Below are positions 1-64,000 of a stretch of 64,000 bases of DNA, piece by piece (within the stretch, counting starts at the first letter, position 1; each line of letters begins with the position of its first letter). This DNA comes from Ginsengibacter hankyongi (GTDB taxonomy: Bacteria > Bacteroidota > Bacteroidia > Chitinophagales > Chitinophagaceae). The stretch lies in assembly GCF_008710285.1 (NCBI RefSeq), contig NZ_VYQF01000001.1, positions 2,117,501-2,181,500 of the forward strand, read 5' to 3'. The position numbers and the translations under genes were made by a program. The notes beneath the pieces were generated by a model, which saw nothing but the letters and a program-made list of their open reading frames with translations, was not told where the DNA came from and searched no databases.

Positions 1-737
1 CCATCCGTGCCAAATATATTCACACGCTGGTAAGGGATTAATTGTGTGGAACAGGTAAAGGTGGAGGTGCCGGTTTCAAAATCCATCATCCCCGAAGCGA
101 TGCGATCGGTCTGCATTACCGGGTCATATGCTGCAATGGCTGAAATGGCCGATGGTTCTTTACCAAAGATGAAGCGGGAAAGGGAAATATTATAACAACC
201 GATGTCCATGATCCCGCCGCCGCCAATGTCTTTCTGGTTTCGGATATTGGCAGGATCGGCATTGAAATAAGAAAAGAAGGAATGAATAGTTCTCAGCGTA
301 CCGATCTTTCCCTGGTCCACCATTTGCTTAGCCAGTTGCCATTGGGGGTGAAAGCGGTACATGAACGCCTCCATGATCTTCAGTTGCGGGTATTGCCTGG
401 CTGCCGCCATTAATTTTTCTGCTTCCGCCACAGAGAGTGCAATGGGTTTTTCGCAAAGCACGTGCTTGCCAGCCTGCAATGCTTTGATGCTCCACGGCAC
501 ATGCAGGTGATTGGGCAGCGGAATGTACACCGCGTCTATTTCCGGATCGCTGAGCAATGCTTCATACGAGTCGTAAACAACGGGAATTTTCAGTTGGGTG
601 GCTGCAGTGGTTGCCTGTTCTTTATTGCGTGAAGCAATCGCCACTACCTCACAAAATTCTCCGGCCTGCATGGCGGGGATCACTTTTTGCCTGCCGATAT
701 TGGCTGTGCTCAGGATGCCCCAGTGTACTTTTTTCAT
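1..737 (-). CDS. Gfo/Idh/MocA family oxidoreductase (3' end outside window)
   Basis: The minus-strand frame opens with ATG at 737 and stays open to the window edge, giving the first 245 residues of a protein that is normally about 320-340 long. The N-terminus has a Rossmann nucleotide-binding start (GILSTANIG, residues 7-15), and the family signature EKP is at residues 96-98, whose Lys is the usual catalytic or cofactor-contacting residue. [12 protein letters not shown] stretch follows in the C-terminal substrate domain. Family members are NAD(P)-dependent dehydrogenases of sugars, inositols or related polyols; the substrate cannot be told from this part. The gene is truncated only by the window boundary. 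Confidence 0.9.
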
Positions 738-949
738 GATATGTTTTTATTAGATGCTGCTGCCAGCGAATCCCCCTCTTCTGTAAGGTTTTCCCGGTTG
801 CCTGAATTTTTTATTCGCAAATTTATTTTTGTTGTAATGTCCGAAACCTGTTTTACTGAACTATTAAAGACTGTATGTTGTATGATACGAAGTTAATTTG
901 AAAATCGAATTGACAATGCTGTTTGATGTCGGATAAAATACATTTGCCG

Positions 950-1393
950 TTAAGCCAGGTTGCATAGATTGAAATAGGAACCGGGATGGGGTAAGTGTTC
1001 TTTTGGTGTTTGCCTGTTTAAGAGGGCCTTCCCTTGGACTAATAATTTTCCAGCTTTCTTTAATGCTGTAACAGCTTTTGCATCATTGGCAATATTGCCG
1101 TTTATTTTATTCAGCCACCAATCATTTCTTGTTTTGGGTACAACAAAGTATTTACAGTTGTTATGTCCATGCCAAAAGCAGCTGTGCACAAATATCACAG
1201 TTCTATATTTTGGTAATACAATATCCGGTTTTCCAGGGAGGCTTTTATCGTGTAGCCGGTACCGGTAGCCATGTGCATGTAAGAATTTTCGTACCAGCAT
1301 TTCGGGCTTTGTATTTTTGCCTTTAATGGCTGCCATTCGCCACGGCGAACAAGTTTTTTTACTTCTTATTTCTTTACTATGCACATCTGCCAT
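950..1393 (-). CDS. Very short patch repair (Vsr) endonuclease-like protein with disrupted C-terminus
   Basis: The 147-residue product matches the Vsr family: KGKNTKPEMLVRKFLHAHG near the start, PDIVLPKY carrying the catalytic Asp, then the metal/His segment VHSCFWHGH and KTRNDWWLNKI. Vsr enzymes nick DNA at T:G mismatches left by cytosine methylation. The end is abnormal. After ALKKAG the frame runs into unrelated sequence, while the reading frame shifted by one base continues as WKII...EGPLKQANTKRTL, which resembles the normal end of the family but lacks its Trp-Glu-Cys core. A base loss near 1043-1050 therefore probably broke the gene. Relative to other copies in the window there is also an in-frame insertion of about 18 bases near residues 14-19, built on a hairpin. 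No cytosine methyltransferase gene lies nearby. Probably non-functional or altered. Confidence 0.75.
   Translation of the reverse strand: MADVHSKEIRSKKTCSPWRMAAIKGKNTKPEMLVRKFLHAHGYRYRLHDKSLPGKPDIVLPKYRTVIFVHSCFWHGHNNCKYFVVPKTRNDWWLNKINGNIANDAKAVTALKKAGKLLVQGKALLNRQTPKEHLPHPGSYFNLCNLA
1336..1349. repeat. Small hairpin inserted in the vsr gene
   Basis: The sequence TTCGCCACGGCGAA is a perfect 6-bp inverted repeat around a 2-base loop. It lies between the codons for RSK and MAAIK in the vsr reading frame, where the copy at 2981-3109 has nothing. A near-identical hairpin (5751-5764) and a different one (10959-10973) occupy the same site in two other vsr copies. Confidence 0.7.
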
Positions 1394-1441
1394 TGCATAA
1401 AGTTAGCAGTTAAAAAAAAGAAGAATGTAACCATTGCGGGC

Positions 1442-1472
1442 CTTGTATTTTTCCAATAATATTTTATATTTG
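1442..1472 (+). promoter_or_regulatory. Bacteroidota-type promoter for the DUF1326 gene
   Basis: CTTG at 1442-1445, a 19-base spacer and TATATTTG at 1465-1472 match the TTTG-N19-TAnnTTTG consensus with one mismatch. The predicted transcript begins about 25-30 bases before the ATG at 1507. Confidence 0.6.
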
Positions 1473-1506
1473 GTAATATAATTTTCCCATTTTAAAACCC
1501 GGGTGT

Positions 1507-2139
1507 ATGCCAGGCAATTCATCACCACAATGGAGAATGGAAGCAGAATATCTGCAAAGCTGTAACTGCGATTATGGGTGTCCGTGCAATTTTAATGCGC
1601 TACCCACCTACGGCAACTGCGAAGCGTTAGTAGCATACCACGTACGCAAAGGCTATTTTGATACTACCTCCCTGGACGGGGTTATTTTTGCCTGGGGATT
1701 GTGGTGGCCAAAAGCCATTCACATGGGCGATGGAGTGGGCGCCCTGTATGTAAATAACAGCGCCACTGAAGAGCAGGTGAAAGCTATTGAAGCCATCACC
1801 AGTGGTAAATACGGCGGCGGCGTATTTGCTATATTCCCGTCTACTTTTAAAAGCACCCTGCCCACGACGCTGGCAAAGATTGACTTTCATTATCACCCTT
1901 ACGACGGCTGGTTTACCGTAGAAGGCGCCGGCGAAGCTAAGGCGGAACACATCAGGAATGCCGTAACGGGCAAACTATTTGAAGGTGAGTTATTATTACC
2001 CAACGGTATTGTATTTAAACGGGGCACCGTCGGCAGCGTTGACTGGCATTGGCAGGCAAAAGGTTTTTCTATTAAACATGAAAAGAAAAATTGCCATTCA
2101 AGCATTGCTACCTATGCCAATGAAGGCTGCATAGCCTGA
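1507..2139 (+). CDS. DUF1326 domain-containing protein
   Basis: The 210-residue protein has the DUF1326 pattern: a cysteine cluster at the N-terminus (C19, C21, C25, C27 in SCNCDYGCPCNF), a GNCEALVAYHVRKG segment, and a C-terminal half with paired histidines (FHYHPYDGWF). The biochemical role of the family is not established. The cysteine/histidine content suggests metal or thiol chemistry. It sits 45 bases upstream of a DUF2182 membrane protein, its usual partner, so the two probably form one unit. No signal peptide is seen, so it is likely cytoplasmic. A good promoter lies directly upstream. Confidence 0.85.
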   Translation: MPGNSSPQWRMEAEYLQSCNCDYGCPCNFNALPTYGNCEALVAYHVRKGYFDTTSLDGVIFAWGLWWPKAIHMGDGVGALYVNNSATEEQVKAIEAITSGKYGGGVFAIFPSTFKSTLPTTLAKIDFHYHPYDGWFTVEGAGEAKAEHIRNAVTGKLFEGELLLPNGIVFKRGTVGSVDWHWQAKGFSIKHEKKNCHSSIATYANEGCIA

Positions 2140-2184
2140 TGCAAATGGTATCCCCGGGATTGATCGATTATAAAAAGCGGGCCA

Positions 2185-2949
2185 TTGGAAAATCTCCTTA
2201 AAAAAGATCGTTTCATTACTATTGTTGGTCTTGTAATCATTTCCGCCTTGTCGTGGCTGTACATTATTTATTTATACAGGCAAATGGCGGTGATGAATAT
2301 GAACGCGGCATTCTTTGCCATGCCGATGACGCAATATTGGACGGTAACCGATTTTGTTTTATTGTTCGTAATGTGGCTGGTGATGATGATTGCCATGATG
2401 ACTCCGTCGGTTACCCCCCTGATCCTGATTTTTGCCATGGTAAACCGTAAAAAAAGGGAGGCTCAAAGTCCCTTCATACACACGGGGTACTTACTGGCCG
2501 GTTATTTTTTAATATGGGCTGGTTTTAGTTTGCTGGCCACGGTGCTGCAATGGGCTCTGCAGCAGGTGTCGCTGTTAAACGCTGAAATGAAAACAACCAG
2601 TAAAATACTGGGCGCCACCATCCTGGTAGTTGCAGGAATATTTCAGTTTACGAGATGGAAGAAGGCATGCCTCCATCACTGCAGCACGCCTCTTAATTTT
2701 ATTCATCGCAACTGGAAAGAAGGAAAGAAGGGCGCCCTGCAAATGGGCATAAAGAACGGAACCTATTGTCTCGGATGCTGTTGGGTTTTAATGGTGCTGC
2801 TCTTTTTTTCGGGTATTATGAATTTGTTATGGATAGCCCTTATTGCCCTATTTGTTCTTATTGAAAAAACGGTGCCTCATCCAAAATGGATTTCATCTGT
2901 TGCAGGCATTGCATTGATTGTGTATGGGATAATAGTAATGATGTATTAA
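2185..2949 (+). CDS. DUF2182 predicted metal-binding integral membrane protein
   Basis: 254 residues with about six to seven hydrophobic segments, the first at residues 10-30. Family hallmarks are seen: MMTPSVTPLIL in the second helix, a CLHHC motif (C162, H164-H165, C166), and YCLGCCW (C195, C198, C199) before the last pair of helices. TTG at 2185 is chosen as start because no ATG precedes the first membrane helix in this frame; the next Met (residue 34) would delete it. It follows the DUF1326 gene after 45 bases. Function is unknown; the conserved Cys/His pairs in membrane helices suggest metal binding together with the DUF1326 partner. Confidence 0.82.
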   Translation: MENLLKKDRFITIVGLVIISALSWLYIIYLYRQMAVMNMNAAFFAMPMTQYWTVTDFVLLFVMWLVMMIAMMTPSVTPLILIFAMVNRKKREAQSPFIHTGYLLAGYFLIWAGFSLLATVLQWALQQVSLLNAEMKTTSKILGATILVVAGIFQFTRWKKACLHHCSTPLNFIHRNWKEGKKGALQMGIKNGTYCLGCCWVLMVLLFFSGIMNLLWIALIALFVLIEKTVPHPKWISSVAGIALIVYGIIVMMY

Positions 2950-2980
2950 TCATGGGCCTGGTGGAGTGAGGTGAGCTTGG

Positions 2981-3109
2981 GTCGTGTAGCCTATACCGTT
3001 AGCCATGCGCATGTAAAAACTTTCGTACCAACATTTCAGGCTTTGTATTCTTGCCTTTAATGGCTGCCATATTTTTACTGCGGATTTCTTTGGTGTGTAC
3101 ATTGGCCAT
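2981..3109 (-). pseudogene. vsr 5' fragment (remnant copy)
   Basis: Read on the minus strand from ATG at 3109, the sequence encodes MANVHTKEIRSKNMAAIKGK and continues NTKPEMLVRKFLHAHG. It then hits a TAA stop where other copies have a Tyr codon, and resumes as RYRLHD before similarity ends. It covers only the first third of a vsr gene. It preserves the TAACTTTA-like box just before the ATG that is also seen in other copies. Apart from this remnant and the promoter at 3179, the interval 2950-3273 holds nothing recognisable. Confidence 0.75.
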
Positions 3110-3178
3110 GAGTTAAAGTTAACAATGTATTATAGGTTTAAAGCAACACCTCGTGATAAAAACATGTTTCTGACCCGG

Positions 3179-3209
3179 TTTGACTTGTACTTATAGTTTT
3201 TTATTTTTG
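3179..3209 (+). promoter_or_regulatory. Consensus Bacteroidota promoter of the ParE-type TA operon
   Basis: TTTG at 3179-3182, exactly 19 bases, then TATTTTTG at 3202-3209: a full match to TTTG-N19-TAnnTTTG. It lies 65 bases before the antitoxin start. Confidence 0.8.
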
Positions 3210-3273
3210 TGTAAATGACTGCCTGGTATGATAAATGGTTACCTATATTTGAAGGGGTTAAAAAAAGTAAATT

Positions 3274-3513
3274 ATGAAAACAGCAGAAATACGGAAACAA
3301 TTACATAGCTATCTTGAAGTAGCTGACGATAAAAAAATAAATGCAATTTATACAATGGTGGAAGATGAAATAAAAGAAACTATCGTTGAATACAGTCCTG
3401 AATTTAAGGCAGAATTAGACAGCCGGGTTAACTATTATTTAAAAGGAGGCAAAATGGTTTCGCCGACTGAAATGAATAAAAGACTCCAGTCGTTAAGAAA
3501 AAAAAGAAAGTAG
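3274..3513 (+). CDS. Antitoxin component of a type II toxin-antitoxin module
   Basis: A 79-residue, highly charged protein. The N-terminus (IRKQLHSYLEVADDKKINAI) resembles the short helical antitoxins that precede ParE/RelE toxins in Bacteroidota, where a helical region is followed by a toxin-wrapping tail. The gene ends two bases before the toxin start and is driven by a consensus promoter. Antitoxins of this kind bind and block the partner toxin and often repress their own promoter. No clear ribbon-helix-helix or HTH domain is visible, so autoregulation is only inferred. Assignment rests on size and position. Confidence 0.75.
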   Translation: MKTAEIRKQLHSYLEVADDKKINAIYTMVEDEIKETIVEYSPEFKAELDSRVNYYLKGGKMVSPTEMNKRLQSLRKKRK

Positions 3514-3515
3514 CA

Positions 3516-3833
3516 ATGTCGTATAAATATGCGTTTGACCCCATTGCTGCTGATGAATATGAAAATGCATTTAATTGGTATGAACAAAAAAGTATAATTG
3601 CCGCTGATAATTTCATCCTGGCCGTTCAGAAAGCCATAACGGCTATATGCGCTAATCCTTACAGGTATCGCAATATCTACAAAAAATTAAGGGAACTTAA
3701 TTTGAAGAAATATCCTTATAATTTGATTTATTTTATTGATGACGATAAAAAACTGATCACAATTATTTCCGTTTATCATCACAAGCGAAATCCTAAAGGC
3801 AAATATGATAAGTCGAAGTTGAAGAAGAAGTAA
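3516..3833 (+). CDS. ParE/RelE superfamily toxin
   Basis: 105 residues with the ParE/RelE fold pattern: an N-terminal strand (YKYAFDPIAADEYENAFNWY), two helices with AADNFILAVQKAITAICANP, then the strand YRNIYKKLRELNLKKYPYNL and the closing strand KLITIISVYHHKRNPK. Members either cut ribosome-bound mRNA (RelE) or poison gyrase (ParE); this sequence looks nearer ParE-like proteins, but the target cannot be fixed. It is two bases downstream of the antitoxin gene, hence translationally coupled. Broken vsr copies lie on both sides of the module. Confidence 0.85.
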   Translation: MSYKYAFDPIAADEYENAFNWYEQKSIIAADNFILAVQKAITAICANPYRYRNIYKKLRELNLKKYPYNLIYFIDDDKKLITIISVYHHKRNPKGKYDKSKLKKK

Positions 3834-3850
3834 CGCCTGCCTGCCGCCAG

Positions 3851-4066
3851 CCATGTACAAATATTACGGTTTTATATTTTGGTAAAACCCGCCTGACCGG
3901 CCGGGCAGGCAATGTCAGGTTTGTCGGGGAGTTTTTTATCGTGTAGCCTGTACCGGTAGCCATGTGCATGTAAAAACTTTCGCGTCGGAATTTCGGGCTT
4001 TGTATTCTTGCCTTTAATGCGGCTCATGCTAAAACTTCGGGTCGCGGTATCGTGCACATCTGCCAT
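3851..4066 (-). pseudogene. vsr fragment with GC-rich palindrome insertion
   Basis: From ATG at 4066 the minus strand encodes MADVHDTATRSFSMSRIKGK, then the NTKPEI...RKFLHAHGYRYRLHDKKLPDKPDI region of Vsr. A 20-base GC-rich palindrome (3891-3910) then breaks the frame. Beyond it the correct continuation VLPKYKTVIFVHG is readable in another frame down to about 3851, where a second GC-rich short repeat (3834-3848) begins. Its N-terminus (TATRSFSMSRIKG) differs from the other copies (TKEIRSKNMAAIKG), so at least two vsr lineages have been present here. Confidence 0.75.
3891..3910. repeat. GC-rich palindromic repeat interrupting a vsr copy
   Basis: GCCTGACCGGCCGGGCAGGC is a 20-base palindrome with one mismatched pair. 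It lies exactly between the vsr codons for PDI and VLPKY. Similar CCTGCC-type sequence follows at 3834-3848. It looks like a small palindromic insertion element. Confidence 0.65.
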
Positions 4067-4140
4067 TGTTCACAAAGGTACCACCACAGCCCAAACCATC
4101 ATCGTCATGAAAAGCAATTTTCCGGGCTTAATTTTACAGA

Positions 4141-4662
4141 ATGATTATTCTTCATGTAGTACAAAAGCTTTTGAACACTTCAGGATTGAAGCCCGTTTTG
4201 TATGTGTCAGAGCCATCGGAAGGGCAGCAACTGCATTCATGGTATGCAAAGCTGGTTCCTACGGGCTTTGCAGGTAAGCTGATGGTGATGTACGTTCACG
4301 AGCCATCGCTGTTGGCGGTGCTTACGCAGGGAAAAAGTATAAAAACCACATTGCCGCGGTTTTATGAACGGCTGCCGCTTTTGTTGCAACGGTGGGGTTT
4401 TAACCCGGATTTTATTGCCCGGGAAATGAAACTGGTGCAGGAGGGTTTTGTTGTCAGCAAAACGGATAGCCGCTCTATGCTGGGTGTCATGAATGAGATG
4501 ACGTTGCACGTGGAATTGCGCGGCCTTAAGTATTCTTCATTCGGGCTTATAGACCTGGATCGTGAGGAAGATATTTTGATGGAATGGCTCAGCTTCGATA
4601 AAGCCTTAGGCAGGTTTCGCTTTACGAATGAGTATTGGAAAGCGAAAGGAGTACTGTTGTAA
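4141..4662 (+). CDS. DUF6933-like protein
   Basis: A 173-residue protein that begins MIILHVVQKLLNTSGLKPV and contains LHSWYAKLVP, KLMVMYVHEPSLLAVL and RSMLGVMNEM. The layout, with a short N-terminal strand, a W-containing motif and the late SMLGVMNE segment, is like the widespread small proteins annotated as DUF6933, of unknown function. No signal peptide or membrane segment is present. It stands alone on the plus strand between vsr remnants and close to two TA modules, which suggests accessory DNA. Family assignment is from memory of the pattern. Confidence 0.65.
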   Translation: MIILHVVQKLLNTSGLKPVLYVSEPSEGQQLHSWYAKLVPTGFAGKLMVMYVHEPSLLAVLTQGKSIKTTLPRFYERLPLLLQRWGFNPDFIAREMKLVQEGFVVSKTDSRSMLGVMNEMTLHVELRGLKYSSFGLIDLDREEDILMEWLSFDKALGRFRFTNEYWKAKGVLL

Positions 4663-4680
4663 CTTCCGACAGGATTTTAT

Positions 4681-4750
4681 GTTCATGACAGAAACAGCTG
4701 TGTACAAATATTACTGTTCTGTATTTTGGTAAAACAATAACGGGTTTGCG
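4681..4750 (-). pseudogene. vsr internal fragment (remnant copy)
   Basis: The minus strand reads RKPVIVLPKYRTVIFVHSC and then a decayed FCHEH, corresponding to residues about 55-77 of the Vsr protein at 950-1393 (GKPDIVLPKY...FWHGH). Neither a start nor the rest of the gene is present. Unlike the other remnants this is an internal piece. Confidence 0.65.
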
Positions 4751-4790
4751 GAGGAGGTAAAGTTCTTAGAAATTATATTTACTTTGCAAG

Positions 4791-5081
4791 ATGTACACAC
4801 TGCAAGACATATTACATACATTACGCAAACATAAACCTGAACTGCAACGCAAATATCCTGTTGCAAGATTTGGAGTGTTTGGCTCCTACGCCCGCGGGGA
4901 AGCCACAGAGAAAAGTGATATAGACATTGCTGTAGATATTACCGGCCCGATGGGATTAAATTTTGTTGCCATGGCCGATGAAATAGAAGCGCTTTTTGGC
5001 ATCAAAACAGATGTAGTGCCCAGCCGCTCTATAAAACCCGAATACCTGCCTTTTGTAGAAAAAGATATTGTATATGTCTGA
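4791..5081 (+). CDS. MNT-type nucleotidyltransferase antitoxin of HepT/MNT module
   Basis: 96 residues with a minimal nucleotidyltransferase fold: FGVFGSYARGE contains the GS motif (G31, S32) and the metal-binding pair D43 and D45 (SDIDIAVDI). MntA-type proteins neutralise the HEPN toxin HepT, in the studied case by adenylylating a Tyr next to its active site. The last codons overlap the hepT start by eight bases, so the two are translationally coupled. A vsr remnant lies just upstream. Confidence 0.85.
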   Translation: MYTLQDILHTLRKHKPELQRKYPVARFGVFGSYARGEATEKSDIDIAVDITGPMGLNFVAMADEIEALFGIKTDVVPSRSIKPEYLPFVEKDIVYV

Positions 5082-5430
5082 AAGAAAGCCGTCTGTTATC
5101 ATTAAAGACATTTTAAATTGTATTGACCATATACAAATGTATACCGGTAATCTTACGTTCACTGACTTTTCAGCCAACTTCATGGTTGCAGAAGCATGTC
5201 TTTATAATATCCAGGTAATTGGTGAAGCAGTTTCACGAATTCCTGATGAGATAAAAGAAACTGAAAATCAAATTCCATGGCAGCTAATAAGAGGCATGAG
5301 AAACCGGCTGATACATGAATATTTTGGTACCGATTTGCAACTTGTATGGAATGTAATAAAAAATGAATTGCCTTCGTTCCGTGATGAACTGGAACGAATT
5401 AATAATTCACTTAAAATTCAAAACAGGTAA
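5074..5430 (+). CDS. HepT-like HEPN ribonuclease toxin (DUF86)
   Basis: 118 residues from the ATG at 5074; a TTG two codons earlier is an alternative. The protein is all-helical and carries the HEPN active-site pattern R-x4-H-x-Y as RNRLIHEY (R76, H81, Y83). HEPN toxins cut RNA. In MNT/HepT systems the Tyr of this motif is the site modified by the antitoxin, and it is present here. The start overlaps the end of the upstream nucleotidyltransferase gene. This is the second complete toxin-antitoxin module within 1.3 kb. Confidence 0.87.
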   Translation: MSERKPSVIIKDILNCIDHIQMYTGNLTFTDFSANFMVAEACLYNIQVIGEAVSRIPDEIKETENQIPWQLIRGMRNRLIHEYFGTDLQLVWNVIKNELPSFRDELERINNSLKIQNR

Positions 5431-5465
5431 TTAATATATTGTCACGACGGATTTTTACAGCATAG

Positions 5466-5868
5466 ATTTTAAATTATAATAAATGTTCCGTGAGACCTCG
5501 GCGCGTGAGAACACTTTCGTTCGGTTGCAGCCATTCTTCAAAGTATTTGGATGACTGCAAAAAATTTTATTCGAGTATGGTTGTACGTTATGTTACTTCG
5601 CATAAAAGAATTTAGCCGGATGGGACGCTCAAAGATTAACTAACAAACTGTTGGCGGGCGACGCCAGCAGCAGCTGGGGGTAGTCATGGGCATGTAAGAA
5701 ATTTCGCACCAGTATTGCCGGGCTTGTATTCTTGCATTTAATGGCTGCCTTTCGCCAGGGCGAACAAGCTGTTATTACTTTAATGTGCATATCGGCCATA
5801 ATATAATTTAGTTTTTTATCAGGCGCAGGATTCTTGCAACACGAAGTGCAGTTTTTATTTAAAATTTT
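5466..5868. repeat. Dispersed chimeric repeat, copy A
   Basis: No gene lies in 5431-5868. The segment 5550-5799 matches 10755-11017 along most of its length, for example the shared stretches TATGGTTGT, CGTTATGTTACTT, AAAGAATTT, CAAACTGTTGGCGGG and GTAGTCATGGGCATG. Part of it also matches 15690-15820. The end 5797-5868 matches 14065-14135 (shared CGGCCATAATATAA and the TTTTATTTAAAATT end). The start 5466-5500 resembles 18238-18275 (ATAATAAAT, then GTGAnACCnCGGCGC). The unit thus joins a leader, the first third of vsr and about 200 bases of unrelated sequence. Confidence 0.65.
5680..5799 (-). pseudogene. vsr 5' fragment inside repeat A
   Basis: From ATG at 5799 the minus strand encodes MADMHIKVITACSPWRKAAI and then KCKNTSPAILVRNFLHAHDY, a decayed version of the first 40 residues of the Vsr protein at 950-1393. 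Similarity ends after HAHDY at the same point as in the copy at 10889-11017. It carries the TTCGCC/GGCGAA hairpin (5751-5764) at the same codon as the copy at 1336. Confidence 0.7.
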
Positions 5869-5997
5869 GTGTGCCGGCTGCGTTTTTTCGCCATTCCGTG
5901 CGTGAGAAGATCATCAGGGGTTATGACCAAAATCAATGATTCTGCCCGTTCCCGTTTTTATCTTACTTCCAATTTCTCACTCGCAAAACTTGACGTT

Positions 5998-8031
5998 ATG
6001 AAACAGGTATTGAGTTCAATAAAACTTTTTTCAATTTTTTTCTTTTTTATATGCTTTACTTTTCCACTTCGGGCACAAGAGCTGCTTGACCCATTGTCGC
6101 AACCGCGGTTTGTAAATCCGTTGCCGGTTCCTCCAGTAATTGATGGAAGCAATGGCGGCACATTTACCGTTTCCATCAGCCAGTTCTACCAGGACCTTGG
6201 ATTGCGTAATCCAATAACAGGCACGCCAATGCTTACCCCCGTTTGGGGTTATAACGGCACTTATCCGGGGCCTACCATTGTGGCACGCAAAAATGTGCCC
6301 TTACATTTTTTTTGGAACAACAATCTTTACGATCCCTCCACATTACAGCCATTACCTCATTTATTACCTATTGACACAACAATTGAGTGGGCACTGATGA
6401 ATGAAGCTGGCTGGCGGCAATACGGCGTTCCCACGGTAACGCATTTACACGGGGGACATACAGAAGCTGCCAGCGATGGAGGACCTCTTGCCTGGAACAC
6501 TCCTTTCTTTACTAAAAAAGGCCCGGATTTTATTAAAGGCCAGAACGAACCTTATACCTACAACAACGACCAGGATGCAGCTACGCTCTGGTATCACGAT
6601 CATGCCTTGGGTATTACAAGATTGAACGTTTATGCAGGGCTTGCCGGTTTTTATGTGCTTACTGACGATTATGAGCAGCAGCTGAAAACACAGCATAAAT
6701 TGCCTGCCGATGCGTACGACATGGGTTTGGTAATTCAAGACAGGATGTTTACCAACGATGGTAAATTATTTTATCCTGCAGATCTTGAAGAGCAGGGTGA
6801 GATATCGACCAGTATACTGCCGGAATTCTTTGGCGATTTTATTTTGGTTAACGGGAAGGCGTGGCCGGTTTTGGACGTGGAGCCGCGGCAATATCTTTTT
6901 CGCATCCTTAACGGATCGGACAGCCGGTTTTATAACCTTTTCTTATCCGGCAATAATACCTTCACCAGGGTAGGTAGCGACCAGGGACTACTGCCTTCGC
7001 CGGTACCTGTAAATCAAATGCTGATAGGGCCGGGGGAACGCACAGAAATAATAATAGATTTTGCCAATCCATCTTTGCAGGGGCAAACCATTATTCTGCG
7101 TAACAATGCGAAAACTCCATACCGGGCAGGAAAACCTAATGACCCACGAACAACAGGACAGATCATGGCTTTTCGTGTAAACAAGACTCTGAACACAAGT
7201 ATTCCTTTAAGTATATTGCCTGCAAGGTTGCTTCCTTCAATAGCGCCGTTGGTACAAAACGGGCCGGTGAGAAAATTGCTATTGGCCGAGGGTGAAGATC
7301 GGTTTGAAAGAATAGAACCGATACTCGGTACAGTGGATGGGGGCGCAATGGATTTTGACGAGCCGGTAACAGAAAATATAAAATTAAACGACACCGAAAT
7401 ATGGGAGTTTTATAATACAACGGTAGATGAGCATCCCATTCACTTACATCTCGTAAAGTTCCAGGTGCTCAGCCATCAGAAATTTACCGGTGACCTTGAT
7501 CCGGTAACTAAAAAGCTGACTAATATTCGTTTAACAGGTCAGCCGCAATTATATAACCTTGATGAGAAAGGCTGGAAAGATACGCACATAGTGCCTGCCG
7601 GGGAAGTAACAAGGGTGATTGCAAAATTCGACCGCCCGGGTAAATATGTATGGCACTGTCACATCCTTAGCCATGAAGATCACGATATGATGCGGCCCTT
7701 TATAGTAAGCGATACGGGTGATGCCAATGCTATGGCAAAAGCAACAGCTCGTGTAAAGATAGACGCGGCAGATGAGCTAAGATGGACTCTGTTACCCAAT
7801 CCTTTCAACAGCAATGCCACTATTGAGCTCAACCTTCCGGAGGCAAAAAAGATAAGCATTAAGCTATATGACGGAAACGGTCGCCTTGTGAAACAAATAT
7901 ATAGGGGCGACCGTGACGCAGGTATTCAAAAATGGACCATTGATGGAAGTAGCATGGCCAATGGGGTCTATTTCTGCGAGGTCATGGTAAACAATTTAAA
8001 ATTTTTAAGGAAGCTGGTATTACAGAAATAG
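5998..8031 (+). CDS. Multicopper oxidase with C-terminal T9SS sorting domain
   Basis: ATG at 5998 is chosen because it opens a signal peptide (MKQVLSSIKLFSIFFFFICF then a PLRAQ cleavage region); the open frame extends upstream without a credible start. The mature protein has three cupredoxin domains with all four copper-ligand segments: HLHGGH (about residue 148), WYHDH (about 198), HPIHLH (about 479) and WHCHILSHEDHDMM (about 552-565), the last holding the type-1 Cys and Met. The arrangement resembles CotA/bilirubin-oxidase-type laccases. Residues from about 595 to 677 form a type A sorting domain (PNPF, then YDGNGRLV, ending in LRKLVLQK), so the enzyme should be exported to the cell surface or medium by the type IX system. 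Substrates could be phenolics or metal ions. Confidence 0.92.
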   Translation: MKQVLSSIKLFSIFFFFICFTFPLRAQELLDPLSQPRFVNPLPVPPVIDGSNGGTFTVSISQFYQDLGLRNPITGTPMLTPVWGYNGTYPGPTIVARKNVPLHFFWNNNLYDPSTLQPLPHLLPIDTTIEWALMNEAGWRQYGVPTVTHLHGGHTEAASDGGPLAWNTPFFTKKGPDFIKGQNEPYTYNNDQDAATLWYHDHALGITRLNVYAGLAGFYVLTDDYEQQLKTQHKLPADAYDMGLVIQDRMFTNDGKLFYPADLEEQGEISTSILPEFFGDFILVNGKAWPVLDVEPRQYLFRILNGSDSRFYNLFLSGNNTFTRVGSDQGLLPSPVPVNQMLIGPGERTEIIIDFANPSLQGQTIILRNNAKTPYRAGKPNDPRTTGQIMAFRVNKTLNTSIPLSILPARLLPSIAPLVQNGPVRKLLLAEGEDRFERIEPILGTVDGGAMDFDEPVTENIKLNDTEIWEFYNTTVDEHPIHLHLVKFQVLSHQKFTGDLDPVTKKLTNIRLTGQPQLYNLDEKGWKDTHIVPAGEVTRVIAKFDRPGKYVWHCHILSHEDHDMMRPFIVSDTGDANAMAKATARVKIDAADELRWTLLPNPFNSNATIELNLPEAKKISIKLYDGNGRLVKQIYRGDRDAGIQKWTIDGSSMANGVYFCEVMVNNLKFLRKLVLQK

Positions 8032-8226
8032 ATACCACTCGTTGCCGAAAAGGCCGTAATTGCGAAAATTTTATTTAGAATAGCGATAAAAAGTAAGCCA
8101 GCCTTTGATGTATGTAAGATTCTCCATGTACCAATGAAATTGACAACAGACAACCTGCATTGACTTAATTTTATTATGAGAATTTATTTATAGTTCTCTC
8201 CTTTTCCAACGTACGCTTAACAATAA

Positions 8227-10623
8227 ATGATGACTAACTATTGCAGGTACTGTTTGGCAGTGCTTATTATGGCGATTTCTTCTACAGCACGCCCGCAAAG
8301 TAAATTTTCTTTGCAGCAGGCAAGTGGCAGGTTGCCTCACCTCTTTGGCAAAAAGAATAATGACCGTTACCTCTGTGTTACGGCCGGCGACAGGTTGTAC
8401 GCTATCGGGAACCAGGCGGGCAATTTCCCTTCAGTGGGTTTTCATGTGCCCGGCCAAATGGGTGGTATCTGGCAGCATCCTATAAAGCTGCTAAATGGTT
8501 TTCGATTAACCCTTACCGATAGTAATACCGGGGTGGTTGCGCATGCGGATACCTGCGACCACTTTGTTACCTGTTCCTTCACTACCCAATATAGTTACCA
8601 GTTTCCGCAGGAGCAGCTTTCAGTAACCAGGACTGATTTTGTGCCGGACGGCATGCCCGTATTGGTTGTAGAATATGCCCTTACCAATAACGGCAATGCT
8701 GATAAGGACATTACTTTACAATTGGCTGCGGATGTGAACCTGATGCCTGTATGGCTCGGCGAAAGAAGCGGCATGATAGACACTACCGATGCGCTGCTTT
8801 CTTATGACAAAGAAACCGGGACTGTATTTTTTAAAGACAATAATAACCCATGGTATGCGGGCATTTCTGCCGAAGGCAGGCATATAGACTTTAAAGGGAC
8901 GCAACCATCACCTTATCCCGATAAAGGCATCACCGGAAATTTATCTGCTTTAATACATGTGGCTAAGGGCGCAACAGCATTATTGCGTTTCTATATTTCA
9001 GGGTCAATAAAAAATAAAGCGGAAATACAGGTAAACATTGCGAAGGCAAAAAAAATGTTGCCGCAATTGTTCCTGGCAAAAGAACGGCGTTATCAGCAGC
9101 TGGAAGAAAATGCAAAGATTGATATCCCTGATACAGCTTTGACAGAAGCATACCAATGGGGTAAGTATTCCAGCGACTGGCTCGTAAGGGATGTACCGGG
9201 AATGGGCCGGGCCATGAGTGCAGGTTTGCCTGATTATCCGTGGTTCTTCAGTAATGACCAGGCGGCTACTTTCCCTGCATTAACAGGAACCATTCAGCCA
9301 GGTATTTTTTACAGTTCATGGAAAATGCTGAAGCAGTTATCGTACAAAACAAATGGCGATAACGGCAGTATCATTCATGAAGCCTCTACTAACGGTGCGG
9401 TGTATGCTACAGGAAGAATGGAAGAATCGCAGCTGCACATTATTACCGCCTGGGATATTTTTAAATGGACAGGTGATATGGAATTCCTGGCTATCAATTA
9501 TGCACAGGGACAAAAATTATGGAAGTGGCTGCAGGAGCATGATACGAATCACAATGGTTATATTGAAGGCTACGGAGGAGTAGAGATTGCAGGCCTTAAT
9601 GCGGAGATGCTGGATGTGCAGGTAGCAACCCAGCGTTTTTTGGAAGTGATGGGAAATATGGCAACTATTTTAAAGGATACAAAAGCCGCCGGCAATTACC
9701 ATGAAAAAGCGGAACAACTGCGGAAAAATATCAACCGCGATTGGTGGGTGCCCGGGGAAAAAAGGTATGCTGATTTTATATCTTCCAAAGAAAAAGCGAT
9801 TGACATTATTGATTCGGCGCTCGCAAACAGGGTTCACCCGGATAGAAACAGCTGGGCACTTCAAAAACTAACGGCATTAAAAACATCTATCCTGGACAAC
9901 ACGTATACTGCCAAAGGATATGTTGTGTATTATAATTCATCCGGCATCGGTCCGCTGGAAGAAGGGAGTGCCGATACGGTCAAAGCACTCCAGGCATTTC
10001 AGCAAATAGGGCTTTTTACCAATAAATTTGGAATGTACATTTCAGGAATAGAAAGGCCCGACGATATCCATATGGATGAAGGCTCTTTTAAGCATGACAA
10101 AGAATTTAATTACAACAGGGCTGTAATGCCTGCTGCCATTGCTAACCTTGCCATTGCCGTGTGCCGCTATGGTAACCCCGACACTGCTCTTCAGTACATT
10201 CATACTATGTTACATTCATTCAGCTTTGCTACACCGGGAACCATGTACGAGGTATCGCCTGATTATGGAATGTTTGTACAGGCGTGGAATATCCGTGGAG
10301 TAAATATTCCATTAATCCATTATTTTTTTGGTATTGATCCCCTGGCATATAAAAAGGAGATCACTCTTCGTCCTGGTTTTCCTTCTGCATGGAAATATGC
10401 TTCCATTAAAAATGTAATTATTGGTGATAACCTGCTTTCTGTTAATTACCATACAACCACCGCGGGGAATGAATATATTATTACAACTACGAGGCCACAG
10501 TGGACGGTGAAATTGTATGTGGGTCCGTACAGGACCGTATTGGTGAATGGTAAAAATGTGCGTCCTGAAAATGGATGTGTTATCTTGAAAGAGAAGTTGA
10601 ATAAGGTTCGGGTTATTGCATAA
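8227..10623 (+). CDS. Secreted six-hairpin glycosidase (amylo-alpha-1,6-glucosidase/glycogen-debranching-like)
   Basis: 798 residues with a signal peptide (MMTNYCRYCLAVLIMAISST then ARPQ). Residues about 30-300 form a beta-rich N-terminal domain. From about residue 310 there is an alpha/alpha six-hairpin barrel with the conserved run DYPWFFSNDQAATFPAL, then EASTNGAVYATGRMEESQL, HNGYIEGYGGVEIAGLNAEM and MDEGSFKHDKEFNYNRAVMP. Acidic residues in these stretches are the likely catalytic acid and base. Proteins of this type hydrolyse alpha-linked glucans or oligosaccharides, but the exact GH family and bond cannot be fixed by eye. It is monocistronic; a 10-bp-stem hairpin follows the stop codon. 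Confidence 0.75.
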   Translation: MMTNYCRYCLAVLIMAISSTARPQSKFSLQQASGRLPHLFGKKNNDRYLCVTAGDRLYAIGNQAGNFPSVGFHVPGQMGGIWQHPIKLLNGFRLTLTDSNTGVVAHADTCDHFVTCSFTTQYSYQFPQEQLSVTRTDFVPDGMPVLVVEYALTNNGNADKDITLQLAADVNLMPVWLGERSGMIDTTDALLSYDKETGTVFFKDNNNPWYAGISAEGRHIDFKGTQPSPYPDKGITGNLSALIHVAKGATALLRFYISGSIKNKAEIQVNIAKAKKMLPQLFLAKERRYQQLEENAKIDIPDTALTEAYQWGKYSSDWLVRDVPGMGRAMSAGLPDYPWFFSNDQAATFPALTGTIQPGIFYSSWKMLKQLSYKTNGDNGSIIHEASTNGAVYATGRMEESQLHIITAWDIFKWTGDMEFLAINYAQGQKLWKWLQEHDTNHNGYIEGYGGVEIAGLNAEMLDVQVATQRFLEVMGNMATILKDTKAAGNYHEKAEQLRKNINRDWWVPGEKRYADFISSKEKAIDIIDSALANRVHPDRNSWALQKLTALKTSILDNTYTAKGYVVYYNSSGIGPLEEGSADTVKALQAFQQIGLFTNKFGMYISGIERPDDIHMDEGSFKHDKEFNYNRAVMPAAIANLAIAVCRYGNPDTALQYIHTMLHSFSFATPGTMYEVSPDYGMFVQAWNIRGVNIPLIHYFFGIDPLAYKKEITLRPGFPSAWKYASIKNVIIGDNLLSVNYHTTTAGNEYIITTTRPQWTVKLYVGPYRTVLVNGKNVRPENGCVILKEKLNKVRVIA

Positions 10624-10646
10624 ATGGTAAGGATATGATTTTTCCT

Positions 10647-10672
10647 TTTCTTTTGTCTTGATACAAAAGAAA
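10647..10672. repeat. Hairpin repeat after the glycosidase gene
   Basis: TTTCTTTTGT and ACAAAAGAAA form a perfect 10-bp stem around the loop CTTGAT, 23 bases after the stop at 10623. A T-rich run precedes it rather than follows it on the plus strand, so it is a better dispersed-repeat boundary than a terminator. GC-rich sequence (CTTCGGCTATGCTCAGGAG) follows, of a kind common in Bacteroidota intergenic repeats. Confidence 0.5.
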
Positions 10673-10739
10673 CAAAAGATCAAGGACAACCCTCCTTCGG
10701 CTATGCTCAGGAGCTCCGCCCGTTTGTCCGGCCAACGCC

Positions 10740-11017
10740 ACCGAAGTGTTGTGCTGATTGGATGACTGAAAAAACTTTTTATTCGGGTATGGTTGTGCGT
10801 TATGTTACTTAGAACAAAAGAATTTGGCCGGGTGGAACGCTCAATGATTAACAAACTGTTGGCGGGGACGCCAAAGATGAGCAGGAGGTAGTCATGGGCA
10901 TGCAAGAATTTTCGCACCAGCATTTCGGGCTTTGAATTCTTGCCTTGAATGGCTGCCATCCCGAAAAACGGGACAAGTTTTTTTACTTCTTATTTCCTGT
11001 GTGTGCAAATCGGTCAT
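10740..11017. repeat. Dispersed chimeric repeat, copy B
   Basis: This copy matches repeat A (5550-5799) over about 250 bases in the same orientation, including the junction between vsr sequence and the unrelated flank. It holds GGATGACTGAAAAAACTTTT, GGTATGGTTGTGCGTTATGT, GATTAACAAACTGTTGGCGG and GGTAGTCATGGGCATGCAAG. The whole interval 10624-11129 carries no gene. Confidence 0.65.
10889..11017 (-). pseudogene. vsr 5' fragment inside repeat B
   Basis: From ATG at 11017 the minus strand encodes MTDLHTQEIRSKKTC, after which the hairpin TCCCG-AAAAA-CGGGA (10959-10973) shifts the frame. In the shifted frame it continues MAAIQGKNSKPEMLVRKFLH AHDY and ends. The hairpin occupies the same codon position as unrelated or related hairpins in two other copies. 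TAACTTTA lies just before the ATG. Confidence 0.72.
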
Positions 11018-11129
11018 GGTGTAAAGTTACCTGACACAATATTTATAGCCAATTAAGCGTATTAGTTAAGATGATATTTATACATCGCCCACTTAGCAAC
11101 CTTACCAAACTAAATCTGCTACTGCAATC

Positions 11130-12452
11130 ATGAAAAACCTATTCTTATTAATCGTATCTCTATTCTGCGTTACCCTTATTACAAGTTGTAAGAAAAGTGA
11201 TACGCCGGCAGCGCCGCCCGGTGTTCCTTCTATTTCCGGCTTTTCACCCGGTATAATAGGCACCGGTTACCAGTTAACTATCAACGGAAGTAATTTTAGC
11301 CCAACTGTCGTTGATAATGTTGTAACCATCAACGGAACACCCTCACAAGTTGTATCAGCTTCACCAACACAATTGAAGGTAACGGTAAGTGGTACTTCCG
11401 GGTCAGGGAAGATTGGTGTAACCGTGGGCGGAAAAACCGCGACTTCTGCGGATAACATTAAGGTAATAAGTTTATATGTAACAACTCTTGCCGGAGATGG
11501 AACTGCCGGATCAACAGATGGTCCTGGCCCCTCGGCCGATTTTAACGGTATATGGGGAGTTGTTTGTGATGGTAATGGCAACCTGTATATAGCAGACACT
11601 TATAGTAACAAAATAAGAAAGATTTCAACAGATGGAACGGTGAGCACCTTTGCCGGTACCGGCGCCCAGGGTAATAATGACGGGGCCGGAAGCAGTGCAA
11701 CCTTCAGCCTTCCCTTTGGAATAGCCATTGACAAAGACGGAAATTTGTATGTTTCTGATTTTGGAACGAATAACATTCGTAAAATTACCCCGGCGGGTAT
11801 TGTAAGTACATTGGCAGGGAGTATTTACGGAACTACAGGTTCCCGTGACGGAACAGGAATAGCAGCTACTTTCAACCATCCGGTTGGCATGGCAACAGAT
11901 GGGAATAATAACATTTATGTGGCCGATGCAGGAAATAATAAGATTAGAAAAATTACCCCCGGGGGAACGGTAACCACATTGGCAGGCAGCGGCGCTTCCG
12001 GCGCAGCGGATGCTACAGGTGTGCTCGCAAGCTTTAATCAGCCGCTCTCAATTGTGACCGATGCAAATGCAAACCTCTATGTTTCAGAAGAAGGTAATTA
12101 TAAAATAAGGAAGATTACTCCTGCTGGCGATGTTACCACGTTTGCGGGCAGTGGCATTTCGGGCTCCGCTGATGGAACGGCAAATACCGCAAGTTTTAAT
12201 TTCCCGGTTGGGATGATAATAGACCCGGCCGGTGATCTCATTGTAACAGATAACTTTAACGGCACTATTAGATTAATAAGCCAGGCAGGCATTACAGCTA
12301 CCCTTGCGGGAAATGGTAATAAAGCTTCAATTGATGGTATTGGCTATGGGGCATGCCTCGATAATCCACTAGGTATAACAATGGATAAGAATGGTGTGAT
12401 GTATGTGCTGGATAACGCCTCAAACAAGGTTAGAAGAATTATTTTACAATAA
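11130..12452 (+). CDS. IPT/TIG and NHL-repeat lipoprotein
   Basis: 440 residues. The SPII signal ends in LITSC, predicting a lipoprotein. Residues about 33-115 form an IPT/TIG immunoglobulin-like domain (PSISGFSPG...GTGYQLTINGSNFS). The rest consists of six NHL blades, each with a variant of NLYIADTYSNKIRKI followed by VSTFAGTG, giving a six-bladed beta-propeller. Such proteins are surface-exposed binding modules in Bacteroidota; no catalytic residues are evident. The gene is followed after 11 bases by another lipoprotein gene and both are probably co-transcribed. Confidence 0.88.
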   Translation: MKNLFLLIVSLFCVTLITSCKKSDTPAAPPGVPSISGFSPGIIGTGYQLTINGSNFSPTVVDNVVTINGTPSQVVSASPTQLKVTVSGTSGSGKIGVTVGGKTATSADNIKVISLYVTTLAGDGTAGSTDGPGPSADFNGIWGVVCDGNGNLYIADTYSNKIRKISTDGTVSTFAGTGAQGNNDGAGSSATFSLPFGIAIDKDGNLYVSDFGTNNIRKITPAGIVSTLAGSIYGTTGSRDGTGIAATFNHPVGMATDGNNNIYVADAGNNKIRKITPGGTVTTLAGSGASGAADATGVLASFNQPLSIVTDANANLYVSEEGNYKIRKITPAGDVTTFAGSGISGSADGTANTASFNFPVGMIIDPAGDLIVTDNFNGTIRLISQAGITATLAGNGNKASIDGIGYGACLDNPLGITMDKNGVMYVLDNASNKVRRIILQ

Positions 12453-12463
12453 AATCAAAAAAT

Positions 12464-12952
12464 ATGATAAAGTTATTTGCTGTTTTTTCCTGTTTGCTTA
12501 TGTTTAGCATCGGTTGCAAGAAAAAAGAAACCGCTCCTAAAGCGGTAGTTCCAACAATGAGTTTTGTTGCTGATGGGCAAAATGTCCAATATTCCGGAGA
12601 TCCTACCGGCTCTTCAGAGTTTATAGGTATAGGACTTTATACCTATGGAGGAAGTGCTACAAATACTAATTATGTAATTTCCGGCGGTGTAAGCAACACG
12701 AATTATATGATGTTGGGATTGGTGGGATCGCACCCACTAACAAAAGACAATGCCGGTACTGCAACTTTTACTAATTTTAACTTTGTACGGAATGGCGAAA
12801 GTTATACCTGTACTGGTAATTGTAAATTTACCCTTACAGTCTCAGCAGATAACCTATTGAGTGGAACATTTAGCGGGGCATTTTATTCAACAAGCAATGT
12901 AGAACTTACGGTGAACAATGGAATTTTTCAAAATGTTGCGAATACGCAGTAA
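12464..12952 (+). CDS. Small lipoprotein of unknown function
   Basis: 162 residues with a lipobox (MFSIGC) and a beta-rich body. The C-terminal stretch LSGTFSGAFYSTSNVELTVN followed by NGIFQNV is typical of small Bacteroidota lipoproteins with an all-beta fold. It also contains a cysteine pair (YTCTGNCKF), possibly a disulphide. It begins 11 bases after the NHL lipoprotein gene, so they likely work together at the outer membrane. I do not recognise a function. Confidence 0.75.
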   Translation: MIKLFAVFSCLLMFSIGCKKKETAPKAVVPTMSFVADGQNVQYSGDPTGSSEFIGIGLYTYGGSATNTNYVISGGVSNTNYMMLGLVGSHPLTKDNAGTATFTNFNFVRNGESYTCTGNCKFTLTVSADNLLSGTFSGAFYSTSNVELTVNNGIFQNVANTQ

Positions 12953-13129
12953 TTATTGTTTTGATAAATGTTTACCATAGTTAAAAGTTCCAAAGGCCTC
13001 CATTTGCAACGAGGTCTAAAAAATAAAATCGTTTATTCTTACGCGTAAAATAAATGGGAACGATTAATGACAGCTGTTACTGCTAAGCGTTAGTATTGTT
13101 TTATATTTTTTACTTTAACCAAAACTATT

Positions 13130-13972
13130 ATGAAATACCTCTATACCTTATTGCTGCTTCATTTTTGTTTAGGAGGCTTTAGCCAAACCCCGGCAACTTT
13201 TTATTTTGACATGTATATGAACGTTGTTCAAAAGCACGATGCAATTATATTCGGCACCGGCGAATGGAAAGACAGCCTGTATGCCGTAATCTGTCATTAT
13301 ATTAAAGGCCATAAACCTGCAGGTATCTTTCATTATACTGATGCTACCCTCAGCATACGGCAGGGGCCATACGAATATGATGGTGAATATGAAGGAATTC
13401 AAACGAAGGGTATGTATAGTAAAGGAGACAGGGACGGCCTGTGGCTGACAAGGTATGGTGACGGGCGGCTTGATGACTCAACATTTTTTGACAAGGGCAC
13501 TGCCATAACCAGTGTACACTATTATTACTACCCTGATAAGCACCTGGAACTGCTAACGGAAGATGATGTTATAGATCGGAAATTTTATGCGCTTGGGTAT
13601 ACTAAGGGCGGCCAGTTATTTTCGGTTGACAGTACTGAGGAAGATTATACCAATGTATCCTTCGCAGAAGACACCGTTGCACAGTTTCCCGGTGGCCCTG
13701 CCGGCTGGACGCGTTATATAACAAGACAAATACAGGCACATATAGACGAGCTGACCGATAAGGATTATGGCACCGTGTTGCTGCGATTTTTTATAGATAC
13801 CTCAGGAAATATATCAAACGTAAGAGCTCTCACCATGGGTGGATCTGTACTGGCCGCCATTGGCATAGAGGCCGTGCAAAAAGGTCCGGCCTGGATACCG
13901 GCACGTCAAAAAGGAAAAAATGTGAAAGCTTTCAGGATACAGCCGATAACACTTACCAATCCTGATAAGTGA
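13130..13972 (+). CDS. Secreted protein with TonB C-terminal-like domain
   Basis: 280 residues with a signal peptide (MKYLYTLLLLHFCLGGFSQ). The middle part (about 85-130) has toxin/MORN-like repeats (GPYEYDGEYEGIQTKGMYSK, then GDRDGLWLTRYGDG). Residues about 195-280 match the TonB C-terminal fold as found in many Bacteroidota periplasmic proteins (DYGTVLLRFFIDTSGNISNV, then AAIGIEAVQKGPAWIPARQK). It lacks the N-terminal membrane anchor and proline-rich linker of a true energy transducer, so it may be a periplasmic binding protein rather than TonB. It is monocistronic. Confidence 0.75.
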   Translation: MKYLYTLLLLHFCLGGFSQTPATFYFDMYMNVVQKHDAIIFGTGEWKDSLYAVICHYIKGHKPAGIFHYTDATLSIRQGPYEYDGEYEGIQTKGMYSKGDRDGLWLTRYGDGRLDDSTFFDKGTAITSVHYYYYPDKHLELLTEDDVIDRKFYALGYTKGGQLFSVDSTEEDYTNVSFAEDTVAQFPGGPAGWTRYITRQIQAHIDELTDKDYGTVLLRFFIDTSGNISNVRALTMGGSVLAAIGIEAVQKGPAWIPARQKGKNVKAFRIQPITLTNPDK

Positions 13973-13994
13973 TTTAAGATTAAGAGTTTTTTTA

Positions 13995-14067
13995 TTTCAG
14001 GTTTTGTATTCTTGCCTTTAGCTGCCATGATTTTACTGCGGATTTCTTTGGTGTGCGCATCGGCCAT
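13995..14067 (-). pseudogene. vsr 5' fragment with repeat leader
   Basis: From ATG at 14067 the minus strand encodes MADAHTKEIRSKIMAAKGKN followed by TKPEI, after which similarity stops. It has no hairpin insertion. The 70 bases upstream of its ATG (to about 14135) match the leader of the copy at 5680-5799, showing that the leader was copied together with the gene start. Confidence 0.68.
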
Positions 14068-14122
14068 AATATAAAGTTTGTTTTTTACCCTGTGAAGAAT
14101 CCTTACGACACAGGTGCAGGTT

Positions 14123-14368
14123 TTATTTAAAATTGCTATTGATGCTTTCCATAACAGCTTTTACCAATTCACGGTCAATAGGTAAATTATTATTTACATC
14201 TTCATTGCTAAGAAGGGCCCGGTAATTTCGCTCTTCGTCGGGCTCAAGAATGATGCTTTGGCCATCAATGTCAACTACAAACCGGTGGGTGTAACCTGTC
14301 ACCTGCAGAGAGGCCGGCAGCATTCTTTCCTGGCCTTTATAAATCACCGGTAATTCAAATTCTTCCAT
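14123..14368 (-). CDS. Small hypothetical protein
   Basis: 81 residues from ATG at 14368 (MEEFELPVIYKGQERMLPAS...). A GTG at 14404 would add 12 residues but would overlap the upstream gene by 25 bases; the ATG is preceded by GAGAC. The protein is acidic, soluble and beta-rich, with VVDIDGQSIILEPDEERNYR in the middle. I do not recognise a family. It is probably co-transcribed with the 49-residue membrane peptide encoded just upstream. Its 3' end overlaps the vsr-repeat leader, so the last residues may have been altered by that insertion. Confidence 0.6.
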   Translation of the reverse strand: MEEFELPVIYKGQERMLPASLQVTGYTHRFVVDIDGQSIILEPDEERNYRALLSNEDVNNNLPIDRELVKAVMESINSNFK

Positions 14369-14379
14369 GGCTGTCTCAT

Positions 14380-14529
14380 TTAATGATGTACTATTCTCTT
14401 CCACAATACGTAAGCCCGCAGTATAACCAGTATAAGTGCTGCTAACAGTAACAGGTACACGATAATTACTCTTCTTGTTTTGAAAGATTTGGGTTCCGTA
14501 TTTTCAAAATCATTTAAAGGATCTTTCAT
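14380..14529 (-). CDS. Small single-pass membrane protein (49 residues)
   Basis: ATG at 14529 opens MKDPLNDFENTEPKSFKTRR, followed by the hydrophobic segment VIIVYLLLLAALILVILRAY (about residues 21-40) and a short basic tail, with the stop at 14380-14382. The profile, a polar N-terminus, positive cluster, one helix and positive end, is that of a small membrane peptide. It is followed by the gene at 14123-14368 after 11 bases. Function unknown. Confidence 0.6.
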   Translation of the reverse strand: MKDPLNDFENTEPKSFKTRRVIIVYLLLLAALILVILRAYVLWKRIVHH

Positions 14530-14797
14530 TTATTATGGGGTATTGATAAATATATGTTATCCCTAATCGGTATAACAAAATTTTCTGCCGCGATCAGGCA
14601 TAACCATCCCGCTGCCTGACTTTTTCTTCAGCCGATATTAGAATAGTCACCGGTGTTGCAATTAATTAAAACTATTATTAATTTTAGTAATAATATGTTT
14701 TAATCTCCCCTGGATAACTGTATTTTTAATTGACCACACCTGTTACCAGTATTGGATCTGCAATTCTATTTTTCACTATAACAGTAAAGTAATCGCT

Positions 14798-15439
14798 ATG
14801 GCAAATGAAAATTCTACGGGGGAAAAAGGACGCGGCTCGTTTTGGGATTCTACCCTGGGTACGATAACAAAGGTTACGGCTTTGCTTACAGCCATTACGG
14901 GACTTATATTAGCCGTAAAACCTTTTCTAAAAAATAATGATGGCGGCTCCCCCGGTAATGTAACGCATGGTACCGGCACCGATACATTGAAGCCCCCTCC
15001 TGCCATAGACTATCATAGCCTGGCTACGGATATGGCCAACGCATGGTGCAGCAATTTAAAAAGTAATAACCTGGATGAACTGGTATCCAATTCGTCAGTA
15101 CCTTTTTATGCTGATAATAAAATACTGAATTCCCTTGCAGAAGTGCGGGATTCGTACAGCGCCATTGCAAAAAATTTTTCGCGGCCGCCCACCCGGGACT
15201 CGATGGGCAATGTTATTTCCGGTGCACCGGAACTTGTTGAATTGAAAATCTATAAACTCTCGGAGCTGAAAAACCAGGGATTTGACGTGAGCCACGACAG
15301 GCTTTTCTCAAGTTTGAACCTGGAAGATGATCCTTTCGTTGGGGTACTTGGATTCGGTAACAGTGGCCGTAAAGATTATGTTGAATTGGTTTTCAGGAAA
15401 GTGGGGAGTACTTTAAAAGTTGCCGGTTGGTGGGATTAG
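14798..15439 (+). CDS. Membrane-anchored protein of unknown function
   Basis: 213 residues. One hydrophobic segment (ITKVTALLTAITGLILAVKP, about residues 23-42) follows a polar N-terminus, then a Gly/Pro-rich linker (about 46-68) and a soluble domain. The soluble part (DYHSLATDMANAWCSNLKSN...) looks like an SnoaL/NTF2-like helix-then-sheet arrangement, but this is a guess. It is monocistronic and its C-terminus is VAGWWD. I do not recognise the family. Confidence 0.7.
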   Translation: MANENSTGEKGRGSFWDSTLGTITKVTALLTAITGLILAVKPFLKNNDGGSPGNVTHGTGTDTLKPPPAIDYHSLATDMANAWCSNLKSNNLDELVSNSSVPFYADNKILNSLAEVRDSYSAIAKNFSRPPTRDSMGNVISGAPELVELKIYKLSELKNQGFDVSHDRLFSSLNLEDDPFVGVLGFGNSGRKDYVELVFRKVGSTLKVAGWWD

Positions 15440-15979
15440 ATGCCGGAAAGTTAGCTTAAAACAAATTGACATTAATATCATTAAAGCGATTCAGGTAATT
15501 ACAAATTATTTTCAATCTTTCGCAATTAATATTCCTCAACTGATCTTTTTGTTATGCACAATTGATAAAAAAATTCAATTAAAGTATCACTTGTGATGGT
15601 TACTAATGCTGTCCGTCTACAAAAGAGTATATACAAGAAGAATTAAATGCGTTGTTAACGAAGTCAACTCCGGCAAGGACGCAAGTGTGATATCTGTGAT
15701 GCCAATCTTCAGAGTATCTTGATGCCTGCAAAAAATTTTATTGAATAGGAACATGGTGGAGCATCTTTTTGTGAAGCAGGGACAAAAGAATTTTGTTGGG
15801 TAACGCATTTTATTGATTACAGGGGCCCGAACTTTAATATTAGCCAGATATAAACCTAAAGGCCTATTAGAGCCTTTTAAACATTTCGCCAAAATATAAA
15901 TTGAAATCTTTACTTCATTCATGCGTTAGATAGGCAGTATTCACCAAAGGAGAGTTTTTTCCTTTAAATCAGACGACTT
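15440..15979. other. Gene-free interval with a decayed dispersed-repeat copy
   Basis: About 540 bases without a convincing gene. Bases 15690-15820 are a diverged copy of the repeats at 5550 and 10755 (GATGCCTGCAAAAAATTTTA and later ACAAAAGAATTTTGTTGGGT AACGC). No vsr sequence remains here. A minus-strand open frame of 101 codons overlaps it but has no family features. Confidence 0.5.
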
Positions 15980-16630
15980 ATGAGGAAGAAAATTTCAATG
16001 TGTATGATGATTACATTTTTTTGTATTCCCGTATATATGCGCTGCAATAATAATTTCAGTAACACAAATTCAGTTGCAGGCGATACGGTTAATAACACCA
16101 GGGTTATAACAGGAGATTCAGTTATTATTAAACCTGCAATTCTGGTTGCCCATGGCCCAGTTGCTGTCCCTGCAAAAATTTTGGGGAATGCCCGAATAGA
16201 TTCTATTGTTGAATTTGCTAAAACACTTATTGGAACCCGCTATTTATTTGGCTCTGCCGACCCCTTGCATGGATTTGATTGCTCCGGTTTCATTACGTAC
16301 GTTTTCAACCATTTCAGAATAATAGTTCCAAGATCTTCTATAGGTTTTACAAATATTGGCAAAGAGATTTCATCAGCAGATTCTGAGAAAGGTGATGTTA
16401 TATTATTTACAGGAACGGATAGTGCAGAAAGATTTGTTGGCCACATAGGAATTATTATTTCCAATGAAAACGGGAATATTCAATTTATACATTCATCGTC
16501 CGGCAAAGCAAATGGAGTGGTGATAACTGTTTTAAACGATTATTATAGACGGAGATTTGTAAAGGTAGTCAGGCTTTCAACCAGTGAAACTCGTCCCTCT
16601 TCCGGTAAGGATAAAATGGAGCCATTGTAG
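15980..16630 (+). CDS. NlpC/P60 family cell-wall peptidase
   Basis: 216 residues with an N-terminal hydrophobic export signal. The C-terminal NlpC/P60 domain (about 72-205) shows the catalytic Cys in FDCSGF (C101), the His in GHIGIII (H155) and the third polar residue in FIHSSS (H171). Such enzymes are papain-like peptidases that cut peptide cross-links or stem peptides in peptidoglycan. A Cys at position 22 could be a lipid site, but the preceding residues are a poor lipobox. It is monocistronic, with a TTATGAGG start context. Confidence 0.88.
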   Translation: MRKKISMCMMITFFCIPVYMRCNNNFSNTNSVAGDTVNNTRVITGDSVIIKPAILVAHGPVAVPAKILGNARIDSIVEFAKTLIGTRYLFGSADPLHGFDCSGFITYVFNHFRIIVPRSSIGFTNIGKEISSADSEKGDVILFTGTDSAERFVGHIGIIISNENGNIQFIHSSSGKANGVVITVLNDYYRRRFVKVVRLSTSETRPSSGKDKMEPL

Positions 16631-16911
16631 CCGCCCATAAAATTTCGCAGAGACAACCTACCTGTCTGCAACAAGCCCGAACACCTCTGATAATTGGGAG
16701 GAAGTTGGCGCACGTTAGATTGAACCGGTGTATTTCGCCTTCGTGTAGGCGTACCAGTTATTCTTAACTTACAGGACACTTGCAGAGATTTGAATTACCA
16801 GTTCAACCAGGCATCCTTTCAAAAAGGTCCCCGTTTATAACAACGAAGACCTGTATCAAAATTACCAACCACCTCGGGTAATTATCATTAAAGCACTATA
16901 TCTTATACCCG

Positions 16912-17070
16912 CTAAACCGCGTTACGGCCTGTTACCAGGTTATAAATTATAGCGATAACTGCTATCACCAATAAAATATGAATTAGTCCGCCTGTGAAGA
17001 AACCTCCCAGGAAGGAGATGGCCCAAATTACGATGCAGATTACTGCAACAGTCCATAAGATGTTTGTCAT
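16912..17070 (-). CDS. lmo0937/DUF5670-type small membrane protein
   Basis: ATG at 17070 opens a 52-residue protein with two hydrophobic helices (ILWTVAVICIVIWAISFLGG and IHILLVIAVIAIIYNL) and a short basic end NLVTGRNAV. The pattern, with FFTGGLIHILLVIAVI in the middle, matches the small lmo0937-family membrane proteins common in Bacteroidota and often linked to stress conditions. The interval 16631-16911 downstream contains nothing else I recognise. Confidence 0.75.
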   Translation of the reverse strand: MTNILWTVAVICIVIWAISFLGGFFTGGLIHILLVIAVIAIIYNLVTGRNAV

Positions 17071-17443
17071 GTTTAAGAGTTTTAGGTTAAAAATGATTTG
17101 TTGTTATCTATACATATAAAAATCTGCCAAAAAAAATAGTTTATTGATAATCAACGGGTTAGATGCAGCGAAATCGATGCCTGCAAAAATATTTATTCCG
17201 AATAGGGGAAATAGATACTCAAAATGGAAACTTCGGGGGTAAATCGTAACTTAAAATTAATAGCTTCATTATTAAAAATCATTTATGCTTATAACCCTGT
17301 CTTCGTTACATAGTCAGCGATCATAGGATTATTCGGGTAGTCGTAATAGTTATACATGATTTACAGGATACCAGGTATCATTTTTATGATAGCACAGCCC
17401 GCTATTTTCTTACTTCTCATCAAAGATGGAAAGGATGTAAATA
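17071..17443. other. Gene-free interval
   Basis: No coding region is supported. A short piece at about 17178-17213 (GATGCCTGCAAAAATATTTA TTC) resembles the core of the dispersed repeats at 5550, 10760 and 15720, so it is probably a further decayed remnant. Confidence 0.4.
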
Positions 17444-17482
17444 AAATTGCCTGGTATTATTAGTTATAATACCAGGCAATTT
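17444..17482 (-). terminator. Strong hairpin terminator of the DUF2911 gene
   Basis: AAATTGCCTGGTATTAT and ATAATACCAGGCAATTT form a perfect 17-bp stem around a 5-base loop. It is placed 16 bases after the stop of the minus-strand DUF2911 gene, and A/T-rich ends flank it. Confidence 0.8.
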
Positions 17483-17498
17483 CAAAAAGCAAAGAGTG

Positions 17499-18041
17499 TT
17501 ATTTTATTGAAACCGGCACTTCCAGATTTTCCCAATCAAGGGCAAAGCCGTTGTTATCTATCACAAATTTCATTCGTTCGTTGAAACTTGCTGATTTAAC
17601 CGGCTTAACGGTTACGCGTAATACATCGCTGGCAGGCTCCTCGGTTGTACTTTCATCATTTTTTACACCCCACTGTCCCGTCTTGGAATTAAAAATAATC
17701 ACCCATTCTTTTTCTCCCGGTATAGTATATAAGCTATATTTTCCGGCAGGCAGATTTTTACCTTCCACCACGATATCCTTATCTGTTTCAAAAATAGTAG
17801 CTTCATTGGCTCCTGTCCGCCACACTTCGCCATATGGAACCAGCCCACCCCAAATCTTTCTTCCTTTCACCGCGGGGCTGCTGTAATCAACGGTAACAGT
17901 TGCTCCCGCTACTGTGCCGGTGGCAGTTGCCGGCGGGCTGGGCCGCTTCGATTTATCTTCAGCTTGCGCCAAAACAAGTGAGCTTATGAATACTCCTAAC
18001 AAGGCTAAGACAAGGCCTTTTGACACCATGATTTTTTTCAT
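17499..18041 (-). CDS. DUF2911 domain-containing secreted protein
   Basis: 180 residues with a signal peptide (MKKIMVSKGLVLALLGVFIS SLVLAQ). The body matches DUF2911: VTVDYSSPAVKGRKIWGGLV followed by PYGEVWRTGANEATIFETDK, LPAGKYSLYTIPGEKEWVII and WGVKNDE. The family is common in Bacteroidota and its function is unknown. It is monocistronic, ending in a strong hairpin terminator. Confidence 0.9.
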   Translation of the reverse strand: MKKIMVSKGLVLALLGVFISSLVLAQAEDKSKRPSPPATATGTVAGATVTVDYSSPAVKGRKIWGGLVPYGEVWRTGANEATIFETDKDIVVEGKNLPAGKYSLYTIPGEKEWVIIFNSKTGQWGVKNDESTTEEPASDVLRVTVKPVKSASFNERMKFVIDNNGFALDWENLEVPVSIK

Positions 18042-18843
18042 TGTTGTGAGTTTAATAGTTTAAATAATTATTTTTCAAAGAATAAAAGTAATCATTTCGG
18101 AACATGCTTTAACAAAGAAAAATGTGATTTATAAATCCTGGTCATCAATAATTTCAGCTTTTAAAAAACATTATGTTAATAAGCGATTCAAGGGCGCATA
18201 GTCCTCTTTCCCGTCCCGGCAATGTTTTCACAGTACACTTTCAATCATAATAAATCCCCTGTGAAACCCCGGCGCAACATCATTGATTTCTATTATATAA
18301 ATAGAATATAATTAACTTTTCCCGCCGGGAGATTTCGGGTAAACGTATCCGTTATATAAGAGATTTGAAGTGAAAATAACTCTTGAACTTCACCGGTACC
18401 GGTGATTCGGCGACTTTTTGTTGGTGGTTTGCTGATGTTTAATTTAAATCAATGCTGTTACTTCCTATCGTAACTCTATTCAATCATGTATTATATGCTC
18501 TTCCTTCTCTATTTCAAAGCTACCAGTTGACGCACGATTCCTCTACCGTTGAATAGGGTAGACGAAGTTGGAAAAAGAAATATTGTTAATTGCAATAAAC
18601 CAGTTAGATTCGATTAACGAAAACGACTGCTGTAGTATTTGGGAAATATACGTTGACAGGTGAGTATGGTTATGAAATCGTTGCCAGTATATCCACCATT
18701 AAAAACCTTGCTGATTCGAATTATTTGTTTTGTATGACTGCATCTTAATATTAATGCCCCTTCTGAAAAAGTAACCTGCTGCCGAAAAACCCGAAAATAG
18801 GGGTAAGCCGAAAACCTGTTAGAGTAGGCATAAAGCAAAAAAT
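18042..18843. other. 800-base gene-free interval
   Basis: No convincing gene. Bases 18238-18275 (ATAATAAATCCCCTGTGAAA CCCCGGCGC) resemble the outer end of dispersed repeat A at 5472-5500. A perfect 16-base palindrome is at 18390-18405. A minus-strand frame at 18614-18838 has no family features. Confidence 0.45.
18390..18405. repeat. 16-base perfect palindrome
   Basis: TCACCGGTACCGGTGA is fully self-complementary. It stands in a gene-free interval 439 bases before the DUF3237-like gene; it could be an operator or a repeat end. Confidence 0.4.
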
Positions 18844-19299
18844 ATGCGCACCATTGAAATGGGTAATCCTGTTTACGAATACACCGTAAACATTACCGAC
18901 ATACAGGAATACGGAGTAAGCTTTGAAGAACTGATGACTGGTAAAATACAACTCTCATCCGAAGGAGCAAGGTTTGATGTTCATTTTTCCGGTAAAGCAA
19001 GTGGCCCAAAACTTAGCGGCACAGTAACAGGAGTCGACTACTTACACATAAGGGCAGACGGCCGTTTCCAGCTTGACATGCATGCGGAAATAATAACACA
19101 AGACGGATCGAAAACTTCGCTTAAAGCTGATGGGATTGCTATACCCCGGAAAGACAGTAGCATCTCCGACCTGAGAGAGAACGTAACCTTATTCACTTCT
19201 TCAAAAGATTTTACATGGGTAAATACGATCCGGGTGTGGGGCGTGGGAACGGTGGATTTAGCCACGAAGGCTATTTATATAGCGGGCTATTCGGTTTAG
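18844..19299 (+). CDS. DUF3237-like protein
   Basis: 151 residues, no signal peptide. It has the DUF3237 beta-barrel pattern: an opening strand (PVYEYTVNITDIQEYGVSFE), the central ARFDVHFSGKASGPKLSGTV followed by GVDYLHIRADGRFQLDMHAE, and a late FTWVNTIRVWGVGTVDLATK segment that replaces the usual end. Function of the family is unknown. It precedes a permease gene by 63 bases; co-transcription is possible but not shown. Confidence 0.65.
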   Translation: MRTIEMGNPVYEYTVNITDIQEYGVSFEELMTGKIQLSSEGARFDVHFSGKASGPKLSGTVTGVDYLHIRADGRFQLDMHAEIITQDGSKTSLKADGIAIPRKDSSISDLRENVTLFTSSKDFTWVNTIRVWGVGTVDLATKAIYIAGYSV

Positions 19300-19362
19300 T
19301 ACAGGCAATAAAATCATCGGTAAATATTAAATCTTCATAACCCATTAAAAAGATCTTTTTAC

Positions 19363-20742
19363 ATGATCGCATTAGAAAATCCGGGTAACCCCATAAACAA
19401 GGAAATAAATTCTGACAATGCAACCAGCAATCAAGGTGAAGGCCTGAAAAGAGAGGTTGGCGTTTGGGGCATTTTTATTAATGTTATCAATAATACCATT
19501 GGAAGTGGTATATTTTTATTGCCAGCAATCGTAGCAGGTGCCCTCGGCAACGCCAGCATATTTGCCTACATCGCCTGTGGTTTACTTTTTTTGTTGGTAA
19601 TGTTGTGTTATGCAGAAATCAGCAGCCAGGTTACTTGCTCCGGCGGCTCTTATGCTTATATTGAAAAGGCTTTCGGCCCCTACGCAGGTTTTATTTCCAA
19701 TACCTTGTTCTGGTTTGGGGTGGGTGTATTTGTAACCGCTGCATTGGTGAATGGGTTTACCGATATTTTATCAGTAGCGTTCCCCATTTTTAATATTCCT
19801 TTTTACAGGGCGATGCTTTTCCTGGTACTCATTGGCTTTTCCGCTTATATAAACATCCGTGGTGTAAAACAGGGAATGAAGCTCATAAAACTGGTTACGC
19901 TTATAAAACTGGTACCGCTTTTTCTGCTCGTTGTAATCGGCTTTTGGGGATCAAAATTATCGAACCTTCGCATGGACCATCTACCATCATTTCAAAATTT
20001 AGGCGAAGTGTCGCTCGTATTATTTTTTGCTTTCGCCGGCGGCGAAACCGCATTGAATATAGGTGGCGAAATGAAAAACCCCAGCCGCACAGCACCTCTC
20101 GGAATTCTCTATGGCATGGTGGCAACTATCGTCATCTTCTGTTTTGTTCAATTAGCTGCCCAGGGCGTATTAGGTTCAGACCTTGCGAATTATAAGGAAG
20201 CGCCGTTGGCAGAAGTGGCTGATAAAGCTATCGGGCCAATCGGTCACACCATTGTTATTGTGGCCTCATTAGTTGCCATTTTTGGCATATTAAATTCTCT
20301 TCCATTAGCTTTCCCCAGGGTAATGTTGGCCGGAGCCGAGGACAAGTTACTACCCGGGTATCTTGCGAAAATTCATCCCAGGTTCGCTACGCCTGCCAAT
20401 GCAATTATTACCTTCTCGGTAATTGCTTTTTTTGTGGCCGTTTCAGGTGGCTTCAGGCAATTGGCAATAATTGTTTCAGCGTCCTTATTGCTGCTGTACG
20501 TTGGTGTTGTACTGGCAACTATAAAATTCAGGCTCAAAAAAAAGGTTGACCGACCAGGCACATTTAAAATCCCCGGGGGACTTATTATTCCTATTACGGC
20601 GCTGGTGGCACTTGGTTGTTTTATTATGCAATTGCAGGCAAAGGAGATAATAGGAATTACCGTATTCATCGGCGTTTTATCTATTATTTATTTCATCAGA
20701 ATCATAGCAGTTAGAAAACCGATTACCCAACCACAAAATTAA
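19363..20742 (+). CDS. APC superfamily amino acid permease
   Basis: 459 residues with about 12 membrane helices. The first helix carries the substrate-binding motif typical of the family (NNTIGSGIFLLPAIVAGALG), followed by CSGGSYAYIEKAFGPYAGFI and the helix-6 region VSLVLFFAFAGGETALNIGG EMKNPSR. These point to a proton-coupled amino acid transporter of the APC family, at the inner membrane. The specific substrate is not clear. The next start codon (20744) overlaps the end of this gene's region by one spacer base, but that gene is a truncated stump. Confidence 0.9.
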   Translation: MIALENPGNPINKEINSDNATSNQGEGLKREVGVWGIFINVINNTIGSGIFLLPAIVAGALGNASIFAYIACGLLFLLVMLCYAEISSQVTCSGGSYAYIEKAFGPYAGFISNTLFWFGVGVFVTAALVNGFTDILSVAFPIFNIPFYRAMLFLVLIGFSAYINIRGVKQGMKLIKLVTLIKLVPLFLLVVIGFWGSKLSNLRMDHLPSFQNLGEVSLVLFFAFAGGETALNIGGEMKNPSRTAPLGILYGMVATIVIFCFVQLAAQGVLGSDLANYKEAPLAEVADKAIGPIGHTIVIVASLVAIFGILNSLPLAFPRVMLAGAEDKLLPGYLAKIHPRFATPANAIITFSVIAFFVAVSGGFRQLAIIVSASLLLLYVGVVLATIKFRLKKKVDRPGTFKIPGGLIIPITALVALGCFIMQLQAKEIIGITVFIGVLSIIYFIRIIAVRKPITQPQN

Positions 20743-20743
20743 A

Positions 20744-20887
20744 ATGGAAGTCAATCAATCAACCAATAAAGAATTAGTACCAATCATTACAGCTTCAGCT
20801 GTAGGCACCATGATTGAGTGGTACGACTTCTATATTTTCGGGATTAAAAAGAAAAATAATAGCAAAAAATTTTGCCCATTGCATTAA
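20744..20887 (+). pseudogene. 5' stump of an MFS (metabolite:H+ symporter type) transporter gene
   Basis: ATG at 20744 encodes MEVNQSTNKELVPIITASAV then GTMIEWYDFYIFG, the highly conserved first helix of the MHS family of the major facilitator superfamily (ProP/ShiA-like). After FGI the sequence becomes unrelated and Lys/Asn-rich, and stops at 20887 after 47 codons; full members have about 430. The deletion endpoint is therefore near 20845. The start lies one base after the upstream permease stop, so the two transporters were once an operon. Confidence 0.75.
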
Positions 20888-20959
20888 AAGTTAGCGGCTC
20901 TAACGGTTACACGGATACGAGAAAATTACAATAGATATTTCGCAAATCAATAAAACAAC

Positions 20960-22135
20960 ATGGTGACCTCACTAACAAAAAACAGGATTGAATCAGTTGA
21001 CCTTTTAAAAGGGCTGGTGATGGTAATAATGGCGCTGGACCATATCAGGGATTATTTCCATTATTCAGCCAACTTTTTTGACCCTGCAGATCCAACCCAT
21101 ACTACGCTGGCCATTTTCTTTACAAGATGGATCACGCATTTTTGTGCACCCATTTTTTGTTTTCTTGCGGGGCTTTCAGCATTCTTTGCCGGCAGGAGAA
21201 AGACCAAAAACGAACTCTCCATGTTTTTAATTACACGTGGGCTGTGGCTGGTTTTTGTTGAATTAATCATCGTTGACTTCGCGTGGTATTTTGATATCCG
21301 GTTTAGGGCTTTCAATTTACAGGTCATATGGTCGTTAGGTGTAAGCATGATTGTGCTGGGAGTTCTTATTCATGTGCCGAGAAAGTTTTTGTTACCGTTA
21401 AGCTGTCTCGTTATTTTTGCTCATAACCTGCTTGACAATGTTCATTTTGGTGACAGTCTTTTATGGTCAATCATACATGAACGGCACTCATTTCCGTTTG
21501 GTGCCGATTCTCATTTGAACGTTGGGTATCCGCTGATTCCCTGGATCGCTGTGATGTCGCTGGGTTATTGCTTCGGCCCGTTTTACGACAAATCATTCGA
21601 TAGTACCAGGCGAAGAAAAATATTTAATATCATCGGGTTTTCTTCGTTAGCCCTCTTTATTATATTAAGAGGAATAAATTTGTATGGTGATCCTACGCCA
21701 TGGCAGCATTATAATACATTTTCAAAAGAACTCATTTCATTTTTAAACCCAGCCAAATATCCACCCTCACTTTTATATTTATTAATGACATTAGGTGCCG
21801 CTTTTATATTTCTTGCCAATAGCGAAAACCTGAGAGGGAAAGTGGTCAACTTCTTTTGTACTTTTGGGAGAGTACCTTTCTTTTATTATATCCTGCATCT
21901 TTATCTTCTTCATTTGACGGCTATGTTGTTCTCGCAGCTTTCTAGTTTCGGCTGGCGGCTATTTATTTTACCAAATTGGATTGGTCGTGTGCCGGCGATG
22001 AAGGGATACGGGTTCTCTCTCTGGGTTGTATATGCAGTTTGGATTGGACTTATTTCACTGCTATATCCTATCTGCAAAAAGTTTGATAACTATAAACAAA
22101 CCCATAAAGAAAAAAGATGGCTAAGTTATTTGTAA
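20960..22135 (+). CDS. DUF1624 (heparan-alpha-glucosaminide N-acetyltransferase-like) membrane protein
   Basis: 391 residues with about ten membrane helices. The opening RIESVDLLKGLVMVIMALDH followed by IRDYFH is the DUF1624 signature, with FTRWITHFCAPIFCFLAGLS next. This group is related to the acyltransferases that move acetyl groups across membranes to sugar substrates. The conserved His in MALDHIRD is the likely key residue by family analogy. Substrate unknown. It is followed after 34 bases by a YfcC-type carrier gene. Confidence 0.85.
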   Translation: MVTSLTKNRIESVDLLKGLVMVIMALDHIRDYFHYSANFFDPADPTHTTLAIFFTRWITHFCAPIFCFLAGLSAFFAGRRKTKNELSMFLITRGLWLVFVELIIVDFAWYFDIRFRAFNLQVIWSLGVSMIVLGVLIHVPRKFLLPLSCLVIFAHNLLDNVHFGDSLLWSIIHERHSFPFGADSHLNVGYPLIPWIAVMSLGYCFGPFYDKSFDSTRRRKIFNIIGFSSLALFIILRGINLYGDPTPWQHYNTFSKELISFLNPAKYPPSLLYLLMTLGAAFIFLANSENLRGKVVNFFCTFGRVPFFYYILHLYLLHLTAMLFSQLSSFGWRLFILPNWIGRVPAMKGYGFSLWVVYAVWIGLISLLYPICKKFDNYKQTHKEKRWLSYL

Positions 22136-22169
22136 ACAGGATATTAAAACAAATTACCAAAATTTAAGA

Positions 22170-23678
22170 ATGAAGATTATTAGACTCAAAAGTCTGCCCA
22201 CGCCACTTACATTAATGATGTTAGCAATTATTTTGGCCGCAATAACGACCTGGTTATTGCCTGCCGGGCAGTACAGTAAATTATCCGCGGATGGTAATAA
22301 GGGGTTTGTAATTTCTTCTGCGTCTGGCACGGTAACGTTGCCTTTCAGGCAACGAACACTCGACAGCCTCTCGATAAAAATTCTGCTGCAAAAATTTATA
22401 AATGGTGATATCCGCAAACCAATATCAGTTCCCAATACTTATCAAAAATTGGGAAACAGGCCGCAAGGGATTGTTCAAATTCTGCAGGCTCCTGTAAAAG
22501 GTATAATAGACAGCATTGATATTGTTTTATTTATTTTATTTATAGGTGGCTTTATGAGTGTTTTTAATAAAACTGGTGCCATGTTTAGGGGCGTAAAATA
22601 TTTAGCGCAGCGGATGAATGGCAAAGAAAGATTGTTGATCGTTATTTTGGTTTTTATCTTTTCCTTCCTTGGCGGCTCTTATGGCATGGACGTGGAGTCA
22701 ATTGTGTTTTATCCTGTGTTAGTGCCGCTTTTTATGGCTGCGGCATATGATGTAATGGTTCCGTTGGCCATTGTTTTTGGAGGTGCCGCTACTGGTTTTA
22801 TTGCGAGTTTTACCAATCCGTTTTCTGCTATCATTGCCTCGAACGCCGCCGGCATCAATTGGATCAACGGCCTTTATGAACGGCTTTTATTTTTTGGCAT
22901 TGCTACTACCTTGCTGGCGTGGTACATTCTCAGGTACGCAGCTAAAGTAAAAAAAGACCCTTTAAATTCCATTGTTTATAAAACAGATGGCATCACAAAA
23001 TCCCCTTTTGAAATGCAGGTAGATGCGGGAGAAATGCTGGTAAAATTAGGTACTAAAACAAAATTATTGTTGTTGATATTTATGCTCACGTTTACCAGCA
23101 TGATTGTAGGTATTGTATTTTTTAACTGGTGGACTACAGAGATGTCTGCCTTGTTTTTTGCCTCATCTATACTTGTAGCCATTATCGACCGGATGAAAGA
23201 AAAAACATTTGTGATGGAATTTGTAAAGGGCGCAGAAAATTTACTTTCGGTTGCATTAATAGTAGGGCTGGCAAGAGGTGTAACCATTGTTTTAAATGCC
23301 GGCCTTGTAGGGGACTCTATTCTTTTTTATGCTTCCAACCTGGTTCAACATTTTTCACCGGTCATTTTTATTTTACTCCTAATGCTGTTTTATTTTTTCT
23401 TTGCCATCCTGGTAAGTTCGTCGTCCGGCATGGCAGTACTTACAATGCCTATTATCGGGGCTTTGGCTATTATTATGAATATTCCGGGAAGGGAAATTGT
23501 AAATTCCTATTTATTCGGCATCGGCATTATGTTTTTAATTTCTCCCACAGGGTCAGTTTTCCCTGCTTTGCTTATGGTGCAGGTAAGCTATAAAGCCTGG
23601 CTGAAATTTATTACACCTTTCATCATTGTCTTATTTATTTTAAGCGCGCTTTTTTTAATAACAGGAATAAACTTTTAG
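22170..23678 (+). CDS. YfcC family transporter
   Basis: 502 residues, about 12 helices. The N-terminus (LPTPLTLMMLAIILAAITTW LLPAGQYS) and the motif LGGSYGMDVESIVFYPVLVP, then GAATGFIASFTNPFSAIIAS, match the YfcC/DcuC-related ion transporters. Helix 10-11 contains AILVSSSSGMAVLTMPIIGA. Members are thought to carry organic or amino acids; none is fixed here. It starts 34 bases after the DUF1624 gene and ends 22 bases before a small membrane protein gene, suggesting a three-gene operon. Confidence 0.87.
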   Translation: MKIIRLKSLPTPLTLMMLAIILAAITTWLLPAGQYSKLSADGNKGFVISSASGTVTLPFRQRTLDSLSIKILLQKFINGDIRKPISVPNTYQKLGNRPQGIVQILQAPVKGIIDSIDIVLFILFIGGFMSVFNKTGAMFRGVKYLAQRMNGKERLLIVILVFIFSFLGGSYGMDVESIVFYPVLVPLFMAAAYDVMVPLAIVFGGAATGFIASFTNPFSAIIASNAAGINWINGLYERLLFFGIATTLLAWYILRYAAKVKKDPLNSIVYKTDGITKSPFEMQVDAGEMLVKLGTKTKLLLLIFMLTFTSMIVGIVFFNWWTTEMSALFFASSILVAIIDRMKEKTFVMEFVKGAENLLSVALIVGLARGVTIVLNAGLVGDSILFYASNLVQHFSPVIFILLLMLFYFFFAILVSSSSGMAVLTMPIIGALAIIMNIPGREIVNSYLFGIGIMFLISPTGSVFPALLMVQVSYKAWLKFITPFIIVLFILSALFLITGINF

Positions 23679-23700
23679 GTGCAAACAAAAAAAACATAAA

Positions 23701-24336
23701 ATGGATAGAACATACAAATACCTCGGCTACTTTTTGCTTTTATTGATACCATTAATATTCGCAGGGTTTTACAGAAGCTATTTTCAACCATTCCCGAACT
23801 TCGGTGCAAACATAACTGTGTTTGTTCATCTCCATGCCTTTATTGCTTCTATTTGGGTATTGCTATTGATCGTTCAGCCTTTCTTAATTTTAAATAAAAA
23901 AAATGCTCTTCATCGTAAGGTAGGTAAACTCTCCTATTTCGTTTTTCCATTATTGATTGTATCATTCATTCCGCAAATACTAAAAATCATCCGTACGGAA
24001 GAGAGGGCCAATTTATTTTTTCCGCTGGGTGATGGGGTTCTATTAATTACATTTTATTCATTGGCGATCTACTACAGGAAAGAGAGTTCAAAACACATGC
24101 GTTACATGATTGCATCGGCACTGGTTTTACTAGGACCAACATGGGGACGAATAGGGGGAAGCCTTTTAGGGATGTCGGACCTGTTAACACAGAATGTGCA
24201 ATATGCAATTATATATTCGATATTAGCAGCTCTAACGTTGTATGATATTCGAAATAAGAATAATTATTTCCCATACTTATTTGCCATATTTGGTTTTATG
24301 CTTCACCAGGCAGTTTATTATTGGGTATTTCTTTAA
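23701..24336 (+). CDS. Six-helix integral membrane protein (DUF2306-like)
   Basis: 211 residues with six predicted helices. The second helix contains VFVHLHAFIASIWVLLLIVQ and there is a basic ALHRKVGKLSYFVFPLLIVS turn. His residues on helices, as in HLH and LHR, are reminiscent of haem b-binding membrane proteins and of DUF2306 proteins, but I cannot assign a cofactor with confidence. It is the third gene of the DUF1624-YfcC group. Confidence 0.6.
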   Translation: MDRTYKYLGYFLLLLIPLIFAGFYRSYFQPFPNFGANITVFVHLHAFIASIWVLLLIVQPFLILNKKNALHRKVGKLSYFVFPLLIVSFIPQILKIIRTEERANLFFPLGDGVLLITFYSLAIYYRKESSKHMRYMIASALVLLGPTWGRIGGSLLGMSDLLTQNVQYAIIYSILAALTLYDIRNKNNYFPYLFAIFGFMLHQAVYYWVFL

Positions 24337-24470
24337 ATTTTGGTGAATAGACAGTCGGTGATAATAATTTCCTGCCTGCTTTTGTGAGCTTACGGTTCCC
24401 GTTATACAAACAATTTTGTTATCATACATCGCATCTAACGGTGGCTTAAACGATAACGGGCCGGCACAAT

Positions 24471-24499
24471 AAAAAAGTGGTTCGTATAATGCGAACCAC
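24471..24499 (-). terminator. Rho-independent terminator of the PRC-barrel gene
   Basis: Read on the minus strand, GTGGTTCG, a 7-base loop and CGAACCAC form a perfect 8-bp stem followed by six T. It lies 36 bases after the stop of the PRC-barrel gene. Confidence 0.82.
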
Positions 24500-24534
24500 C
24501 GGGAATATGAATAAATTAAGATTACTTTAAAATT

Positions 24535-25200
24535 CTAATCAGTGTCTCTGATAATCTTCACTTTTCTTAAAAGGGACGGGTCTTTTTCATCAGGAATATA
24601 AGCGACGTTGCCGGCTTGTACCGTATCGCTATTACGTATCTTTTCATTATCAGTTAACTCTTTTTCTTTTTCATAAGTTCTGTTTTCTAATTTTTCCGCC
24701 ATCCTTCTCCTCTTTAACATCCGGGATTCGTCGTAGAATTCATTATTATAGAACGCTTCTCTTTCAGGATTGTTGGAAGCTTCAAAGTCGGCAAGTTTGT
24801 CTGCAGCTTTCGAATTATCGGGCATGAATACATCACGGATGTCTCTTTCTGTTTTGAATGTAATCTTGCCTTTTTTGTATTCTGGGAGTTTAGCGAGGTG
24901 CCCGACGGTTACATCAGGGAGATACACCACGTTTTCAGTTTGATCCAGTTCGGCCAGGCCTACCGGAATTATTACGTCCCGTGATAAAAGGTTCAGGGGC
25001 TTTCCGTCAAGATCTACAATAATATACCTCACTTTTTTGGAATAAACGTCAAAGAGAAGTTCTTTGATCTTTCCTATAGTTACTTCATTGGAGTTACGTA
25101 CTTTCCAGCCCCGAATGTCTGGTTCGCCTTTTACCATCTCGAAACCGCTTGAACGCAGTTCCTGCAGGTGGTCGTTAACAACTATTGTTTCTTTGTTCAT
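24535..25200 (-). CDS. PRC-barrel domain protein
   Basis: 221 residues, no signal peptide. Residues about 15-100 form a PRC-barrel (EPDIRGWKVRNSNEVTIGKI then KELLFDVYSKKVRYIIVDLD). The rest is charged, with a predicted helical stretch (EFYDESRMLKRRRMAEKLEN), and ends in a second beta segment (VAYIPDEKDPSLLRKVKI). PRC-barrel proteins of this two-part kind are common in Bacteroidota next to small stress-related membrane proteins; here a 72-residue membrane peptide gene lies upstream. A structural or stress role is plausible but unproven. Confidence 0.85.
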   Translation of the reverse strand: MNKETIVVNDHLQELRSSGFEMVKGEPDIRGWKVRNSNEVTIGKIKELLFDVYSKKVRYIIVDLDGKPLNLLSRDVIIPVGLAELDQTENVVYLPDVTVGHLAKLPEYKKGKITFKTERDIRDVFMPDNSKAADKLADFEASNNPEREAFYNNEFYDESRMLKRRRMAEKLENRTYEKEKELTDNEKIRNSDTVQAGNVAYIPDEKDPSLLRKVKIIRDTD

Positions 25201-25226
25201 GTTATAATGTTTTATAGGTTAAAAAT

Positions 25227-25445
25227 TTACGCGTGCGCAAATAGGGTGGTCCTTTTATTTACAAATAGATTTGAGTAATACAGCTTGCTGTGGACAGGAT
25301 ATGTTAGGGCATTTCCGGAGCCAGGCTTAATTCCTTTATTGTAATAATTAAGGTAATAATATAAGCCTGCCGTAATCAACAGGATAATAATAATCCATAC
25401 CCATAAATAATTTTTCTTCTTTTGTTGAACATGCAAATTGGCCAT
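25227..25445 (-). CDS. Small single-pass membrane protein
   Basis: 72 residues: a basic N-terminus (MANLHVQQKKKNYLWVW), one helix (IIIILLITAGLYYYLNYY, about residues 18-35) and a soluble tail. It ends 26 bases before the PRC-barrel gene on the same strand, so both are probably co-transcribed. I do not recognise a family. Confidence 0.6.
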   Translation of the reverse strand: MANLHVQQKKKNYLWVWIIIILLITAGLYYYLNYYNKGIKPGSGNALTYPVHSKLYYSNLFVNKRTTLFAHA

Positions 25446-25965
25446 AGTAGTTTATTTTATGTGAGGGTGAATGCTGATTGTTACAAAAAAAACAGCCGGA
25501 TAACAGAAGCAACCCTTACATTGATGGTATAAGAAAATCATGCCAGAACAGCTTGTCGTAAAGCTTTAATGTAAATATGACCAAATCAGTGTATTAACTG
25601 GTGATCTCCTGAAGAAAAATAGTAATTGGATTACAGGGGGAAGGTAACGGTGGGAATTAAATACCACGGATGTGGTTGTTCTAATTTCTTTCCTTTAACA
25701 GAATCAAGAACATTGCAAAGGGTTTTAGGCTCGTGCTTTTATTCAAGTCTTATCAATTATTAAAATCAGCTATTTTTTATTGCTTAAAGTTATCATTATT
25801 ATCCCTGATATTCAGTCAAATATCGTTTAGCGTACCCGGATGCGGAATGCATTGCCTTATCAGGTATTTACTTTTTATGATGTTTTTTTAAACATCCGAA
25901 CAAATAATAAAGATTCGCACCGTTATCTTCGCATACTTTTAAAGAGACAACATCATTAAATTGTA
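25446..25965. other. 520-base gene-free interval
   Basis: Divergent upstream regions of the small membrane protein gene and the cation exporter gene. I see no gene, repeat or RNA. A -7-like box TATCTTCG at 25924-25931 may serve the exporter gene, but no matching -33 box is present. Confidence 0.4.
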
Positions 25966-26877
25966 ATGACTAAAAGGATTGAAACACGACGAACCAATGA
26001 GCAGGCTGCAATAAGAACGACCTATTTTAGTATAATTGGGAATGCCGGTTTAGCAGTAATTAAAGGAATAGCAGGCGTTTTTGGAAATTCGTATGCTTTA
26101 ATTGCAGATGCTATTGAATCAACAACCGATATTTTTTCGTCCTTTTTGGTTTTGTTCGGATTAAAATATGCCAATCGCCCTGCCGACAAAAATCATCCCT
26201 ACGGACATGGAAAAGCTGAACCACTTATTACCTTCCTTGTTGTTGGCTTCCTGATTACTTCGGCTACTATCATTGCTTATGAAAGTATAAAAAATATTGG
26301 CACTCCTCATCACCTACCAAAACTTTGGACACTTTTTGTTCTTGGACCGATAATCGTGTGGAAGGAAATTTCATATCGTGTGGTAATAAAGCGCGGCAAT
26401 GAAACAAACAGCTCATCATTAAAAGCCGATGCGTGGCATCATCGAAGTGATGCTATCACTTCTATAGCTGCATTCATCGGGATATCAGTTGCATTAATCT
26501 TAGGCAAAGGTTATGAATCAGCAGACGACTGGGCTGCTCTTTTTGCTTCAGGTTTTATCTATTACAACAGTTACTTAATTTTCAGACCTGCTCTCGGAGA
26601 AGTTATGGATGAACATTCATTTGACGATTTAGTTGAAGAGATTAGAAAAGTTTCATTGACCGTAACTGGAATAATTTCCACCGAAAAATGTTTTATCCGG
26701 AAGTCGGGGATGCAATATCATGTAGACCTTCATGCAACGGTTGATGCGGGCATAACAGTTCAGCATGGACACAATATTGCACATAAACTTAAAGACTGCT
26801 TACGTGAACAAATTCCGCAGTTAGGGCATGTGCTAATCCATATTGAACCTAACCAGGAATCGCAGGAAGTACTGTAA
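25966..26877 (+). CDS. Cation diffusion facilitator (CDF) family metal exporter
   Basis: 303 residues. Six membrane helices carry the two metal-site motifs: DAIESTTDIFSS in helix 2 and DAWHHRSDAITS in helix 5 (the H-x3-D pair). A cytoplasmic metallochaperone-like domain follows (about 205-300), with RKSGMQYHVDLHATVDAGIT. CDF proteins export Zn2+, Co2+, Fe2+ or Mn2+ in exchange for protons. Length and motif order agree with typical members. The TonB-dependent receptor gene follows 106 bases later and may be linked in metal homeostasis. Confidence 0.92.
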   Translation: MTKRIETRRTNEQAAIRTTYFSIIGNAGLAVIKGIAGVFGNSYALIADAIESTTDIFSSFLVLFGLKYANRPADKNHPYGHGKAEPLITFLVVGFLITSATIIAYESIKNIGTPHHLPKLWTLFVLGPIIVWKEISYRVVIKRGNETNSSSLKADAWHHRSDAITSIAAFIGISVALILGKGYESADDWAALFASGFIYYNSYLIFRPALGEVMDEHSFDDLVEEIRKVSLTVTGIISTEKCFIRKSGMQYHVDLHATVDAGITVQHGHNIAHKLKDCLREQIPQLGHVLIHIEPNQESQEVL

Positions 26878-26983
26878 ATACGAATGATTATGCCTATGTC
26901 AAGATGCACCAACCGATGCAGATGAATTTTAGCGTTGATAGCTTCTTATTTTTTTAACACAGAATTTATCGGCCTGTTTTAAA

Positions 26984-29155
26984 ATGATGAAATCTATATT
27001 TATTTATTGCATAACGCTGCTATTTACATTGAATATGTATGCACAGCATACTTTTAAAGCAATTGTTAAAGACGCAGATAAAAGGCCCCTGCAAGGTACT
27101 ACTGCAGCTATCAGAATTTTAAATAAATCGGCAGTTGCCGACAGCAATGGATTGATTACACTTAAAAACATACCCGCAGGAAAATTTAAAGTAATGTTCT
27201 CTCATGTTGGCTTTCAAGAAAAGGTTATCCAGTTTGAATTTCCTATAATGAATGACAGCATAATTGAAATTGAACTGACAGAAAAAGAACACGAAGAAAA
27301 TGAAGTGGTAGTTACATCAACAAGAACGAGCCGTTCCATTGCTAATATTCCTACAAGAATAGAAACTATATCGGGAGAGGAGTTGCAGGAAAAAGGAAAC
27401 ATGAAACCCGGAGATATAAGAATGATGCTTAATGAAAGCACAGGCATTCAAACGCAACAGACGTCTGCAACTAGTTACAATTCAAGCATACGAATACAAG
27501 GGCTCGACGGAAAATATACTCAAATAATTCGTGATGGATTCCCGCTGTATTCAGGTTTTTCAGGAGGTTTGGGTTTATTGCAAATTGTTCCGCTTGATTT
27601 AAAACAGGTTGAAGTAATTAAAGGAAGTTCATCCACACTTTACGGAGGCGGTGCTATTGCAGGCCTGGTAAATCTTATTTCAAAAAGTCCGGGATCAGAA
27701 AGAGAATTAAATTTTATGGTTAATGGCACGTCGGCATTAGGACTTGATGCAAGCAGTTTTTATTCCCAAAAATTTAATAAAGTTGGCACAACAATTTTTG
27801 CATCTTATAATCACGGCACACCTTACGACCCTGCACATATTGGCTTAACCGCAATTCCAAAGTATGACCGTTACACATTGAACCCGAAACTATTTTTTTA
27901 CTTTTCCAAAAACACCACAGCAAATTTCGGAGTGAATGCAACATATGAAAATCGCGTTGGCGGCGATACCAGGTATATTGAAGGACGAGCCGACAGTATT
28001 CATTCTTACTTTGAAAAAAACAAAACCAATCGTTACAGTACGCAACTTTCTGTTGAGCATACAATAAATGACCAGGTAAAATTCAGTTTCAAAAACAGCT
28101 TAAGTTATTACAACCGTTCGATTCAGACTCCCGGTTACATATTTTCCGGTGTGCAACTTTCATCTTACAGTGAGGTAAATCTCAATTACAAAAAAGAACG
28201 GGTGGAATGGATTGGCGGAATAAATTTTCTTACAGATAAATTTACGCAGGATAAAAAGGATACAATTGTTCCCGTTAATTACAATCAAAATACAATCGGC
28301 GCATTTGTACAAAACACATGGACCGTTACAAAAATTATTACACTTGAAACGGGGTTGCGTGGCGATTATCAAAACGACTTTGGCTTTTTCCTTTTACCAA
28401 GGCTTTCTGCTTTATTTAAAATAAGTAAGCATTTCACTTCTCGGGTTGGTGGAGGATTGGGCTACAAAATTCCAAACGTCTTTACAGAAGATGCTGAAAA
28501 AATTCAGTTCAAAAACGTATTACCTATTGACATTAAAACTCGGGCAGCCGAAAAATCTTACGGGGGAAACCTTGACATTAACTACCATACAACTTTATTC
28601 AACAGTAACGTTTCGTTAAGCATCAACCATCTTTTTTTCTATACCAGAATTAATAATCCATTAGTGTTGACGCGGCTTATAAATGGCTATTATGAATATT
28701 TGCAGCCAAAAGGATTTATCGACACAAGGGGTATTGAAACAAACGTAAAACTCATTTATAAAAATTTCAAACTTTTTATTGGTTACACTTTTGCAGATGT
28801 GAAGCAACATTATGCCACAACAACGGAGTTCCCCCTTGTTGCAAAACATCGTTTGAATAATGTTTTAGTTTATGAAATTGAAGACAAACTGAAAGCAGGT
28901 TTAGAGGCATATTATTATTCACCGCAAAAACTCAACGACGGCGCTACAGGAAAAGCATATTGGCTAACCGGATTTATGATTGAAAAACTCTGGAAACACT
29001 TTTCAATCTTTGCCAACTTTGAAAATTTTACCGACACACGGCAAACTAAGTTTGACACGATTTATGAAGGAACGATTACCAATCCTGTGTTCCGTGACAT
29101 CTATGCACCTGTTGACGGTTTTGTTTTGAATGGTGGTTTTAAGATTAAACTCTAA
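26984..29155 (+). CDS. TonB-dependent outer-membrane receptor
   Basis: 723 residues. A signal peptide (MMKSIFIYCITLLFTLNMYA) is followed by a carboxypeptidase-regulatory-like domain (about 22-95: FKAIVKDADKRPLQGTTAAI), then a plug domain (TSRSIANIPTRIETISGEEL, IRIQGLDGKYTQIIRDGFPL YSGFSGGLG and VIKGSSSTLYGGGAIAGLVN) and a 22-strand barrel ending in the aromatic-type NGGFKIKL. This is the layout of colicin-I-receptor or FecA-like receptors that import metal chelates or vitamins. No SusD partner is next to it, which argues against glycan uptake. Ligand unknown; the CDF exporter upstream hints at metals. Confidence 0.92.
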   Translation: MMKSIFIYCITLLFTLNMYAQHTFKAIVKDADKRPLQGTTAAIRILNKSAVADSNGLITLKNIPAGKFKVMFSHVGFQEKVIQFEFPIMNDSIIEIELTEKEHEENEVVVTSTRTSRSIANIPTRIETISGEELQEKGNMKPGDIRMMLNESTGIQTQQTSATSYNSSIRIQGLDGKYTQIIRDGFPLYSGFSGGLGLLQIVPLDLKQVEVIKGSSSTLYGGGAIAGLVNLISKSPGSERELNFMVNGTSALGLDASSFYSQKFNKVGTTIFASYNHGTPYDPAHIGLTAIPKYDRYTLNPKLFFYFSKNTTANFGVNATYENRVGGDTRYIEGRADSIHSYFEKNKTNRYSTQLSVEHTINDQVKFSFKNSLSYYNRSIQTPGYIFSGVQLSSYSEVNLNYKKERVEWIGGINFLTDKFTQDKKDTIVPVNYNQNTIGAFVQNTWTVTKIITLETGLRGDYQNDFGFFLLPRLSALFKISKHFTSRVGGGLGYKIPNVFTEDAEKIQFKNVLPIDIKTRAAEKSYGGNLDINYHTTLFNSNVSLSINHLFFYTRINNPLVLTRLINGYYEYLQPKGFIDTRGIETNVKLIYKNFKLFIGYTFADVKQHYATTTEFPLVAKHRLNNVLVYEIEDKLKAGLEAYYYSPQKLNDGATGKAYWLTGFMIEKLWKHFSIFANFENFTDTRQTKFDTIYEGTITNPVFRDIYAPVDGFVLNGGFKIKL

Positions 29156-29369
29156 TCGCCGACGCGAGGCAGGCATCTGGATGGGCTTCCTGTTTGACTG
29201 AAGCGCAGACAACCGAGCTATACCAACACATCATCAGTGAGGCAAATAATGCAGAGCAAAAAGTTGCATGGCTTAACATGGAAAGCAACTCTACAACTAA
29301 TCCGTAAATATTTACCCGCTACTTCCTTCACTGAAAAGCAGGAAAAAAACTGGTAATCGAAGGTTGAGG

Positions 29370-30058
29370 TCAACCGTGCATGGCACAAAAATCAAGGAGT
29401 TTTTTCAAGTCATTTTCCCGGTTAAAATTGGGCTTATTTTTTTTGAGATAATTTTTTACAGCGTCGTCATTGTTCGCGAACAGTTTAAGAAAACCGGCCT
29501 TGTTTGCCTTAACTAATTCGCCATTACCGGCAATAAGAAAGAAAGAAGTTTCCGGGGTTATATCAATGTCTTCATTGAGGGTTAATTCCTTTGGGTCGAT
29601 TTAAACAGAAATGAAGAATAATCTTCCACACCTGCTCCGCTGTGGTTCCGGATGCCTAGCGCTCCTATCTTTACAGGCTCATAGCTTGCCTTTCGTAATA
29701 CGGCCAGCTTTATACCATTTGCTGCTGCCACTATTTCGTAATAGCCTTTATTATAAAAAAATGAAACGCTGTCAAAAGCTATCGTGTCAATATCGGCAAG
29801 TTTTGCAACATTCAGCGTATCTCCATGCGGGTCTATAAATTGCATTTGGCAGATAAGCATGTTAAAATTCATCTGCGAAACCATCTCACCGCCATTCTTA
29901 AACTTTACTGTTGCGGCTGTAAATGAAGGAAAGAGATAATAGGAAACTTCCGGTAAGCTTTCTCCCGCGTGTACGGTTCGCTTTTCATACACCTGTGCAT
30001 GTAGTGAAGAAAAAAATGATAGGATAAGCAATGCTGTTAATGAAATGTATTTTGTCAT
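29370..30058 (-). pseudogene. Secreted hypothetical protein, frameshifted
   Basis: ATG at 30058 opens a signal peptide (MTKYISLTALLILSFFSSLH AQ) and a beta-rich body with SYYLFPSFTAATVKFKNGGE and NMLICQMQFIDPHGDTLNVA. The open frame stops at 29582 just after SSFLFK. In the next frame the sequence continues smoothly as IDPKELTLNEDIDITPETSF and FLIAGNGELVKANKAGFLKL down to a stop at 29370, so a single base is missing in the A-run at about 29599-29605. With it restored the product would have about 229 residues. It is either a pseudogene or a sequencing error. A short decayed coding-like tail (TELYQHIISEANNAEQKVAW) sits beyond it on the plus strand at about 29215-29307. Confidence 0.7.
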
Positions 30059-30245
30059 GCCTGGGATTAGTTGTTGCCAGAAACAAAAATAACTATAAAA
30101 CACACCGGAGTTTGCCTGGATATTTCATCCTTGTGCACTATTTGTAAAAATCATTTAATTTATTCAATAGAATGCTTAGATTTATAATCTCCTTTTGATT
30201 ATTACATTGGTGCTTATTCCGTTACCCTAGGATTTAATTAATGTT

Positions 30246-30395
30246 TTCTGAATCACAGATTAACAGCATTAAAAGATTACACTGATTTATAACAATGCAT
30301 GAATTAAAACATGAAGACATGACAGAAAAAAAGTCTCGCACCCTAAACGAAATCTTTGCAATCCTTACTTCTATGCAAATCTGTGATTCACAGAA
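30246..30395. mobile_element. 150-bp MITE-like element with terminal inverted repeats
   Basis: The left end TTCTGAATCACAGATT (30246-30261) and the complement of the right end at 30378-30395 (TTCTGTGAATCACAGATT) match except for a 2-base gap. The element encodes no transposase. A micro-ORF inside begins MHELKHEDMTEKK, loosely like the start of GxxExxY-family genes, whose surroundings in Bacteroidota often carry AATCTGTG-type sequence. The remainder of the interval 30104-30482 carries nothing else recognisable. Confidence 0.5.
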
Positions 30396-30482
30396 ATTAT
30401 GATTATTAAAGCACATGCGGCGAGTACAAGTAGCGACGAAGGAAGGAGAGAGAAGTGAATTTGTCATCCAAATGCCATCTAC

Positions 30483-31970
30483 ATGAACATGAAATTATAT
30501 AGAACATCACTACTCTTATTCCTGCTAGTGTACTCGTTTACCGCACATTCCCAGGATAATCCAATTGACTCTGTTCAAAAGATTTTAAAGACGGTCCAGA
30601 AAAAATTGGGTAACAAAAATATCCCGGGCCTTAAGAATGGAATTCCTGGTCTGAATACCTACGTACCGGGGCTGGGTGACTCCATAAAGAATTTTACGCA
30701 ACAACGACTTAACGACGTGTTTGAAAATTTGAACAAAGGGCTATCCGCTGCAAAAGCAATGGGGGATATTAAAAAATTACAGGGCGGTTACTACGAACTA
30801 ACGAAACTTGATAGTACAAAAGGTAACTTCAAACAGGCATACGAGCACTATAAATTATATACGTTATATCGCGATAGTCTTCAAAAACAAGAAGTAGAGA
30901 AAAGGCAACTACAGGCCAAAATGCAATACGAGTTCGATAAAAAGCAGGCAATCGCAAAGGCAGAGCAGGCTAAAAAAGATGCAGAGCAAAAGAGAATAAA
31001 GAATATACAATATTTCACGATAGCAGGGCTGGCCTTTCTTTTACTGGCAATTTTGCTGTTTGCCCACATTCAATGGCGAAATAATAAACAGAAGAAAAAG
31101 GCCAACGCTTTATTACAACAACAGAATAAAAAAGTTGAAGAAACATTAACTGAACTTAAATCTACCCAATCGCAACTCATCCAGGCAGAAAAAATGGCCT
31201 CGCTCGGTGAACTAACTGCAGGCATCGCACATGAGATACAAAATCCCTTAAACTTCGTGAATAATTTTTCAGAAGTAAATACAGAATTAATTGCGGAACT
31301 AACCAATGAATTAAGTACCGGTAATAAAGAAGAAGCAATTTCTATTGCAAAAGATATTAAGGAGAATGAAGAAAAAATAAATCATCATGGCAAACGAGCA
31401 GATGCTATTGTAAAAGGAATGCTGCAACATTCAAGGGCAAATCGAGGTCAAAAAGAACTAACAGATATTAATGCATTGGCAGATGAATATCTTCGTCTAT
31501 CCTACCACGGTATAAGAGCAAAAGACAAAAACTTTAATGTAGCATTGCAAACCGATTTTGATGAAAGCATCGGAAAAATAAATATTGTTCCACAAGACAT
31601 CGGAAGGGTATTACTCAATTTATACAACAATGCATTTTACGCGGTGAATGAAAAGAAGAATAACTATCAGCCCCTAAAGGGGGGTAAAGAATATTTACCG
31701 GGGGTCACCGTTAGCACAAAGTCCGTAAAGTCCCCTTCAGGGGGTTTGGGGGTTGAACTGACGGTGAAGGATAATGGCAATGGTATTCCTCAAAAAGTAT
31801 TGGATAAAATATTTCAGCCATTCTTTACAACCAAGCCAACAGGCGAAGGAACAGGGTTAGGTTTATCTTTAAGTTATGATATTGTAAAAGCGCATGGCGG
31901 AGGTATAAAAGTAGAGACAAAGGAAGGTGAAGGAACGGAGTTTATTATTAATTTACCTATCAATAATTAA
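30483..31970 (+). CDS. Sensor histidine kinase
   Basis: 495 residues. A signal peptide (MNMKLYRTSLLLFLLVYSFT AHSQ) is followed by a periplasmic part with only one recognisable TPR-like repeat (AKAMGDIKKLQGGYYELTKL), a coiled coil, one membrane helix (YFTIAGLAFLLLAILLFAHI, about 179-198), a second coiled coil and the kinase core. The core shows the H box (HEIQNPLNF), N box (NLYNNAFYAV), G1 box (DNGNGIP), F box and G2 box (GTGLGLSLS). Relatives in Bacteroidota usually have several TPRs, so the sensor part looks shortened. No response regulator gene is adjacent, so it is an orphan kinase. A GC-rich hairpin cluster has inserted in frame between the N and G1 boxes. Confidence 0.9.
   Translation: MNMKLYRTSLLLFLLVYSFTAHSQDNPIDSVQKILKTVQKKLGNKNIPGLKNGIPGLNTYVPGLGDSIKNFTQQRLNDVFENLNKGLSAAKAMGDIKKLQGGYYELTKLDSTKGNFKQAYEHYKLYTLYRDSLQKQEVEKRQLQAKMQYEFDKKQAIAKAEQAKKDAEQKRIKNIQYFTIAGLAFLLLAILLFAHIQWRNNKQKKKANALLQQQNKKVEETLTELKSTQSQLIQAEKMASLGELTAGIAHEIQNPLNFVNNFSEVNTELIAELTNELSTGNKEEAISIAKDIKENEEKINHHGKRADAIVKGMLQHSRANRGQKELTDINALADEYLRLSYHGIRAKDKNFNVALQTDFDESIGKINIVPQDIGRVLLNLYNNAFYAVNEKKNNYQPLKGGKEYLPGVTVSTKSVKSPSGGLGVELTVKDNGNGIPQKVLDKIFQPFFTTKPTGEGTGLGLSLSYDIVKAHGGGIKVETKEGEGTEFIINLPINN
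31668..31755. repeat. REP-like hairpin pair inserted in frame in the kinase gene
   Basis: Hairpin CCCC-TAAA-GGGG at 31671-31682 and hairpin CCCC-TTCA-GGGG at 31732-31743, followed by TTTGGGGG, stand out from the surrounding AT-rich coding sequence. The TCCCCTTCAGGGGGTTTGGG GG stretch is of the kind dispersed through many Bacteroidota genomes. It encodes residues about 396-424 (QPLKGGKEYLPG...KSPSGGLG), a variable loop in the ATPase domain, without breaking the frame. Confidence 0.65.
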
Positions 31971-32101
31971 GTACCTGGGAGTGATGCCCCGACCTGGAAT
32001 TTTATGCTGAAACTTAAGCTGAAATTAATCAGGCCATGCTGGATCTTGCCCTAAACAATTTTTCGTCCAGGAACAAAAATCAGGAAGTTTCTAACATCAA
32101 G

Positions 32102-33727
32102 TCAATAATCACTGGCAGGCTTAAAATCCTTTTTCAACAACCAGCCTTTGATGGCCCGGCCTTTATCGTCGGTAAAAACTGCGTAGCGGAATTCGTCTGT
32201 TTCACCGGATAAGGTAAGCGTGGCGTCGCCGGGAGTTAAGTAAATGGCAGTCCGCCTGAATTTATCAGGCGCATCATAAAAATAGGCGGTATTGAGGATG
32301 GTAAATTTATCCCCCGTATAAACTTTATCTCCGCCAGATGTAGAATCCGGAACAGGCGCCAATTTTTTCACGGGCATTTGGCTTGTCGCCAGTGTTCGCG
32401 TATTTGAATTCTTTTTTAATTTTTCCCGGACTTTTTTTATGGGCTTATCGGTAACGGCAGTGATTGAATCTGTAGTCTCGGGTAATTTATTGTCCGTCTG
32501 CGCAACCGTATCAGTTGGAATTGGCTTACCCGGTTTATAAAACGTATCGTATGCCGCAAAGCCAGCCAGGCCAAGTGCAGCGATTAGCACCAGGAAAAAC
32601 AAGGATTTTGATACGCCTCGCCGTTTCGTTGCACTGTAGTATTGGGCTTCAATTAACTCTTTGTCCCGGGTATCCACCAGGTATTGCAGGTCTTTCAGCA
32701 ATTCCTCTTTTTCTGCCAGACGTGTTTGAAGGGTAAGTATTTCCTTTTTCAGCGCGGATTCATCTGCCTGGATGGTAGCCTTTTCTCCCAGAGAAAGATT
32801 AATGCCTTTTTTTCTTTCGTCACCAATGGTTCCCAAATGAATGAATTCCTGCAACTCTCCGCCGTTCTTAAATCGTTTTGCGGGATCCTTTTCAAGGCAT
32901 TTATAGATCATGCTCAAGAGCCACACGGGAATCTCCATTTCCCTTTGCTGTTTCTCGTTGCTCCAATAACCGGGTAATGCCTGGCGACGTAGTGAAATCA
33001 CATCCGGCGGCAGTGTTTCCATGTGTGCCACCATTACTGTATTGCGTGCCATTTCACTTTTATTCATTAAAGGAAATGGAACATTGCCCGTCAGCAATTC
33101 AAACAATACAATTCCAAAACTATACACATCTGTTTCAGTAAGTGTTTCACCGGAGCTTTGTTCCGGTGCCATGAACTCAATAGCTCCGGCATAGCGAATG
33201 CTGGTGCGCCTCTGTTCATCGGACATTACCGATAAACCAAAATCCAGCAGGATGTAATTGCCGGTATGCTGGTTAAATTTTACGTTGTTGCTCTTTATAT
33301 CGCCGTGTTTAATATTGGCCCGGTGGCAATGCGCCAAAGCATTTGCTAACTGGTCTGCTACCTTAATAGTTTCTTTAACTGTAAAAACGGGATCATAAGG
33401 AGGCTTCAGCAAATCCCCAAGGTCAGGGCCTTCAATATATTCCATTTCAATATAAGGTAGGTTACCGGAACTTGTTATGCCGGAAGCGATGATGCTTACC
33501 ACGTTTGGATTGGGAATTTCGTTTACCTTCTTTAATTTCTGCACTTCATTCTGGAAAGAAATGAAATGCTTGTCATCGTCGCTTTCACTGGCGATGGGGG
33601 TTGGTAAAATTTTTATCGCGGTTATAATTTCGCCGGTCTTCCTGGCTTTATAAACGGAGCCCTGTCCTCCTGATTTTAATGCACCGAGGTTTTCCAATCC
33701 TTCTGTTATCGTAAAAATCTTTGCCAT
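32102..33727 (-). CDS. Transmembrane Ser/Thr protein kinase with SH3-like C-terminal domain
   Basis: 541 residues. The kinase domain (about 10-295) has a glycine loop (LKSGGQGSVYKA), the ATP-contacting Lys (AIKIL, K39), the catalytic loop HGDIKSNN (about 139-146), the metal-binding DFG (about 160) and an APE motif (MAPEQSSGE). The catalytic loop has Gly where most kinases have Arg (HRD), so control by activation-loop phosphorylation may differ. A coiled coil (about 315-360) precedes one membrane helix (SLFFLVLIAALGLAGFAAYD, about 373-392), a Pro/Lys linker and an extracytoplasmic SH3-like domain (about 470-537) ending in KGWLLKKDFK. The SH3 domain may sense cell-wall material, in place of the PASTA repeats of PknB. 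It is the last gene of the six-gene operon and starts two bases after the FHA gene. Confidence 0.9.
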   Translation of the reverse strand: MAKIFTITEGLENLGALKSGGQGSVYKARKTGEIITAIKILPTPIASESDDDKHFISFQNEVQKLKKVNEIPNPNVVSIIASGITSSGNLPYIEMEYIEGPDLGDLLKPPYDPVFTVKETIKVADQLANALAHCHRANIKHGDIKSNNVKFNQHTGNYILLDFGLSVMSDEQRRTSIRYAGAIEFMAPEQSSGETLTETDVYSFGIVLFELLTGNVPFPLMNKSEMARNTVMVAHMETLPPDVISLRRQALPGYWSNEKQQREMEIPVWLLSMIYKCLEKDPAKRFKNGGELQEFIHLGTIGDERKKGINLSLGEKATIQADESALKKEILTLQTRLAEKEELLKDLQYLVDTRDKELIEAQYYSATKRRGVSKSLFFLVLIAALGLAGFAAYDTFYKPGKPIPTDTVAQTDNKLPETTDSITAVTDKPIKKVREKLKKNSNTRTLATSQMPVKKLAPVPDSTSGGDKVYTGDKFTILNTAYFYDAPDKFRRTAIYLTPGDATLTLSGETDEFRYAVFTDDKGRAIKGWLLKKDFKPASDY

Positions 33728-33729
33728 AA

Positions 33730-34497
33730 TTAGTCTTCTCCTGAATAAGTGAATTCGAGTACTGCCATGTCCCCCAAAATTACCTGGTCTCCTTCCTGCA
33801 GGCGATGGCCTACTTCAATGGCCTGCATTTTTATTAAAACACCTTCCGGGGTGCGAACCTTCATTTTATTGTTGGGCGGTATGCCGCCCTCGTCGGCAAA
33901 AACCAAAAATGAATTACTGTCTGCCTCCCATTCAATATGCGCATGCTGCCGGCTGACAGATCGATTCCTTTCGGTGGGCATAAAGGCAATTACGTTTTTT
34001 CTCACATAATTTCCCGTAGCCTGCACCCTTGCTTCCCGGCCGATATTGATCCTTCCCGCACCTGAATCAATTAGATAGGTTTCTTTTTCTGCTTCACCGT
34101 TCAGCACTTTTATAAACGCCCTGTTCTTTTTATTACTCAGCCCTGATCTTTTTGTTGATATAAAAATTGCTGCATCAATTTCACCAATGAGCTCAGCCTG
34201 TGGCGGGAAAAGATTGGTAAAGGCAACTTCAAATTTGAAAGAGGTCGATAAGGTAATGGCATAATCATCGGCAATTTTTTGTACCTCTTCTACTTTAAAC
34301 TTCCCGGGAGTACTGGAAAATACCGCTGCTTCGTACAAATGCTTTTCTGCCTCGCTGCAATTAATAAAAAGATAAACGCCCATTATATTACCCCCTTCAC
34401 CACCCTGGGCTCTTTGCAATTTCTCCTTGATGGTTTGCAATAAAATATGCCGTATACCTTTTACGTCGTGCGGCCGTTCTTTAAATAAATTAAACAT
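33730..34497 (-). CDS. FHA-domain protein
   Basis: 255 residues. The C-terminal FHA domain (about 145-250) has INIGRE (G153, R154), SVSRQH (S182, R183, H185), then NNKMKV and a closing LQEGDQVILGDMAVLEFTY, so the phosphothreonine-binding residues are in place. The N-terminal about 115 residues (KGIRHILLQTIKEKLQRAQG...) form a separate domain with alternating strands and helices, whose layout recalls the N-terminal part of actinobacterial FhaA, but this needs a profile search. No membrane segment. It should act as a cytoplasmic adaptor that binds phosphorylated partners of the neighbouring kinase. It lies 23 bases after the SEDS-PBP gene and 2 bases before the kinase gene. Confidence 0.87.
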   Translation of the reverse strand: MFNLFKERPHDVKGIRHILLQTIKEKLQRAQGGEGGNIMGVYLFINCSEAEKHLYEAAVFSSTPGKFKVEEVQKIADDYAITLSTSFKFEVAFTNLFPPQAELIGEIDAAIFISTKRSGLSNKKNRAFIKVLNGEAEKETYLIDSGAGRINIGREARVQATGNYVRKNVIAFMPTERNRSVSRQHAHIEWEADSNSFLVFADEGGIPPNNKMKVRTPEGVLIKMQAIEVGHRLQEGDQVILGDMAVLEFTYSGED

Positions 34498-34520
34498 ATC
34501 AGTAAGTAGTTTTAAATAAT

Positions 34521-37500
34521 TTAATTGCCACTCTTCGCCGGGTGACTCATGGTTAATTCGTTCTTAGTGTCTTCCAGTGTTTGCACCGGCTTCTTCAACG
34601 GGTCAAAGCTTTTTATATAATTACTTTCACGTAATAATGGAATGATGTGTGCGCCTGCTAATGCCACTGCATCACTGGAGCCCCTGGTCCCCTCAATCCG
34701 TATGCAAACTACCACGTGTCCGTTGCCGTTAGCATTTGGCGCAAAGAAAACATACCAGCCATCATTGATACTTTCACCTTTTACGATTCTTTCGGGAGTA
34801 CCTGTTTTGCCGGCTACCAACATTCCAAACTTGCTTTTTTGGGGAGCACTTTGTTCTTTCATATAAGTTGACAAATACTGAGCATAAATCGAATCTTTTG
34901 CTATCGGCACACCGGGCTTAGGGGTTACTGCTTTTCCATTTATATTCAATGTGTACCTGTTAGGTATCATTATACCATTATTGGCAATTCCTGATGCGAT
35001 ACGTGCAACAGAAGCGGGCGTTGCTACCAGTTCTCCCTGCCCCCACGCCATGCCTGAAATACCGAGGGCTCTTGTGCGGCGTATATCTTCCGGGTTATAG
35101 CGGTTAAGGCTTTTAAATTCTGTTTCTCTCCAAAGCGTTCTCCACTTTTCCTGTTGCGATGTATTGTTGTTATCATTTTCAAAATAATAACCGCCAACCC
35201 CGTGCAGGAACATCCCGGATTGCATATACAAGGTTGCCATATCTTCCTGCAACTGTTCCTGGTTGGCCAGGCGTATAAAGAATGAGTTATTTGATTTTAT
35301 AATGCCCTTTTCAATAGTGATTAATCCAGCCTCATCTGGTTCTGGGCCGGTAACCCTTATCAGGTCTTTTGGATACACCCTAATCGTTTTTTTTGCCGCT
35401 GCCGCCCCCAGCTTATTAAAGGCTGCCATTGCGGTGACCAGTTTTGCCGTTGATCCGGGTTGCGTAGCATGAGTGAATCCAATATCAGTATTCACATTCC
35501 ACCCAGGTAATTTATTGATGTCATTTTCAGAAAGGCTTAGCCGGTCCCAATCGTTCACAGGGGGTAATGGCCAGCAGGCAGATGCCAGCACATCGCCGGT
35601 GTTATCTTCCATTATTACTACAGATACTCTCTTTTTATTGACGCTATCATCCTGCTGTAATGCTAGTTCAATCTTTGTTTGCAAGGCAGCATCCATTGCA
35701 AGAGTTACATCCCTGTTGCGCTTTTTAAACTCTGCCACTTCATTGCTGTTAATGCCTGCAGTCAACAGGTCGGAAAGAGCGGAGAAATCCCTTTTAGTTA
35801 CGGTCATTTCTGTTCCGGTGACCGGTAAAAATTTTTCCTCGCGATAACGGTCGGCGCTAACGGCATATTTTACAACCGGCGCAGGAAAGCCCCTGAGTTC
35901 AGCCGCATGAGCGTACTCTGCAAAATATCCATTGTTTCCGCCGGAGAAAATGCCGGTGTTGGCATCGCCTGTCCAGAAAAACATGTATTCGCCAAAGGGG
36001 TAATATCGTGCCTGCCTTTTATAGGAAAGAGATTCTATATTTTCGGCGGGTATTCCCAGGGCCAACAATGAATCTTTTTGATCCTGCACCAGTCTAGGAT
36101 CACTCGAGGCGAGTAAACGTCCATCCCTGTCGTAGACATTTCCTGCCTGCAGTCTGTTCATTAAAATGCTTATTCTGGGATTATAACTATACATCCGGGT
36201 GCCGCTGCGGTCAGCCACCAGTGCTGGTTCTACAATCCACTTCTTTTTATTGAGGGTATAACCAGACACATTTACGATTAGCAGCAAAATGGCTACACAA
36301 GCTGCCAGCAGGGCCGGTACCAGGTTTTTATCCTGTCGTTGGGCTATATATTTTACCTGGGCCTGCGATCCGCTCAAACGGGATACGCTCAACAAAAAGC
36401 CGGCCGCGATCATACTGCATAACAATGATGTGCCTCCATAGCTGGTAAATGGCAACGCCACGCCCGATAGGGGAAGCGCTCCGGTAGAACCACCTGCTAT
36501 CAACAAAAACTGCACAAAAATGCCGATGCCTGCGCCGGCACACAGATAAAATAAAAAGGGTGGCCCTGCCTGCCGGCCGATAATAATGGAACGATGCAGC
36601 AACACCAGGAATAAAATAAAGACACACGTGATACCGGCCCATCCGAATTCTTCACCAATAGCAGGAAGAATCATATCTGTATGGGCTTCAGGAATGGTCC
36701 TGGCAAAGCCTTCGCCTGCGCCTTGCCCCGTAATACCCCCGGTGGAAATAGCCCAGATACCATTGGCTACCTGGTCTCCCCCGTACACCTGGTTGTTCCA
36801 CGGATCTGACCAAATGGCCTTCCTGTCTACCAGCCTGTGTATAGGGCCAGGGATTATCTTAGCCAACACGGGGATCTGATCCAGCAATAAAAATCCGCTT
36901 ACTACCACCAGCGCCATTACTGCTGATTCGCTTAGTCTCTTTTTTGAAAGTAGCATATACAAGGCAAGCGCCGCCACAGTAACGCCGGTTGCGATCCACA
37001 CATTTTTAAAGACCCAGGTAGCAATAGCATACAAAATCATGGCTGCAACAACCTGCATAAAATCTCCACGGGAAAATGAAAAGAGTATAATGAATGTGAA
37101 GCAGCAAATGATCGCCGGGCCAAGATCTCCTATTACCAGGAATAACAAAATGGTGGCAACAATAGCAATCAAAGCAAATACAAAAAATGACAATCTTTTA
37201 TTAAATGACGGGTATTCTGAAATAAACTTCTCGTTGGCAGCGAAAAAACCACCCAGAAAAAGGATGACCATGTATTTTACAATCTCGCTTGGCTGAAACC
37301 CGAAAAGATTTACTTTAACCCCACTTCCTTCCGGGCCGGTACCAAATAAGATGGTGAGACCCAATAAGCCCATTGCTGCCAGCGCCCAGGGCCAGCCGTT
37401 AGCCGCCTTCCTTTCGTTCTTAAAAATAAACAGCCGGAACAAGCCCGAATCGGGAGTAAACTTTTTCAGGTTCATAAACTGGAACGCAAGTATGGCCGCC

Positions 37501-38657
37501 ATCCCGATGCAGAAATAAATAAAGGTGCTTTTCACCAGGAAGCGATCCCGCAAAGGATCCTGCAAACTGAACAAGGTTATAAAAGAAAGACCCGTCAGTA
37601 TCATGATGACCGGCAGGAGCAATTGATCGGGGCCGGGTGAACGGATTGAAAAGATAAGGTGCAGCAAAAGGAAAGAGGCAAAGAATGTTACCACGATGAT
37701 CCGGAACCAGTCGGTTACGTCCGGTGGTGTCCTTACTATAAACGCTTTTTCTTTTTTGAGTGTGTTGAAATCTTTTGCTGAGAAAAGTGTCATCATGTGA
37801 GGGGACTGAACAAAATTAAAAGTTGCATTGCCCTGTAGTTTTTCAGTTCCACGGCTGCGTCCAAACTCGTAACCGGGATGCAGCGGAAGTATTTCATAAG
37901 ATTTGTTTGCAGGCAAGCCAGAAAAAATATATTTACCGGAAGCATCGGTACGGGCGTAGGCATTAAACGAAAGCAACTGCAGGTTTTTGGCTGAGTCGCG
38001 GGTGAATATTTTTCTTATGCCGTTTTTAAATTGTATGATATTTTTTTCGTCTTGATCCTGATTAGCCATATTGCTACTATCCTGTGGTACCAACAATCTC
38101 AACCTGAGTAGGACGCCGGAAGCAGGCTGGCCATCCTGGTTTCTAACCGTGCCGGAAATATTACCTGTTCCTAAATTCACATTCGTTTGTGCGGGAACAT
38201 TCAATGGATGCTTTCGTTCTTTTTCAAAAGACAGGGAATCGGATTGGGAAAATCCCAACAGGTCTCTTGATAACTCCACCCGTCTTTTGAACGATTGTCC
38301 GCCTTTTAAAAATGCTTCATCAGCATTAACAAAATACGGCTTCTTATTTAGCGTACCGATATTGTCAATGACAGAGCCAGGTTCTTTTTCGGCGGCCACT
38401 GTTGTAGCAATGAATGCAATGTCTTTTGGGTCTTCAAAATACATCCCCTTTTTTAATACCGCGGTCATGGCTTCACCTGGCTTATCGCCATTCAGGTTAA
38501 TCATAGTGCCATTTTCCAGGCGGGCATTTACTTCGTCAAAATCGCGTTGCAACACAGAAAACAATTTCCAGAAAAGCAGGGCCATAATGATACTGATAAG
38601 CACCAGGCAAATGCGCTCTGTTTTCCTGTTCCTAAACCATGTACCGGAATTTGACAT
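34521..38657 (-). CDS. SEDS glycosyltransferase (RodA/FtsW) - class B penicillin-binding protein fusion
   Basis: 1378 residues. After a first helix (ICLVLISIIMALLFWKLFSV, about 16-36) comes an extracytoplasmic part with a carboxypeptidase-regulatory-like domain (GNISGTVRNQDGQPASGVLL...YARTDASGKYIFSGL). Then a multi-helix SEDS domain (about 320-780) shows FQPSEIVKY, GDLGPAII, the essential-Asp loop EAHTDMILPAIGEEFGWAG (about 650-670) and LPFTSYGGTSLL. One further helix leads into a PBP domain (about 800-1350) with NRLQAGNVYDRDG and all three transpeptidase motifs: SxxK as GSTAK (about 1068), SNN (about 1120) and KTG (about 1283). One chain thus holds both glycan polymerase and cross-linking activity, usually split between RodA and PBP2 or FtsW and FtsI. 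It lies between PP2C and FHA genes in the operon. Confidence 0.93.
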   Translation of the reverse strand: MSNSGTWFRNRKTERICLVLISIIMALLFWKLFSVLQRDFDEVNARLENGTMINLNGDKPGEAMTAVLKKGMYFEDPKDIAFIATTVAAEKEPGSVIDNIGTLNKKPYFVNADEAFLKGGQSFKRRVELSRDLLGFSQSDSLSFEKERKHPLNVPAQTNVNLGTGNISGTVRNQDGQPASGVLLRLRLLVPQDSSNMANQDQDEKNIIQFKNGIRKIFTRDSAKNLQLLSFNAYARTDASGKYIFSGLPANKSYEILPLHPGYEFGRSRGTEKLQGNATFNFVQSPHMMTLFSAKDFNTLKKEKAFIVRTPPDVTDWFRIIVVTFFASFLLLHLIFSIRSPGPDQLLLPVIMILTGLSFITLFSLQDPLRDRFLVKSTFIYFCIGMAAILAFQFMNLKKFTPDSGLFRLFIFKNERKAANGWPWALAAMGLLGLTILFGTGPEGSGVKVNLFGFQPSEIVKYMVILFLGGFFAANEKFISEYPSFNKRLSFFVFALIAIVATILLFLVIGDLGPAIICCFTFIILFSFSRGDFMQVVAAMILYAIATWVFKNVWIATGVTVAALALYMLLSKKRLSESAVMALVVVSGFLLLDQIPVLAKIIPGPIHRLVDRKAIWSDPWNNQVYGGDQVANGIWAISTGGITGQGAGEGFARTIPEAHTDMILPAIGEEFGWAGITCVFILFLVLLHRSIIIGRQAGPPFLFYLCAGAGIGIFVQFLLIAGGSTGALPLSGVALPFTSYGGTSLLCSMIAAGFLLSVSRLSGSQAQVKYIAQRQDKNLVPALLAACVAILLLIVNVSGYTLNKKKWIVEPALVADRSGTRMYSYNPRISILMNRLQAGNVYDRDGRLLASSDPRLVQDQKDSLLALGIPAENIESLSYKRQARYYPFGEYMFFWTGDANTGIFSGGNNGYFAEYAHAAELRGFPAPVVKYAVSADRYREEKFLPVTGTEMTVTKRDFSALSDLLTAGINSNEVAEFKKRNRDVTLAMDAALQTKIELALQQDDSVNKKRVSVVIMEDNTGDVLASACWPLPPVNDWDRLSLSENDINKLPGWNVNTDIGFTHATQPGSTAKLVTAMAAFNKLGAAAAKKTIRVYPKDLIRVTGPEPDEAGLITIEKGIIKSNNSFFIRLANQEQLQEDMATLYMQSGMFLHGVGGYYFENDNNNTSQQEKWRTLWRETEFKSLNRYNPEDIRRTRALGISGMAWGQGELVATPASVARIASGIANNGIMIPNRYTLNINGKAVTPKPGVPIAKDSIYAQYLSTYMKEQSAPQKSKFGMLVAGKTGTPERIVKGESINDGWYVFFAPNANGNGHVVVCIRIEGTRGSSDAVALAGAHIIPLLRESNYIKSFDPLKKPVQTLEDTKNELTMSHPAKSGN

Positions 38658-38660
38658 TCT

Positions 38661-40052
38661 TTATTTAGGTTTTGATAGCGTGATAAATATTGAATCTTTA
38701 AATCTCCCCGATACAACCGAATCGGGAAATGATAACAAATACTGTACAGGTACACGACAATTAACAAAGCGTACATGCCTGAACGTTATATTATTCTTTT
38801 GCACAACAATACCCACGTCGAAATTTTCAAATATAAGGCTGTCGAGCACAATATGTTTGGCCGTAGTATTTATAATGAAAGCGGGCCCGTTATACGAACT
38901 ATCTGCAATAAGAACAGCTCCGTTACCCGCCAGGTAGAAACTATCTTTCTTGATTAGCAGCGGCTCATTCATGTCAGAAATTTTTTGTCCCTTTGGTAGC
39001 GTAATACTTTTTGATGAATCATTGACCTTAGCGATCAATTGAAGCAACTGTTCACTTTTTTTCTTCAGGGTTTGCGCCCGGATTTCATGGCTGACAACAG
39101 GCTTTTTATTTCTATGAAAAGCTACGGTTAAAGAAACAGCAGCCAGGCCAATGAACAGGAGAATCAAAAACGCAATAAGCCCGCGGCCTTTCTTTTTAGC
39201 AGGCTTTGTTTCAGGAACGGGTGTAGTTCCATTTGTGGAAGCAGGCGCGGCAGCTTCGTTTTTCTTTCGCTCAACGATTACAGGTTCGGGTTTTTCTTTT
39301 GGCCAATTATTATTTTCAATTAATACCGCAGTTATATTGTCGTTCCCGCCGGCCTCATTCGCAGCATCAACCAATGCCTTTGCTTTTGTAGTAAGGCTTT
39401 TTTTAGCCGTTAACACCTTCAGGATAGCTGCCGAGCTAATCATATCTGTAAGGCCATCACTGCATAAGAGAAGGAGATCTCCCGGGAGAAAAGGCGATTC
39501 GCCCGTCTCAATAAAATCCTCCGGCGTACTAATATCTTCTTCGAATCCAAGGGCTTTATTAATCTCGTTGCGTCTTGGATGACGCATGGCTTCCTCTTCT
39601 GATAGCCGTCCCGATTCTTCCAAAAAGCCCACGACAGAATGATCTTTAGATATTTTTACCAGCGAATGATCCCTTAGCAGATAGATCCTCGTATCACCTA
39701 CATGGGCATACCAGCATTTGTTATTTTTTATATCGGCCACCACGCAGGTGAGTACACAGGCCATTTGCCCATTACTGCGTTCCTCTTTCTTTCCCTCGTC
39801 TATTTTCGCATTGGCTGTTATGATGGCCTGGCGAAGTGATTCCATCACATTTTCCGAAAGTGTTTCCAGGTTCTTTATGATAACAGAACGGGCGATTCCT
39901 GCTGCTATGTCACCGCCCGTGTAACCGCCCACACCATCGATAACACCGGCTATAAGAAACCGTTTATTGGCAGTTTCCCGGGTAAAAAAAGTGTCCTCAT
40001 TTTTTTCCCGGCGTTTGCCCTTATCCGTTATGCCATAAAAATAGTCAGCCAT
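38661..40052 (-). CDS. PP2C-type Ser/Thr phosphatase with membrane helix and extracytoplasmic tail
   Basis: 463 residues from ATG at 40052; the frame opens 16 codons earlier, but that start would lie inside the preceding small gene. Residues 1-245 form a PP2C domain with DGVGGYTGG (D39), AHVGDTRIYLLR (D120), LLCSDGLTD (D199) and GGNDNIT (D238), the metal-binding acids. A Pro/Lys linker, a helix (LIAFLILLFIGLAAVSLTVA, about 292-311) and a 150-residue outer part follow. The outer part (AGNGAVLIADSSYNGPAFII, HIVLDSLIFENFDVGIVVQK) resembles coils of a right-handed beta-helix. The overall layout is like actinobacterial PstP. It should reverse the phosphorylations made by the operon's kinase. Confidence 0.9.
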   Translation of the reverse strand: MADYFYGITDKGKRREKNEDTFFTRETANKRFLIAGVIDGVGGYTGGDIAAGIARSVIIKNLETLSENVMESLRQAIITANAKIDEGKKEERSNGQMACVLTCVVADIKNNKCWYAHVGDTRIYLLRDHSLVKISKDHSVVGFLEESGRLSEEEAMRHPRRNEINKALGFEEDISTPEDFIETGESPFLPGDLLLLCSDGLTDMISSAAILKVLTAKKSLTTKAKALVDAANEAGGNDNITAVLIENNNWPKEKPEPVIVERKKNEAAAPASTNGTTPVPETKPAKKKGRGLIAFLILLFIGLAAVSLTVAFHRNKKPVVSHEIRAQTLKKKSEQLLQLIAKVNDSSKSITLPKGQKISDMNEPLLIKKDSFYLAGNGAVLIADSSYNGPAFIINTTAKHIVLDSLIFENFDVGIVVQKNNITFRHVRFVNCRVPVQYLLSFPDSVVSGRFKDSIFITLSKPK

Positions 40053-40140
40053 TTTTGTGCGTTTGCTTAATGTCAGAAAAATGAGCCACCAGTAATACAA
40101 TACTGATCACCAATAATCCTATCGCCAATAGTTTATCCAT
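40045..40140 (-). CDS. 31-residue membrane peptide between the FHA-like and PP2C genes
   Basis: ATG at 40140 follows the stop of the previous gene after one base (TAACATG). It encodes MDKLLAIGLLVISIVLLVAH followed by FSDIKQTHKNG, a single hydrophobic helix with a short polar end. Its TGA overlaps the start of the PP2C gene (ATGGCTGA), which is typical translational coupling. The tight fit on both sides argues that it is a real gene. A regulatory or assembly peptide for the membrane complex is possible. Confidence 0.65.
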   Translation of the reverse strand: MDKLLAIGLLVISIVLLVAHFSDIKQTHKNG

Positions 40141-40141
40141 G

Positions 40142-41092
40142 TTATGTTTTGAAGATGTTGATAGATACAATTCCATTCAAAACGATCTTCGAGTTCATAG
40201 GAAGATCAGTCCAGAGAGGTGAATCTTTATAGCTGTTTTTAACTTCATTTTCATTCACAATGGTTTTCTCACCAAAAGAGGCAAGGAAAAATTTATCCGT
40301 ATTCTTATCATAGCGCACAGAAAGATGTGGCGTGGACACCCATTCAGAGGGAATACGGAATACACCCGGTTGGCCCTGCTTTTCATCAATTCCGGCTACA
40401 AAAAAGGCTTCATCTTTAATTAGGTATTCCAGCTTTTTGCCGGCATATTCTTTTTCAGGGAGAGTAGCTTCCATTCGGGCAAAGTATTTAGGTTTGCTTA
40501 TATCATTTACGTCTCCCAATACCGGGCTGTCCTGCCACGGGATCTCGTAATAGCCATCACTGTAATACGTAAAGTCTTTTAATATTTCGTCTGCAATGTC
40601 AAATGTTTGAGCAATCCCTGTCTGGCGCGGAATGAAAGTAACCCGGAGATTTTCTTCTTTTTGAAGAATATTACCGGGTAACAATTTTCCGATAAAGCTC
40701 TTATCTCCTTTTTCATAATCAGGATGGGAAACAAACCGGAACACCCATTTATTAGCGGATGCGGTGACCTTTTTTCCTTTTTGCCGATACTCCTGTAAGA
40801 TCGTATAGAATGCTTTTACAGATTCTTTTATAATCAGCGAAAATATTCCCCTGTTATTGTCCATAAATTTGTTATAGTCGGGCCGGCTGAAGCAAATAAT
40901 GTATTCATGATAAAATATTACCCGGTCTGCAAATGAAAGCTCCGCAACAGATTCCCGGAATTTTTCTATGATATATTTATATACAAGGTCTGGGGTCATA
41001 GACGCGGTTTCGGTAAAACCAGTTTCCTTTTTCAGGAACCAGCTCTGTACGCCGGAACGTTGCCAAAATGTGGGTTTTGTAGTTGCTTCCAT
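40142..41092 (-). CDS. Protein with FHA-like C-terminus, first gene of the kinase operon
   Basis: 316 residues, soluble. The last 70 residues (STPHLSVRYDKNTDKFFLAS, KTIVNENEV, LPMNSKIVLNGIVSINIF) follow the strand pattern of an FHA domain, although the usual GR and SRxH phosphothreonine contacts are not clear, so ligand binding is uncertain. An N-terminal domain (about 35-140: IIEKFRESVAELSFADRVIF, then YHEYIICFSRPDYNKF) could be of the same type as the N-terminus of the FHA protein at 33730-34497. It heads the operon; the 560 bases upstream hold no gene. Confidence 0.65.
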   Translation of the reverse strand: MEATTKPTFWQRSGVQSWFLKKETGFTETASMTPDLVYKYIIEKFRESVAELSFADRVIFYHEYIICFSRPDYNKFMDNNRGIFSLIIKESVKAFYTILQEYRQKGKKVTASANKWVFRFVSHPDYEKGDKSFIGKLLPGNILQKEENLRVTFIPRQTGIAQTFDIADEILKDFTYYSDGYYEIPWQDSPVLGDVNDISKPKYFARMEATLPEKEYAGKKLEYLIKDEAFFVAGIDEKQGQPGVFRIPSEWVSTPHLSVRYDKNTDKFFLASFGEKTIVNENEVKNSYKDSPLWTDLPMNSKIVLNGIVSINIFKT

Positions 41093-41652
41093 GGGCTACT
41101 CTTTAGTTTTAACTGGTGGTAAATAGATTGTATGACTCAAAAAAATGCATGCCGCTACTTACATCATTCACAACATTTCCTTAAATTTTTTTTGAAGTAA
41201 AGTTTAGTGCCCGGCGTTGTAGTTTAAAAGTAAAAACTGTCTCTTATAGGCAGAAAGCGATTTTTGATTTGATTAACCTGTTACGGTATTTATTGAAACA
41301 CCACTTCATATATTGATGCAATGAAATTAACAGAAGATTTCTTAAAGCATTGCCAAAATTGGCAGTTAATTTAGTGAAGGAAAACTTAAAAGGGTTGCGT
41401 TGAGCCTTGAGGATATAATGATATCCGCGGTACATTCACTCTAATAGTGTGAACCAAGACAAGAATAATAAAAGAAATAGCTACAGTAAGTTAGCGCATT
41501 AGTGTTTCAGCTAATATGAAGTTGGCTAATAAAGCAAAGAATTGAGCAACAACTATTATATCAAATTCGATTAACCCTTCCCGTTACTCCAGGTGTATTA
41601 TAACCGGAATGATGGAGAAGGGTCTTTTACATCGTTTAGTCTGCACCGGTAG
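41093..41652. other. 560-base gene-free interval upstream of the kinase operon
   Basis: AT-rich DNA between the start of the operon (41092) and the end of the YciI-like gene (41653). I find no gene or repeat. ACCCTTC at 41575 and GAAGGGT at 41625 could pair around a 40-base loop but lack a T-run. The operon promoter should lie within the first 150 bases, but I see no consensus match. Confidence 0.4.
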
Positions 41653-42204
41653 TTACATTCCCGGCATTTCCATGGTCTCGTGAATTTCAATAGTTGCCGC
41701 CGGATGCCAGCCGGAAATATGGGGATGATCTTCAAGAAGGCTCATCACTTCATCCCAATCTTCTGCTGAGAGTAAAGAATACCCTGCCACTTCCTTTGTG
41801 CTTGTCGTGGGTTCGCCTTCTGCGCCGATTTGCCTGCCGTTCATGAGTGGTGCACCCATGTCAAGGAGATTTGTGCCACACCTTTCGGCCCATGCTTGCC
41901 ACAGGGCCATACCTGCTGCCTGGTCTTCAAGGGATAAATTGGCGTTTTGTGCCAGGGCGTCCAGGGGCGCATGGTAAATGACGAGGAATGTTTTGCCCGT
42001 TTGTTTTGCGGGGCTTGTTGCCGATTTTTTAGCTACTTTTTTAATCGCTTTTTTAGCGACTCCTTTCGATGCTTTTTTGGGGGCAGTTTTTGTTGTTTTA
42101 TTTACTGCCTTTACTACCGTCTTTTTTGCTGATGCTTTAGCTGTACCTTTCACAGGGGCACGTTTGGCGGCTTTAGGAGAAGTTTTTTTTAATGACTTTG
42201 CCAT
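41653..42204 (-). CDS. YciI-like domain protein with Lys/Ala-rich H1-like N-terminal tail
   Basis: 183 residues. Residues 1-70 are almost entirely Lys, Ala, Thr, Ser, Pro and Val (KKTSPKAAKRAPVKGTAKAS, repeated AKK units), like bacterial histone-H1-type tails. Residues about 72-183 form a YciI/YCII-like ferredoxin-fold domain (KTFLVIYHAPLDALAQNANL, AGYSLLSAEDWDEVMSLLED HPHISGWHPAATIEI). The tail should bind DNA or RNA; the domain is a putative enzyme or ligand binder. The tail may instead be a low-complexity linker. No signal peptide. Confidence 0.78.
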   Translation of the reverse strand: MAKSLKKTSPKAAKRAPVKGTAKASAKKTVVKAVNKTTKTAPKKASKGVAKKAIKKVAKKSATSPAKQTGKTFLVIYHAPLDALAQNANLSLEDQAAGMALWQAWAERCGTNLLDMGAPLMNGRQIGAEGEPTTSTKEVAGYSLLSAEDWDEVMSLLEDHPHISGWHPAATIEIHETMEMPGM

Positions 42205-42385
42205 GATGAATAATTTAATTTGAGGAAAATTGAGATGACATAATAAATTTACAGCCTTTCAGGCTGTGATGAAAAAAAATTTATATCCGGGGACACGACT
42301 ACCTGATTACCCGGGAATCCGTGCTGTAAAACCGGTTAAATTGATGCAGTAAATACAGAATTAAGTTTTGGGAATAGATTATCTT

Positions 42386-42407
42386 TTGCACAGGGTACCC
42401 TGTGCAA
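42386..42407. repeat. 22-base perfect palindrome
   Basis: TTGCACAGGG TACCCTGTGCAA is entirely self-complementary. It lies between the 3' end of dxs (42499) and the 5' end of the YciI-like gene (42204), so it could be an operator for the latter or a hairpin ending dxs transcription; no T-run follows. Confidence 0.55.
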
Positions 42408-42498
42408 TTCAAAAAATTATCTTATGTACTTATGAAGGCAGTTCCTGCAGATTGAAACGAGCAGAAAAGATGCGGCAGAGCGAGTAAATAAACTTCTT

Positions 42499-44424
42499 TT
42501 AGCTGATAAGTTTATTCACTTCAATTTTAGCCATATCCCTTATAGTTTCGGCAATATGATTTGCGTCTATCCCAATCTCGTTATATAACTCCTTAAGAGT
42601 ACCATGTTCGATTATTGTATCAGGTATTCCTAAAATTTTTACTGATGCATTATAATTATGTTCTGCCATAAATTCTAAAATTGCAGAACCGAAACCGCCT
42701 TTAACTGTTCCATCTTCAACGGTAATTATTTTAGCATAATTCTTAAAAACCTCGTGAAGCATTTTCTCATCTAAAGGTTTTACAAAACGCATATCGTAGT
42801 GGGCGGGATTTATTCCTTCCGATTTTACTTCTCTTATGGCAGCTGCAGCAAAATTTCCGGGATGCCCGTAAGAAAGAATTGCTATTTCATCACCCTCTTT
42901 TAATTTCCTTCCTGTTCCAATTGTAATTTCTTTCATTTCGGTTTTCCATTCTGCCTTTACACCTTCGCCCCGTGGATAACGAATTACAAAAGGATTTTTT
43001 ATTTTTTCCAATTGTGACGTGTACATCAAATCACGGAGTTCGCTTTCATTCATCGGTGCACTTACAATCATATTGGGAATGCAGCGCATGTATGCAATAT
43101 CATAAGCACCGTGGTGTGTTGCACCATCTTCCCCTACAAGCCCTGCCCTGTCTAAACAAAACACAACCGGTAAATTTTGTATAGCAACATCATGCACCAC
43201 CTGGTCATAACCACGTTGCATAAACGAAGAATATATGTTACAGAAAACTTTCATTCCCTGCGTTGCAAGGCCTGCACTTAACGTAACTGCATGCTGCTCG
43301 CAAATGCCTACATCAAAAGCACGGTTGGGCATTTGTTCCATCATATATTTTAATGAGCTTCCGCTGGGCATAGCAGGTGTAACGCCCATAATTTTGTCAT
43401 TCTTTTTAGCAAGCTCAATAATGGTATAGCCAAATACATCCTGGTATTTCGGAGGTTGTGGAAGATCAAATGTTTTCTTATAAATTTCACCGGTTATTTT
43501 ATCAAATAATCCGGGCGCATGCCATTTGGTTTGATCTTTTTCAGCCAGTTCGTAGCCCTTGCCTTTTACTGTTTTTATATGCAACAATTTGGGGCCGGGT
43601 ATGTCTTTAATATCTTTTAAAGTATCTACCAGCTTTGTAATGTTATGCCCGTCAATCGGGCCGAAGTATCGTAAATTAAGCGCTTCAAAAAGATTACTGC
43701 TTTTACTAACCATACCCTTCAATGCAGCTTCCATTTTTGAAACAATCTTACGTGAGAGCCTTTCGCCGGGCAGTTTACCCAGGGCTTTCCAGAAATCATC
43801 TCGAAGTTTATTGTAAGAATGAGATGTTGTGATATCTGTAAGATATTCCTTTAAAGCACCAACGTTCGGGTCGATGCTCATGCAATTATCATTTAAAATA
43901 ATAAGGATGTTACTCTTTTCGATACCGGCATGGTTCAGTGCTTCAAAAGCCATACCCGCTGTCATTGCGCCGTCCCCGATAATGGCAACATGTTGCCTGT
44001 CAACTTCGCCTTTATAGTGGGACGCCATGGCCATGCCGAGTGCCGCAGAAATAGAAGTGGATGAATGCCCTACGCCAAATGCATCGTATTCGCTTTCTGC
44101 TCTCTTGGGGAAGCCACTTATACCTTTGTATTTCCTGTTGGTTTTAAAATTGTCTCTTCTTCCTGTAAGAATTTTATGCCCGTAAGCCTGGTGGCCAACG
44201 TCCCAAACCAATTGGTCGTAAGGAGTATTAAATATATAATGAAGCGCTACAGTTAGTTCTACGACACCCAGGCTTGCCCCGAAGTGACCACCATGCACGC
44301 TTACCACATCTACAATATACTGGCGTAATTCATCACATACCTCATGCAACTGCTCTTTGCTGAGCTTTTTTAAATCTGCGGGGCTGTCAATATTTGCTAA
44401 TAATTTGCCTGGTTTAATCTCCAT
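42499..44424 (-). CDS. dxs: 1-deoxy-D-xylulose-5-phosphate synthase
   Basis: 641 residues from ATG at 44424. An upstream TTG at 44445 is rejected because it lies within the -7 promoter box. The product has the DXS features: the His in GHQAYGHKILTGRR, the thiamine-diphosphate site GDGAMTAGMAFEALNHAG with ILNDNCMSI, CEQHAV with the catalytic Glu, and LDRAGLVGEDGATHHG. The enzyme joins pyruvate and glyceraldehyde-3-phosphate in the first step of the non-mevalonate isoprenoid route. It probably stands alone, with an M23 peptidase gene 165 bases upstream. Confidence 0.97.
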   Translation of the reverse strand: MEIKPGKLLANIDSPADLKKLSKEQLHEVCDELRQYIVDVVSVHGGHFGASLGVVELTVALHYIFNTPYDQLVWDVGHQAYGHKILTGRRDNFKTNRKYKGISGFPKRAESEYDAFGVGHSSTSISAALGMAMASHYKGEVDRQHVAIIGDGAMTAGMAFEALNHAGIEKSNILIILNDNCMSIDPNVGALKEYLTDITTSHSYNKLRDDFWKALGKLPGERLSRKIVSKMEAALKGMVSKSSNLFEALNLRYFGPIDGHNITKLVDTLKDIKDIPGPKLLHIKTVKGKGYELAEKDQTKWHAPGLFDKITGEIYKKTFDLPQPPKYQDVFGYTIIELAKKNDKIMGVTPAMPSGSSLKYMMEQMPNRAFDVGICEQHAVTLSAGLATQGMKVFCNIYSSFMQRGYDQVVHDVAIQNLPVVFCLDRAGLVGEDGATHHGAYDIAYMRCIPNMIVSAPMNESELRDLMYTSQLEKIKNPFVIRYPRGEGVKAEWKTEMKEITIGTGRKLKEGDEIAILSYGHPGNFAAAAIREVKSEGINPAHYDMRFVKPLDEKMLHEVFKNYAKIITVEDGTVKGGFGSAILEFMAEHNYNASVKILGIPDTIIEHGTLKELYNEIGIDANHIAETIRDMAKIEVNKLIS

Positions 44425-44442
44425 GCTCAATTTTTTACTTTG

Positions 44443-44450
44443 CAAAGTTA
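44443..44450 (-). promoter_or_regulatory. -7 box of the dxs promoter
   Basis: On the minus strand the sequence is TAACTTTG, a full match to TAnnTTTG, 18 bases before the dxs ATG. No -33 TTTG at the right distance is seen. It fixes the dxs start at 44424. Confidence 0.55.
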
Positions 44451-44589
44451 TGTTTTTGATTTGGTATTGGTTTATAAACAGTTTTTTAGGAAATAGGTTT
44501 GAAAACTGTGCATACAGGATTCAGATACTCAGTCATATACGAAAAAAAAGAGAAGATAGTATGCAGAACGGCAATAGAATTAAACATTA

Positions 44590-45318
44590 TTACATTTGAA
44601 ATCGATTCATATTTAAAATAAAATCCGGATCAGGGCAATTCGCTAAATATTTCTCTCGTTCACTGAATTTACAAACACCGGGATAATCTCCCTTATAATT
44701 TCCCAAGTCTTCTATAACCTGGAAATGCAGGTGCGGCGGCCAATGACCGTTCTCTGCGGGCTCGCCAAAATGCGCAAATAGTTGTCCGCCTTTTATAAAA
44801 TCACCTTCTTTTATATTTTGTAAATCTGGAAGACTTAAATGTCCATATAGCGTAAAAAACTTTACCTCTTTCGATTCATGCTGTAAAATTATGGTAGCTC
44901 CATAATCACCAAAATTATTATTGAATGCAAAGCTGTGCACAGTTCCGTCAAGAGGCGCAAAAATTGGGGTACCTGCTGCTCCCCAAATGTCAATGCCGAG
45001 ATGAAGCCTCCGCGGTTCTTCAATTTCTGAAAAGTGATTATTGACATTATTATCAAACAAAGGACTTCTTGAATATAAATTCCTTAATTCATTATACCCA
45101 CCGGCTCCAAATTTTGCATTTGCTTTTTGCAAAAGACCATTTATGAAGTCGCAGAATTTTTCAGTATCAGAAAGATCAATTTCTTTTAAAGTTGCATTGT
45201 TTTCGGTAAAATCAAAAAGTATTAGTTTTTCTTTTGCAGGATTGAATGGTACAACCGGGTGAAATTGTTCTGAGAACTTTTTTAAAAGCTCAAGCAAATT
45301 ATGCTCTCTCACGGGCAT
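44590..45318 (-). CDS. M23 family metallopeptidase-like protein
   Basis: 242 residues. The C-terminal two thirds match the M23/LytM domain: HLGIDIWGAAGTPIFAPLDG with the first zinc His and Asp, LYGHLSL, and PHLHFQV with the last two His residues. Such enzymes cut glycyl or peptidoglycan cross-bridges, but this protein has no signal peptide or membrane segment, so it may act in the cytoplasm or have another substrate. It follows leuS by 29 bases on the same strand and is probably co-transcribed with it. Confidence 0.88.
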   Translation of the reverse strand: MPVREHNLLELLKKFSEQFHPVVPFNPAKEKLILFDFTENNATLKEIDLSDTEKFCDFINGLLQKANAKFGAGGYNELRNLYSRSPLFDNNVNNHFSEIEEPRRLHLGIDIWGAAGTPIFAPLDGTVHSFAFNNNFGDYGATIILQHESKEVKFFTLYGHLSLPDLQNIKEGDFIKGGQLFAHFGEPAENGHWPPHLHFQVIEDLGNYKGDYPGVCKFSEREKYLANCPDPDFILNMNRFQM

Positions 45319-45347
45319 TATTAAATTTTAAAAATGATTACCTGGTA

Positions 45348-48332
45348 TCAGACAACAATATTTATCATTTTATTTTTTACGAAAATTATTTTTTTAGGCT
45401 GTTTGCCTTCCAGCCACTTTTGCACTATCTCGTTATTTAAAGCAATTTTTTCCACTTCATCCTGTGAAGCATCTAATGAAATTGTAATGGTTGTCCGCAT
45501 TTTTCCGTTAATAGAAACCGGATATTCTTTTTCAGATTCAATTAAATATTTTGTTTCCAGCCTTGGATAAGCCGCATCAAGAATGGTGGTTTTATTATTT
45601 AATGAATGATATAATTCTTCAGAAATATGCGGCGCATAAGGGGTTAGTAAAATAAGCAATGGTTCAAGTATTTCTTTCTTGTGACATTTTAAATCTATGA
45701 GTTCATTTACACAAACCATGAAGGCACTAACGGCAGTGTTATACGAAAAGCGCTCTGTATCCTCTTCTATCTTTTTTATGGTTTTATGCAACACTTTTAA
45801 TTCGGCATCTGTAGCCTTTTCCTCATTCCAAACTTTACCCTTGATATCATCGTAAAATAAACGCCATAATTTTTTTAAGAAACGATGGACGCCTTCAATG
45901 CCTTTGGTATCCCAGGGTTTGCTGGCTTCCACTGGACCAAGAAACATTTCATACATTCGGAAAGTGTCGGCGCCATATTTATCTATTAAATCATTTGGGT
46001 TAACCGTGTTGTATTTTGATTTTGACATTTTTTCTATTTCCACGTCGCATATATAATTACCTACTGGAAGCATCTCTTTCCAATCCCCGAAAGGAATAGT
46101 AGTGTTAACTATACCATTTTCACATATAAAAATTGATTCTTTGTACTCTGGTTTCCAATTTCTAAATGCATCAATATCTAATTCAACTCCATTAACAATA
46201 TTTACATCAACGTGAATTGGAACATGATTAGCAAAAATTGTAGTTAATGACCATTCTGGATATTTATATCTTGCTATCTCTTGTAATATACCCGATATTA
46301 TTAAAAAAAGTTTGCCTGCATCATTTGTTGAGCCTCCTAGTGTATCAACAATCGACTTAGATAAAAAAATTGGAGGAAGTTCAGGTGTAATATTTTCCAT
46401 TTTATCCACTGATTCAATACCAACTAAAATGGATGGTAAGATTCTATAGACAAACCTGCTGCTTCCCTGTATCATCCCTTGATTTACCAACTTCTTAAAC
46501 GGTTCATCAAAACCAATAAATCCTAAATCATACAAGACTTTCGTCCACATGCGGCTGTACAACAAATGTCCAACTGCATGTTCGGTTCCTCCGATGTATA
46601 CATCCACCTGGTTCCAGTAATCAGTGGCTTTTCTGTTAGCAAATTCTTTATCGTTATGAGGATCCATATAACGGAGAAAGTACCACGAAGAGCCTGCGTA
46701 GCCGGGCATGGTGTTGGTTTCTCTTCTTTCGCCATTATCAAGATTAACCCATTCAGGAATATTAGCTAACGGTCCTTCACCTTCCGGGCCGGGTTTATAA
46801 TTTTCTACATGAGGTAATTCAACTGGTAAATCTTTTTCTTCCAGCGGGTAGGCTACACCGTCACGATATACAATCGGGAATGGTTCGCCCCAATACCGCT
46901 GGCGGCTAAAACCGGCATCACGCATTTTATAATTTACTTTTCTATTACCAATTCCTTCTTCTTCAATCCGGTTCAGCACTACGTCAATAGCGTCTTTCAT
47001 TTTTATTCCATTCAAAAAACCGGAATTGGTAAGCGAAGCTTCTTTGGTAGGATTGGCTTCCTGGCCATTAAAATATTCACCAATAATATTCGTAATGGGA
47101 ATATTAAAATGTGTTGCAAAATCAAAATCACGTTGGTCGCCGCAAGGCACAGCCATAATAGCGCCGGTTCCATAACCTGCCAAAACATATTCTGCGATCC
47201 AGATAGGAATTTTCCTTCCGTCAAAAGGATTGATAGCATAAGCGCCGGTGAAGCATCCTGTAATTTGTTTTACTTCAGCCATACGTTCCCTGTCGCTCCT
47301 GCTTTTTACATAAGTAAGATATTCGTCTATGGCTGACCGTTGTTCTTCGGTTGTAATTAAATTTACCAGTTCATGCTCAGGAGCCAACACCATAAAATCT
47401 ACCCCGAAGATGGTATCAGGGCGGGTGGTGTAAACTTTAAGCGTCAATTGTGAATCGGCAATAGCAAAATCCATCTCAGCCCCCTCGCTTTTACCAATCC
47501 AATTGCGCTGCATTTCTTTCATAGCATCAGAAAACTCAACCGTTTCCAGGCCTTCAAGTAATCTTTCTGCATAATCCGTAATGCGTAAATACCATTGGCG
47601 CATTTTCTTTTTCACAACAGGATGACCGCCGCGTTCACTCACTCCGTTTATTACTTCATCATTTGCTAAAACAGTACCCAAAGCCTCACACCAGTTTACT
47701 TCTCCAAAGGCTGAAAATGCAAGCCGGTAATCCATTAATAATTCCTGTTTATGTTCACCGGAAAAACTATTCCATTCGTCAGCAGAAAAATAATTTTGCG
47801 TTTGTCGTTGACCGTTATCTTCCTTATTTCCCTGTTGCTCAAAAATTTTTATAAGGTCTTCAATTCTTCTTGCCTTGTTGTGTTTTCTGTCGTACCAGCT
47901 ATTAAAAATTTCAAGAAATATCCATTGTGTCCATTTATAATATTTGGGATCGCTGGTTCGTACCTCACGGCTCCAGTCGAAACAAAAACCAATATTATCG
48001 AGCTGCTGCCTGAAAGTCTCAATATTTTTTTCCGTAGTTACGGCGGGATGCTGCCCGGTTTCCAAAGCATATTGCTCGGCCGGCAAACCGAAGCTATCAT
48101 ACCCCATAGGATGCAGCACGTTAAAGCCTTTCAATCTTTTATAACGTGCATAAATATCGCTGGCAATATAACCCAGCGGATGCCCTACATGCAATCCTGC
48201 ACCACTTGGGTAAGGAAACATATCCAACACATAAAACTTTGGATTATCCGAAGTATTACTCACTTTATATACACCTGATTCCTTCCAGGCTTTTTGCCAG
48301 TTTTTTTCTATCTCTCTGAAATTGTATTCCAT
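45348..48332 (-). CDS. leuS: Leucyl-tRNA synthetase
   Basis: 994 residues. The HIGH-type motif is HVGH (residues 48-51) and KMSKS is at about 768-772, with the editing domain between (about 240-450) and the C-terminal anticodon-binding helices. The enzyme charges tRNA-Leu. The segment at residues about 632-705, between SRFVYR and PIHVDVNIV, is longer than I expect for this family and hydrophobic (KLFLIISGILQEIARYKYPE). It is the first gene of a leuS-M23 pair. Confidence 0.97.
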   Translation of the reverse strand: MEYNFREIEKNWQKAWKESGVYKVSNTSDNPKFYVLDMFPYPSGAGLHVGHPLGYIASDIYARYKRLKGFNVLHPMGYDSFGLPAEQYALETGQHPAVTTEKNIETFRQQLDNIGFCFDWSREVRTSDPKYYKWTQWIFLEIFNSWYDRKHNKARRIEDLIKIFEQQGNKEDNGQRQTQNYFSADEWNSFSGEHKQELLMDYRLAFSAFGEVNWCEALGTVLANDEVINGVSERGGHPVVKKKMRQWYLRITDYAERLLEGLETVEFSDAMKEMQRNWIGKSEGAEMDFAIADSQLTLKVYTTRPDTIFGVDFMVLAPEHELVNLITTEEQRSAIDEYLTYVKSRSDRERMAEVKQITGCFTGAYAINPFDGRKIPIWIAEYVLAGYGTGAIMAVPCGDQRDFDFATHFNIPITNIIGEYFNGQEANPTKEASLTNSGFLNGIKMKDAIDVVLNRIEEEGIGNRKVNYKMRDAGFSRQRYWGEPFPIVYRDGVAYPLEEKDLPVELPHVENYKPGPEGEGPLANIPEWVNLDNGERRETNTMPGYAGSSWYFLRYMDPHNDKEFANRKATDYWNQVDVYIGGTEHAVGHLLYSRMWTKVLYDLGFIGFDEPFKKLVNQGMIQGSSRFVYRILPSILVGIESVDKMENITPELPPIFLSKSIVDTLGGSTNDAGKLFLIISGILQEIARYKYPEWSLTTIFANHVPIHVDVNIVNGVELDIDAFRNWKPEYKESIFICENGIVNTTIPFGDWKEMLPVGNYICDVEIEKMSKSKYNTVNPNDLIDKYGADTFRMYEMFLGPVEASKPWDTKGIEGVHRFLKKLWRLFYDDIKGKVWNEEKATDAELKVLHKTIKKIEEDTERFSYNTAVSAFMVCVNELIDLKCHKKEILEPLLILLTPYAPHISEELYHSLNNKTTILDAAYPRLETKYLIESEKEYPVSINGKMRTTITISLDASQDEVEKIALNNEIVQKWLEGKQPKKIIFVKNKMINIVV

Positions 48333-48614
48333 TCTTTATAGTTCAATCTTAAATTTATATTTTACTCCAGGACAAATATTAACTTATAAATCTGCTTCAG
48401 AACAAAAAATGCTTACTAAGAAAATTATCCGAAGCCGTCACTTATTTATTTGTGAAGGAAATGTTATTCATTAACTGATTATTCCCTGTAATGCTATATG
48501 TAATTTACATTAGCACAATAGGTATATGTACAAAAATACTAAACTGTTTAAAAACATTTAATTTTGTCAAACTACCTGGTTATGAGTTTGTATTGTTAAA
48601 CCATCATTCAACTT

Positions 48615-49493
48615 ATGTCTCAAATTGGTAAAGGATCTGCAAAGAGAGGAAAGCCATCTTACGTGTATGCCATTATTGGCGTTTCACTTGTATTGTTTCT
48701 ATTTGGTGTTGTAGGCTGGATATTTCTTAATATTAAGAAAACCGGAGATTATTTTAAGGAAAATATTCAGCTGCATGCCTACCTGTATCGCACCGCAAGT
48801 ACCAAGCAGATTGATTCAGTAAAAACTTATATTGAGAGTTTACCTTATGCGGTGAATGTAGAATACATAACGCGGGAAAAGGCTATTGAAAAATATAATA
48901 AAGACAATGATACGCTATGGAAAAAACTTGCCATAAATAATCCTTTACCGGAAAGCATTGATTTTTATGTGAAGGCGAATTATATAGACCAGGATAGCCT
49001 CGCCCATATCGAAAACTATTTACTTACCAATTACCCTACAACAGTCTCTGAATTTCAAACGCCAAAAGAAACTGTGGCAAGCGTAAGCCAGTTTGTAAAA
49101 AATACTACACTTGTTTTGCTTGTTGTGGCAATCATACTATCACTACTTGTTATCGTTTCAATTGATAATACAATAAGGCTGGCCATGTACAGCAATCGTT
49201 TTTTAATTAAAACAATGCAAATGGTGGGCGCCACCCGTGGGTTTATAGCGAGGCCACTCGACGGCAGGGCTATCGTAAACGGGCTTATTGCATCAGGTAT
49301 TGCAATTGGGTTGATGGTAGGTTTTATAGGCCTGTCAGAAAAATTCATCCCTTATTTGCGGGTACTTCATGATACAAAAAATATGTTCCTGATTTTTGCA
49401 GGAATCATTATTCTTGGTCTTTTTATTACACTTTTCAGCACACATCGTTCGGTATTAAAGTATCTAAAAATGAAGTTGGACGATTTGTATTAA
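48615..49493 (+). CDS. ftsX: Cell division protein FtsX
   Basis: 292 residues. One N-terminal helix (about 18-38), an extracytoplasmic loop (about 40-165) and three C-terminal helices give the four-helix FtsX layout; the motif RLAMYSNRFLIKTMQMVGAT RGFIARP precedes helix 3. FtsX pairs with the ATPase FtsE to activate septal peptidoglycan hydrolases; ftsE is not in this window. The order ftsX - DUF3098 - uppP is the common Bacteroidota arrangement. Confidence 0.93.
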   Translation: MSQIGKGSAKRGKPSYVYAIIGVSLVLFLFGVVGWIFLNIKKTGDYFKENIQLHAYLYRTASTKQIDSVKTYIESLPYAVNVEYITREKAIEKYNKDNDTLWKKLAINNPLPESIDFYVKANYIDQDSLAHIENYLLTNYPTTVSEFQTPKETVASVSQFVKNTTLVLLVVAIILSLLVIVSIDNTIRLAMYSNRFLIKTMQMVGATRGFIARPLDGRAIVNGLIASGIAIGLMVGFIGLSEKFIPYLRVLHDTKNMFLIFAGIIILGLFITLFSTHRSVLKYLKMKLDDLY

Positions 49494-49544
49494 TTGATTA
49501 ACATTTTTATTTAATGCATTAATATTGCAAACTCAAATTTCAAA

Positions 49545-49835
49545 ATGGCAACACAACAACCGACAAAAAAAACTACCACCACTGTAAAAAACGTGCCTGT
49601 ACAAACCTCATCCGAAGAAAATATTCTTTTTACGAAAGACAATTACAAATGGATGCTTATTGGCCTGGTGATTATGGCTATAGGATTTTTTTTAATGGCG
49701 GGCGGTAAAAGCGGCAATCCCGGTGCTTTTAATGATAAAGACATTTACAGCCCTATGCGCATAACGGTGGCGCCTATACTAATTGTGGCGGGTTTACTGT
49801 TAGAAATTTTTGCCATAATGAAAAAAACCAAATAA
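49545..49835 (+). CDS. DUF3098 small membrane protein
   Basis: 96 residues with two helices (KWMLIGLVIMAIGFFLMAGG and ITVAPILIVAGLLLEIFAIM) separated by NPGAFNDKDIYSPMR, the typical DUF3098 motif. The family is found next to ftsX and uppP in Bacteroidota; its function is unknown. It is followed by a hairpin terminator. Confidence 0.9.
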   Translation: MATQQPTKKTTTTVKNVPVQTSSEENILFTKDNYKWMLIGLVIMAIGFFLMAGGKSGNPGAFNDKDIYSPMRITVAPILIVAGLLLEIFAIMKKTK

Positions 49836-49855
49836 TTTGATTATAAAATAACGTG

Positions 49856-49883
49856 AGGCGGTGATATTATCATCGCCTTTTTT
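49856..49883 (+). terminator. Rho-independent terminator after DUF3098
   Basis: GGCGGTGAT, a 3-base loop and ATCATCGCC form a 9-bp stem (one G-T pair) followed by six T. It should separate or weaken read-through from ftsX-DUF3098 into uppP. Confidence 0.78.
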
Positions 49884-49908
49884 GTTTATTTGCTTTTAAT
49901 CTTTCAAA

Positions 49909-50703
49909 ATGAATATTGTTCAATCTGTTATTATTGGTATCGTTGAAGGGATTACTGAGTTTATTCCTATTTCATCAACGGGGCACATGATTATTGCAGA
50001 AAAATTATTAAACATTGGGGATGACGCTTTCAATACTGTGTTTACCGTGGCGATTCAATTAGGCGCTATTTTATCGGTAGTTGTTTTATACTGGAAAAAA
50101 TTTTTTGATTTTTCACGCTGGCAATTTTATGTAAAACTTGCAGTGGCGGTAGTTCCTGCATTAGTAATCGGCTTTTTATTTTCTTCTAAAATTGATGACT
50201 TGCTGGAAAGTTCAATCACGGTTGCTATAACTATGCTTGCTGGCGGTATTATTTTACTTTTTATTGATAACGTTTTTAAGAATCCGGAAATTCATAATGA
50301 ACGTGAAGTATCTTATACCAAAGGCTTTATCATAGGCATCTGGCAATGTATAGCAATGATACCGGGCGTAAGCAGAAGTGCAGCATCGATAATAGGCGGG
50401 ATGCAACAAAAACTTACCAGGAGCGCGGCGGCTGAGTTTTCATTTTTTCTTGCAGTGCCAACCATGCTGGCCGCCACCGTATATAAAATTTTTAAGTACA
50501 TAAAACAATACGGCGCTTTTACATCTGACCAAATTAAAATTCTCACAATAGGAAATATAGTAGCATTCGTGGTTGCACTCCTGGCCATAAAGTTTTTTAT
50601 AACAATGCTAAAAAAATATGGCTTTAGAATGTGGGGCATTTACAGGGTATTGGTAGGTATCATTTTACTTATTATGCTTTGGACCGGATACTTAAAACCT
50701 TAA
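49909..50703 (+). CDS. uppP: Undecaprenyl-diphosphatase UppP/BacA
   Basis: 264 residues, about eight helices. Both active-site motifs are present: EGITEFIPISSTGHM and the later GVSRSAASIIGG. The enzyme dephosphorylates undecaprenyl diphosphate to recycle the lipid carrier of peptidoglycan and other envelope polymers; overproduction gives bacitracin resistance. The downstream gene truB often found here in Bacteroidota is not present; an MFS gene follows instead. Confidence 0.95.
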   Translation: MNIVQSVIIGIVEGITEFIPISSTGHMIIAEKLLNIGDDAFNTVFTVAIQLGAILSVVVLYWKKFFDFSRWQFYVKLAVAVVPALVIGFLFSSKIDDLLESSITVAITMLAGGIILLFIDNVFKNPEIHNEREVSYTKGFIIGIWQCIAMIPGVSRSAASIIGGMQQKLTRSAAAEFSFFLAVPTMLAATVYKIFKYIKQYGAFTSDQIKILTIGNIVAFVVALLAIKFFITMLKKYGFRMWGIYRVLVGIILLIMLWTGYLKP

Positions 50704-50787
50704 TTGGAATTTATCGCGATTTTTATTAAAACGCTTCTATTTTGTTCCAAACAAATTTTCATAATTTGAGCAATCATTCATTTACAC

Positions 50788-52110
50788 ATGCAAACTGCTT
50801 CAAAAAAAGTTATAAACGGTTGGGCAATGTACGATTGGGCCAATTCAGTTTATAGCCTTGTTATAACTTCTTCCATCTTTCCAGCCTATTATGAAGGAGT
50901 TACTTCAGGAAAAAGAATTGTTTTTCTAGGAAGAGTATTTGATCAGCCATCTGCACTGTATGATTACGCTGTTGCAATTTCTTTTTTGGCCGTTGCGTTG
51001 TTATCGCCCCTATTGTCTTCTATTGCAGATGCGTTTGGAAATAAAAAACGCTTCATGCAATTCTTTTGCTATATGGGTTCATTAAGTTGCTGCGCCATGT
51101 ATTGGTTTCAACCCGATAATCCCCAGCTTGGCATCGTTCTTTTTATCTTAGCCTCTATAGGATTTGGAGCAAGCATAGTTTTTTACAATGCGTATTTACC
51201 GGAAATAGCTGCAGTAAAAGACCAGGACAAAGTAAGTGCAAAAGGGTTTGCGTTAGGTTATGTGGGCAGTGTTCTATTACTGTTAATTTGTTTAGCGATG
51301 GTTACCAAACCAGCCATGTTTGGTATTGCCAATTCAACCAAAGCATCACAAATATCTTTTCTTTTAACGGGAATCTGGTGGATGGGCTTTGCGCAATTCA
51401 CTTTTGCCGTTTTACCCAAAAGCAAGGCCAATCCTGTTTCTAAAAGCCACAATGTTTTTACGAAAGGTTATGCAGAATTAAGAAAAGTATGGAATGAATT
51501 AACCCATCAACCTACCCTAAAACGTTTTTTAGCAGCGTTCTTTTTTTTAGGTATGGGCGTTGAAACAGTAATGTATTCAGCTGCATTGTTTGCCAAACAG
51601 CAAATTTTTCCGAATACCGGGAATAAAGAAACAGACGCAGCAAATGGAGGAAAACTCATACTTACTATTTTAATTATTCAAATTGTTGCTATAGGCGGCT
51701 CTTATTTATTTTCATTTTTTTCTAAAAAAATAGGCAACCTGAGAGTGTTGTTAGTTGGTGTGCTCATTTGGGCAGGCATTTGTGCATGGGCATATTTCGT
51801 TTATACCGAAATCGCATTTTATTGCCTTGCGGGTACCGTTGGACTTGTTATGGGCGGCATACAATCGCTTTCACGCTCCACCTATTCTAAACTAATGCCG
51901 CCTACAAAAGATACAGCTTCTTATTTCAGCTTTTATGATGTTTGTGATAAAGTAAGCACCGTTATTGGCATGATAACATTTGGCATGGTAACTGAAGGAT
52001 TGGGTGGAATGAGAAACGCGGTTTTATTTTTAATGACCTATTTTATTATTTCATTTTTCATCTTTTTATATACATTAATAAAACAACAACCTGAGCTGCA
52101 AGTGGCTTAA
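50788..52110 (+). CDS. MFS transporter, UMF1-like
   Basis: 440 residues with about 12 helices. The N-terminus NGWAMYDWANSVYSLVITSS IFPAYY is the signature of the UMF1 group within the major facilitator superfamily, with GGIQSLSRSTYSKLMPP in the second half. Related proteins in yeast (Atg22) export amino acids from vacuoles; the bacterial substrate is unknown. The MBL hydrolase gene starts six bases later. Confidence 0.87.
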   Translation: MQTASKKVINGWAMYDWANSVYSLVITSSIFPAYYEGVTSGKRIVFLGRVFDQPSALYDYAVAISFLAVALLSPLLSSIADAFGNKKRFMQFFCYMGSLSCCAMYWFQPDNPQLGIVLFILASIGFGASIVFYNAYLPEIAAVKDQDKVSAKGFALGYVGSVLLLLICLAMVTKPAMFGIANSTKASQISFLLTGIWWMGFAQFTFAVLPKSKANPVSKSHNVFTKGYAELRKVWNELTHQPTLKRFLAAFFFLGMGVETVMYSAALFAKQQIFPNTGNKETDAANGGKLILTILIIQIVAIGGSYLFSFFSKKIGNLRVLLVGVLIWAGICAWAYFVYTEIAFYCLAGTVGLVMGGIQSLSRSTYSKLMPPTKDTASYFSFYDVCDKVSTVIGMITFGMVTEGLGGMRNAVLFLMTYFIISFFIFLYTLIKQQPELQVA

Positions 52111-52116
52111 TAACTA

Positions 52117-52956
52117 ATGAAACTTTATTCTATTAATTCCGGGTATTTTAAGTTGGATGGCGGTGCTATGTTTGGCGTAGTGCCAAAAAGTATTTGGACA
52201 AAGCTTAATCCTTCTGATGAAAATAATATGTGCAATTGGGCGATGCGTTGTATGCTTATCGAAGACGGAAACCGGTTAATACTTATTGATAACGGAATGG
52301 GATATAAGCAGGATGATAAGTTTTTCGGATATTACTTTTTAAACGGAGACGACACTTTGGAAAAATCCCTTGCAAAATATGGCTTTGCAAAAAAAGATAT
52401 CACCGATGTTTTTTTAACGCATCTTCATTTTGACCATTGTGGTGGCTCAATAGAAAGGGCAGGAGAAAAATTAGTTCCGGCTTTTGCAAACGCAACTTAC
52501 TGGAGCAATGAAAAACACTGGGAATGGGCCACACATCCTAATGACCGGGAGAAAGCAAGTTTTTTAAAAGAAAATATATTACCTATAAAAGAAAGCGGTC
52601 AATTAAAATTTATTGAAACGAATGATGGGATTGAATTTTCGCAAAAAATAAAGATCCGTTTTGTAAGCGGGCATACCGAATCGATGATGTTGCCACAAGT
52701 ACAATATAAAGAGAAAACCATAATTTACATGGCGGATCTGCTGCCTTCAGTAGCACACATTCCTGTACCTTATATCATGGCTTACGATACCAGGCCATTG
52801 GAAACGCTTAAGGAAAAAAAGCAATTAATTACTGAAGCCCAACAAAACGATTATATACTTTTTTTTGAACACGACCCCAACATTGAATGCTGTAATCTTC
52901 AGCTAACGGACAGGGGTGTTCGTAGTAAAGAAATATTTAAGCTTGAAGAGATTTAA
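52117..52956 (+). CDS. MBL-fold metallohydrolase
   Basis: 279 residues. The metal motif THLHFDH (about 107-113), the later His in SGHTE, the Asp in YMADLLPS and the His in FFEHDP complete the two-metal site. The overall layout (LNPSDENNMCNWAMRCMLIE at the start) resembles AttM/lactonase-like hydrolases, but the substrate is not established. It is coupled to the MFS gene upstream (6 bases) and to a small membrane protein gene downstream (no gap). Confidence 0.88.
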   Translation: MKLYSINSGYFKLDGGAMFGVVPKSIWTKLNPSDENNMCNWAMRCMLIEDGNRLILIDNGMGYKQDDKFFGYYFLNGDDTLEKSLAKYGFAKKDITDVFLTHLHFDHCGGSIERAGEKLVPAFANATYWSNEKHWEWATHPNDREKASFLKENILPIKESGQLKFIETNDGIEFSQKIKIRFVSGHTESMMLPQVQYKEKTIIYMADLLPSVAHIPVPYIMAYDTRPLETLKEKKQLITEAQQNDYILFFEHDPNIECCNLQLTDRGVRSKEIFKLEEI

Positions 52957-53148
52957 ATGAAAAATATATTATTGGTAACACTGCTGTTAAGTATGGGATT
53001 TATCACTTATTTTTTTGTTGAAGAACAAATTAAAGGAGTTGTTCTTTCAAAAGGCGAAAATATTTTCCTTTCAGTTTTATATCTTATTGTTGGAATTTCG
53101 GTGTTTCTTTTAATAAGAATAAAAACTGGAGAAAAGAAGAAACAATGA
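52957..53148 (+). CDS. Small two-helix membrane protein
   Basis: 63 residues: helices at about 3-20 (ILLVTLLLSMGFITYFFV) and 34-52 (FLSVLYLIVGISVFLLIR), with a basic end. It starts at the base after the MBL gene stop. Function unknown. Confidence 0.65.
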   Translation: MKNILLVTLLLSMGFITYFFVEEQIKGVVLSKGENIFLSVLYLIVGISVFLLIRIKTGEKKKQ

Positions 53149-53154
53149 ACTGAC

Positions 53155-53943
53155 TTACCTGAAACTAATTAATGATTTAAGCGGGTGCCGTAGGTTTCTA
53201 TATCCCATCATATCTACCTTAATAGTGCCGACCGAAATAGGGCTTTCGGCTCTTAACAATAAATGGTTTTCATCATCACTCACCCATACATTCATTTTTT
53301 CGCCACCCTGGAAAATAGACCCTTTAATTAATAGAGGTTTAAATTTTATAGCCCTGAATTTTCCATACCTGGTTTTAATATTTTCCTTTCCTTCATACTT
53401 CAGGTAAAGATGGTAGGTTTCATTATCCAGGAACATATCAAAAGGAATTTTATCTCCGGGCTTGTATTTATTAAAATCAATGTTGCGTGCATAGTAGGTT
53501 GCGCTAATAACATCTTGTATGCAGGATCCTATTTTAAATACACCCTTGGTACTGACTGCTGTTCCTGCATTATGGTTAAAGGTTACGTTATCGTAAAATT
53601 TAGTTCCGCCTTCATCCACGTTACGAATAAATTTCACCGGCAGCATAGATGCTGTATCAATATATGTTTCATACCTATCCCTTACCCTATAAAAGTTATC
53701 AAAAAAAGGATATGATGATCCTGTACCTACACAATGATAAACCGGCTTGCCATTAAATCGCTCCAGGCTCGTAGAAAAAACTGCCTCACCTGCGGCAACG
53801 TACATGCCTAACGTAGTATAATACACTTTCATAGTTACAACCTCCCCCGCATTAAAAGCTGTATTCGTTGTGCCGCAAAATTCATCTCCGGCTCTTGTTG
53901 TAAATGCAAAAAGTAAAATAAGTATTGTGGTAATTGTTTTCAA
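53155..53943 (-). CDS. DUF3108 secreted protein
   Basis: 262 residues with a signal peptide (MKTITTILILLFAFTTRAGD). The body is all-beta and shows the DUF3108 pattern: FNAGEVVTMKVYYTTLGMYV followed by AAGEAVFS, PVYHCVGTGSSYPFFDNFYR VRDRYETYID, and VWVSDDENHLLLRAESPISV. The family is periplasmic and of unknown function. It begins two bases after the upstream membrane gene and is its operon partner. Confidence 0.88.
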   Translation of the reverse strand: MKTITTILILLFAFTTRAGDEFCGTTNTAFNAGEVVTMKVYYTTLGMYVAAGEAVFSTSLERFNGKPVYHCVGTGSSYPFFDNFYRVRDRYETYIDTASMLPVKFIRNVDEGGTKFYDNVTFNHNAGTAVSTKGVFKIGSCIQDVISATYYARNIDFNKYKPGDKIPFDMFLDNETYHLYLKYEGKENIKTRYGKFRAIKFKPLLIKGSIFQGGEKMNVWVSDDENHLLLRAESPISVGTIKVDMMGYRNLRHPLKSLISFR

Positions 53944-53945
53944 TC

Positions 53946-54947
53946 TTAGCTATTGTCTTTAAAAAGTTTTATGCCTAATATTAAAAGGCTTCCCGCAAGT
54001 GCAGGGATAAATAAATTGATAAACCAGATGCCAAATGTAGTACCTATTATACCAACGGTATTTGTGCTGTAAAAGCTTAATAGTTCTGTACTGAATTTTC
54101 CTCGTATCCCAAGATCTGCGATTGCGAATGAAGGTACAATTGCCAGCACTAAAAAAAGAATACTTATAATCCAAAAGCCATTTATCCATAAAATTGATAC
54201 ATCTAAAACCTGTAGCAGTAATATATATTGAATGACGAAAACAACATAACGAAAGAAAGAAAGATAAAGTAACCTTAACAATAATTTGGCATTAAAATTA
54301 TCGAGTACGCTTATGTACTGCACATACTTTGCTGCCGCAGGAATTTTTTCAATAAGCTTTATAAGCCATGACAATCTAAAATAAAATAGAACAATAATTA
54401 CTGCTGCACTTGAAGATAAAAATAATAAGGTCTTTAGCCAAAACACCGGAAGGCCCATAACAGCCGTATGGTTGTCGCCCTGGTAAAAAATAATATATAC
54501 CAAACCACAACAGCCCATTATTAAAGTAATAATAAGCTGGCTTATACTACCTGCAATAGATAATGATATTGCCCTGATTCGTTTGCCTTCGGGGATATAC
54601 AATATTCGCCCGCCATATTCTCCTATTCTGTTAGGCATATTTATTGAAAGCGCAACACCACTTAAAACCGATTTGTAAGCGGTAAAAAAACTAACGGGCT
54701 TAAGTGTCTTCAAGAGCACCTGCCATTTTTTTGCTTCGAATCCCCAATTGACAAAAACAAGTGAAATAACCAACCAAAATTTCCATGCCTGTATACCAAA
54801 AGGCGCTTCCTTAATAAGATGAATAGACTCCCGGAGATCGGGTTGACCTTTTATTTGTTTATACAATGAATAAAAAAGCCATGCACCCAGTAAGGGAGCA
54901 ATAACATACCTGAATATTATTTTGATATTTTTGCGGGCACGGATCAT
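53946..54947 (-). CDS. Flippase-like (LPG synthase transmembrane domain) protein
   Basis: 333 residues with about eight helices. The pattern WKFWLVISLVFVNWGFEAKK W, LSGVALSINMPNRIGEYGGR and a late ADLGIRG is that of the lysylphosphatidylglycerol synthase membrane domain superfamily. The catalytic synthase domain is absent, so a lipid flippase or transport role is more likely. It is the first gene of a pair with DUF3108 and has a promoter 15-45 bases upstream. Confidence 0.85.
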   Translation of the reverse strand: MIRARKNIKIIFRYVIAPLLGAWLFYSLYKQIKGQPDLRESIHLIKEAPFGIQAWKFWLVISLVFVNWGFEAKKWQVLLKTLKPVSFFTAYKSVLSGVALSINMPNRIGEYGGRILYIPEGKRIRAISLSIAGSISQLIITLIMGCCGLVYIIFYQGDNHTAVMGLPVFWLKTLLFLSSSAAVIIVLFYFRLSWLIKLIEKIPAAAKYVQYISVLDNFNAKLLLRLLYLSFFRYVVFVIQYILLLQVLDVSILWINGFWIISILFLVLAIVPSFAIADLGIRGKFSTELLSFYSTNTVGIIGTTFGIWFINLFIPALAGSLLILGIKLFKDNS

Positions 54948-54948
54948 T

Positions 54949-54956
54949 TAGCTTTG
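54949..54956 (+). promoter_or_regulatory. -7 box of the ruvC promoter
   Basis: TAGCTTTG fully matches TAnnTTTG and lies 38 bases before the ruvC ATG. A -33 box at the right spacing is not seen. It faces the divergent promoter at 54962-54992. Confidence 0.5.
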
Positions 54957-54961
54957 CACAA

Positions 54962-54992
54962 GAAAGGTATTCTTTTATGAGGCATTAACAAG
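54962..54992 (-). promoter_or_regulatory. Promoter of the flippase-DUF3108 operon
   Basis: On the minus strand CTTG (54992-54989), a 19-base spacer and TACCTTTC (54969-54962) match TTTG-N19-TAnnTTTG with two mismatches. The transcript would begin only a few bases before the ATG at 54947. Confidence 0.55.
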
Positions 54993-54993
54993 T

Positions 54994-55584
54994 ATGGTTG
55001 CGAACGCCAAAAATAATCTTCAATTGCATAAAAATTCAAAAATCATTTTAGGTATTGATCCCGGAACTATTTTAATGGGCTATGGTATTATAGAAGTTTC
55101 TTCAAAAGGTGTAAACTTAATAATGATGGACGTCTTAAAACTTTCTTCAAAAAAAGATGCATACGAGAGATTACAAACGATACATGAAAAGGTATGTACA
55201 CTTGTAAAAGAACATACTCCTCATGCACTGGCAATAGAAGCGCCTTTTTTTGGAAAAAATGTTCAAAGTATGCTGAAGCTGGGCAGGGCGCAGGGAGTAG
55301 CGATTGCTGCAGCGATGCAATACGGAGTGCCCGTTACAGAATATTCTCCGCGTAAAATAAAACAATCAATTACAGGAAACGGTAATGCTGATAAGTTACA
55401 GGTATTGAAGATGCTTCAGCGGTTGTTAAGCTTTGAAGAAAATCCGCGCTATTTTGATGCAACCGATGCCCTTGCAGTTGCTGTCTGTCATCACTTTCAA
55501 GGTAATAGTCCCATTGCAGGCACATCTAAAAGACTAAATGGATGGAAAGATTTTTTAGTACAAAATCCAAAAAGAATAAAATAG
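54994..55584 (+). CDS. ruvC: Crossover junction endodeoxyribonuclease RuvC
   Basis: 196 residues. GIDPGTILMGYG holds the first catalytic Asp (D22), IEAPFFGKNVQSMLKLGRAQG the Glu, and DATDALAVAVCHH the last two Asp residues. RuvC resolves Holliday junctions during recombination, with RuvAB. ruvAB are not in this window. The gene is divergent from the flippase operon, sharing a 46-base region. Confidence 0.96.
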   Translation: MVANAKNNLQLHKNSKIILGIDPGTILMGYGIIEVSSKGVNLIMMDVLKLSSKKDAYERLQTIHEKVCTLVKEHTPHALAIEAPFFGKNVQSMLKLGRAQGVAIAAAMQYGVPVTEYSPRKIKQSITGNGNADKLQVLKMLQRLLSFEENPRYFDATDALAVAVCHHFQGNSPIAGTSKRLNGWKDFLVQNPKRIK

Positions 55585-55597
55585 AACACAAGCCTGC

Positions 55598-55987
55598 TTA
55601 TAGGTTTTTTAAAATCTTTTGCTGTGCTGCTTTCAGTTCTTCCTGTGAAAGATGTAATTTTTTTCTTGTAAAATTTAAATCATCAGCATTATTTATAGGA
55701 ACCAGGTGCATGTGTGCATGAGGTACTTCAAGGCCGACAACACTTATTCCACACCTGTTACAATCAAAAGATTTTTCTATTGCTTTTGCAATGGGCGTTG
55801 CAAATTCTAAAATATCTTTAAGGTAATCGCCAGGCATATCAAAAAAGTTATCAATCTCCAGTTTTGGAATAACAAGTGTATGCCCTTTAGCCAAAGGATT
55901 AATATCGAGAAATGCAAAGAATTTTTCGTTCTCCGCAATCTTATAACAGGGAATCTCTCCTTTAATTATCTTTGAAAAAACAGTCAT
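55598..55987 (-). CDS. HIT family protein
   Basis: 129 residues with the histidine-triad motif HAHMHLVP near residue 95 and CYKIAENEKFFAFLDINPLAK GHTLVIPK in the first half. HIT proteins hydrolyse nucleoside phosphoramidates or dinucleotides. It follows greA by seven bases on the same strand. Confidence 0.92.
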   Translation of the reverse strand: MTVFSKIIKGEIPCYKIAENEKFFAFLDINPLAKGHTLVIPKLEIDNFFDMPGDYLKDILEFATPIAKAIEKSFDCNRCGISVVGLEVPHAHMHLVPINNADDLNFTRKKLHLSQEELKAAQQKILKNL

Positions 55988-55994
55988 ACTATTT

Positions 55995-56468
55995 CTACGC
56001 GGTTATATTTTCTATTTTAAATTTTATCATTCCGGCAGGAACTTTTATCTCTGCAGTTTCTCCAACCGCTTTACCAAGTAACCCTTTCCCAATTGGTGAA
56101 GCCGCTGAAATTTTTTGCAACTTAAGATCGGCTTCCTTTTCAGATACAATCTGGTAAGTAACTTGTTTTTTTGTCGCAAGATTAGTAAGAGTAACTTTAG
56201 TAAGAATTGAAACTTTGCTGGTATCTATGGCATTTTCGTCTACAATTCTTGCCGTAGCAATTATAGTTTCTAATTGTTTTATTTTGGCTTCCAGTATTCC
56301 CTGGGCTTCCTTTGCCGCATCGTATTCCGCATTTTCTTTTAAATCGCCTTTTTCACGGGCTTCACCTATAGCCTTTGATGCCGCAGGCCTTTCAACACCT
56401 TTCATGTGTTGAAGTTCAGCTTTCATTTGTTCAAATGTCTCGTGAGTTACATAATTAATCTGGCTCAT
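55995..56468 (-). CDS. greA: Transcription elongation factor GreA
   Basis: 157 residues. The N-terminal coiled coil carries the acidic tip sequence EAREKGDLKENAEYDAAKEA, and the C-terminal FKBP-like domain shows ASPIGKGLLGKAVGETAEIK. GreA binds RNA polymerase and promotes transcript cleavage of stalled complexes. It is followed by the HIT gene. Confidence 0.95.
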   Translation of the reverse strand: MSQINYVTHETFEQMKAELQHMKGVERPAASKAIGEAREKGDLKENAEYDAAKEAQGILEAKIKQLETIIATARIVDENAIDTSKVSILTKVTLTNLATKKQVTYQIVSEKEADLKLQKISAASPIGKGLLGKAVGETAEIKVPAGMIKFKIENITA

Positions 56469-56509
56469 AACCTCATTTTTAAATTAATAGTTTCTTTAGG
56501 GTAAATCGA

Positions 56510-56548
56510 AAAAAAATACAACGCCCCATTATTAGTGAGACGTTGTAT
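56510..56548 (-). terminator. Rho-independent terminator of the 2-hydroxyacid dehydrogenase gene
   Basis: On the minus strand ATACAACG, a 17-base loop and CGTTGTAT make an 8-bp stem followed by seven or more T. It lies about 30 bases after the dehydrogenase stop and before greA. Confidence 0.75.
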
Positions 56549-56576
56549 AATCACAAATATAAAAAAAAATGAATAA

Positions 56577-57506
56577 TTATTCTAACTCAAGCTTTTTAAG
56601 TAAAACTTTTGCCATTTTATAAAAAGCTTCAACACTATATCCTGCAATATGTGGAGTTAAAATTACATTTGGTTGCGCAATAAGAGTGTTTAATTGCTGG
56701 TTTTCCTCCTTTGTATAGGTTTCTAGTTTTTCATTTTCAAGCACGTCGAGAGCGGCACCGGCAATCTTTTTATTTTTTAATGCGTTTATCAAAGCATTCG
56801 TGTTGGTTACTTTGCCCCTGCATGTCGAAATAAAAAAAGGAGATTTTTCTAATGAATTAAAAAACTTTTCGTTGGCCATGTGATGGGTTTCATCTGTAAG
56901 CGGAACATGCATGCTGATCACATCAGCATACCTGCAAATCTGCTCAAAGTTGGCCTCTTTTACATAGCCTGAACTAAAGCCAAAATTATATTTATCGTAC
57001 GCAAGAACGGTTACTCCAAAAGAAGATAATAATTTTGCAAAGGCCGAACCTGTATTTCCGTAACCTATAATACCAATAGTTCTTTCATTTAATTCCACGC
57101 CCCGGTTTGCTTCCCGGTTCCATTTCCTGTCTTTAATTTCCTCGTAGCTTGAGCTTATTTTATTAGTAAGATTGAGCAACATTCCCAATGCATGTTCCGC
57201 AACAGCATTGCGGTTACCTTCGGGACTGCTTACACAACGTATTCCTTTTGAAGTAGCATATTCCACATCAATTAATTCCATACCGCTCCCTAATCGCCCA
57301 ATCCAGTTGAGCCGTGAAGCTTTATCAATAAGAGATTTGTCAATAGGTAAACGTGTAGTTACGATTATACCATCGGCCTGGCTTATGGTTGCACTTAATT
57401 CTTCATAACTTATTTTTTCATTATGAAGAACTGAATACCCTTTTTGTTGAAGTGCATCAAGTAAATAATTATGCACCTTGGATGTAATGATTACCTGCTT
57501 TTTCAA
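56577..57506 (-). CDS. D-2-hydroxyacid dehydrogenase (phosphoglycerate-dehydrogenase-like)
   Basis: 309 residues. The NAD-binding motif [20 protein letters not shown] is at about 143-162, and the catalytic triad is seen in CRGK (Arg, about 230), [10 protein letters not shown] (Glu, about 260) and TPHIAG (His, about 287). The protein lacks the C-terminal ACT domain of full phosphoglycerate dehydrogenases. It could convert 3-phosphoglycerate or another 2-hydroxyacid. RidA is encoded just upstream, 12 bases away. Confidence 0.9.
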
Positions 57507-57518
57507 GATAAATTTATT

Positions 57519-57899
57519 TTATTCCGCGGCTATCATACTTATTTCAACGTTAACATCTTTAGGTAATCCTTTAACTGCCACTGTTTCCCTGGCAGGGAAA
57601 TTTAAATTAAAGAATTTACCGTAAACCTCATTGACAGATGTAAACAAGCTCATATCTTTTAAAAAGATGGTTGTTTTTAACACATGTTCAAACTCAAGCC
57701 CGGCTTCATTCAAAATTGCCTTTAAATTACTCATTACCTGTTCGGTTTCTTTTTGGATGTTATCAGTAATGAGTTCAGACGTACCCGGTTTTATGGCAAC
57801 CTGCCCCGAGATAAAAAGCATCCCGTTAGCTTTCACTGCCTGGCTGTAAGGCCCTATAGGATCGGGTGCATGTGATGTATTAATAATTTTCTTGTCCAT
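57519..57899 (-). CDS. ridA: RidA family enamine/imine deaminase
   Basis: 126 residues with the RidA signature: HAPDPIGPYSQAVKANGMLF ISGQ at the N-terminus, the Arg in PARETVAVKGLPKDVNVEIS (binding the carboxylate) and the closing MIAAE. The enzyme removes reactive enamine intermediates formed by PLP enzymes such as threonine dehydratase. It lies just upstream of the 2-hydroxyacid dehydrogenase and may share an operon with it. Confidence 0.93.
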   Translation of the reverse strand: MDKKIINTSHAPDPIGPYSQAVKANGMLFISGQVAIKPGTSELITDNIQKETEQVMSNLKAILNEAGLEFEHVLKTTIFLKDMSLFTSVNEVYGKFFNLNFPARETVAVKGLPKDVNVEISMIAAE

Positions 57900-57956
57900 T
57901 TTTATTTTTTAAAAGAGGATAATAAAGTTGCAAAACTTTCCATCAAATAACAAACC

Positions 57957-57964
57957 TATTTTTG
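57957..57964 (+). promoter_or_regulatory. -7 box of the 3HCDH-domain gene promoter
   Basis: TATTTTTG fully matches TAnnTTTG. It lies 13 bases before the ATG at 57977, implying a very short leader, and excludes the TTG at 57962 as a start. No -33 match. Confidence 0.5.
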
Positions 57965-57976
57965 CAAAAAATTAAT

Positions 57977-58606
57977 ATGAAGTTGATTGTTGTAGCAAAG
58001 GTAGAACAACAGGAAGAAATTCTATTAAAGAATACTAATCGTGATGTGGAAATAATTTTTTCGGGTACTGGCGCAGAGTTAGACGGTAATGAAAATTGTG
58101 ACGCGGTTTTTTATTTAAACGAGGATGAGATTACCGATATAAATAAGTTTCCTGGCAAACCGGTTTATATTAATTCTGTTATAGAAACCTTAGCAGAAAA
58201 GAAGTTGCCGGATAATTTCAGCCGCATAAACGGATGGACGGGATTTCTAAAAAGACCGATGTGGGAAATAGCAACCAACAACAGAAATGTTACCAGCAAC
58301 CTATTTGAGCAACTTGGGTGGAATGTTGTTTTTGTAAAAGATGAGCCGGGATTAGTTGCTGCACGTGTAATTAGTATGATTGTAAATGAAGCGTTTTTTG
58401 CACTTGGAGAAAGCGTTAGTACAAGGGAACAAATCGATCTTGCCATGAAGCTCGGGACAAACTACCCGTATGGTCCGTTTGAATGGGGAGAAAAAATAGG
58501 GTTAAACAATATTTACAACTTATTGCAAAAACTATCGGCAACGGATAAACGCTATTCTGTTGCACCTTTTTTGAAAAAAAAATATTTTGAATTGCCTGGT
58601 CAATAA
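57977..58606 (+). CDS. 3-hydroxyacyl-CoA dehydrogenase C-terminal-domain protein
   Basis: 209 residues from ATG at 57977. The C-terminal half matches the 3HCDH C-terminal domain: PGLVAARVISMIVNEAFFAL GESVSTREQIDLAMKLGTNY PYGPFEWGEKIGL. The first 100 residues are a shortened, Rossmann-like part without a GxGxxG motif (MKLIVVAKVEQQEEILLKNT), so the protein probably cannot use NAD. A dehydrogenase-derived protein with a changed role is likely. tsaB follows six bases later. Confidence 0.75.
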   Translation: MKLIVVAKVEQQEEILLKNTNRDVEIIFSGTGAELDGNENCDAVFYLNEDEITDINKFPGKPVYINSVIETLAEKKLPDNFSRINGWTGFLKRPMWEIATNNRNVTSNLFEQLGWNVVFVKDEPGLVAARVISMIVNEAFFALGESVSTREQIDLAMKLGTNYPYGPFEWGEKIGLNNIYNLLQKLSATDKRYSVAPFLKKKYFELPGQ

Positions 58607-58612
58607 AATAAA

Positions 58613-59287
58613 ATGTCTTACATCTTAAATATTCATATTGCCACTGAAACAGCTATCATCAACATAATAAAAGACGGGAAAATTCTCGGAACTTTTACAA
58701 ATAATGATACGAAGCAACACGCATCTTTTCTTCACACAGCAATCAGGGAACTATTACAAACGCACGAAGTGGATATAAAGAAATTGAGCGCTGTGGGTGT
58801 TAGTGCCGGTCCCGGCTCTTACACAGGCATACGCGTTGGGCTTTCCACGGCAAAAGGGTTGTGTTATGCCTTACATATTCCACTTATAACTTTTAATTCT
58901 TTAGAGTTGATGGCCCTTTCTGCAATTGTGGCTATCGGGGATGCTGAGGCCCTTTACTGCCCAATGATTGATGCCAGGCGAATGGAAGTTTACGCTGCGC
59001 TTTACGATTACAAATTACTGGAAATCGCCCCTCCTTCGGCAATGGTTGTTGATGAAAATTCTTTTGCTGACATACTGCATTCAAAAAAAATATATTTCAC
59101 AGGCAGCGGTATTGATAAATTTAAAACAATCACAAAAAATATAAATTCTGTTTTTATAAATTGCCGAATTTCAAGTGAATCTTTGTGCTCGGTTTCATGG
59201 AAAAAATATTACAAAAAAGAATTTGAAAACATCCCCTATGCCCAACCGTTATATATAAAAGATTTTTATACTATTTTGAAAAGATAA
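58613..59287 (+). CDS. tsaB: tRNA threonylcarbamoyladenosine biosynthesis protein TsaB
   Basis: 224 residues with the typical TsaB segments: an opening ILNIHIATETAIINIIKDGK, GVSAGPGSYTGIRVGLSTAK GLCYAL in the middle and PMIDARRMEVYAALYD later. TsaB is the non-catalytic partner of TsaD in adding threonylcarbamoyl to A37 of ANN-decoding tRNAs. It starts six bases after the 3HCDH-domain gene and is probably co-transcribed. Confidence 0.93.
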   Translation: MSYILNIHIATETAIINIIKDGKILGTFTNNDTKQHASFLHTAIRELLQTHEVDIKKLSAVGVSAGPGSYTGIRVGLSTAKGLCYALHIPLITFNSLELMALSAIVAIGDAEALYCPMIDARRMEVYAALYDYKLLEIAPPSAMVVDENSFADILHSKKIYFTGSGIDKFKTITKNINSVFINCRISSESLCSVSWKKYYKKEFENIPYAQPLYIKDFYTILKR

Positions 59288-59356
59288 AGGCTGATGCCTG
59301 TAAAAGACTTTTATTTTTTTTTATTTAACCTCCTATATATTTTTATTGTCAATATG

Positions 59357-59364
59357 TATCTTTG
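59357..59364 (+). promoter_or_regulatory. -7 box upstream of the ArsR-like gene
   Basis: TATCTTTG fully matches TAnnTTTG, 44 bases before the ATG at 59409. No clear -33 box. Confidence 0.45.
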
Positions 59365-59408
59365 TGTAGTTGTGAGTTAAGGTAATATAATTAATAAACT
59401 ATAATATT

Positions 59409-59762
59409 ATGACCGTTTCCGGCCCCATCCAATATTTAAATGAAAAAGGGCAAGGCGCAGAAAATGAAAACCTTCCTGATATTGATTACCACAATGTTAA
59501 AAAGGCAGCCCTGGTTTTAAGGGCATTAAATCATAAGCTTCGGCAACAGGTGATTAAAACCATTCACGAGAATAAAAGGCTTACCGTTACTGAGCTCTAT
59601 GTAAAGTTGCGCCTTGAACAATCTGTTGCGTCACAGCACCTCGCTATCTTAAGAAAAGCAGGAATTGTAACTGCCAAACGTGATGGTAAATTTATTTTTT
59701 ATACAATAAATTTTTCCAGAATTGATGCCATTAATCAATTTGTAAAAAGTCTTGTAGGATGA
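59409..59762 (+). CDS. ArsR-type winged-helix transcriptional regulator
   Basis: 117 residues. The HTH part (about 30-110) reads KKAALVLRALNHKLRQQVIK, TVTELYVKLRLEQSVASQHL AILRKAGIVTAKRDGKFIFY, which is the ArsR fold with a recognition helix and a beta-wing. It has no cysteine, so the metal or persulfide sensing seen in classical ArsR, SmtB or BigR proteins is unlikely to work the same way. The rhodanese gene follows after 139 bases. Confidence 0.85.
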   Translation: MTVSGPIQYLNEKGQGAENENLPDIDYHNVKKAALVLRALNHKLRQQVIKTIHENKRLTVTELYVKLRLEQSVASQHLAILRKAGIVTAKRDGKFIFYTINFSRIDAINQFVKSLVG

Positions 59763-59901
59763 TTTTTTAACTTCCACTTCCCACATCCTTTACAATTTGG
59801 TTCTCTTTTATTTTTACTTTTGCAAATAATTTTTAATCAAGCTATTTCTTAGAACAAATGGATTGATATATTGATTAAAAATTATTTAAAAAAATATTTA
59901 T

Positions 59902-60600
59902 ATGTATTTGAAACAAATAAATGCCGACATCAACCCTGAAGGATCAGGCAGCCTTTCGCCATTAAATGTAAATGACTTTAAATCGAAAATGGCGGGCGAC
60001 AGTTTGGTTCTTGATACAAGATCGGCCGCAGAATTTTCCAATGGCTTTATTCCAGGCTCGATATTTATAGGCCTGGAAGGAAGATTTGCTGAATGGGCCC
60101 GAAGCATTTTATCTTATCACCTGCCCATTATTTTGGTTACCGATTTTGGGAAAGAGGAAGAAACCGTTATAAGGCTTGCCAGCAGTGGATTTACCAAGGT
60201 TGAAGGCTATCTTAGTGGCGGGTTTGAATCCTGGAAACAAGCTGGTGAAAAAATTGATATTATTATCGATATTGAAGCTGATGAATTTGCTATGGATATT
60301 CCTTTCGATGATAATCTTATAATTGTAGATGTTCGTGAAGAAAATGAATTTAATGAAGGCCATGTGAAAGATGCCATCAACCTGCCGTTAACCGATATGA
60401 CAGATATTGCGCAAATTGCCCAACTGGAAGAAACCCAAAATATTTATCTGCATTCTGCAAGTGGCTATAGAAGCCTGATAGCTGCTTCCGTCTTAAAGAA
60501 ACAAGGTTATCATAATATTAGAAATGTTGTAGGCGGATGGGTAAAAATTAAAGAGCAAAATGCTATCAAAACTGAAAAAGAAGCAAGAATATTAAATTAA
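59902..60600 (+). CDS. Tandem rhodanese-domain protein without catalytic cysteines
   Basis: 232 residues with two rhodanese domains: residues about 28-115 (DSLVLDTRSAAEFSNGFIPG...GYLSGGFESWKQAG) and about 130-225 (NLIIVDVREENEFNEGHVKD...VVGGWVKI). The active-site loop of the first is LVTDFGKE and of the second is YLHSASGYRS; both lack the Cys expected for sulfur transfer. The second has Ser where related Bacteroidota proteins show a HCAGGYRS-like loop. The pair resembles the C-terminal part of metallo-beta-lactamase/rhodanese fusions, but the MBL part is absent here. Sulfur transfer is therefore doubtful; a binding role is more likely. Confidence 0.82.
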   Translation: MYLKQINADINPEGSGSLSPLNVNDFKSKMAGDSLVLDTRSAAEFSNGFIPGSIFIGLEGRFAEWARSILSYHLPIILVTDFGKEEETVIRLASSGFTKVEGYLSGGFESWKQAGEKIDIIIDIEADEFAMDIPFDDNLIIVDVREENEFNEGHVKDAINLPLTDMTDIAQIAQLEETQNIYLHSASGYRSLIAASVLKKQGYHNIRNVVGGWVKIKEQNAIKTEKEARILN

Positions 60601-60908
60601 AACCTACATCAATAACAGCTCCAAAAAATTTTTTTTTATTGATTCTTTGGATATAATTTTGAGATCAATTTATGAATCTCCCTAATCTATAGCTGCTCCT
60701 CTGCAACAAAAGAATTTAGTCCATTCTTTCTTTTAGAATCCAATTTCAAGTTCCGAAAAATATAGTGCTGTTCCTCTGCAAAAGGCTTGTTCAAATTATT
60801 AGAACTTACTGATTTTAGTTACGGGTTGATTAAAAAGTCAATCGAACATTGCTGGCTTTATAGATACAATTTTAGCAACATTTATTTCAGCACTATAAAC
60901 TCTTATTT
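60601..60908. other. About 300-base gene-free interval
   Basis: AT-rich interval with two imperfect direct repeats of CTGCTCCTCTGCAA/CTGTTCCTCTGCAA (60691 and 60769). No gene or terminator is evident. Confidence 0.35.
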
Positions 60909-61400
60909 ATGAAACAAAAATTTCTTTCAACTTTTATGTTGTTCATTATCGGCTTGACCATGCATGGTCAAACTTTACAACTATGGACATGGGATACCTA
61001 TAGAATTAAATTTAAAGCACCGGATAATCTCGTAGTTCAGAAAAATGATGCAACGGTTTACGAGGCCACCAATAAGGCTATGGCATTGGATATTTATCCG
61101 CGTAAAGGAGAAAATCTTACTTATGACGGTATGAAAAATGCTATTATTAAGTGGGCAAATGATTTAGACCTAAGTTACAATACAGAAAATTCTGCAGGCG
61201 ATACTCAACCTATTTATCTTGAAAATATTAATGGGTATTGGGGTTGTGCTATTGACGGCTCCAAAACTGGTTTCCCTGCAACTGTAATGCTTATAGTAAA
61301 TCCTGACTATCCCGACCTGAGTTTTTATATCTGGATATCTTATTCGAAGGAATACTATCACGATGCTGTGGCTGTTTTAAAGAGCTTTACGCCAATGTAA
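60909..61400 (+). CDS. Secreted hypothetical protein
   Basis: 163 residues with a signal peptide (MKQKFLSTFMLFIIGLTMHG). The mature part contains YRIKFKAPDNLVVQKNDATV YEA and FYIWISYSKEYYHDAVAVLK SF, an alpha/beta layout similar to small secreted proteins of unknown function in Bacteroidota. A terminator follows about 100 bases after the stop. Confidence 0.7.
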   Translation: MKQKFLSTFMLFIIGLTMHGQTLQLWTWDTYRIKFKAPDNLVVQKNDATVYEATNKAMALDIYPRKGENLTYDGMKNAIIKWANDLDLSYNTENSAGDTQPIYLENINGYWGCAIDGSKTGFPATVMLIVNPDYPDLSFYIWISYSKEYYHDAVAVLKSFTPM

Positions 61401-61503
61401 TTAAGCCAAAGAAAGTTTAAGCGATTTAATATCGACATAATCTGGTGTACAGGTATGAACCGCTCGGAATATATGATATGATTGGAATTTTTTTTTATAA
61501 TTT

Positions 61504-61533
61504 AAACCGCCGTAATGACGTGGCGGTTTTTTT
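61504..61533 (+). terminator. Rho-independent terminator
   Basis: AAACCGCC, a 10-base loop and GGCGGTTT form an 8-bp stem ending in seven T. It is about 100 bases downstream of the secreted protein gene. Confidence 0.78.
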
Positions 61534-61676
61534 GCGTAGGTGTTTATTGTTGTCTAGTACCGAGTTACGTATGATGAATTTAGCAATATATATTTCTGGC
61601 ATAGTTTTCTCTGGCGTGGGGTAGGATAAGCGACTTTACAGATAACGCATAATAAGGACAAAAAAATAAGTGAATT

Positions 61677-62132
61677 ATGAAAAAATTATTAATAGTCATT
61701 GCAATGGCCTCTGCTTTTGGAGCATGCAAAAACGGCTCTTCAGATTTAGAAACTAACAAGGTAATGCTTACTGACACTACTGGCCGGTATAACAATACCA
61801 CTTCATCAGATACGGCTATAACAACACATAAGGTGACAAAGCCTTATAATCATGAATCGAATGAAAGTAGCAGTAAAACAACAAGTTCATCATCTACGTC
61901 GGGAGATAAAACACGCTCAACAACTAGTGAGAAAACTACTACAACCACAACCGCTACAAAGAAAGGCTGGAGTAATAGAGCAAAAGATGCTGTTATAGGT
62001 GGAGCGGCCGGCGCAGTTGGGGGCGCCATTATTAGCAAAAAGAAAGGAAAGGGAGCTATAATTGGTGGTATTGCCGGCGCAGCGGGCGGATATATCATCG
62101 GTAATGCAAAAGATAAAAAAACAGGCAGATAA
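61677..62132 (+). CDS. Glycine-zipper lipoprotein
   Basis: 151 residues. The SPII signal ends in FGAC, so a lipoprotein is predicted. A Ser/Thr-rich low-complexity linker (about 55-93) leads to two glycine-zipper helices (AVIGGAAGAVGGAIISKKKG KGAIIGGIAGAAGGYIIG). Proteins with YMGG/glycine-zipper segments insert into or pack along membranes. Function unknown. Confidence 0.78.
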   Translation: MKKLLIVIAMASAFGACKNGSSDLETNKVMLTDTTGRYNNTTSSDTAITTHKVTKPYNHESNESSSKTTSSSSTSGDKTRSTTSEKTTTTTTATKKGWSNRAKDAVIGGAAGAVGGAIISKKKGKGAIIGGIAGAAGGYIIGNAKDKKTGR

Positions 62133-62294
62133 TTTTTACAGCTTATTTTTAAATTAAATTAACGATGAAATGAAAAATCAGTTAGTAAGAATTTTCCCTG
62201 AGTCCGAAGTTTATAAATTTTATTGCTCCATGACAGAATATTTATCATTTTGACTGATATTTAAAACATTTATAATAAAATTCAAACATAAGCG

Positions 62295-62822
62295 ATGAAA
62301 AAATTTCTTTTTGCTCCCGCAGTACTCTTAATTGGATTGATATCCTGCAATTCCGGAACGGGGAATGAGAGCTCTTCTTCAGATTCAACAAGTAGTCAGA
62401 ATGACACCACGACCATGCAGGCTGACTCGTCTCATACTGCAATGAATACTACAACGATGGATGCACTACCGGCTGTTCCCGCCGGAGCGAAGGTTTATTT
62501 TAAAAACCTTAAAGATGGTCAAACGGTTTCATCTCCATTAAAAGTAGAAATGGGTGCCACGAATATTTCTGTTGATTCAGCAGGAACAATAAAACAAAAC
62601 TCAGGGCATTTTCATATTATAATTGATGATGGCGATTCTACAGCCTCTGGAGTTGTTGTGCGTAAAGACAGTACTCACCTCCATTTTGGAAATGCGCAAA
62701 AAGAAGCAACTGTTACTTTATCGCCGGGCAAGCACCGCTTAGCACTACAGTTTGCAGATGGAATTCATCGTTCTTATGGAAGTAAATTATCCGAAGCAAT
62801 TACTTTGAATGTAAAGAAATAA
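62295..62822 (+). CDS. DUF4399 lipoprotein
   Basis: 175 residues. The lipobox is LISC. A Ser/Thr/Asp-rich linker (about 20-55) precedes a DUF4399 beta domain (AKVYFKNLKDGQTVSSPLKV EMGATN, GHFHIIID, LSPGKHRLALQFADGIHRSY). The HFH and the HLH in DSTHLHFG are conserved in the family and could bind metal. Function unknown. A strong terminator follows. Confidence 0.85.
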   Translation: MKKFLFAPAVLLIGLISCNSGTGNESSSSDSTSSQNDTTTMQADSSHTAMNTTTMDALPAVPAGAKVYFKNLKDGQTVSSPLKVEMGATNISVDSAGTIKQNSGHFHIIIDDGDSTASGVVVRKDSTHLHFGNAQKEATVTLSPGKHRLALQFADGIHRSYGSKLSEAITLNVKK

Positions 62823-62842
62823 ATTTCAAAATAACTCAAGTC

Positions 62843-62868
62843 AACTCCGGCACAACCGGAGTTTTTTT
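62843..62868 (+). terminator. Rho-independent terminator of the DUF4399 gene
   Basis: AACTCCGG, loop CACAA and CCGGAGTT form a perfect 8-bp stem followed by further T residues, about 20 bases after the stop codon. Confidence 0.85.
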
Positions 62869-62900
62869 ATTTGATAAAGGGAGCTATGTATAAATTGCGG

Positions 62901-63968
62901 TCAAGCTTTTTTAGCTCTTTCATATTGAAGGGGCCAGGGTATATCAACATTGAGTTCCCTCGCGGCATGTAACGGGAAATAAGGGTCTCGTAAAAACTGC
63001 CGGGCTATCACAATAATGTCGGCCTGGCCTTTAGCAAGAATTTCTTCTGCCTGTTCTGCTGTAGTAATAAGCCCTACAGCACCAGTGAGTATCCCACTTT
63101 CTTTTTTAATTTTTTCTGAAAAAGGAACTTGATACAGTGCCCCTAAAGTAATTTTTTGATTGTGCGAATTGCCTCCGGAAGAACAATCTATGAGATCAAC
63201 TCCTTTAGCTTTTAAAATTAATGCAAGCTCTACAGAGTCCTCTATGTTCCAGCCTCCTTCAATCCATTCAGTGGCAGAGATACGGACAAACAGTGGCAAA
63301 TCTTTTTTAATTACTTTCCTTACGGCTTCAACAATTTCCACTAATATTTTTATACGATTTTCAAATTGCCCTCCATATTCATCGGAACGTTTGTTACTTA
63401 ACGGAGATAAAAATTCATTTATTAAATATCCATGCGCCGCATGAATCTCGAAAACTTTGAAACCCGCCTTCAATCCCCTTTCTGCCGCTGCGCTAAAATC
63501 ATTTATCACTTTGTCAATATCATCTTTATTCATTTCTCGTGGTAATGGTTCACCCGCTTTATAAGCAATTGCGCTGGGCGCCAGGGTTTGCCATGCGCCT
63601 TCATCATTTTGTAAAGCTTTGCTGCCTTTCCACGGACTCGAGTGACTTGCTTTTCGTCCTGCATGTGCAAGTTGTATTCCCGGGACCGTGCCGTTTTCTT
63701 CGAGAAATTTTGTAATTCGTTTGAGAAATTCTATATGCTCATCTTTCCATATGCCAAGGTCATCGGGCGTAATCCGTCCTTCAGGTGAAACGGCGGCGGC
63801 TTCAGTTAAAATAAGACCCGCTCCCCCAACAGCGCGGCTACCTAAATGCACTAAATGCCAGTCATTGGCAAAGCCATCAATGCTGGAATATTCGCACATA
63901 GGCGACACTATTATCCTGTTCTTAAGTTCAATGCTCCTGATCTTTATAGGTTCAAAAAGTAATGCCAT
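62901..63968 (-). CDS. NADH:flavin oxidoreductase (Old Yellow Enzyme, YqjM/NamA-like)
   Basis: 355 residues. OYE features: the N-terminal LFEPIKIRSIELKNRIIVSP MCEYSS (with the Cys of the YqjM class), HLGSRAVGGAGLILTEAAAV, QLAHAGRKAS, HAAHGYLINEFLSP with the His pair, and the C-terminal DIIVIARQFLRDPYFPLHAA (FMN phosphate site). The enzymes reduce activated C=C bonds with NADPH and FMN. It ends the window on the minus strand; its promoter lies just beyond the start at 63968. Confidence 0.94.
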   Translation of the reverse strand: MALLFEPIKIRSIELKNRIIVSPMCEYSSIDGFANDWHLVHLGSRAVGGAGLILTEAAAVSPEGRITPDDLGIWKDEHIEFLKRITKFLEENGTVPGIQLAHAGRKASHSSPWKGSKALQNDEGAWQTLAPSAIAYKAGEPLPREMNKDDIDKVINDFSAAAERGLKAGFKVFEIHAAHGYLINEFLSPLSNKRSDEYGGQFENRIKILVEIVEAVRKVIKKDLPLFVRISATEWIEGGWNIEDSVELALILKAKGVDLIDCSSGGNSHNQKITLGALYQVPFSEKIKKESGILTGAVGLITTAEQAEEILAKGQADIIVIARQFLRDPYFPLHAARELNVDIPWPLQYERAKKA

Positions 63969-64000
63969 TATTATCTATTGTTGAAGAATAAAAAATAATA

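Follow-up and report, generated by a model that had tools for sequence, protein, structure and literature searches.

A kinase-phosphatase-FHA operon with a fused SEDS::PBP protein in Ginsengibacter hankyongi, a probable Bacteroidota variant of the actinobacterial pstP/pknB locus

A six-gene operon of Ginsengibacter hankyongi probably encodes a peptidoglycan synthase that is accessory and regulated by phosphorylation. We read it as a likely Bacteroidota counterpart of the FhaA-FhaB-PstP-RodA-PbpA-Pkn locus; for SEDS and FhaA, at least, the two would have a common origin. Control of SEDS-PBP synthases by Hanks-type kinases and FHA proteins has been described chiefly in actinobacteria, whose locus is linked to growth and division. 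In Bacteroidota such as Mucilaginibacter and Pedobacter the same regulatory logic appears as a patchy, self-contained unit in cells that also have ordinary SEDS-PBP pairs, and cells would probably survive if the synthase, adaptors, kinase and phosphatase were deleted, moved or reconstituted. A preliminary description of this DNA had proposed an actinobacterial-type cluster in which a surface-sensing kinase/phosphatase pair would act through FHA adaptors on its own peptidoglycan synthase, apart from the canonical pairs, and which could serve morphogenesis, sporulation-like or stress states. It is partly supported. Neither of the two findings that it named as refuting it was obtained: gene order is conserved in relatives, and the genome has separate RodA/PBP2 and FtsW-like/FtsI-like genes. 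SEDS, the FhaA_N of some relatives and gene order have actinobacterial features, a kinase link to PknA/PknB is not supported, and the cluster also occurs in other genomes.

Gene content and predicted products

The window, that is, the whole stretch of DNA analysed, comprises 64,000 nt (GCF_008710285.1, NZ_VYQF01000001.1, positions 2,117,501-2,181,500). Within it the operon runs on the minus strand from 41092 to 32102, with successive gaps of 1, -8 (an overlap), 3, 23 and 2 bases:

40142..41092, minus strand: FHA1, FhaA-like adaptor, 316 aa; N-terminal domain ~30-190, C-terminal FHA fold 205-316
40045..40140, minus strand: single-helix membrane peptide, 31 aa, in the slot of actinobacterial FhaB
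38661..40052, minus strand: PP2C phosphatase, 463 aa from the likely ATG at 40052; a membrane helix is predicted ahead of a C-terminal extension
34521..38657, minus strand: SEDS::PBP fusion, 1378 aa; SEDS ~327-770, class B PBP transpeptidase 1012-1323
33730..34497, minus strand: FHA2, 255 aa; N-terminal domain and FHA domain
32102..33727, minus strand: Ser/Thr kinase of the Hanks type, 541 aa; a single membrane helix is predicted at ~375-393

The coordinates confirm the closely spaced six-gene order of the preliminary description, and Pfam matches or predictions back its fusion, PP2C with a helix, FHA protein and transmembrane kinase, the FHA match of FHA2 falling below the cut-off. Promoter and terminator scans were uninformative, with 11 promoter-like sites (20.3 expected) and 14 terminator-like sites (10.6 expected).

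The fusion carries both enzymatic domains in one frame (FTSW_RODA_SPOVE, E 4e-45; Transpeptidase, E 4e-21), preceded by a helix and a CarboxypepD_reg-like match. The SEDS Asp and the Ser, Lys, Ser and Asn of the PBP SxxK/SxN motifs are invariant in 96/96 fusions, and the KTG Lys is present in all 95 rows without a gap. PBP_dimer_2, which occurs in Nocardia PbpA, has no match in P0003 of the window. One locus (L056) encodes a triple fusion, PP2C::SEDS::PBP. Because a SEDS polymerase and a class B PBP are joined, glycan polymerisation and crosslinking would be expected to proceed from one polypeptide; such a natural fusion fixes the SEDS:PBP stoichiometry, which is useful for structural work.

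Both regulatory enzymes retain their catalytic residues. The phosphatase is the sole PP2C_2 (PF13672) match in the genome (E 5e-16); its metal-binding Asp residues are invariant in 86/86 members, and a membrane helix is predicted in 85 of these 86, as for PstP. The kinase matches Pkinase (E 2e-36) and has HGD where HRD is expected, with catalytic residues retained in 133-134 of 134 members. PASTA domains were absent from the window kinase and from the 10 relatives' kinases scanned.

The two FHA proteins differ in their phosphothreonine pockets. FHA2 matches the Pfam FHA family below the cut-off (E 0.0023; 18.8 bits against 20.7), and among PDB sequences its profile finds only weak FHA matches (best E 0.12); its phosphothreonine-binding residues are intact (R154, S182, H185) and kept in 93/93 members. 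FHA1 of the window has no Pfam match at all, to FHA or FhaA_N. The FHA-like end that the preliminary description had seen in it is nevertheless supported by a structure model with a beta-rich C-terminal end (residues 205-316), by FHA-domain titles on the majority of the best 50 PDB matches listed, and by a match of the family profile to the SLMAP FHA domain (E 3.6e-4). Its pocket is degenerate, with the pocket-column Arg in just 7 of 88 members.

For the window protein, hhalign gives a possible N-terminal likeness of FHA1 to FhaA (E 3e-4, probability 39), and FhaA_N is detected in 3/44 FHA1 members at E<=1, of which L053 exceeds the Pfam cut-off while L055 and L056 fall short of it. When these FhaA_N-bearing relatives are aligned with FhaA by hhalign, the alignment covers the FHA domain only; a PDB sequence search with the L055 protein alone gave no match. 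A Pfam search detected FhaA_N nowhere in the window's own genome. It occurs in 5 of 395 Bacteroidota genomes, each of them among the 15 that bear the fusion, a coincidence with a chance probability of 4e-8. Of 21276 ORFs, a bridging profile matched nine at E<1; each is an FHA1 (five seeds and four weak matches, E 0.2-0.9), and the window FHA1 is not one of them.

The conserved peptide of 31 residues emerges as a novel candidate for a synthase subunit. A micro-ORF occupies the FhaB slot in 90/90 loci with FHA1, encoding a membrane helix alone without an FHA domain, with pN/pS 0.19; a first pass found it in 82 of 86 loci and the remaining four lay within longer gaps. A chance ORF is excluded. 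In a profile comparison the FhaB proteins of Nocardia, Tsukamurella and Nonomuraea ranked 2nd, 9th and 47th of 77 domain hits, with a best FhaB score of a mere 2.7 bits and an unrelated RodA stretch as the top match; it is position and topology that suggest the correspondence with FhaB.

These properties are consistent with a phospho-switched synthase. The membrane kinase may sense the envelope through its extracytoplasmic tail and phosphorylate threonines where the module proteins face the cytoplasm. FHA2, with its intact pocket, would bind the phosphorylated threonines; FHA1, degenerate here, would serve chiefly as a scaffold; the small peptide would be a subunit of the synthase complex; and the PP2C would reset the switch. 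The module would operate alongside the Rod and Fts synthases and not replace them.

Conservation and distribution in Bacteroidota

Order and strand of the four core genes are kept in 74/74 loci that have all four, among the best 80 of 362 relatives; since the named loci are these best 80, close relatives dominate the conservation counts. The count includes one locus with 4.2 kb between SEDS::PBP and FHA2 (L080) and one whose SEDS::PBP frame is split into two pieces (L069), and pooled locus counts include duplicates such as L043 and L091, which are one contig. Kinase position varies, at either end of the module or internal (L049, L050). In L052-L056, five of the 15 loci of the first set, no kinase was detected within ~20 kb, and three of these are without an adjacent PP2C; L057 has the fusion alone and a distant kinase-like frame.

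The cluster recurs patchily in Bacteroidota beyond the window genome. The module is matched in 22/195 genomes of the family, a SEDS frame >1000 aa is present in just five of the 20 congeneric genomes (the window's own included), and one Spirosoma plasmid carries the complete gene set. On lateral transfer the trees point different ways: by SEDS the window falls beside L043/L048, which belong to another family (87/82, 95/89, 92/91), and by transpeptidase it falls beside L046, a member of its own family (82/76). As regards further members, none emerged, every neighbour family being limited to 28 of the 98 loci or fewer. The two widest neighbour families lie at a median of 3-4 kb from the module, and smaller ones (11-13 loci) lie near it, with medians of 58-253 bases in four. 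Among literature titles and abstracts, subscription journals aside, we found no account of such a module in Bacteroidota.

Ancestry and alternative explanations

Evidence for shared ancestry comes from SEDS trees, which contain few outgroup phyla and long branches. With 31 rows, a branch supported at 100/99 separates the fusions and the RodA of the actinobacterial operon from canonical RodA/FtsW. Adding Monoglobus gives a clan of three at 100/99, with fusions and actinobacteria alone at 91/88; in a reduced tree from which seven long or odd rows were dropped (Rhodo_fusion, Strep_FtsWpl, Rossell_SEDS, Aceto_L148, fus_L056, Bact_L026 and fus_L057), the three-member clan is still at 100/99 and fusions with actinobacteria alone are at 48/28. 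Trees of the kinase, PP2C and transpeptidase recover no actinobacterial link: the kinases do not group with PknA/PknB in a tree with long branches, the PP2C and transpeptidase trees lack resolution, and the transpeptidases group with PbpA and Monoglobus at 37/35 only. The label "actinobacterial-type" given earlier holds for the SEDS domain, for FhaA_N in some relatives' FHA1 and for gene order; it is not borne out for the kinases, in which no PASTA was found and which show no PknA/PknB grouping. In two of the loci with two kinases, the upstream and downstream copies are sisters (L043, 100/99; L048, 97/94) and look like local duplications; a reading of such pairs as pknA/pknB orthologues is not supported.

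A wider reading, which we offer tentatively and consider somewhat doubtful, is that the FHA-linked SEDS proteins form a third great SEDS lineage beside FtsW and RodA. The ancestral cluster would have been FhaA - membrane-anchored FhaB - PP2C - SEDS - PBP - kinase, turned in Bacteroidota into a portable, fused, phospho-switched synthase with FhaB cut down to nothing but a transmembrane subunit of 31 residues, so that a microprotein would form part of the SEDS-PBP synthase.

Among other explanations, it is rather unlikely, though worth weighing, that the module serves stress or antibiotic tolerance as a kinase-activated backup SEDS-PBP of low beta-lactam affinity, much as enterococci respond under IreK/IreP control. 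Its accessory, patchy distribution and plasmid copy would fit, as would a PP2C whose closest model is Stp1/IreP (205 bits, cut-off 230). Against PBP2a/PBP4(5) models, however, the fusion scores <=24 bits; this carries no signal because the ordinary PBP2 of the same genome reaches 109-141 bits on them, and we dropped the idea of a PBP2a/PBP4(5)-like affinity. The limited recurrence of any neighbour family also speaks against a tolerance role.

Unlikely, too, is convergence, in which the SEDS, PBP, FHA, PP2C and kinase parts came together separately in each group and long-branch attraction produced the SEDS grouping. Kinases, PP2Cs and transpeptidases that do not group with actinobacterial ones, kinase lineages that vary among module groups, and a SEDS::PBP fusion that arose separately in Rhodococcus speak for it, but the 100/99 branch uniting fusions, actinobacteria and Monoglobus holds whether odd rows are kept or removed, FhaA_N, rare in Bacteroidota, was found in fusion genomes alone, and the gene order is collinear with actinobacterial loci. 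We favor a variant of the actinobacterial locus with partly common ancestry.

That the module is the organism's ordinary elongation machinery, merely fused, is very improbable and was rejected: the enzymatic pair is the same as RodA-PBP2, yet apart from the module, as the preliminary description had supposed, the genome has an adjacent RodA and PBP2 (C1:1738589-1741308, above NCBIfam cut-offs) and an FtsW-like SEDS with an FtsI/SpoVD-like PBP (C1:1271822-1278718, best models, below cut-offs), SEDS frames of ~430 and ~455 aa recur in the 39 relatives searched (only one in some drafts), the >1000-aa frame is seen in only a quarter of the 20 genomes searched in the genus, and the module SEDS lies outside the canonical RodA clade.

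Comparison with known systems

The kinase-phosphatase-FHA circuit of type VI secretion (PpkA/PppA/Fha) is not supported as a model, since the PP2C groups are distinct (three T6SS-linked PP2Cs apart at 98/95, module PP2Cs together at 100/99) and no tss gene was seen by eye among ORFs >=150 aa at 1-32000 and 40000-50000. E. coli RodA-PBP2 and FtsW-FtsI share the catalytic residues and the enzyme pair, but belong to a different SEDS lineage and have no FHA, PP2C or kinase annotated alongside.

For natural SEDS-PBP fusions, one paper (PMC10449877) cites the Rhodococcus RHA1 genome. The Rhodococcus fusion on plasmid pRWAY03 (L144) likewise joins SEDS and class B PBP in a single chain, but the SEDS and transpeptidase trees separate the two and we rejected a common origin; it appears independent because its SEDS lies on the canonical side, its PBP is near E. 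coli PBP2, and no kinase, PP2C or FHA is annotated within 6 kb. The clostridial Monoglobus cluster (L165) has adjacent FHA, SEDS and PBP genes, and the 100/99 branch leaves its SEDS together with those of the fusions, but its SEDS and PBP are unfused and no kinase or PP2C lies in the 11-kb stretch examined; the strain has a PASTA kinase and a Stp-type PP2C on another record.

The closest counterpart is the actinobacterial fhaA-fhaB-pstP-rodA-pbpA-pknA-pknB locus, and the module order matches those of Nocardia and Tsukamurella. Both start with an FHA adaptor followed by a small membrane-anchored product, and then have a one-helix PP2C, SEDS, class B PBP and kinase; the SEDS clan is common to both, and some Bacteroidota relatives have the FhaA_N+FHA architecture. 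In the Bacteroidota module, by contrast, SEDS and PBP are fused and not separate, the small membrane protein lacks the FHA domain of FhaB, there is an extra FHA2 gene with no obvious actinobacterial counterpart in its slot, no PASTA domain was found, and the kinases fall outside the PknA/PknB groups. The module is also accessory, its host keeping separate RodA and FtsW-like genes.

Composition, gene order and distribution of the module

Six packed minus-strand genes run from 41092 to 32102, in the order read in the preliminary description:

first gene, minus strand: FHA1, 316 aa
second gene, after FHA1, minus strand: membrane peptide, 31 aa
third gene, minus strand: PP2C, 463 aa if the start is the ATG at 40052
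fourth gene, minus strand: SEDS::PBP fusion, 1378 aa
fifth gene, minus strand: FHA2, 255 aa
sixth gene, minus strand: kinase, 541 aa

Pfam confirmed the kinase, PP2C, SEDS and transpeptidase domains. FHA2 scores slightly under the Pfam FHA cut-off and the window's FHA1 gave no Pfam match; an FHA fold is seen at the end of the AlphaFold model of FHA1 (mean pLDDT 78.7) and is present too in the FHA2 model (pLDDT 90.4). The G+C content, in 2-kb steps, is 0.43-0.47 across the operon (32-40 kb) versus 0.37-0.41 in the near flanks, an excess that says little, since values of 0.40-0.45 are also found in the window's first 14 kb. By eye, a 183-aa protein read at 41653-42204 (minus strand) has a histone-like N-terminus rich in Lys and Ala.

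Gene order is conserved in relatives. A scan of named genomes yielded 362 relatives, and the best 80 of these, which include Ferruginibacter, Segetibacter, Flavisolibacter, Cnuella, Mucilaginibacter and Pedobacter, were retained. All four core genes are present in 74 of the 80 loci, the other six being truncated by contig ends, and in 74/74 they follow the order FHA1-PP2C-SEDS::PBP-FHA2 on one strand. Of these 74 loci, 26 have kinases at both ends, 17 only on the upstream side and 27 only on the downstream side; the remaining four yielded none. In a first set of 15 Bacteroidota loci, the core four occur in 10, all in order, with the kinases of L049 and L050 located within the gene row. Among other loci of this set, L052-L054 have no adjoining PP2C, no kinase was detected in the ~20 kb of locus of L052-L056, PP2C, SEDS and PBP are joined in a single 1384-aa protein in L056 (6262-10416), and genome G131 carries L057 as a divergent second copy. 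The FHA2 proteins of L055 (11435-12805) and L056 (10479-11753) start with a Swt1-like HEPN domain (PF18731; E 1.5e-25 and 7e-22), an odd pairing with FHA for a wall module. Immediately upstream of FHA1 in both (L055:3072-5342, L056:2949-5153) are, by eye, similar-sized secreted lipoprotein-like genes of ~750 aa.

The fusion was matched in 97 of 395 Bacteroidota genomes at E 1e-20, with a fused frame >1200 aa in 15 of the 97 and mostly shorter frames of canonical SEDS size in the rest. At family level 22/195 genomes match at E 1e-60; at genus level a SEDS frame >1000 aa occurs in 5/20 genomes, the window's own counted, and in G583 the frame is fragmented. A locus of the same genus, L177 (4688-9481), encodes a 1597-aa fusion that exceeds the window's by ~220 residues; its SEDS matches overlap, which may reflect an internal repeat. 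A Spirosoma oryzicola plasmid carries the order FHA1-peptide-PP2C-kinase-kinase-SEDS::PBP-FHA2. This plasmid copy and the patchy occurrence suggest that the module moved laterally, a point on which the trees conflict.

A conserved membrane peptide follows FHA1

A single-helix micro-ORF lies directly after FHA1 in 90/90 FHA1-bearing loci (the window counted), and 80 of the 90 combine an HF-x-D-I-K-type motif with a length of 24 codons or more. In 252 pairs drawn from 78 distinct sequences and differing at 3-18 sites, the first, second and third codon positions changed 1031, 382 and 2032 times, with a pooled pN/pS of 0.19. As a control, the start was confined more narrowly (-10 to +90 of the preceding gene's stop), which gave a micro-ORF after FHA1 in 85/88 cases and after PP2C, SEDS::PBP, FHA2 and the kinase in 0/87, 0/94, 0/90 and 1/84; random windows in divergent loci gave 12/1600. 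Because of its near-constant presence after FHA1, its codon-position bias, the near-empty controls and its retention in the loci lacking PP2C (L052-L054), the micro-ORF is a real, conserved gene.

Active sites and proposed function

The module genes are co-conserved, with intact catalytic and FHA2 pocket residues. Across 96 SEDS::PBP proteins there is no variation at the SEDS Asp (D661) or at the PBP Ser, Lys, Ser and Asn, and the KTG Lys is present in all 95 gap-free rows (T is replaced by S in 11). The metal-binding Asp residues of PP2C are invariant (86/86), as are R, S and H of FHA2 (93/93). Of the kinases, 133/134 retain Lys, Asp, Asn and Glu and 134/134 the DFG Asp, with HGD replacing HRD in 127 of 134. 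A membrane helix is predicted in 132/134 kinases and 85/86 PP2C proteins. Phosphothreonine binding by FHA1 is doubtful in most members, since its pocket column holds Arg in only 7/88. In a working E. coli RodA-PBP2 fusion, RodA D262A abolishes polymerisation (PMC6207328, in extract).

The fusion is the third SEDS gene of its genome, and its proposed separateness from the canonical pairs was borne out. RodA and an adjoining PBP2 lie elsewhere, both over NCBIfam cut-offs; the second non-fused SEDS has FtsW as its best model, and a PBP ~4.3 kb away is best matched by the SpoVD/PBP2/FtsI type, each under cut-off. A SEDS family search of 39 relatives repeatedly gave frames of ~430 and ~455 aa, with the fusion as an addition and some drafts showing one only. 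The operon's PP2C is the sole match in a genome-wide search of the PP2C_2 family. The only other Pkinase match of the genome lies at G000:C1:1046946-1047632 (L158), inside a 1699-aa frame.

We propose that an envelope signal would activate the kinase, which would phosphorylate proteins of the module; FHA2 would then dock, FHA1 may serve as a scaffold and the peptide as a synthase subunit, and PP2C would reset the system. The output would be conditional, for example in envelope stress or remodelling. In literature searches, none of the listed titles or abstracts described the module in Bacteroidota. In mycobacteria, PknB is reported to phosphorylate PbpA; FipA, the second FHA protein, is a PknA target with a proposed FtsZ interaction (extract of PMC3989709); Corynebacterium FhaA and FhaB are treated in PMC3296230 (in extract).

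Relationship to the actinobacterial locus

The reference loci of Nocardia farcinica (Pfam), Tsukamurella (annotation) and Nonomuraea (tblastn) have the order fhaA-fhaB-pstP-rodA-pbpA-pknA-pknB. This seven-gene cluster has been described, with pstP, rodA, pbpA and the PASTA kinase linked across Actinobacteria (extracts of PMC6554272; see also PMC11898655, in extract). The preliminary description called the operon actinobacterial-type, which holds for SEDS. In the SEDS tree (31 rows), a 100/99 branch parts 12 fusions and three actinobacterial operon RodA from canonical RodA, FtsW and SpoVE; with Monoglobus added, fusions, actinobacteria and Monoglobus group at 100/99. Fusions and actinobacteria alone are supported at 91/88, a value that falls to 48/28 when the set is reduced to 27 rows. 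Module kinases and PP2C proteins do not join the actinobacterial ones, with long branches that make their placement unsure, and the transpeptidase tree does not place the fusions (37/35 for a grouping with PbpA and Monoglobus). Neither the window kinase nor those of ten relatives gave a PASTA match, and kinase lineages differ among module groups. Shared ancestry with the actinobacterial locus is thus visible for only part of the module.

Pfam FhaA_N matches 3/44 FHA1 members, L053 over cut-off and L055 and L056 under it. At E 0.01 it occurs in 5/395 Bacteroidota genomes (three over cut-off), all among the 15 fusion genomes and with a match adjoining the fusion in each (chance 4e-8). By hhalign, the window's FHA1 family matches the FhaA N-terminus with a probability of only 39 (E 3e-4), and the alignment of FhaA_N-bearing relatives to FhaA is restricted to the FHA domain. 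A bridging profile recovered 9 of 21276 ORFs at E <1, all FHA1 (five seeds, four weak), the window's FHA1 not among them. Further FhaA_N proteins in fusion-bearing genomes are encoded at L178:1854-5821, with an FHA2-like protein and PP2C and no SEDS on its 9.3-kb contig, and at L179:7072-8373.

The Bacteroidota peptide occupies the same slot as actinobacterial FhaB, which likewise starts with one helix; a profile of the peptide scored FhaB at no more than 2.7 bits, with an unrelated RodA stretch as its top hit. Natural SEDS-PBP fusions exist (extract of PMC10449877, which cites the Rhodococcus RHA1 genome as its reference 18), and trees indicate that a Rhodococcus plasmid fusion differs in origin from that of Bacteroidota. 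The clostridium Monoglobus carries an unfused FHA-SEDS-PBP cluster (L165:3266-6251), whose PBP groups with actinobacterial PbpA at 100/98.
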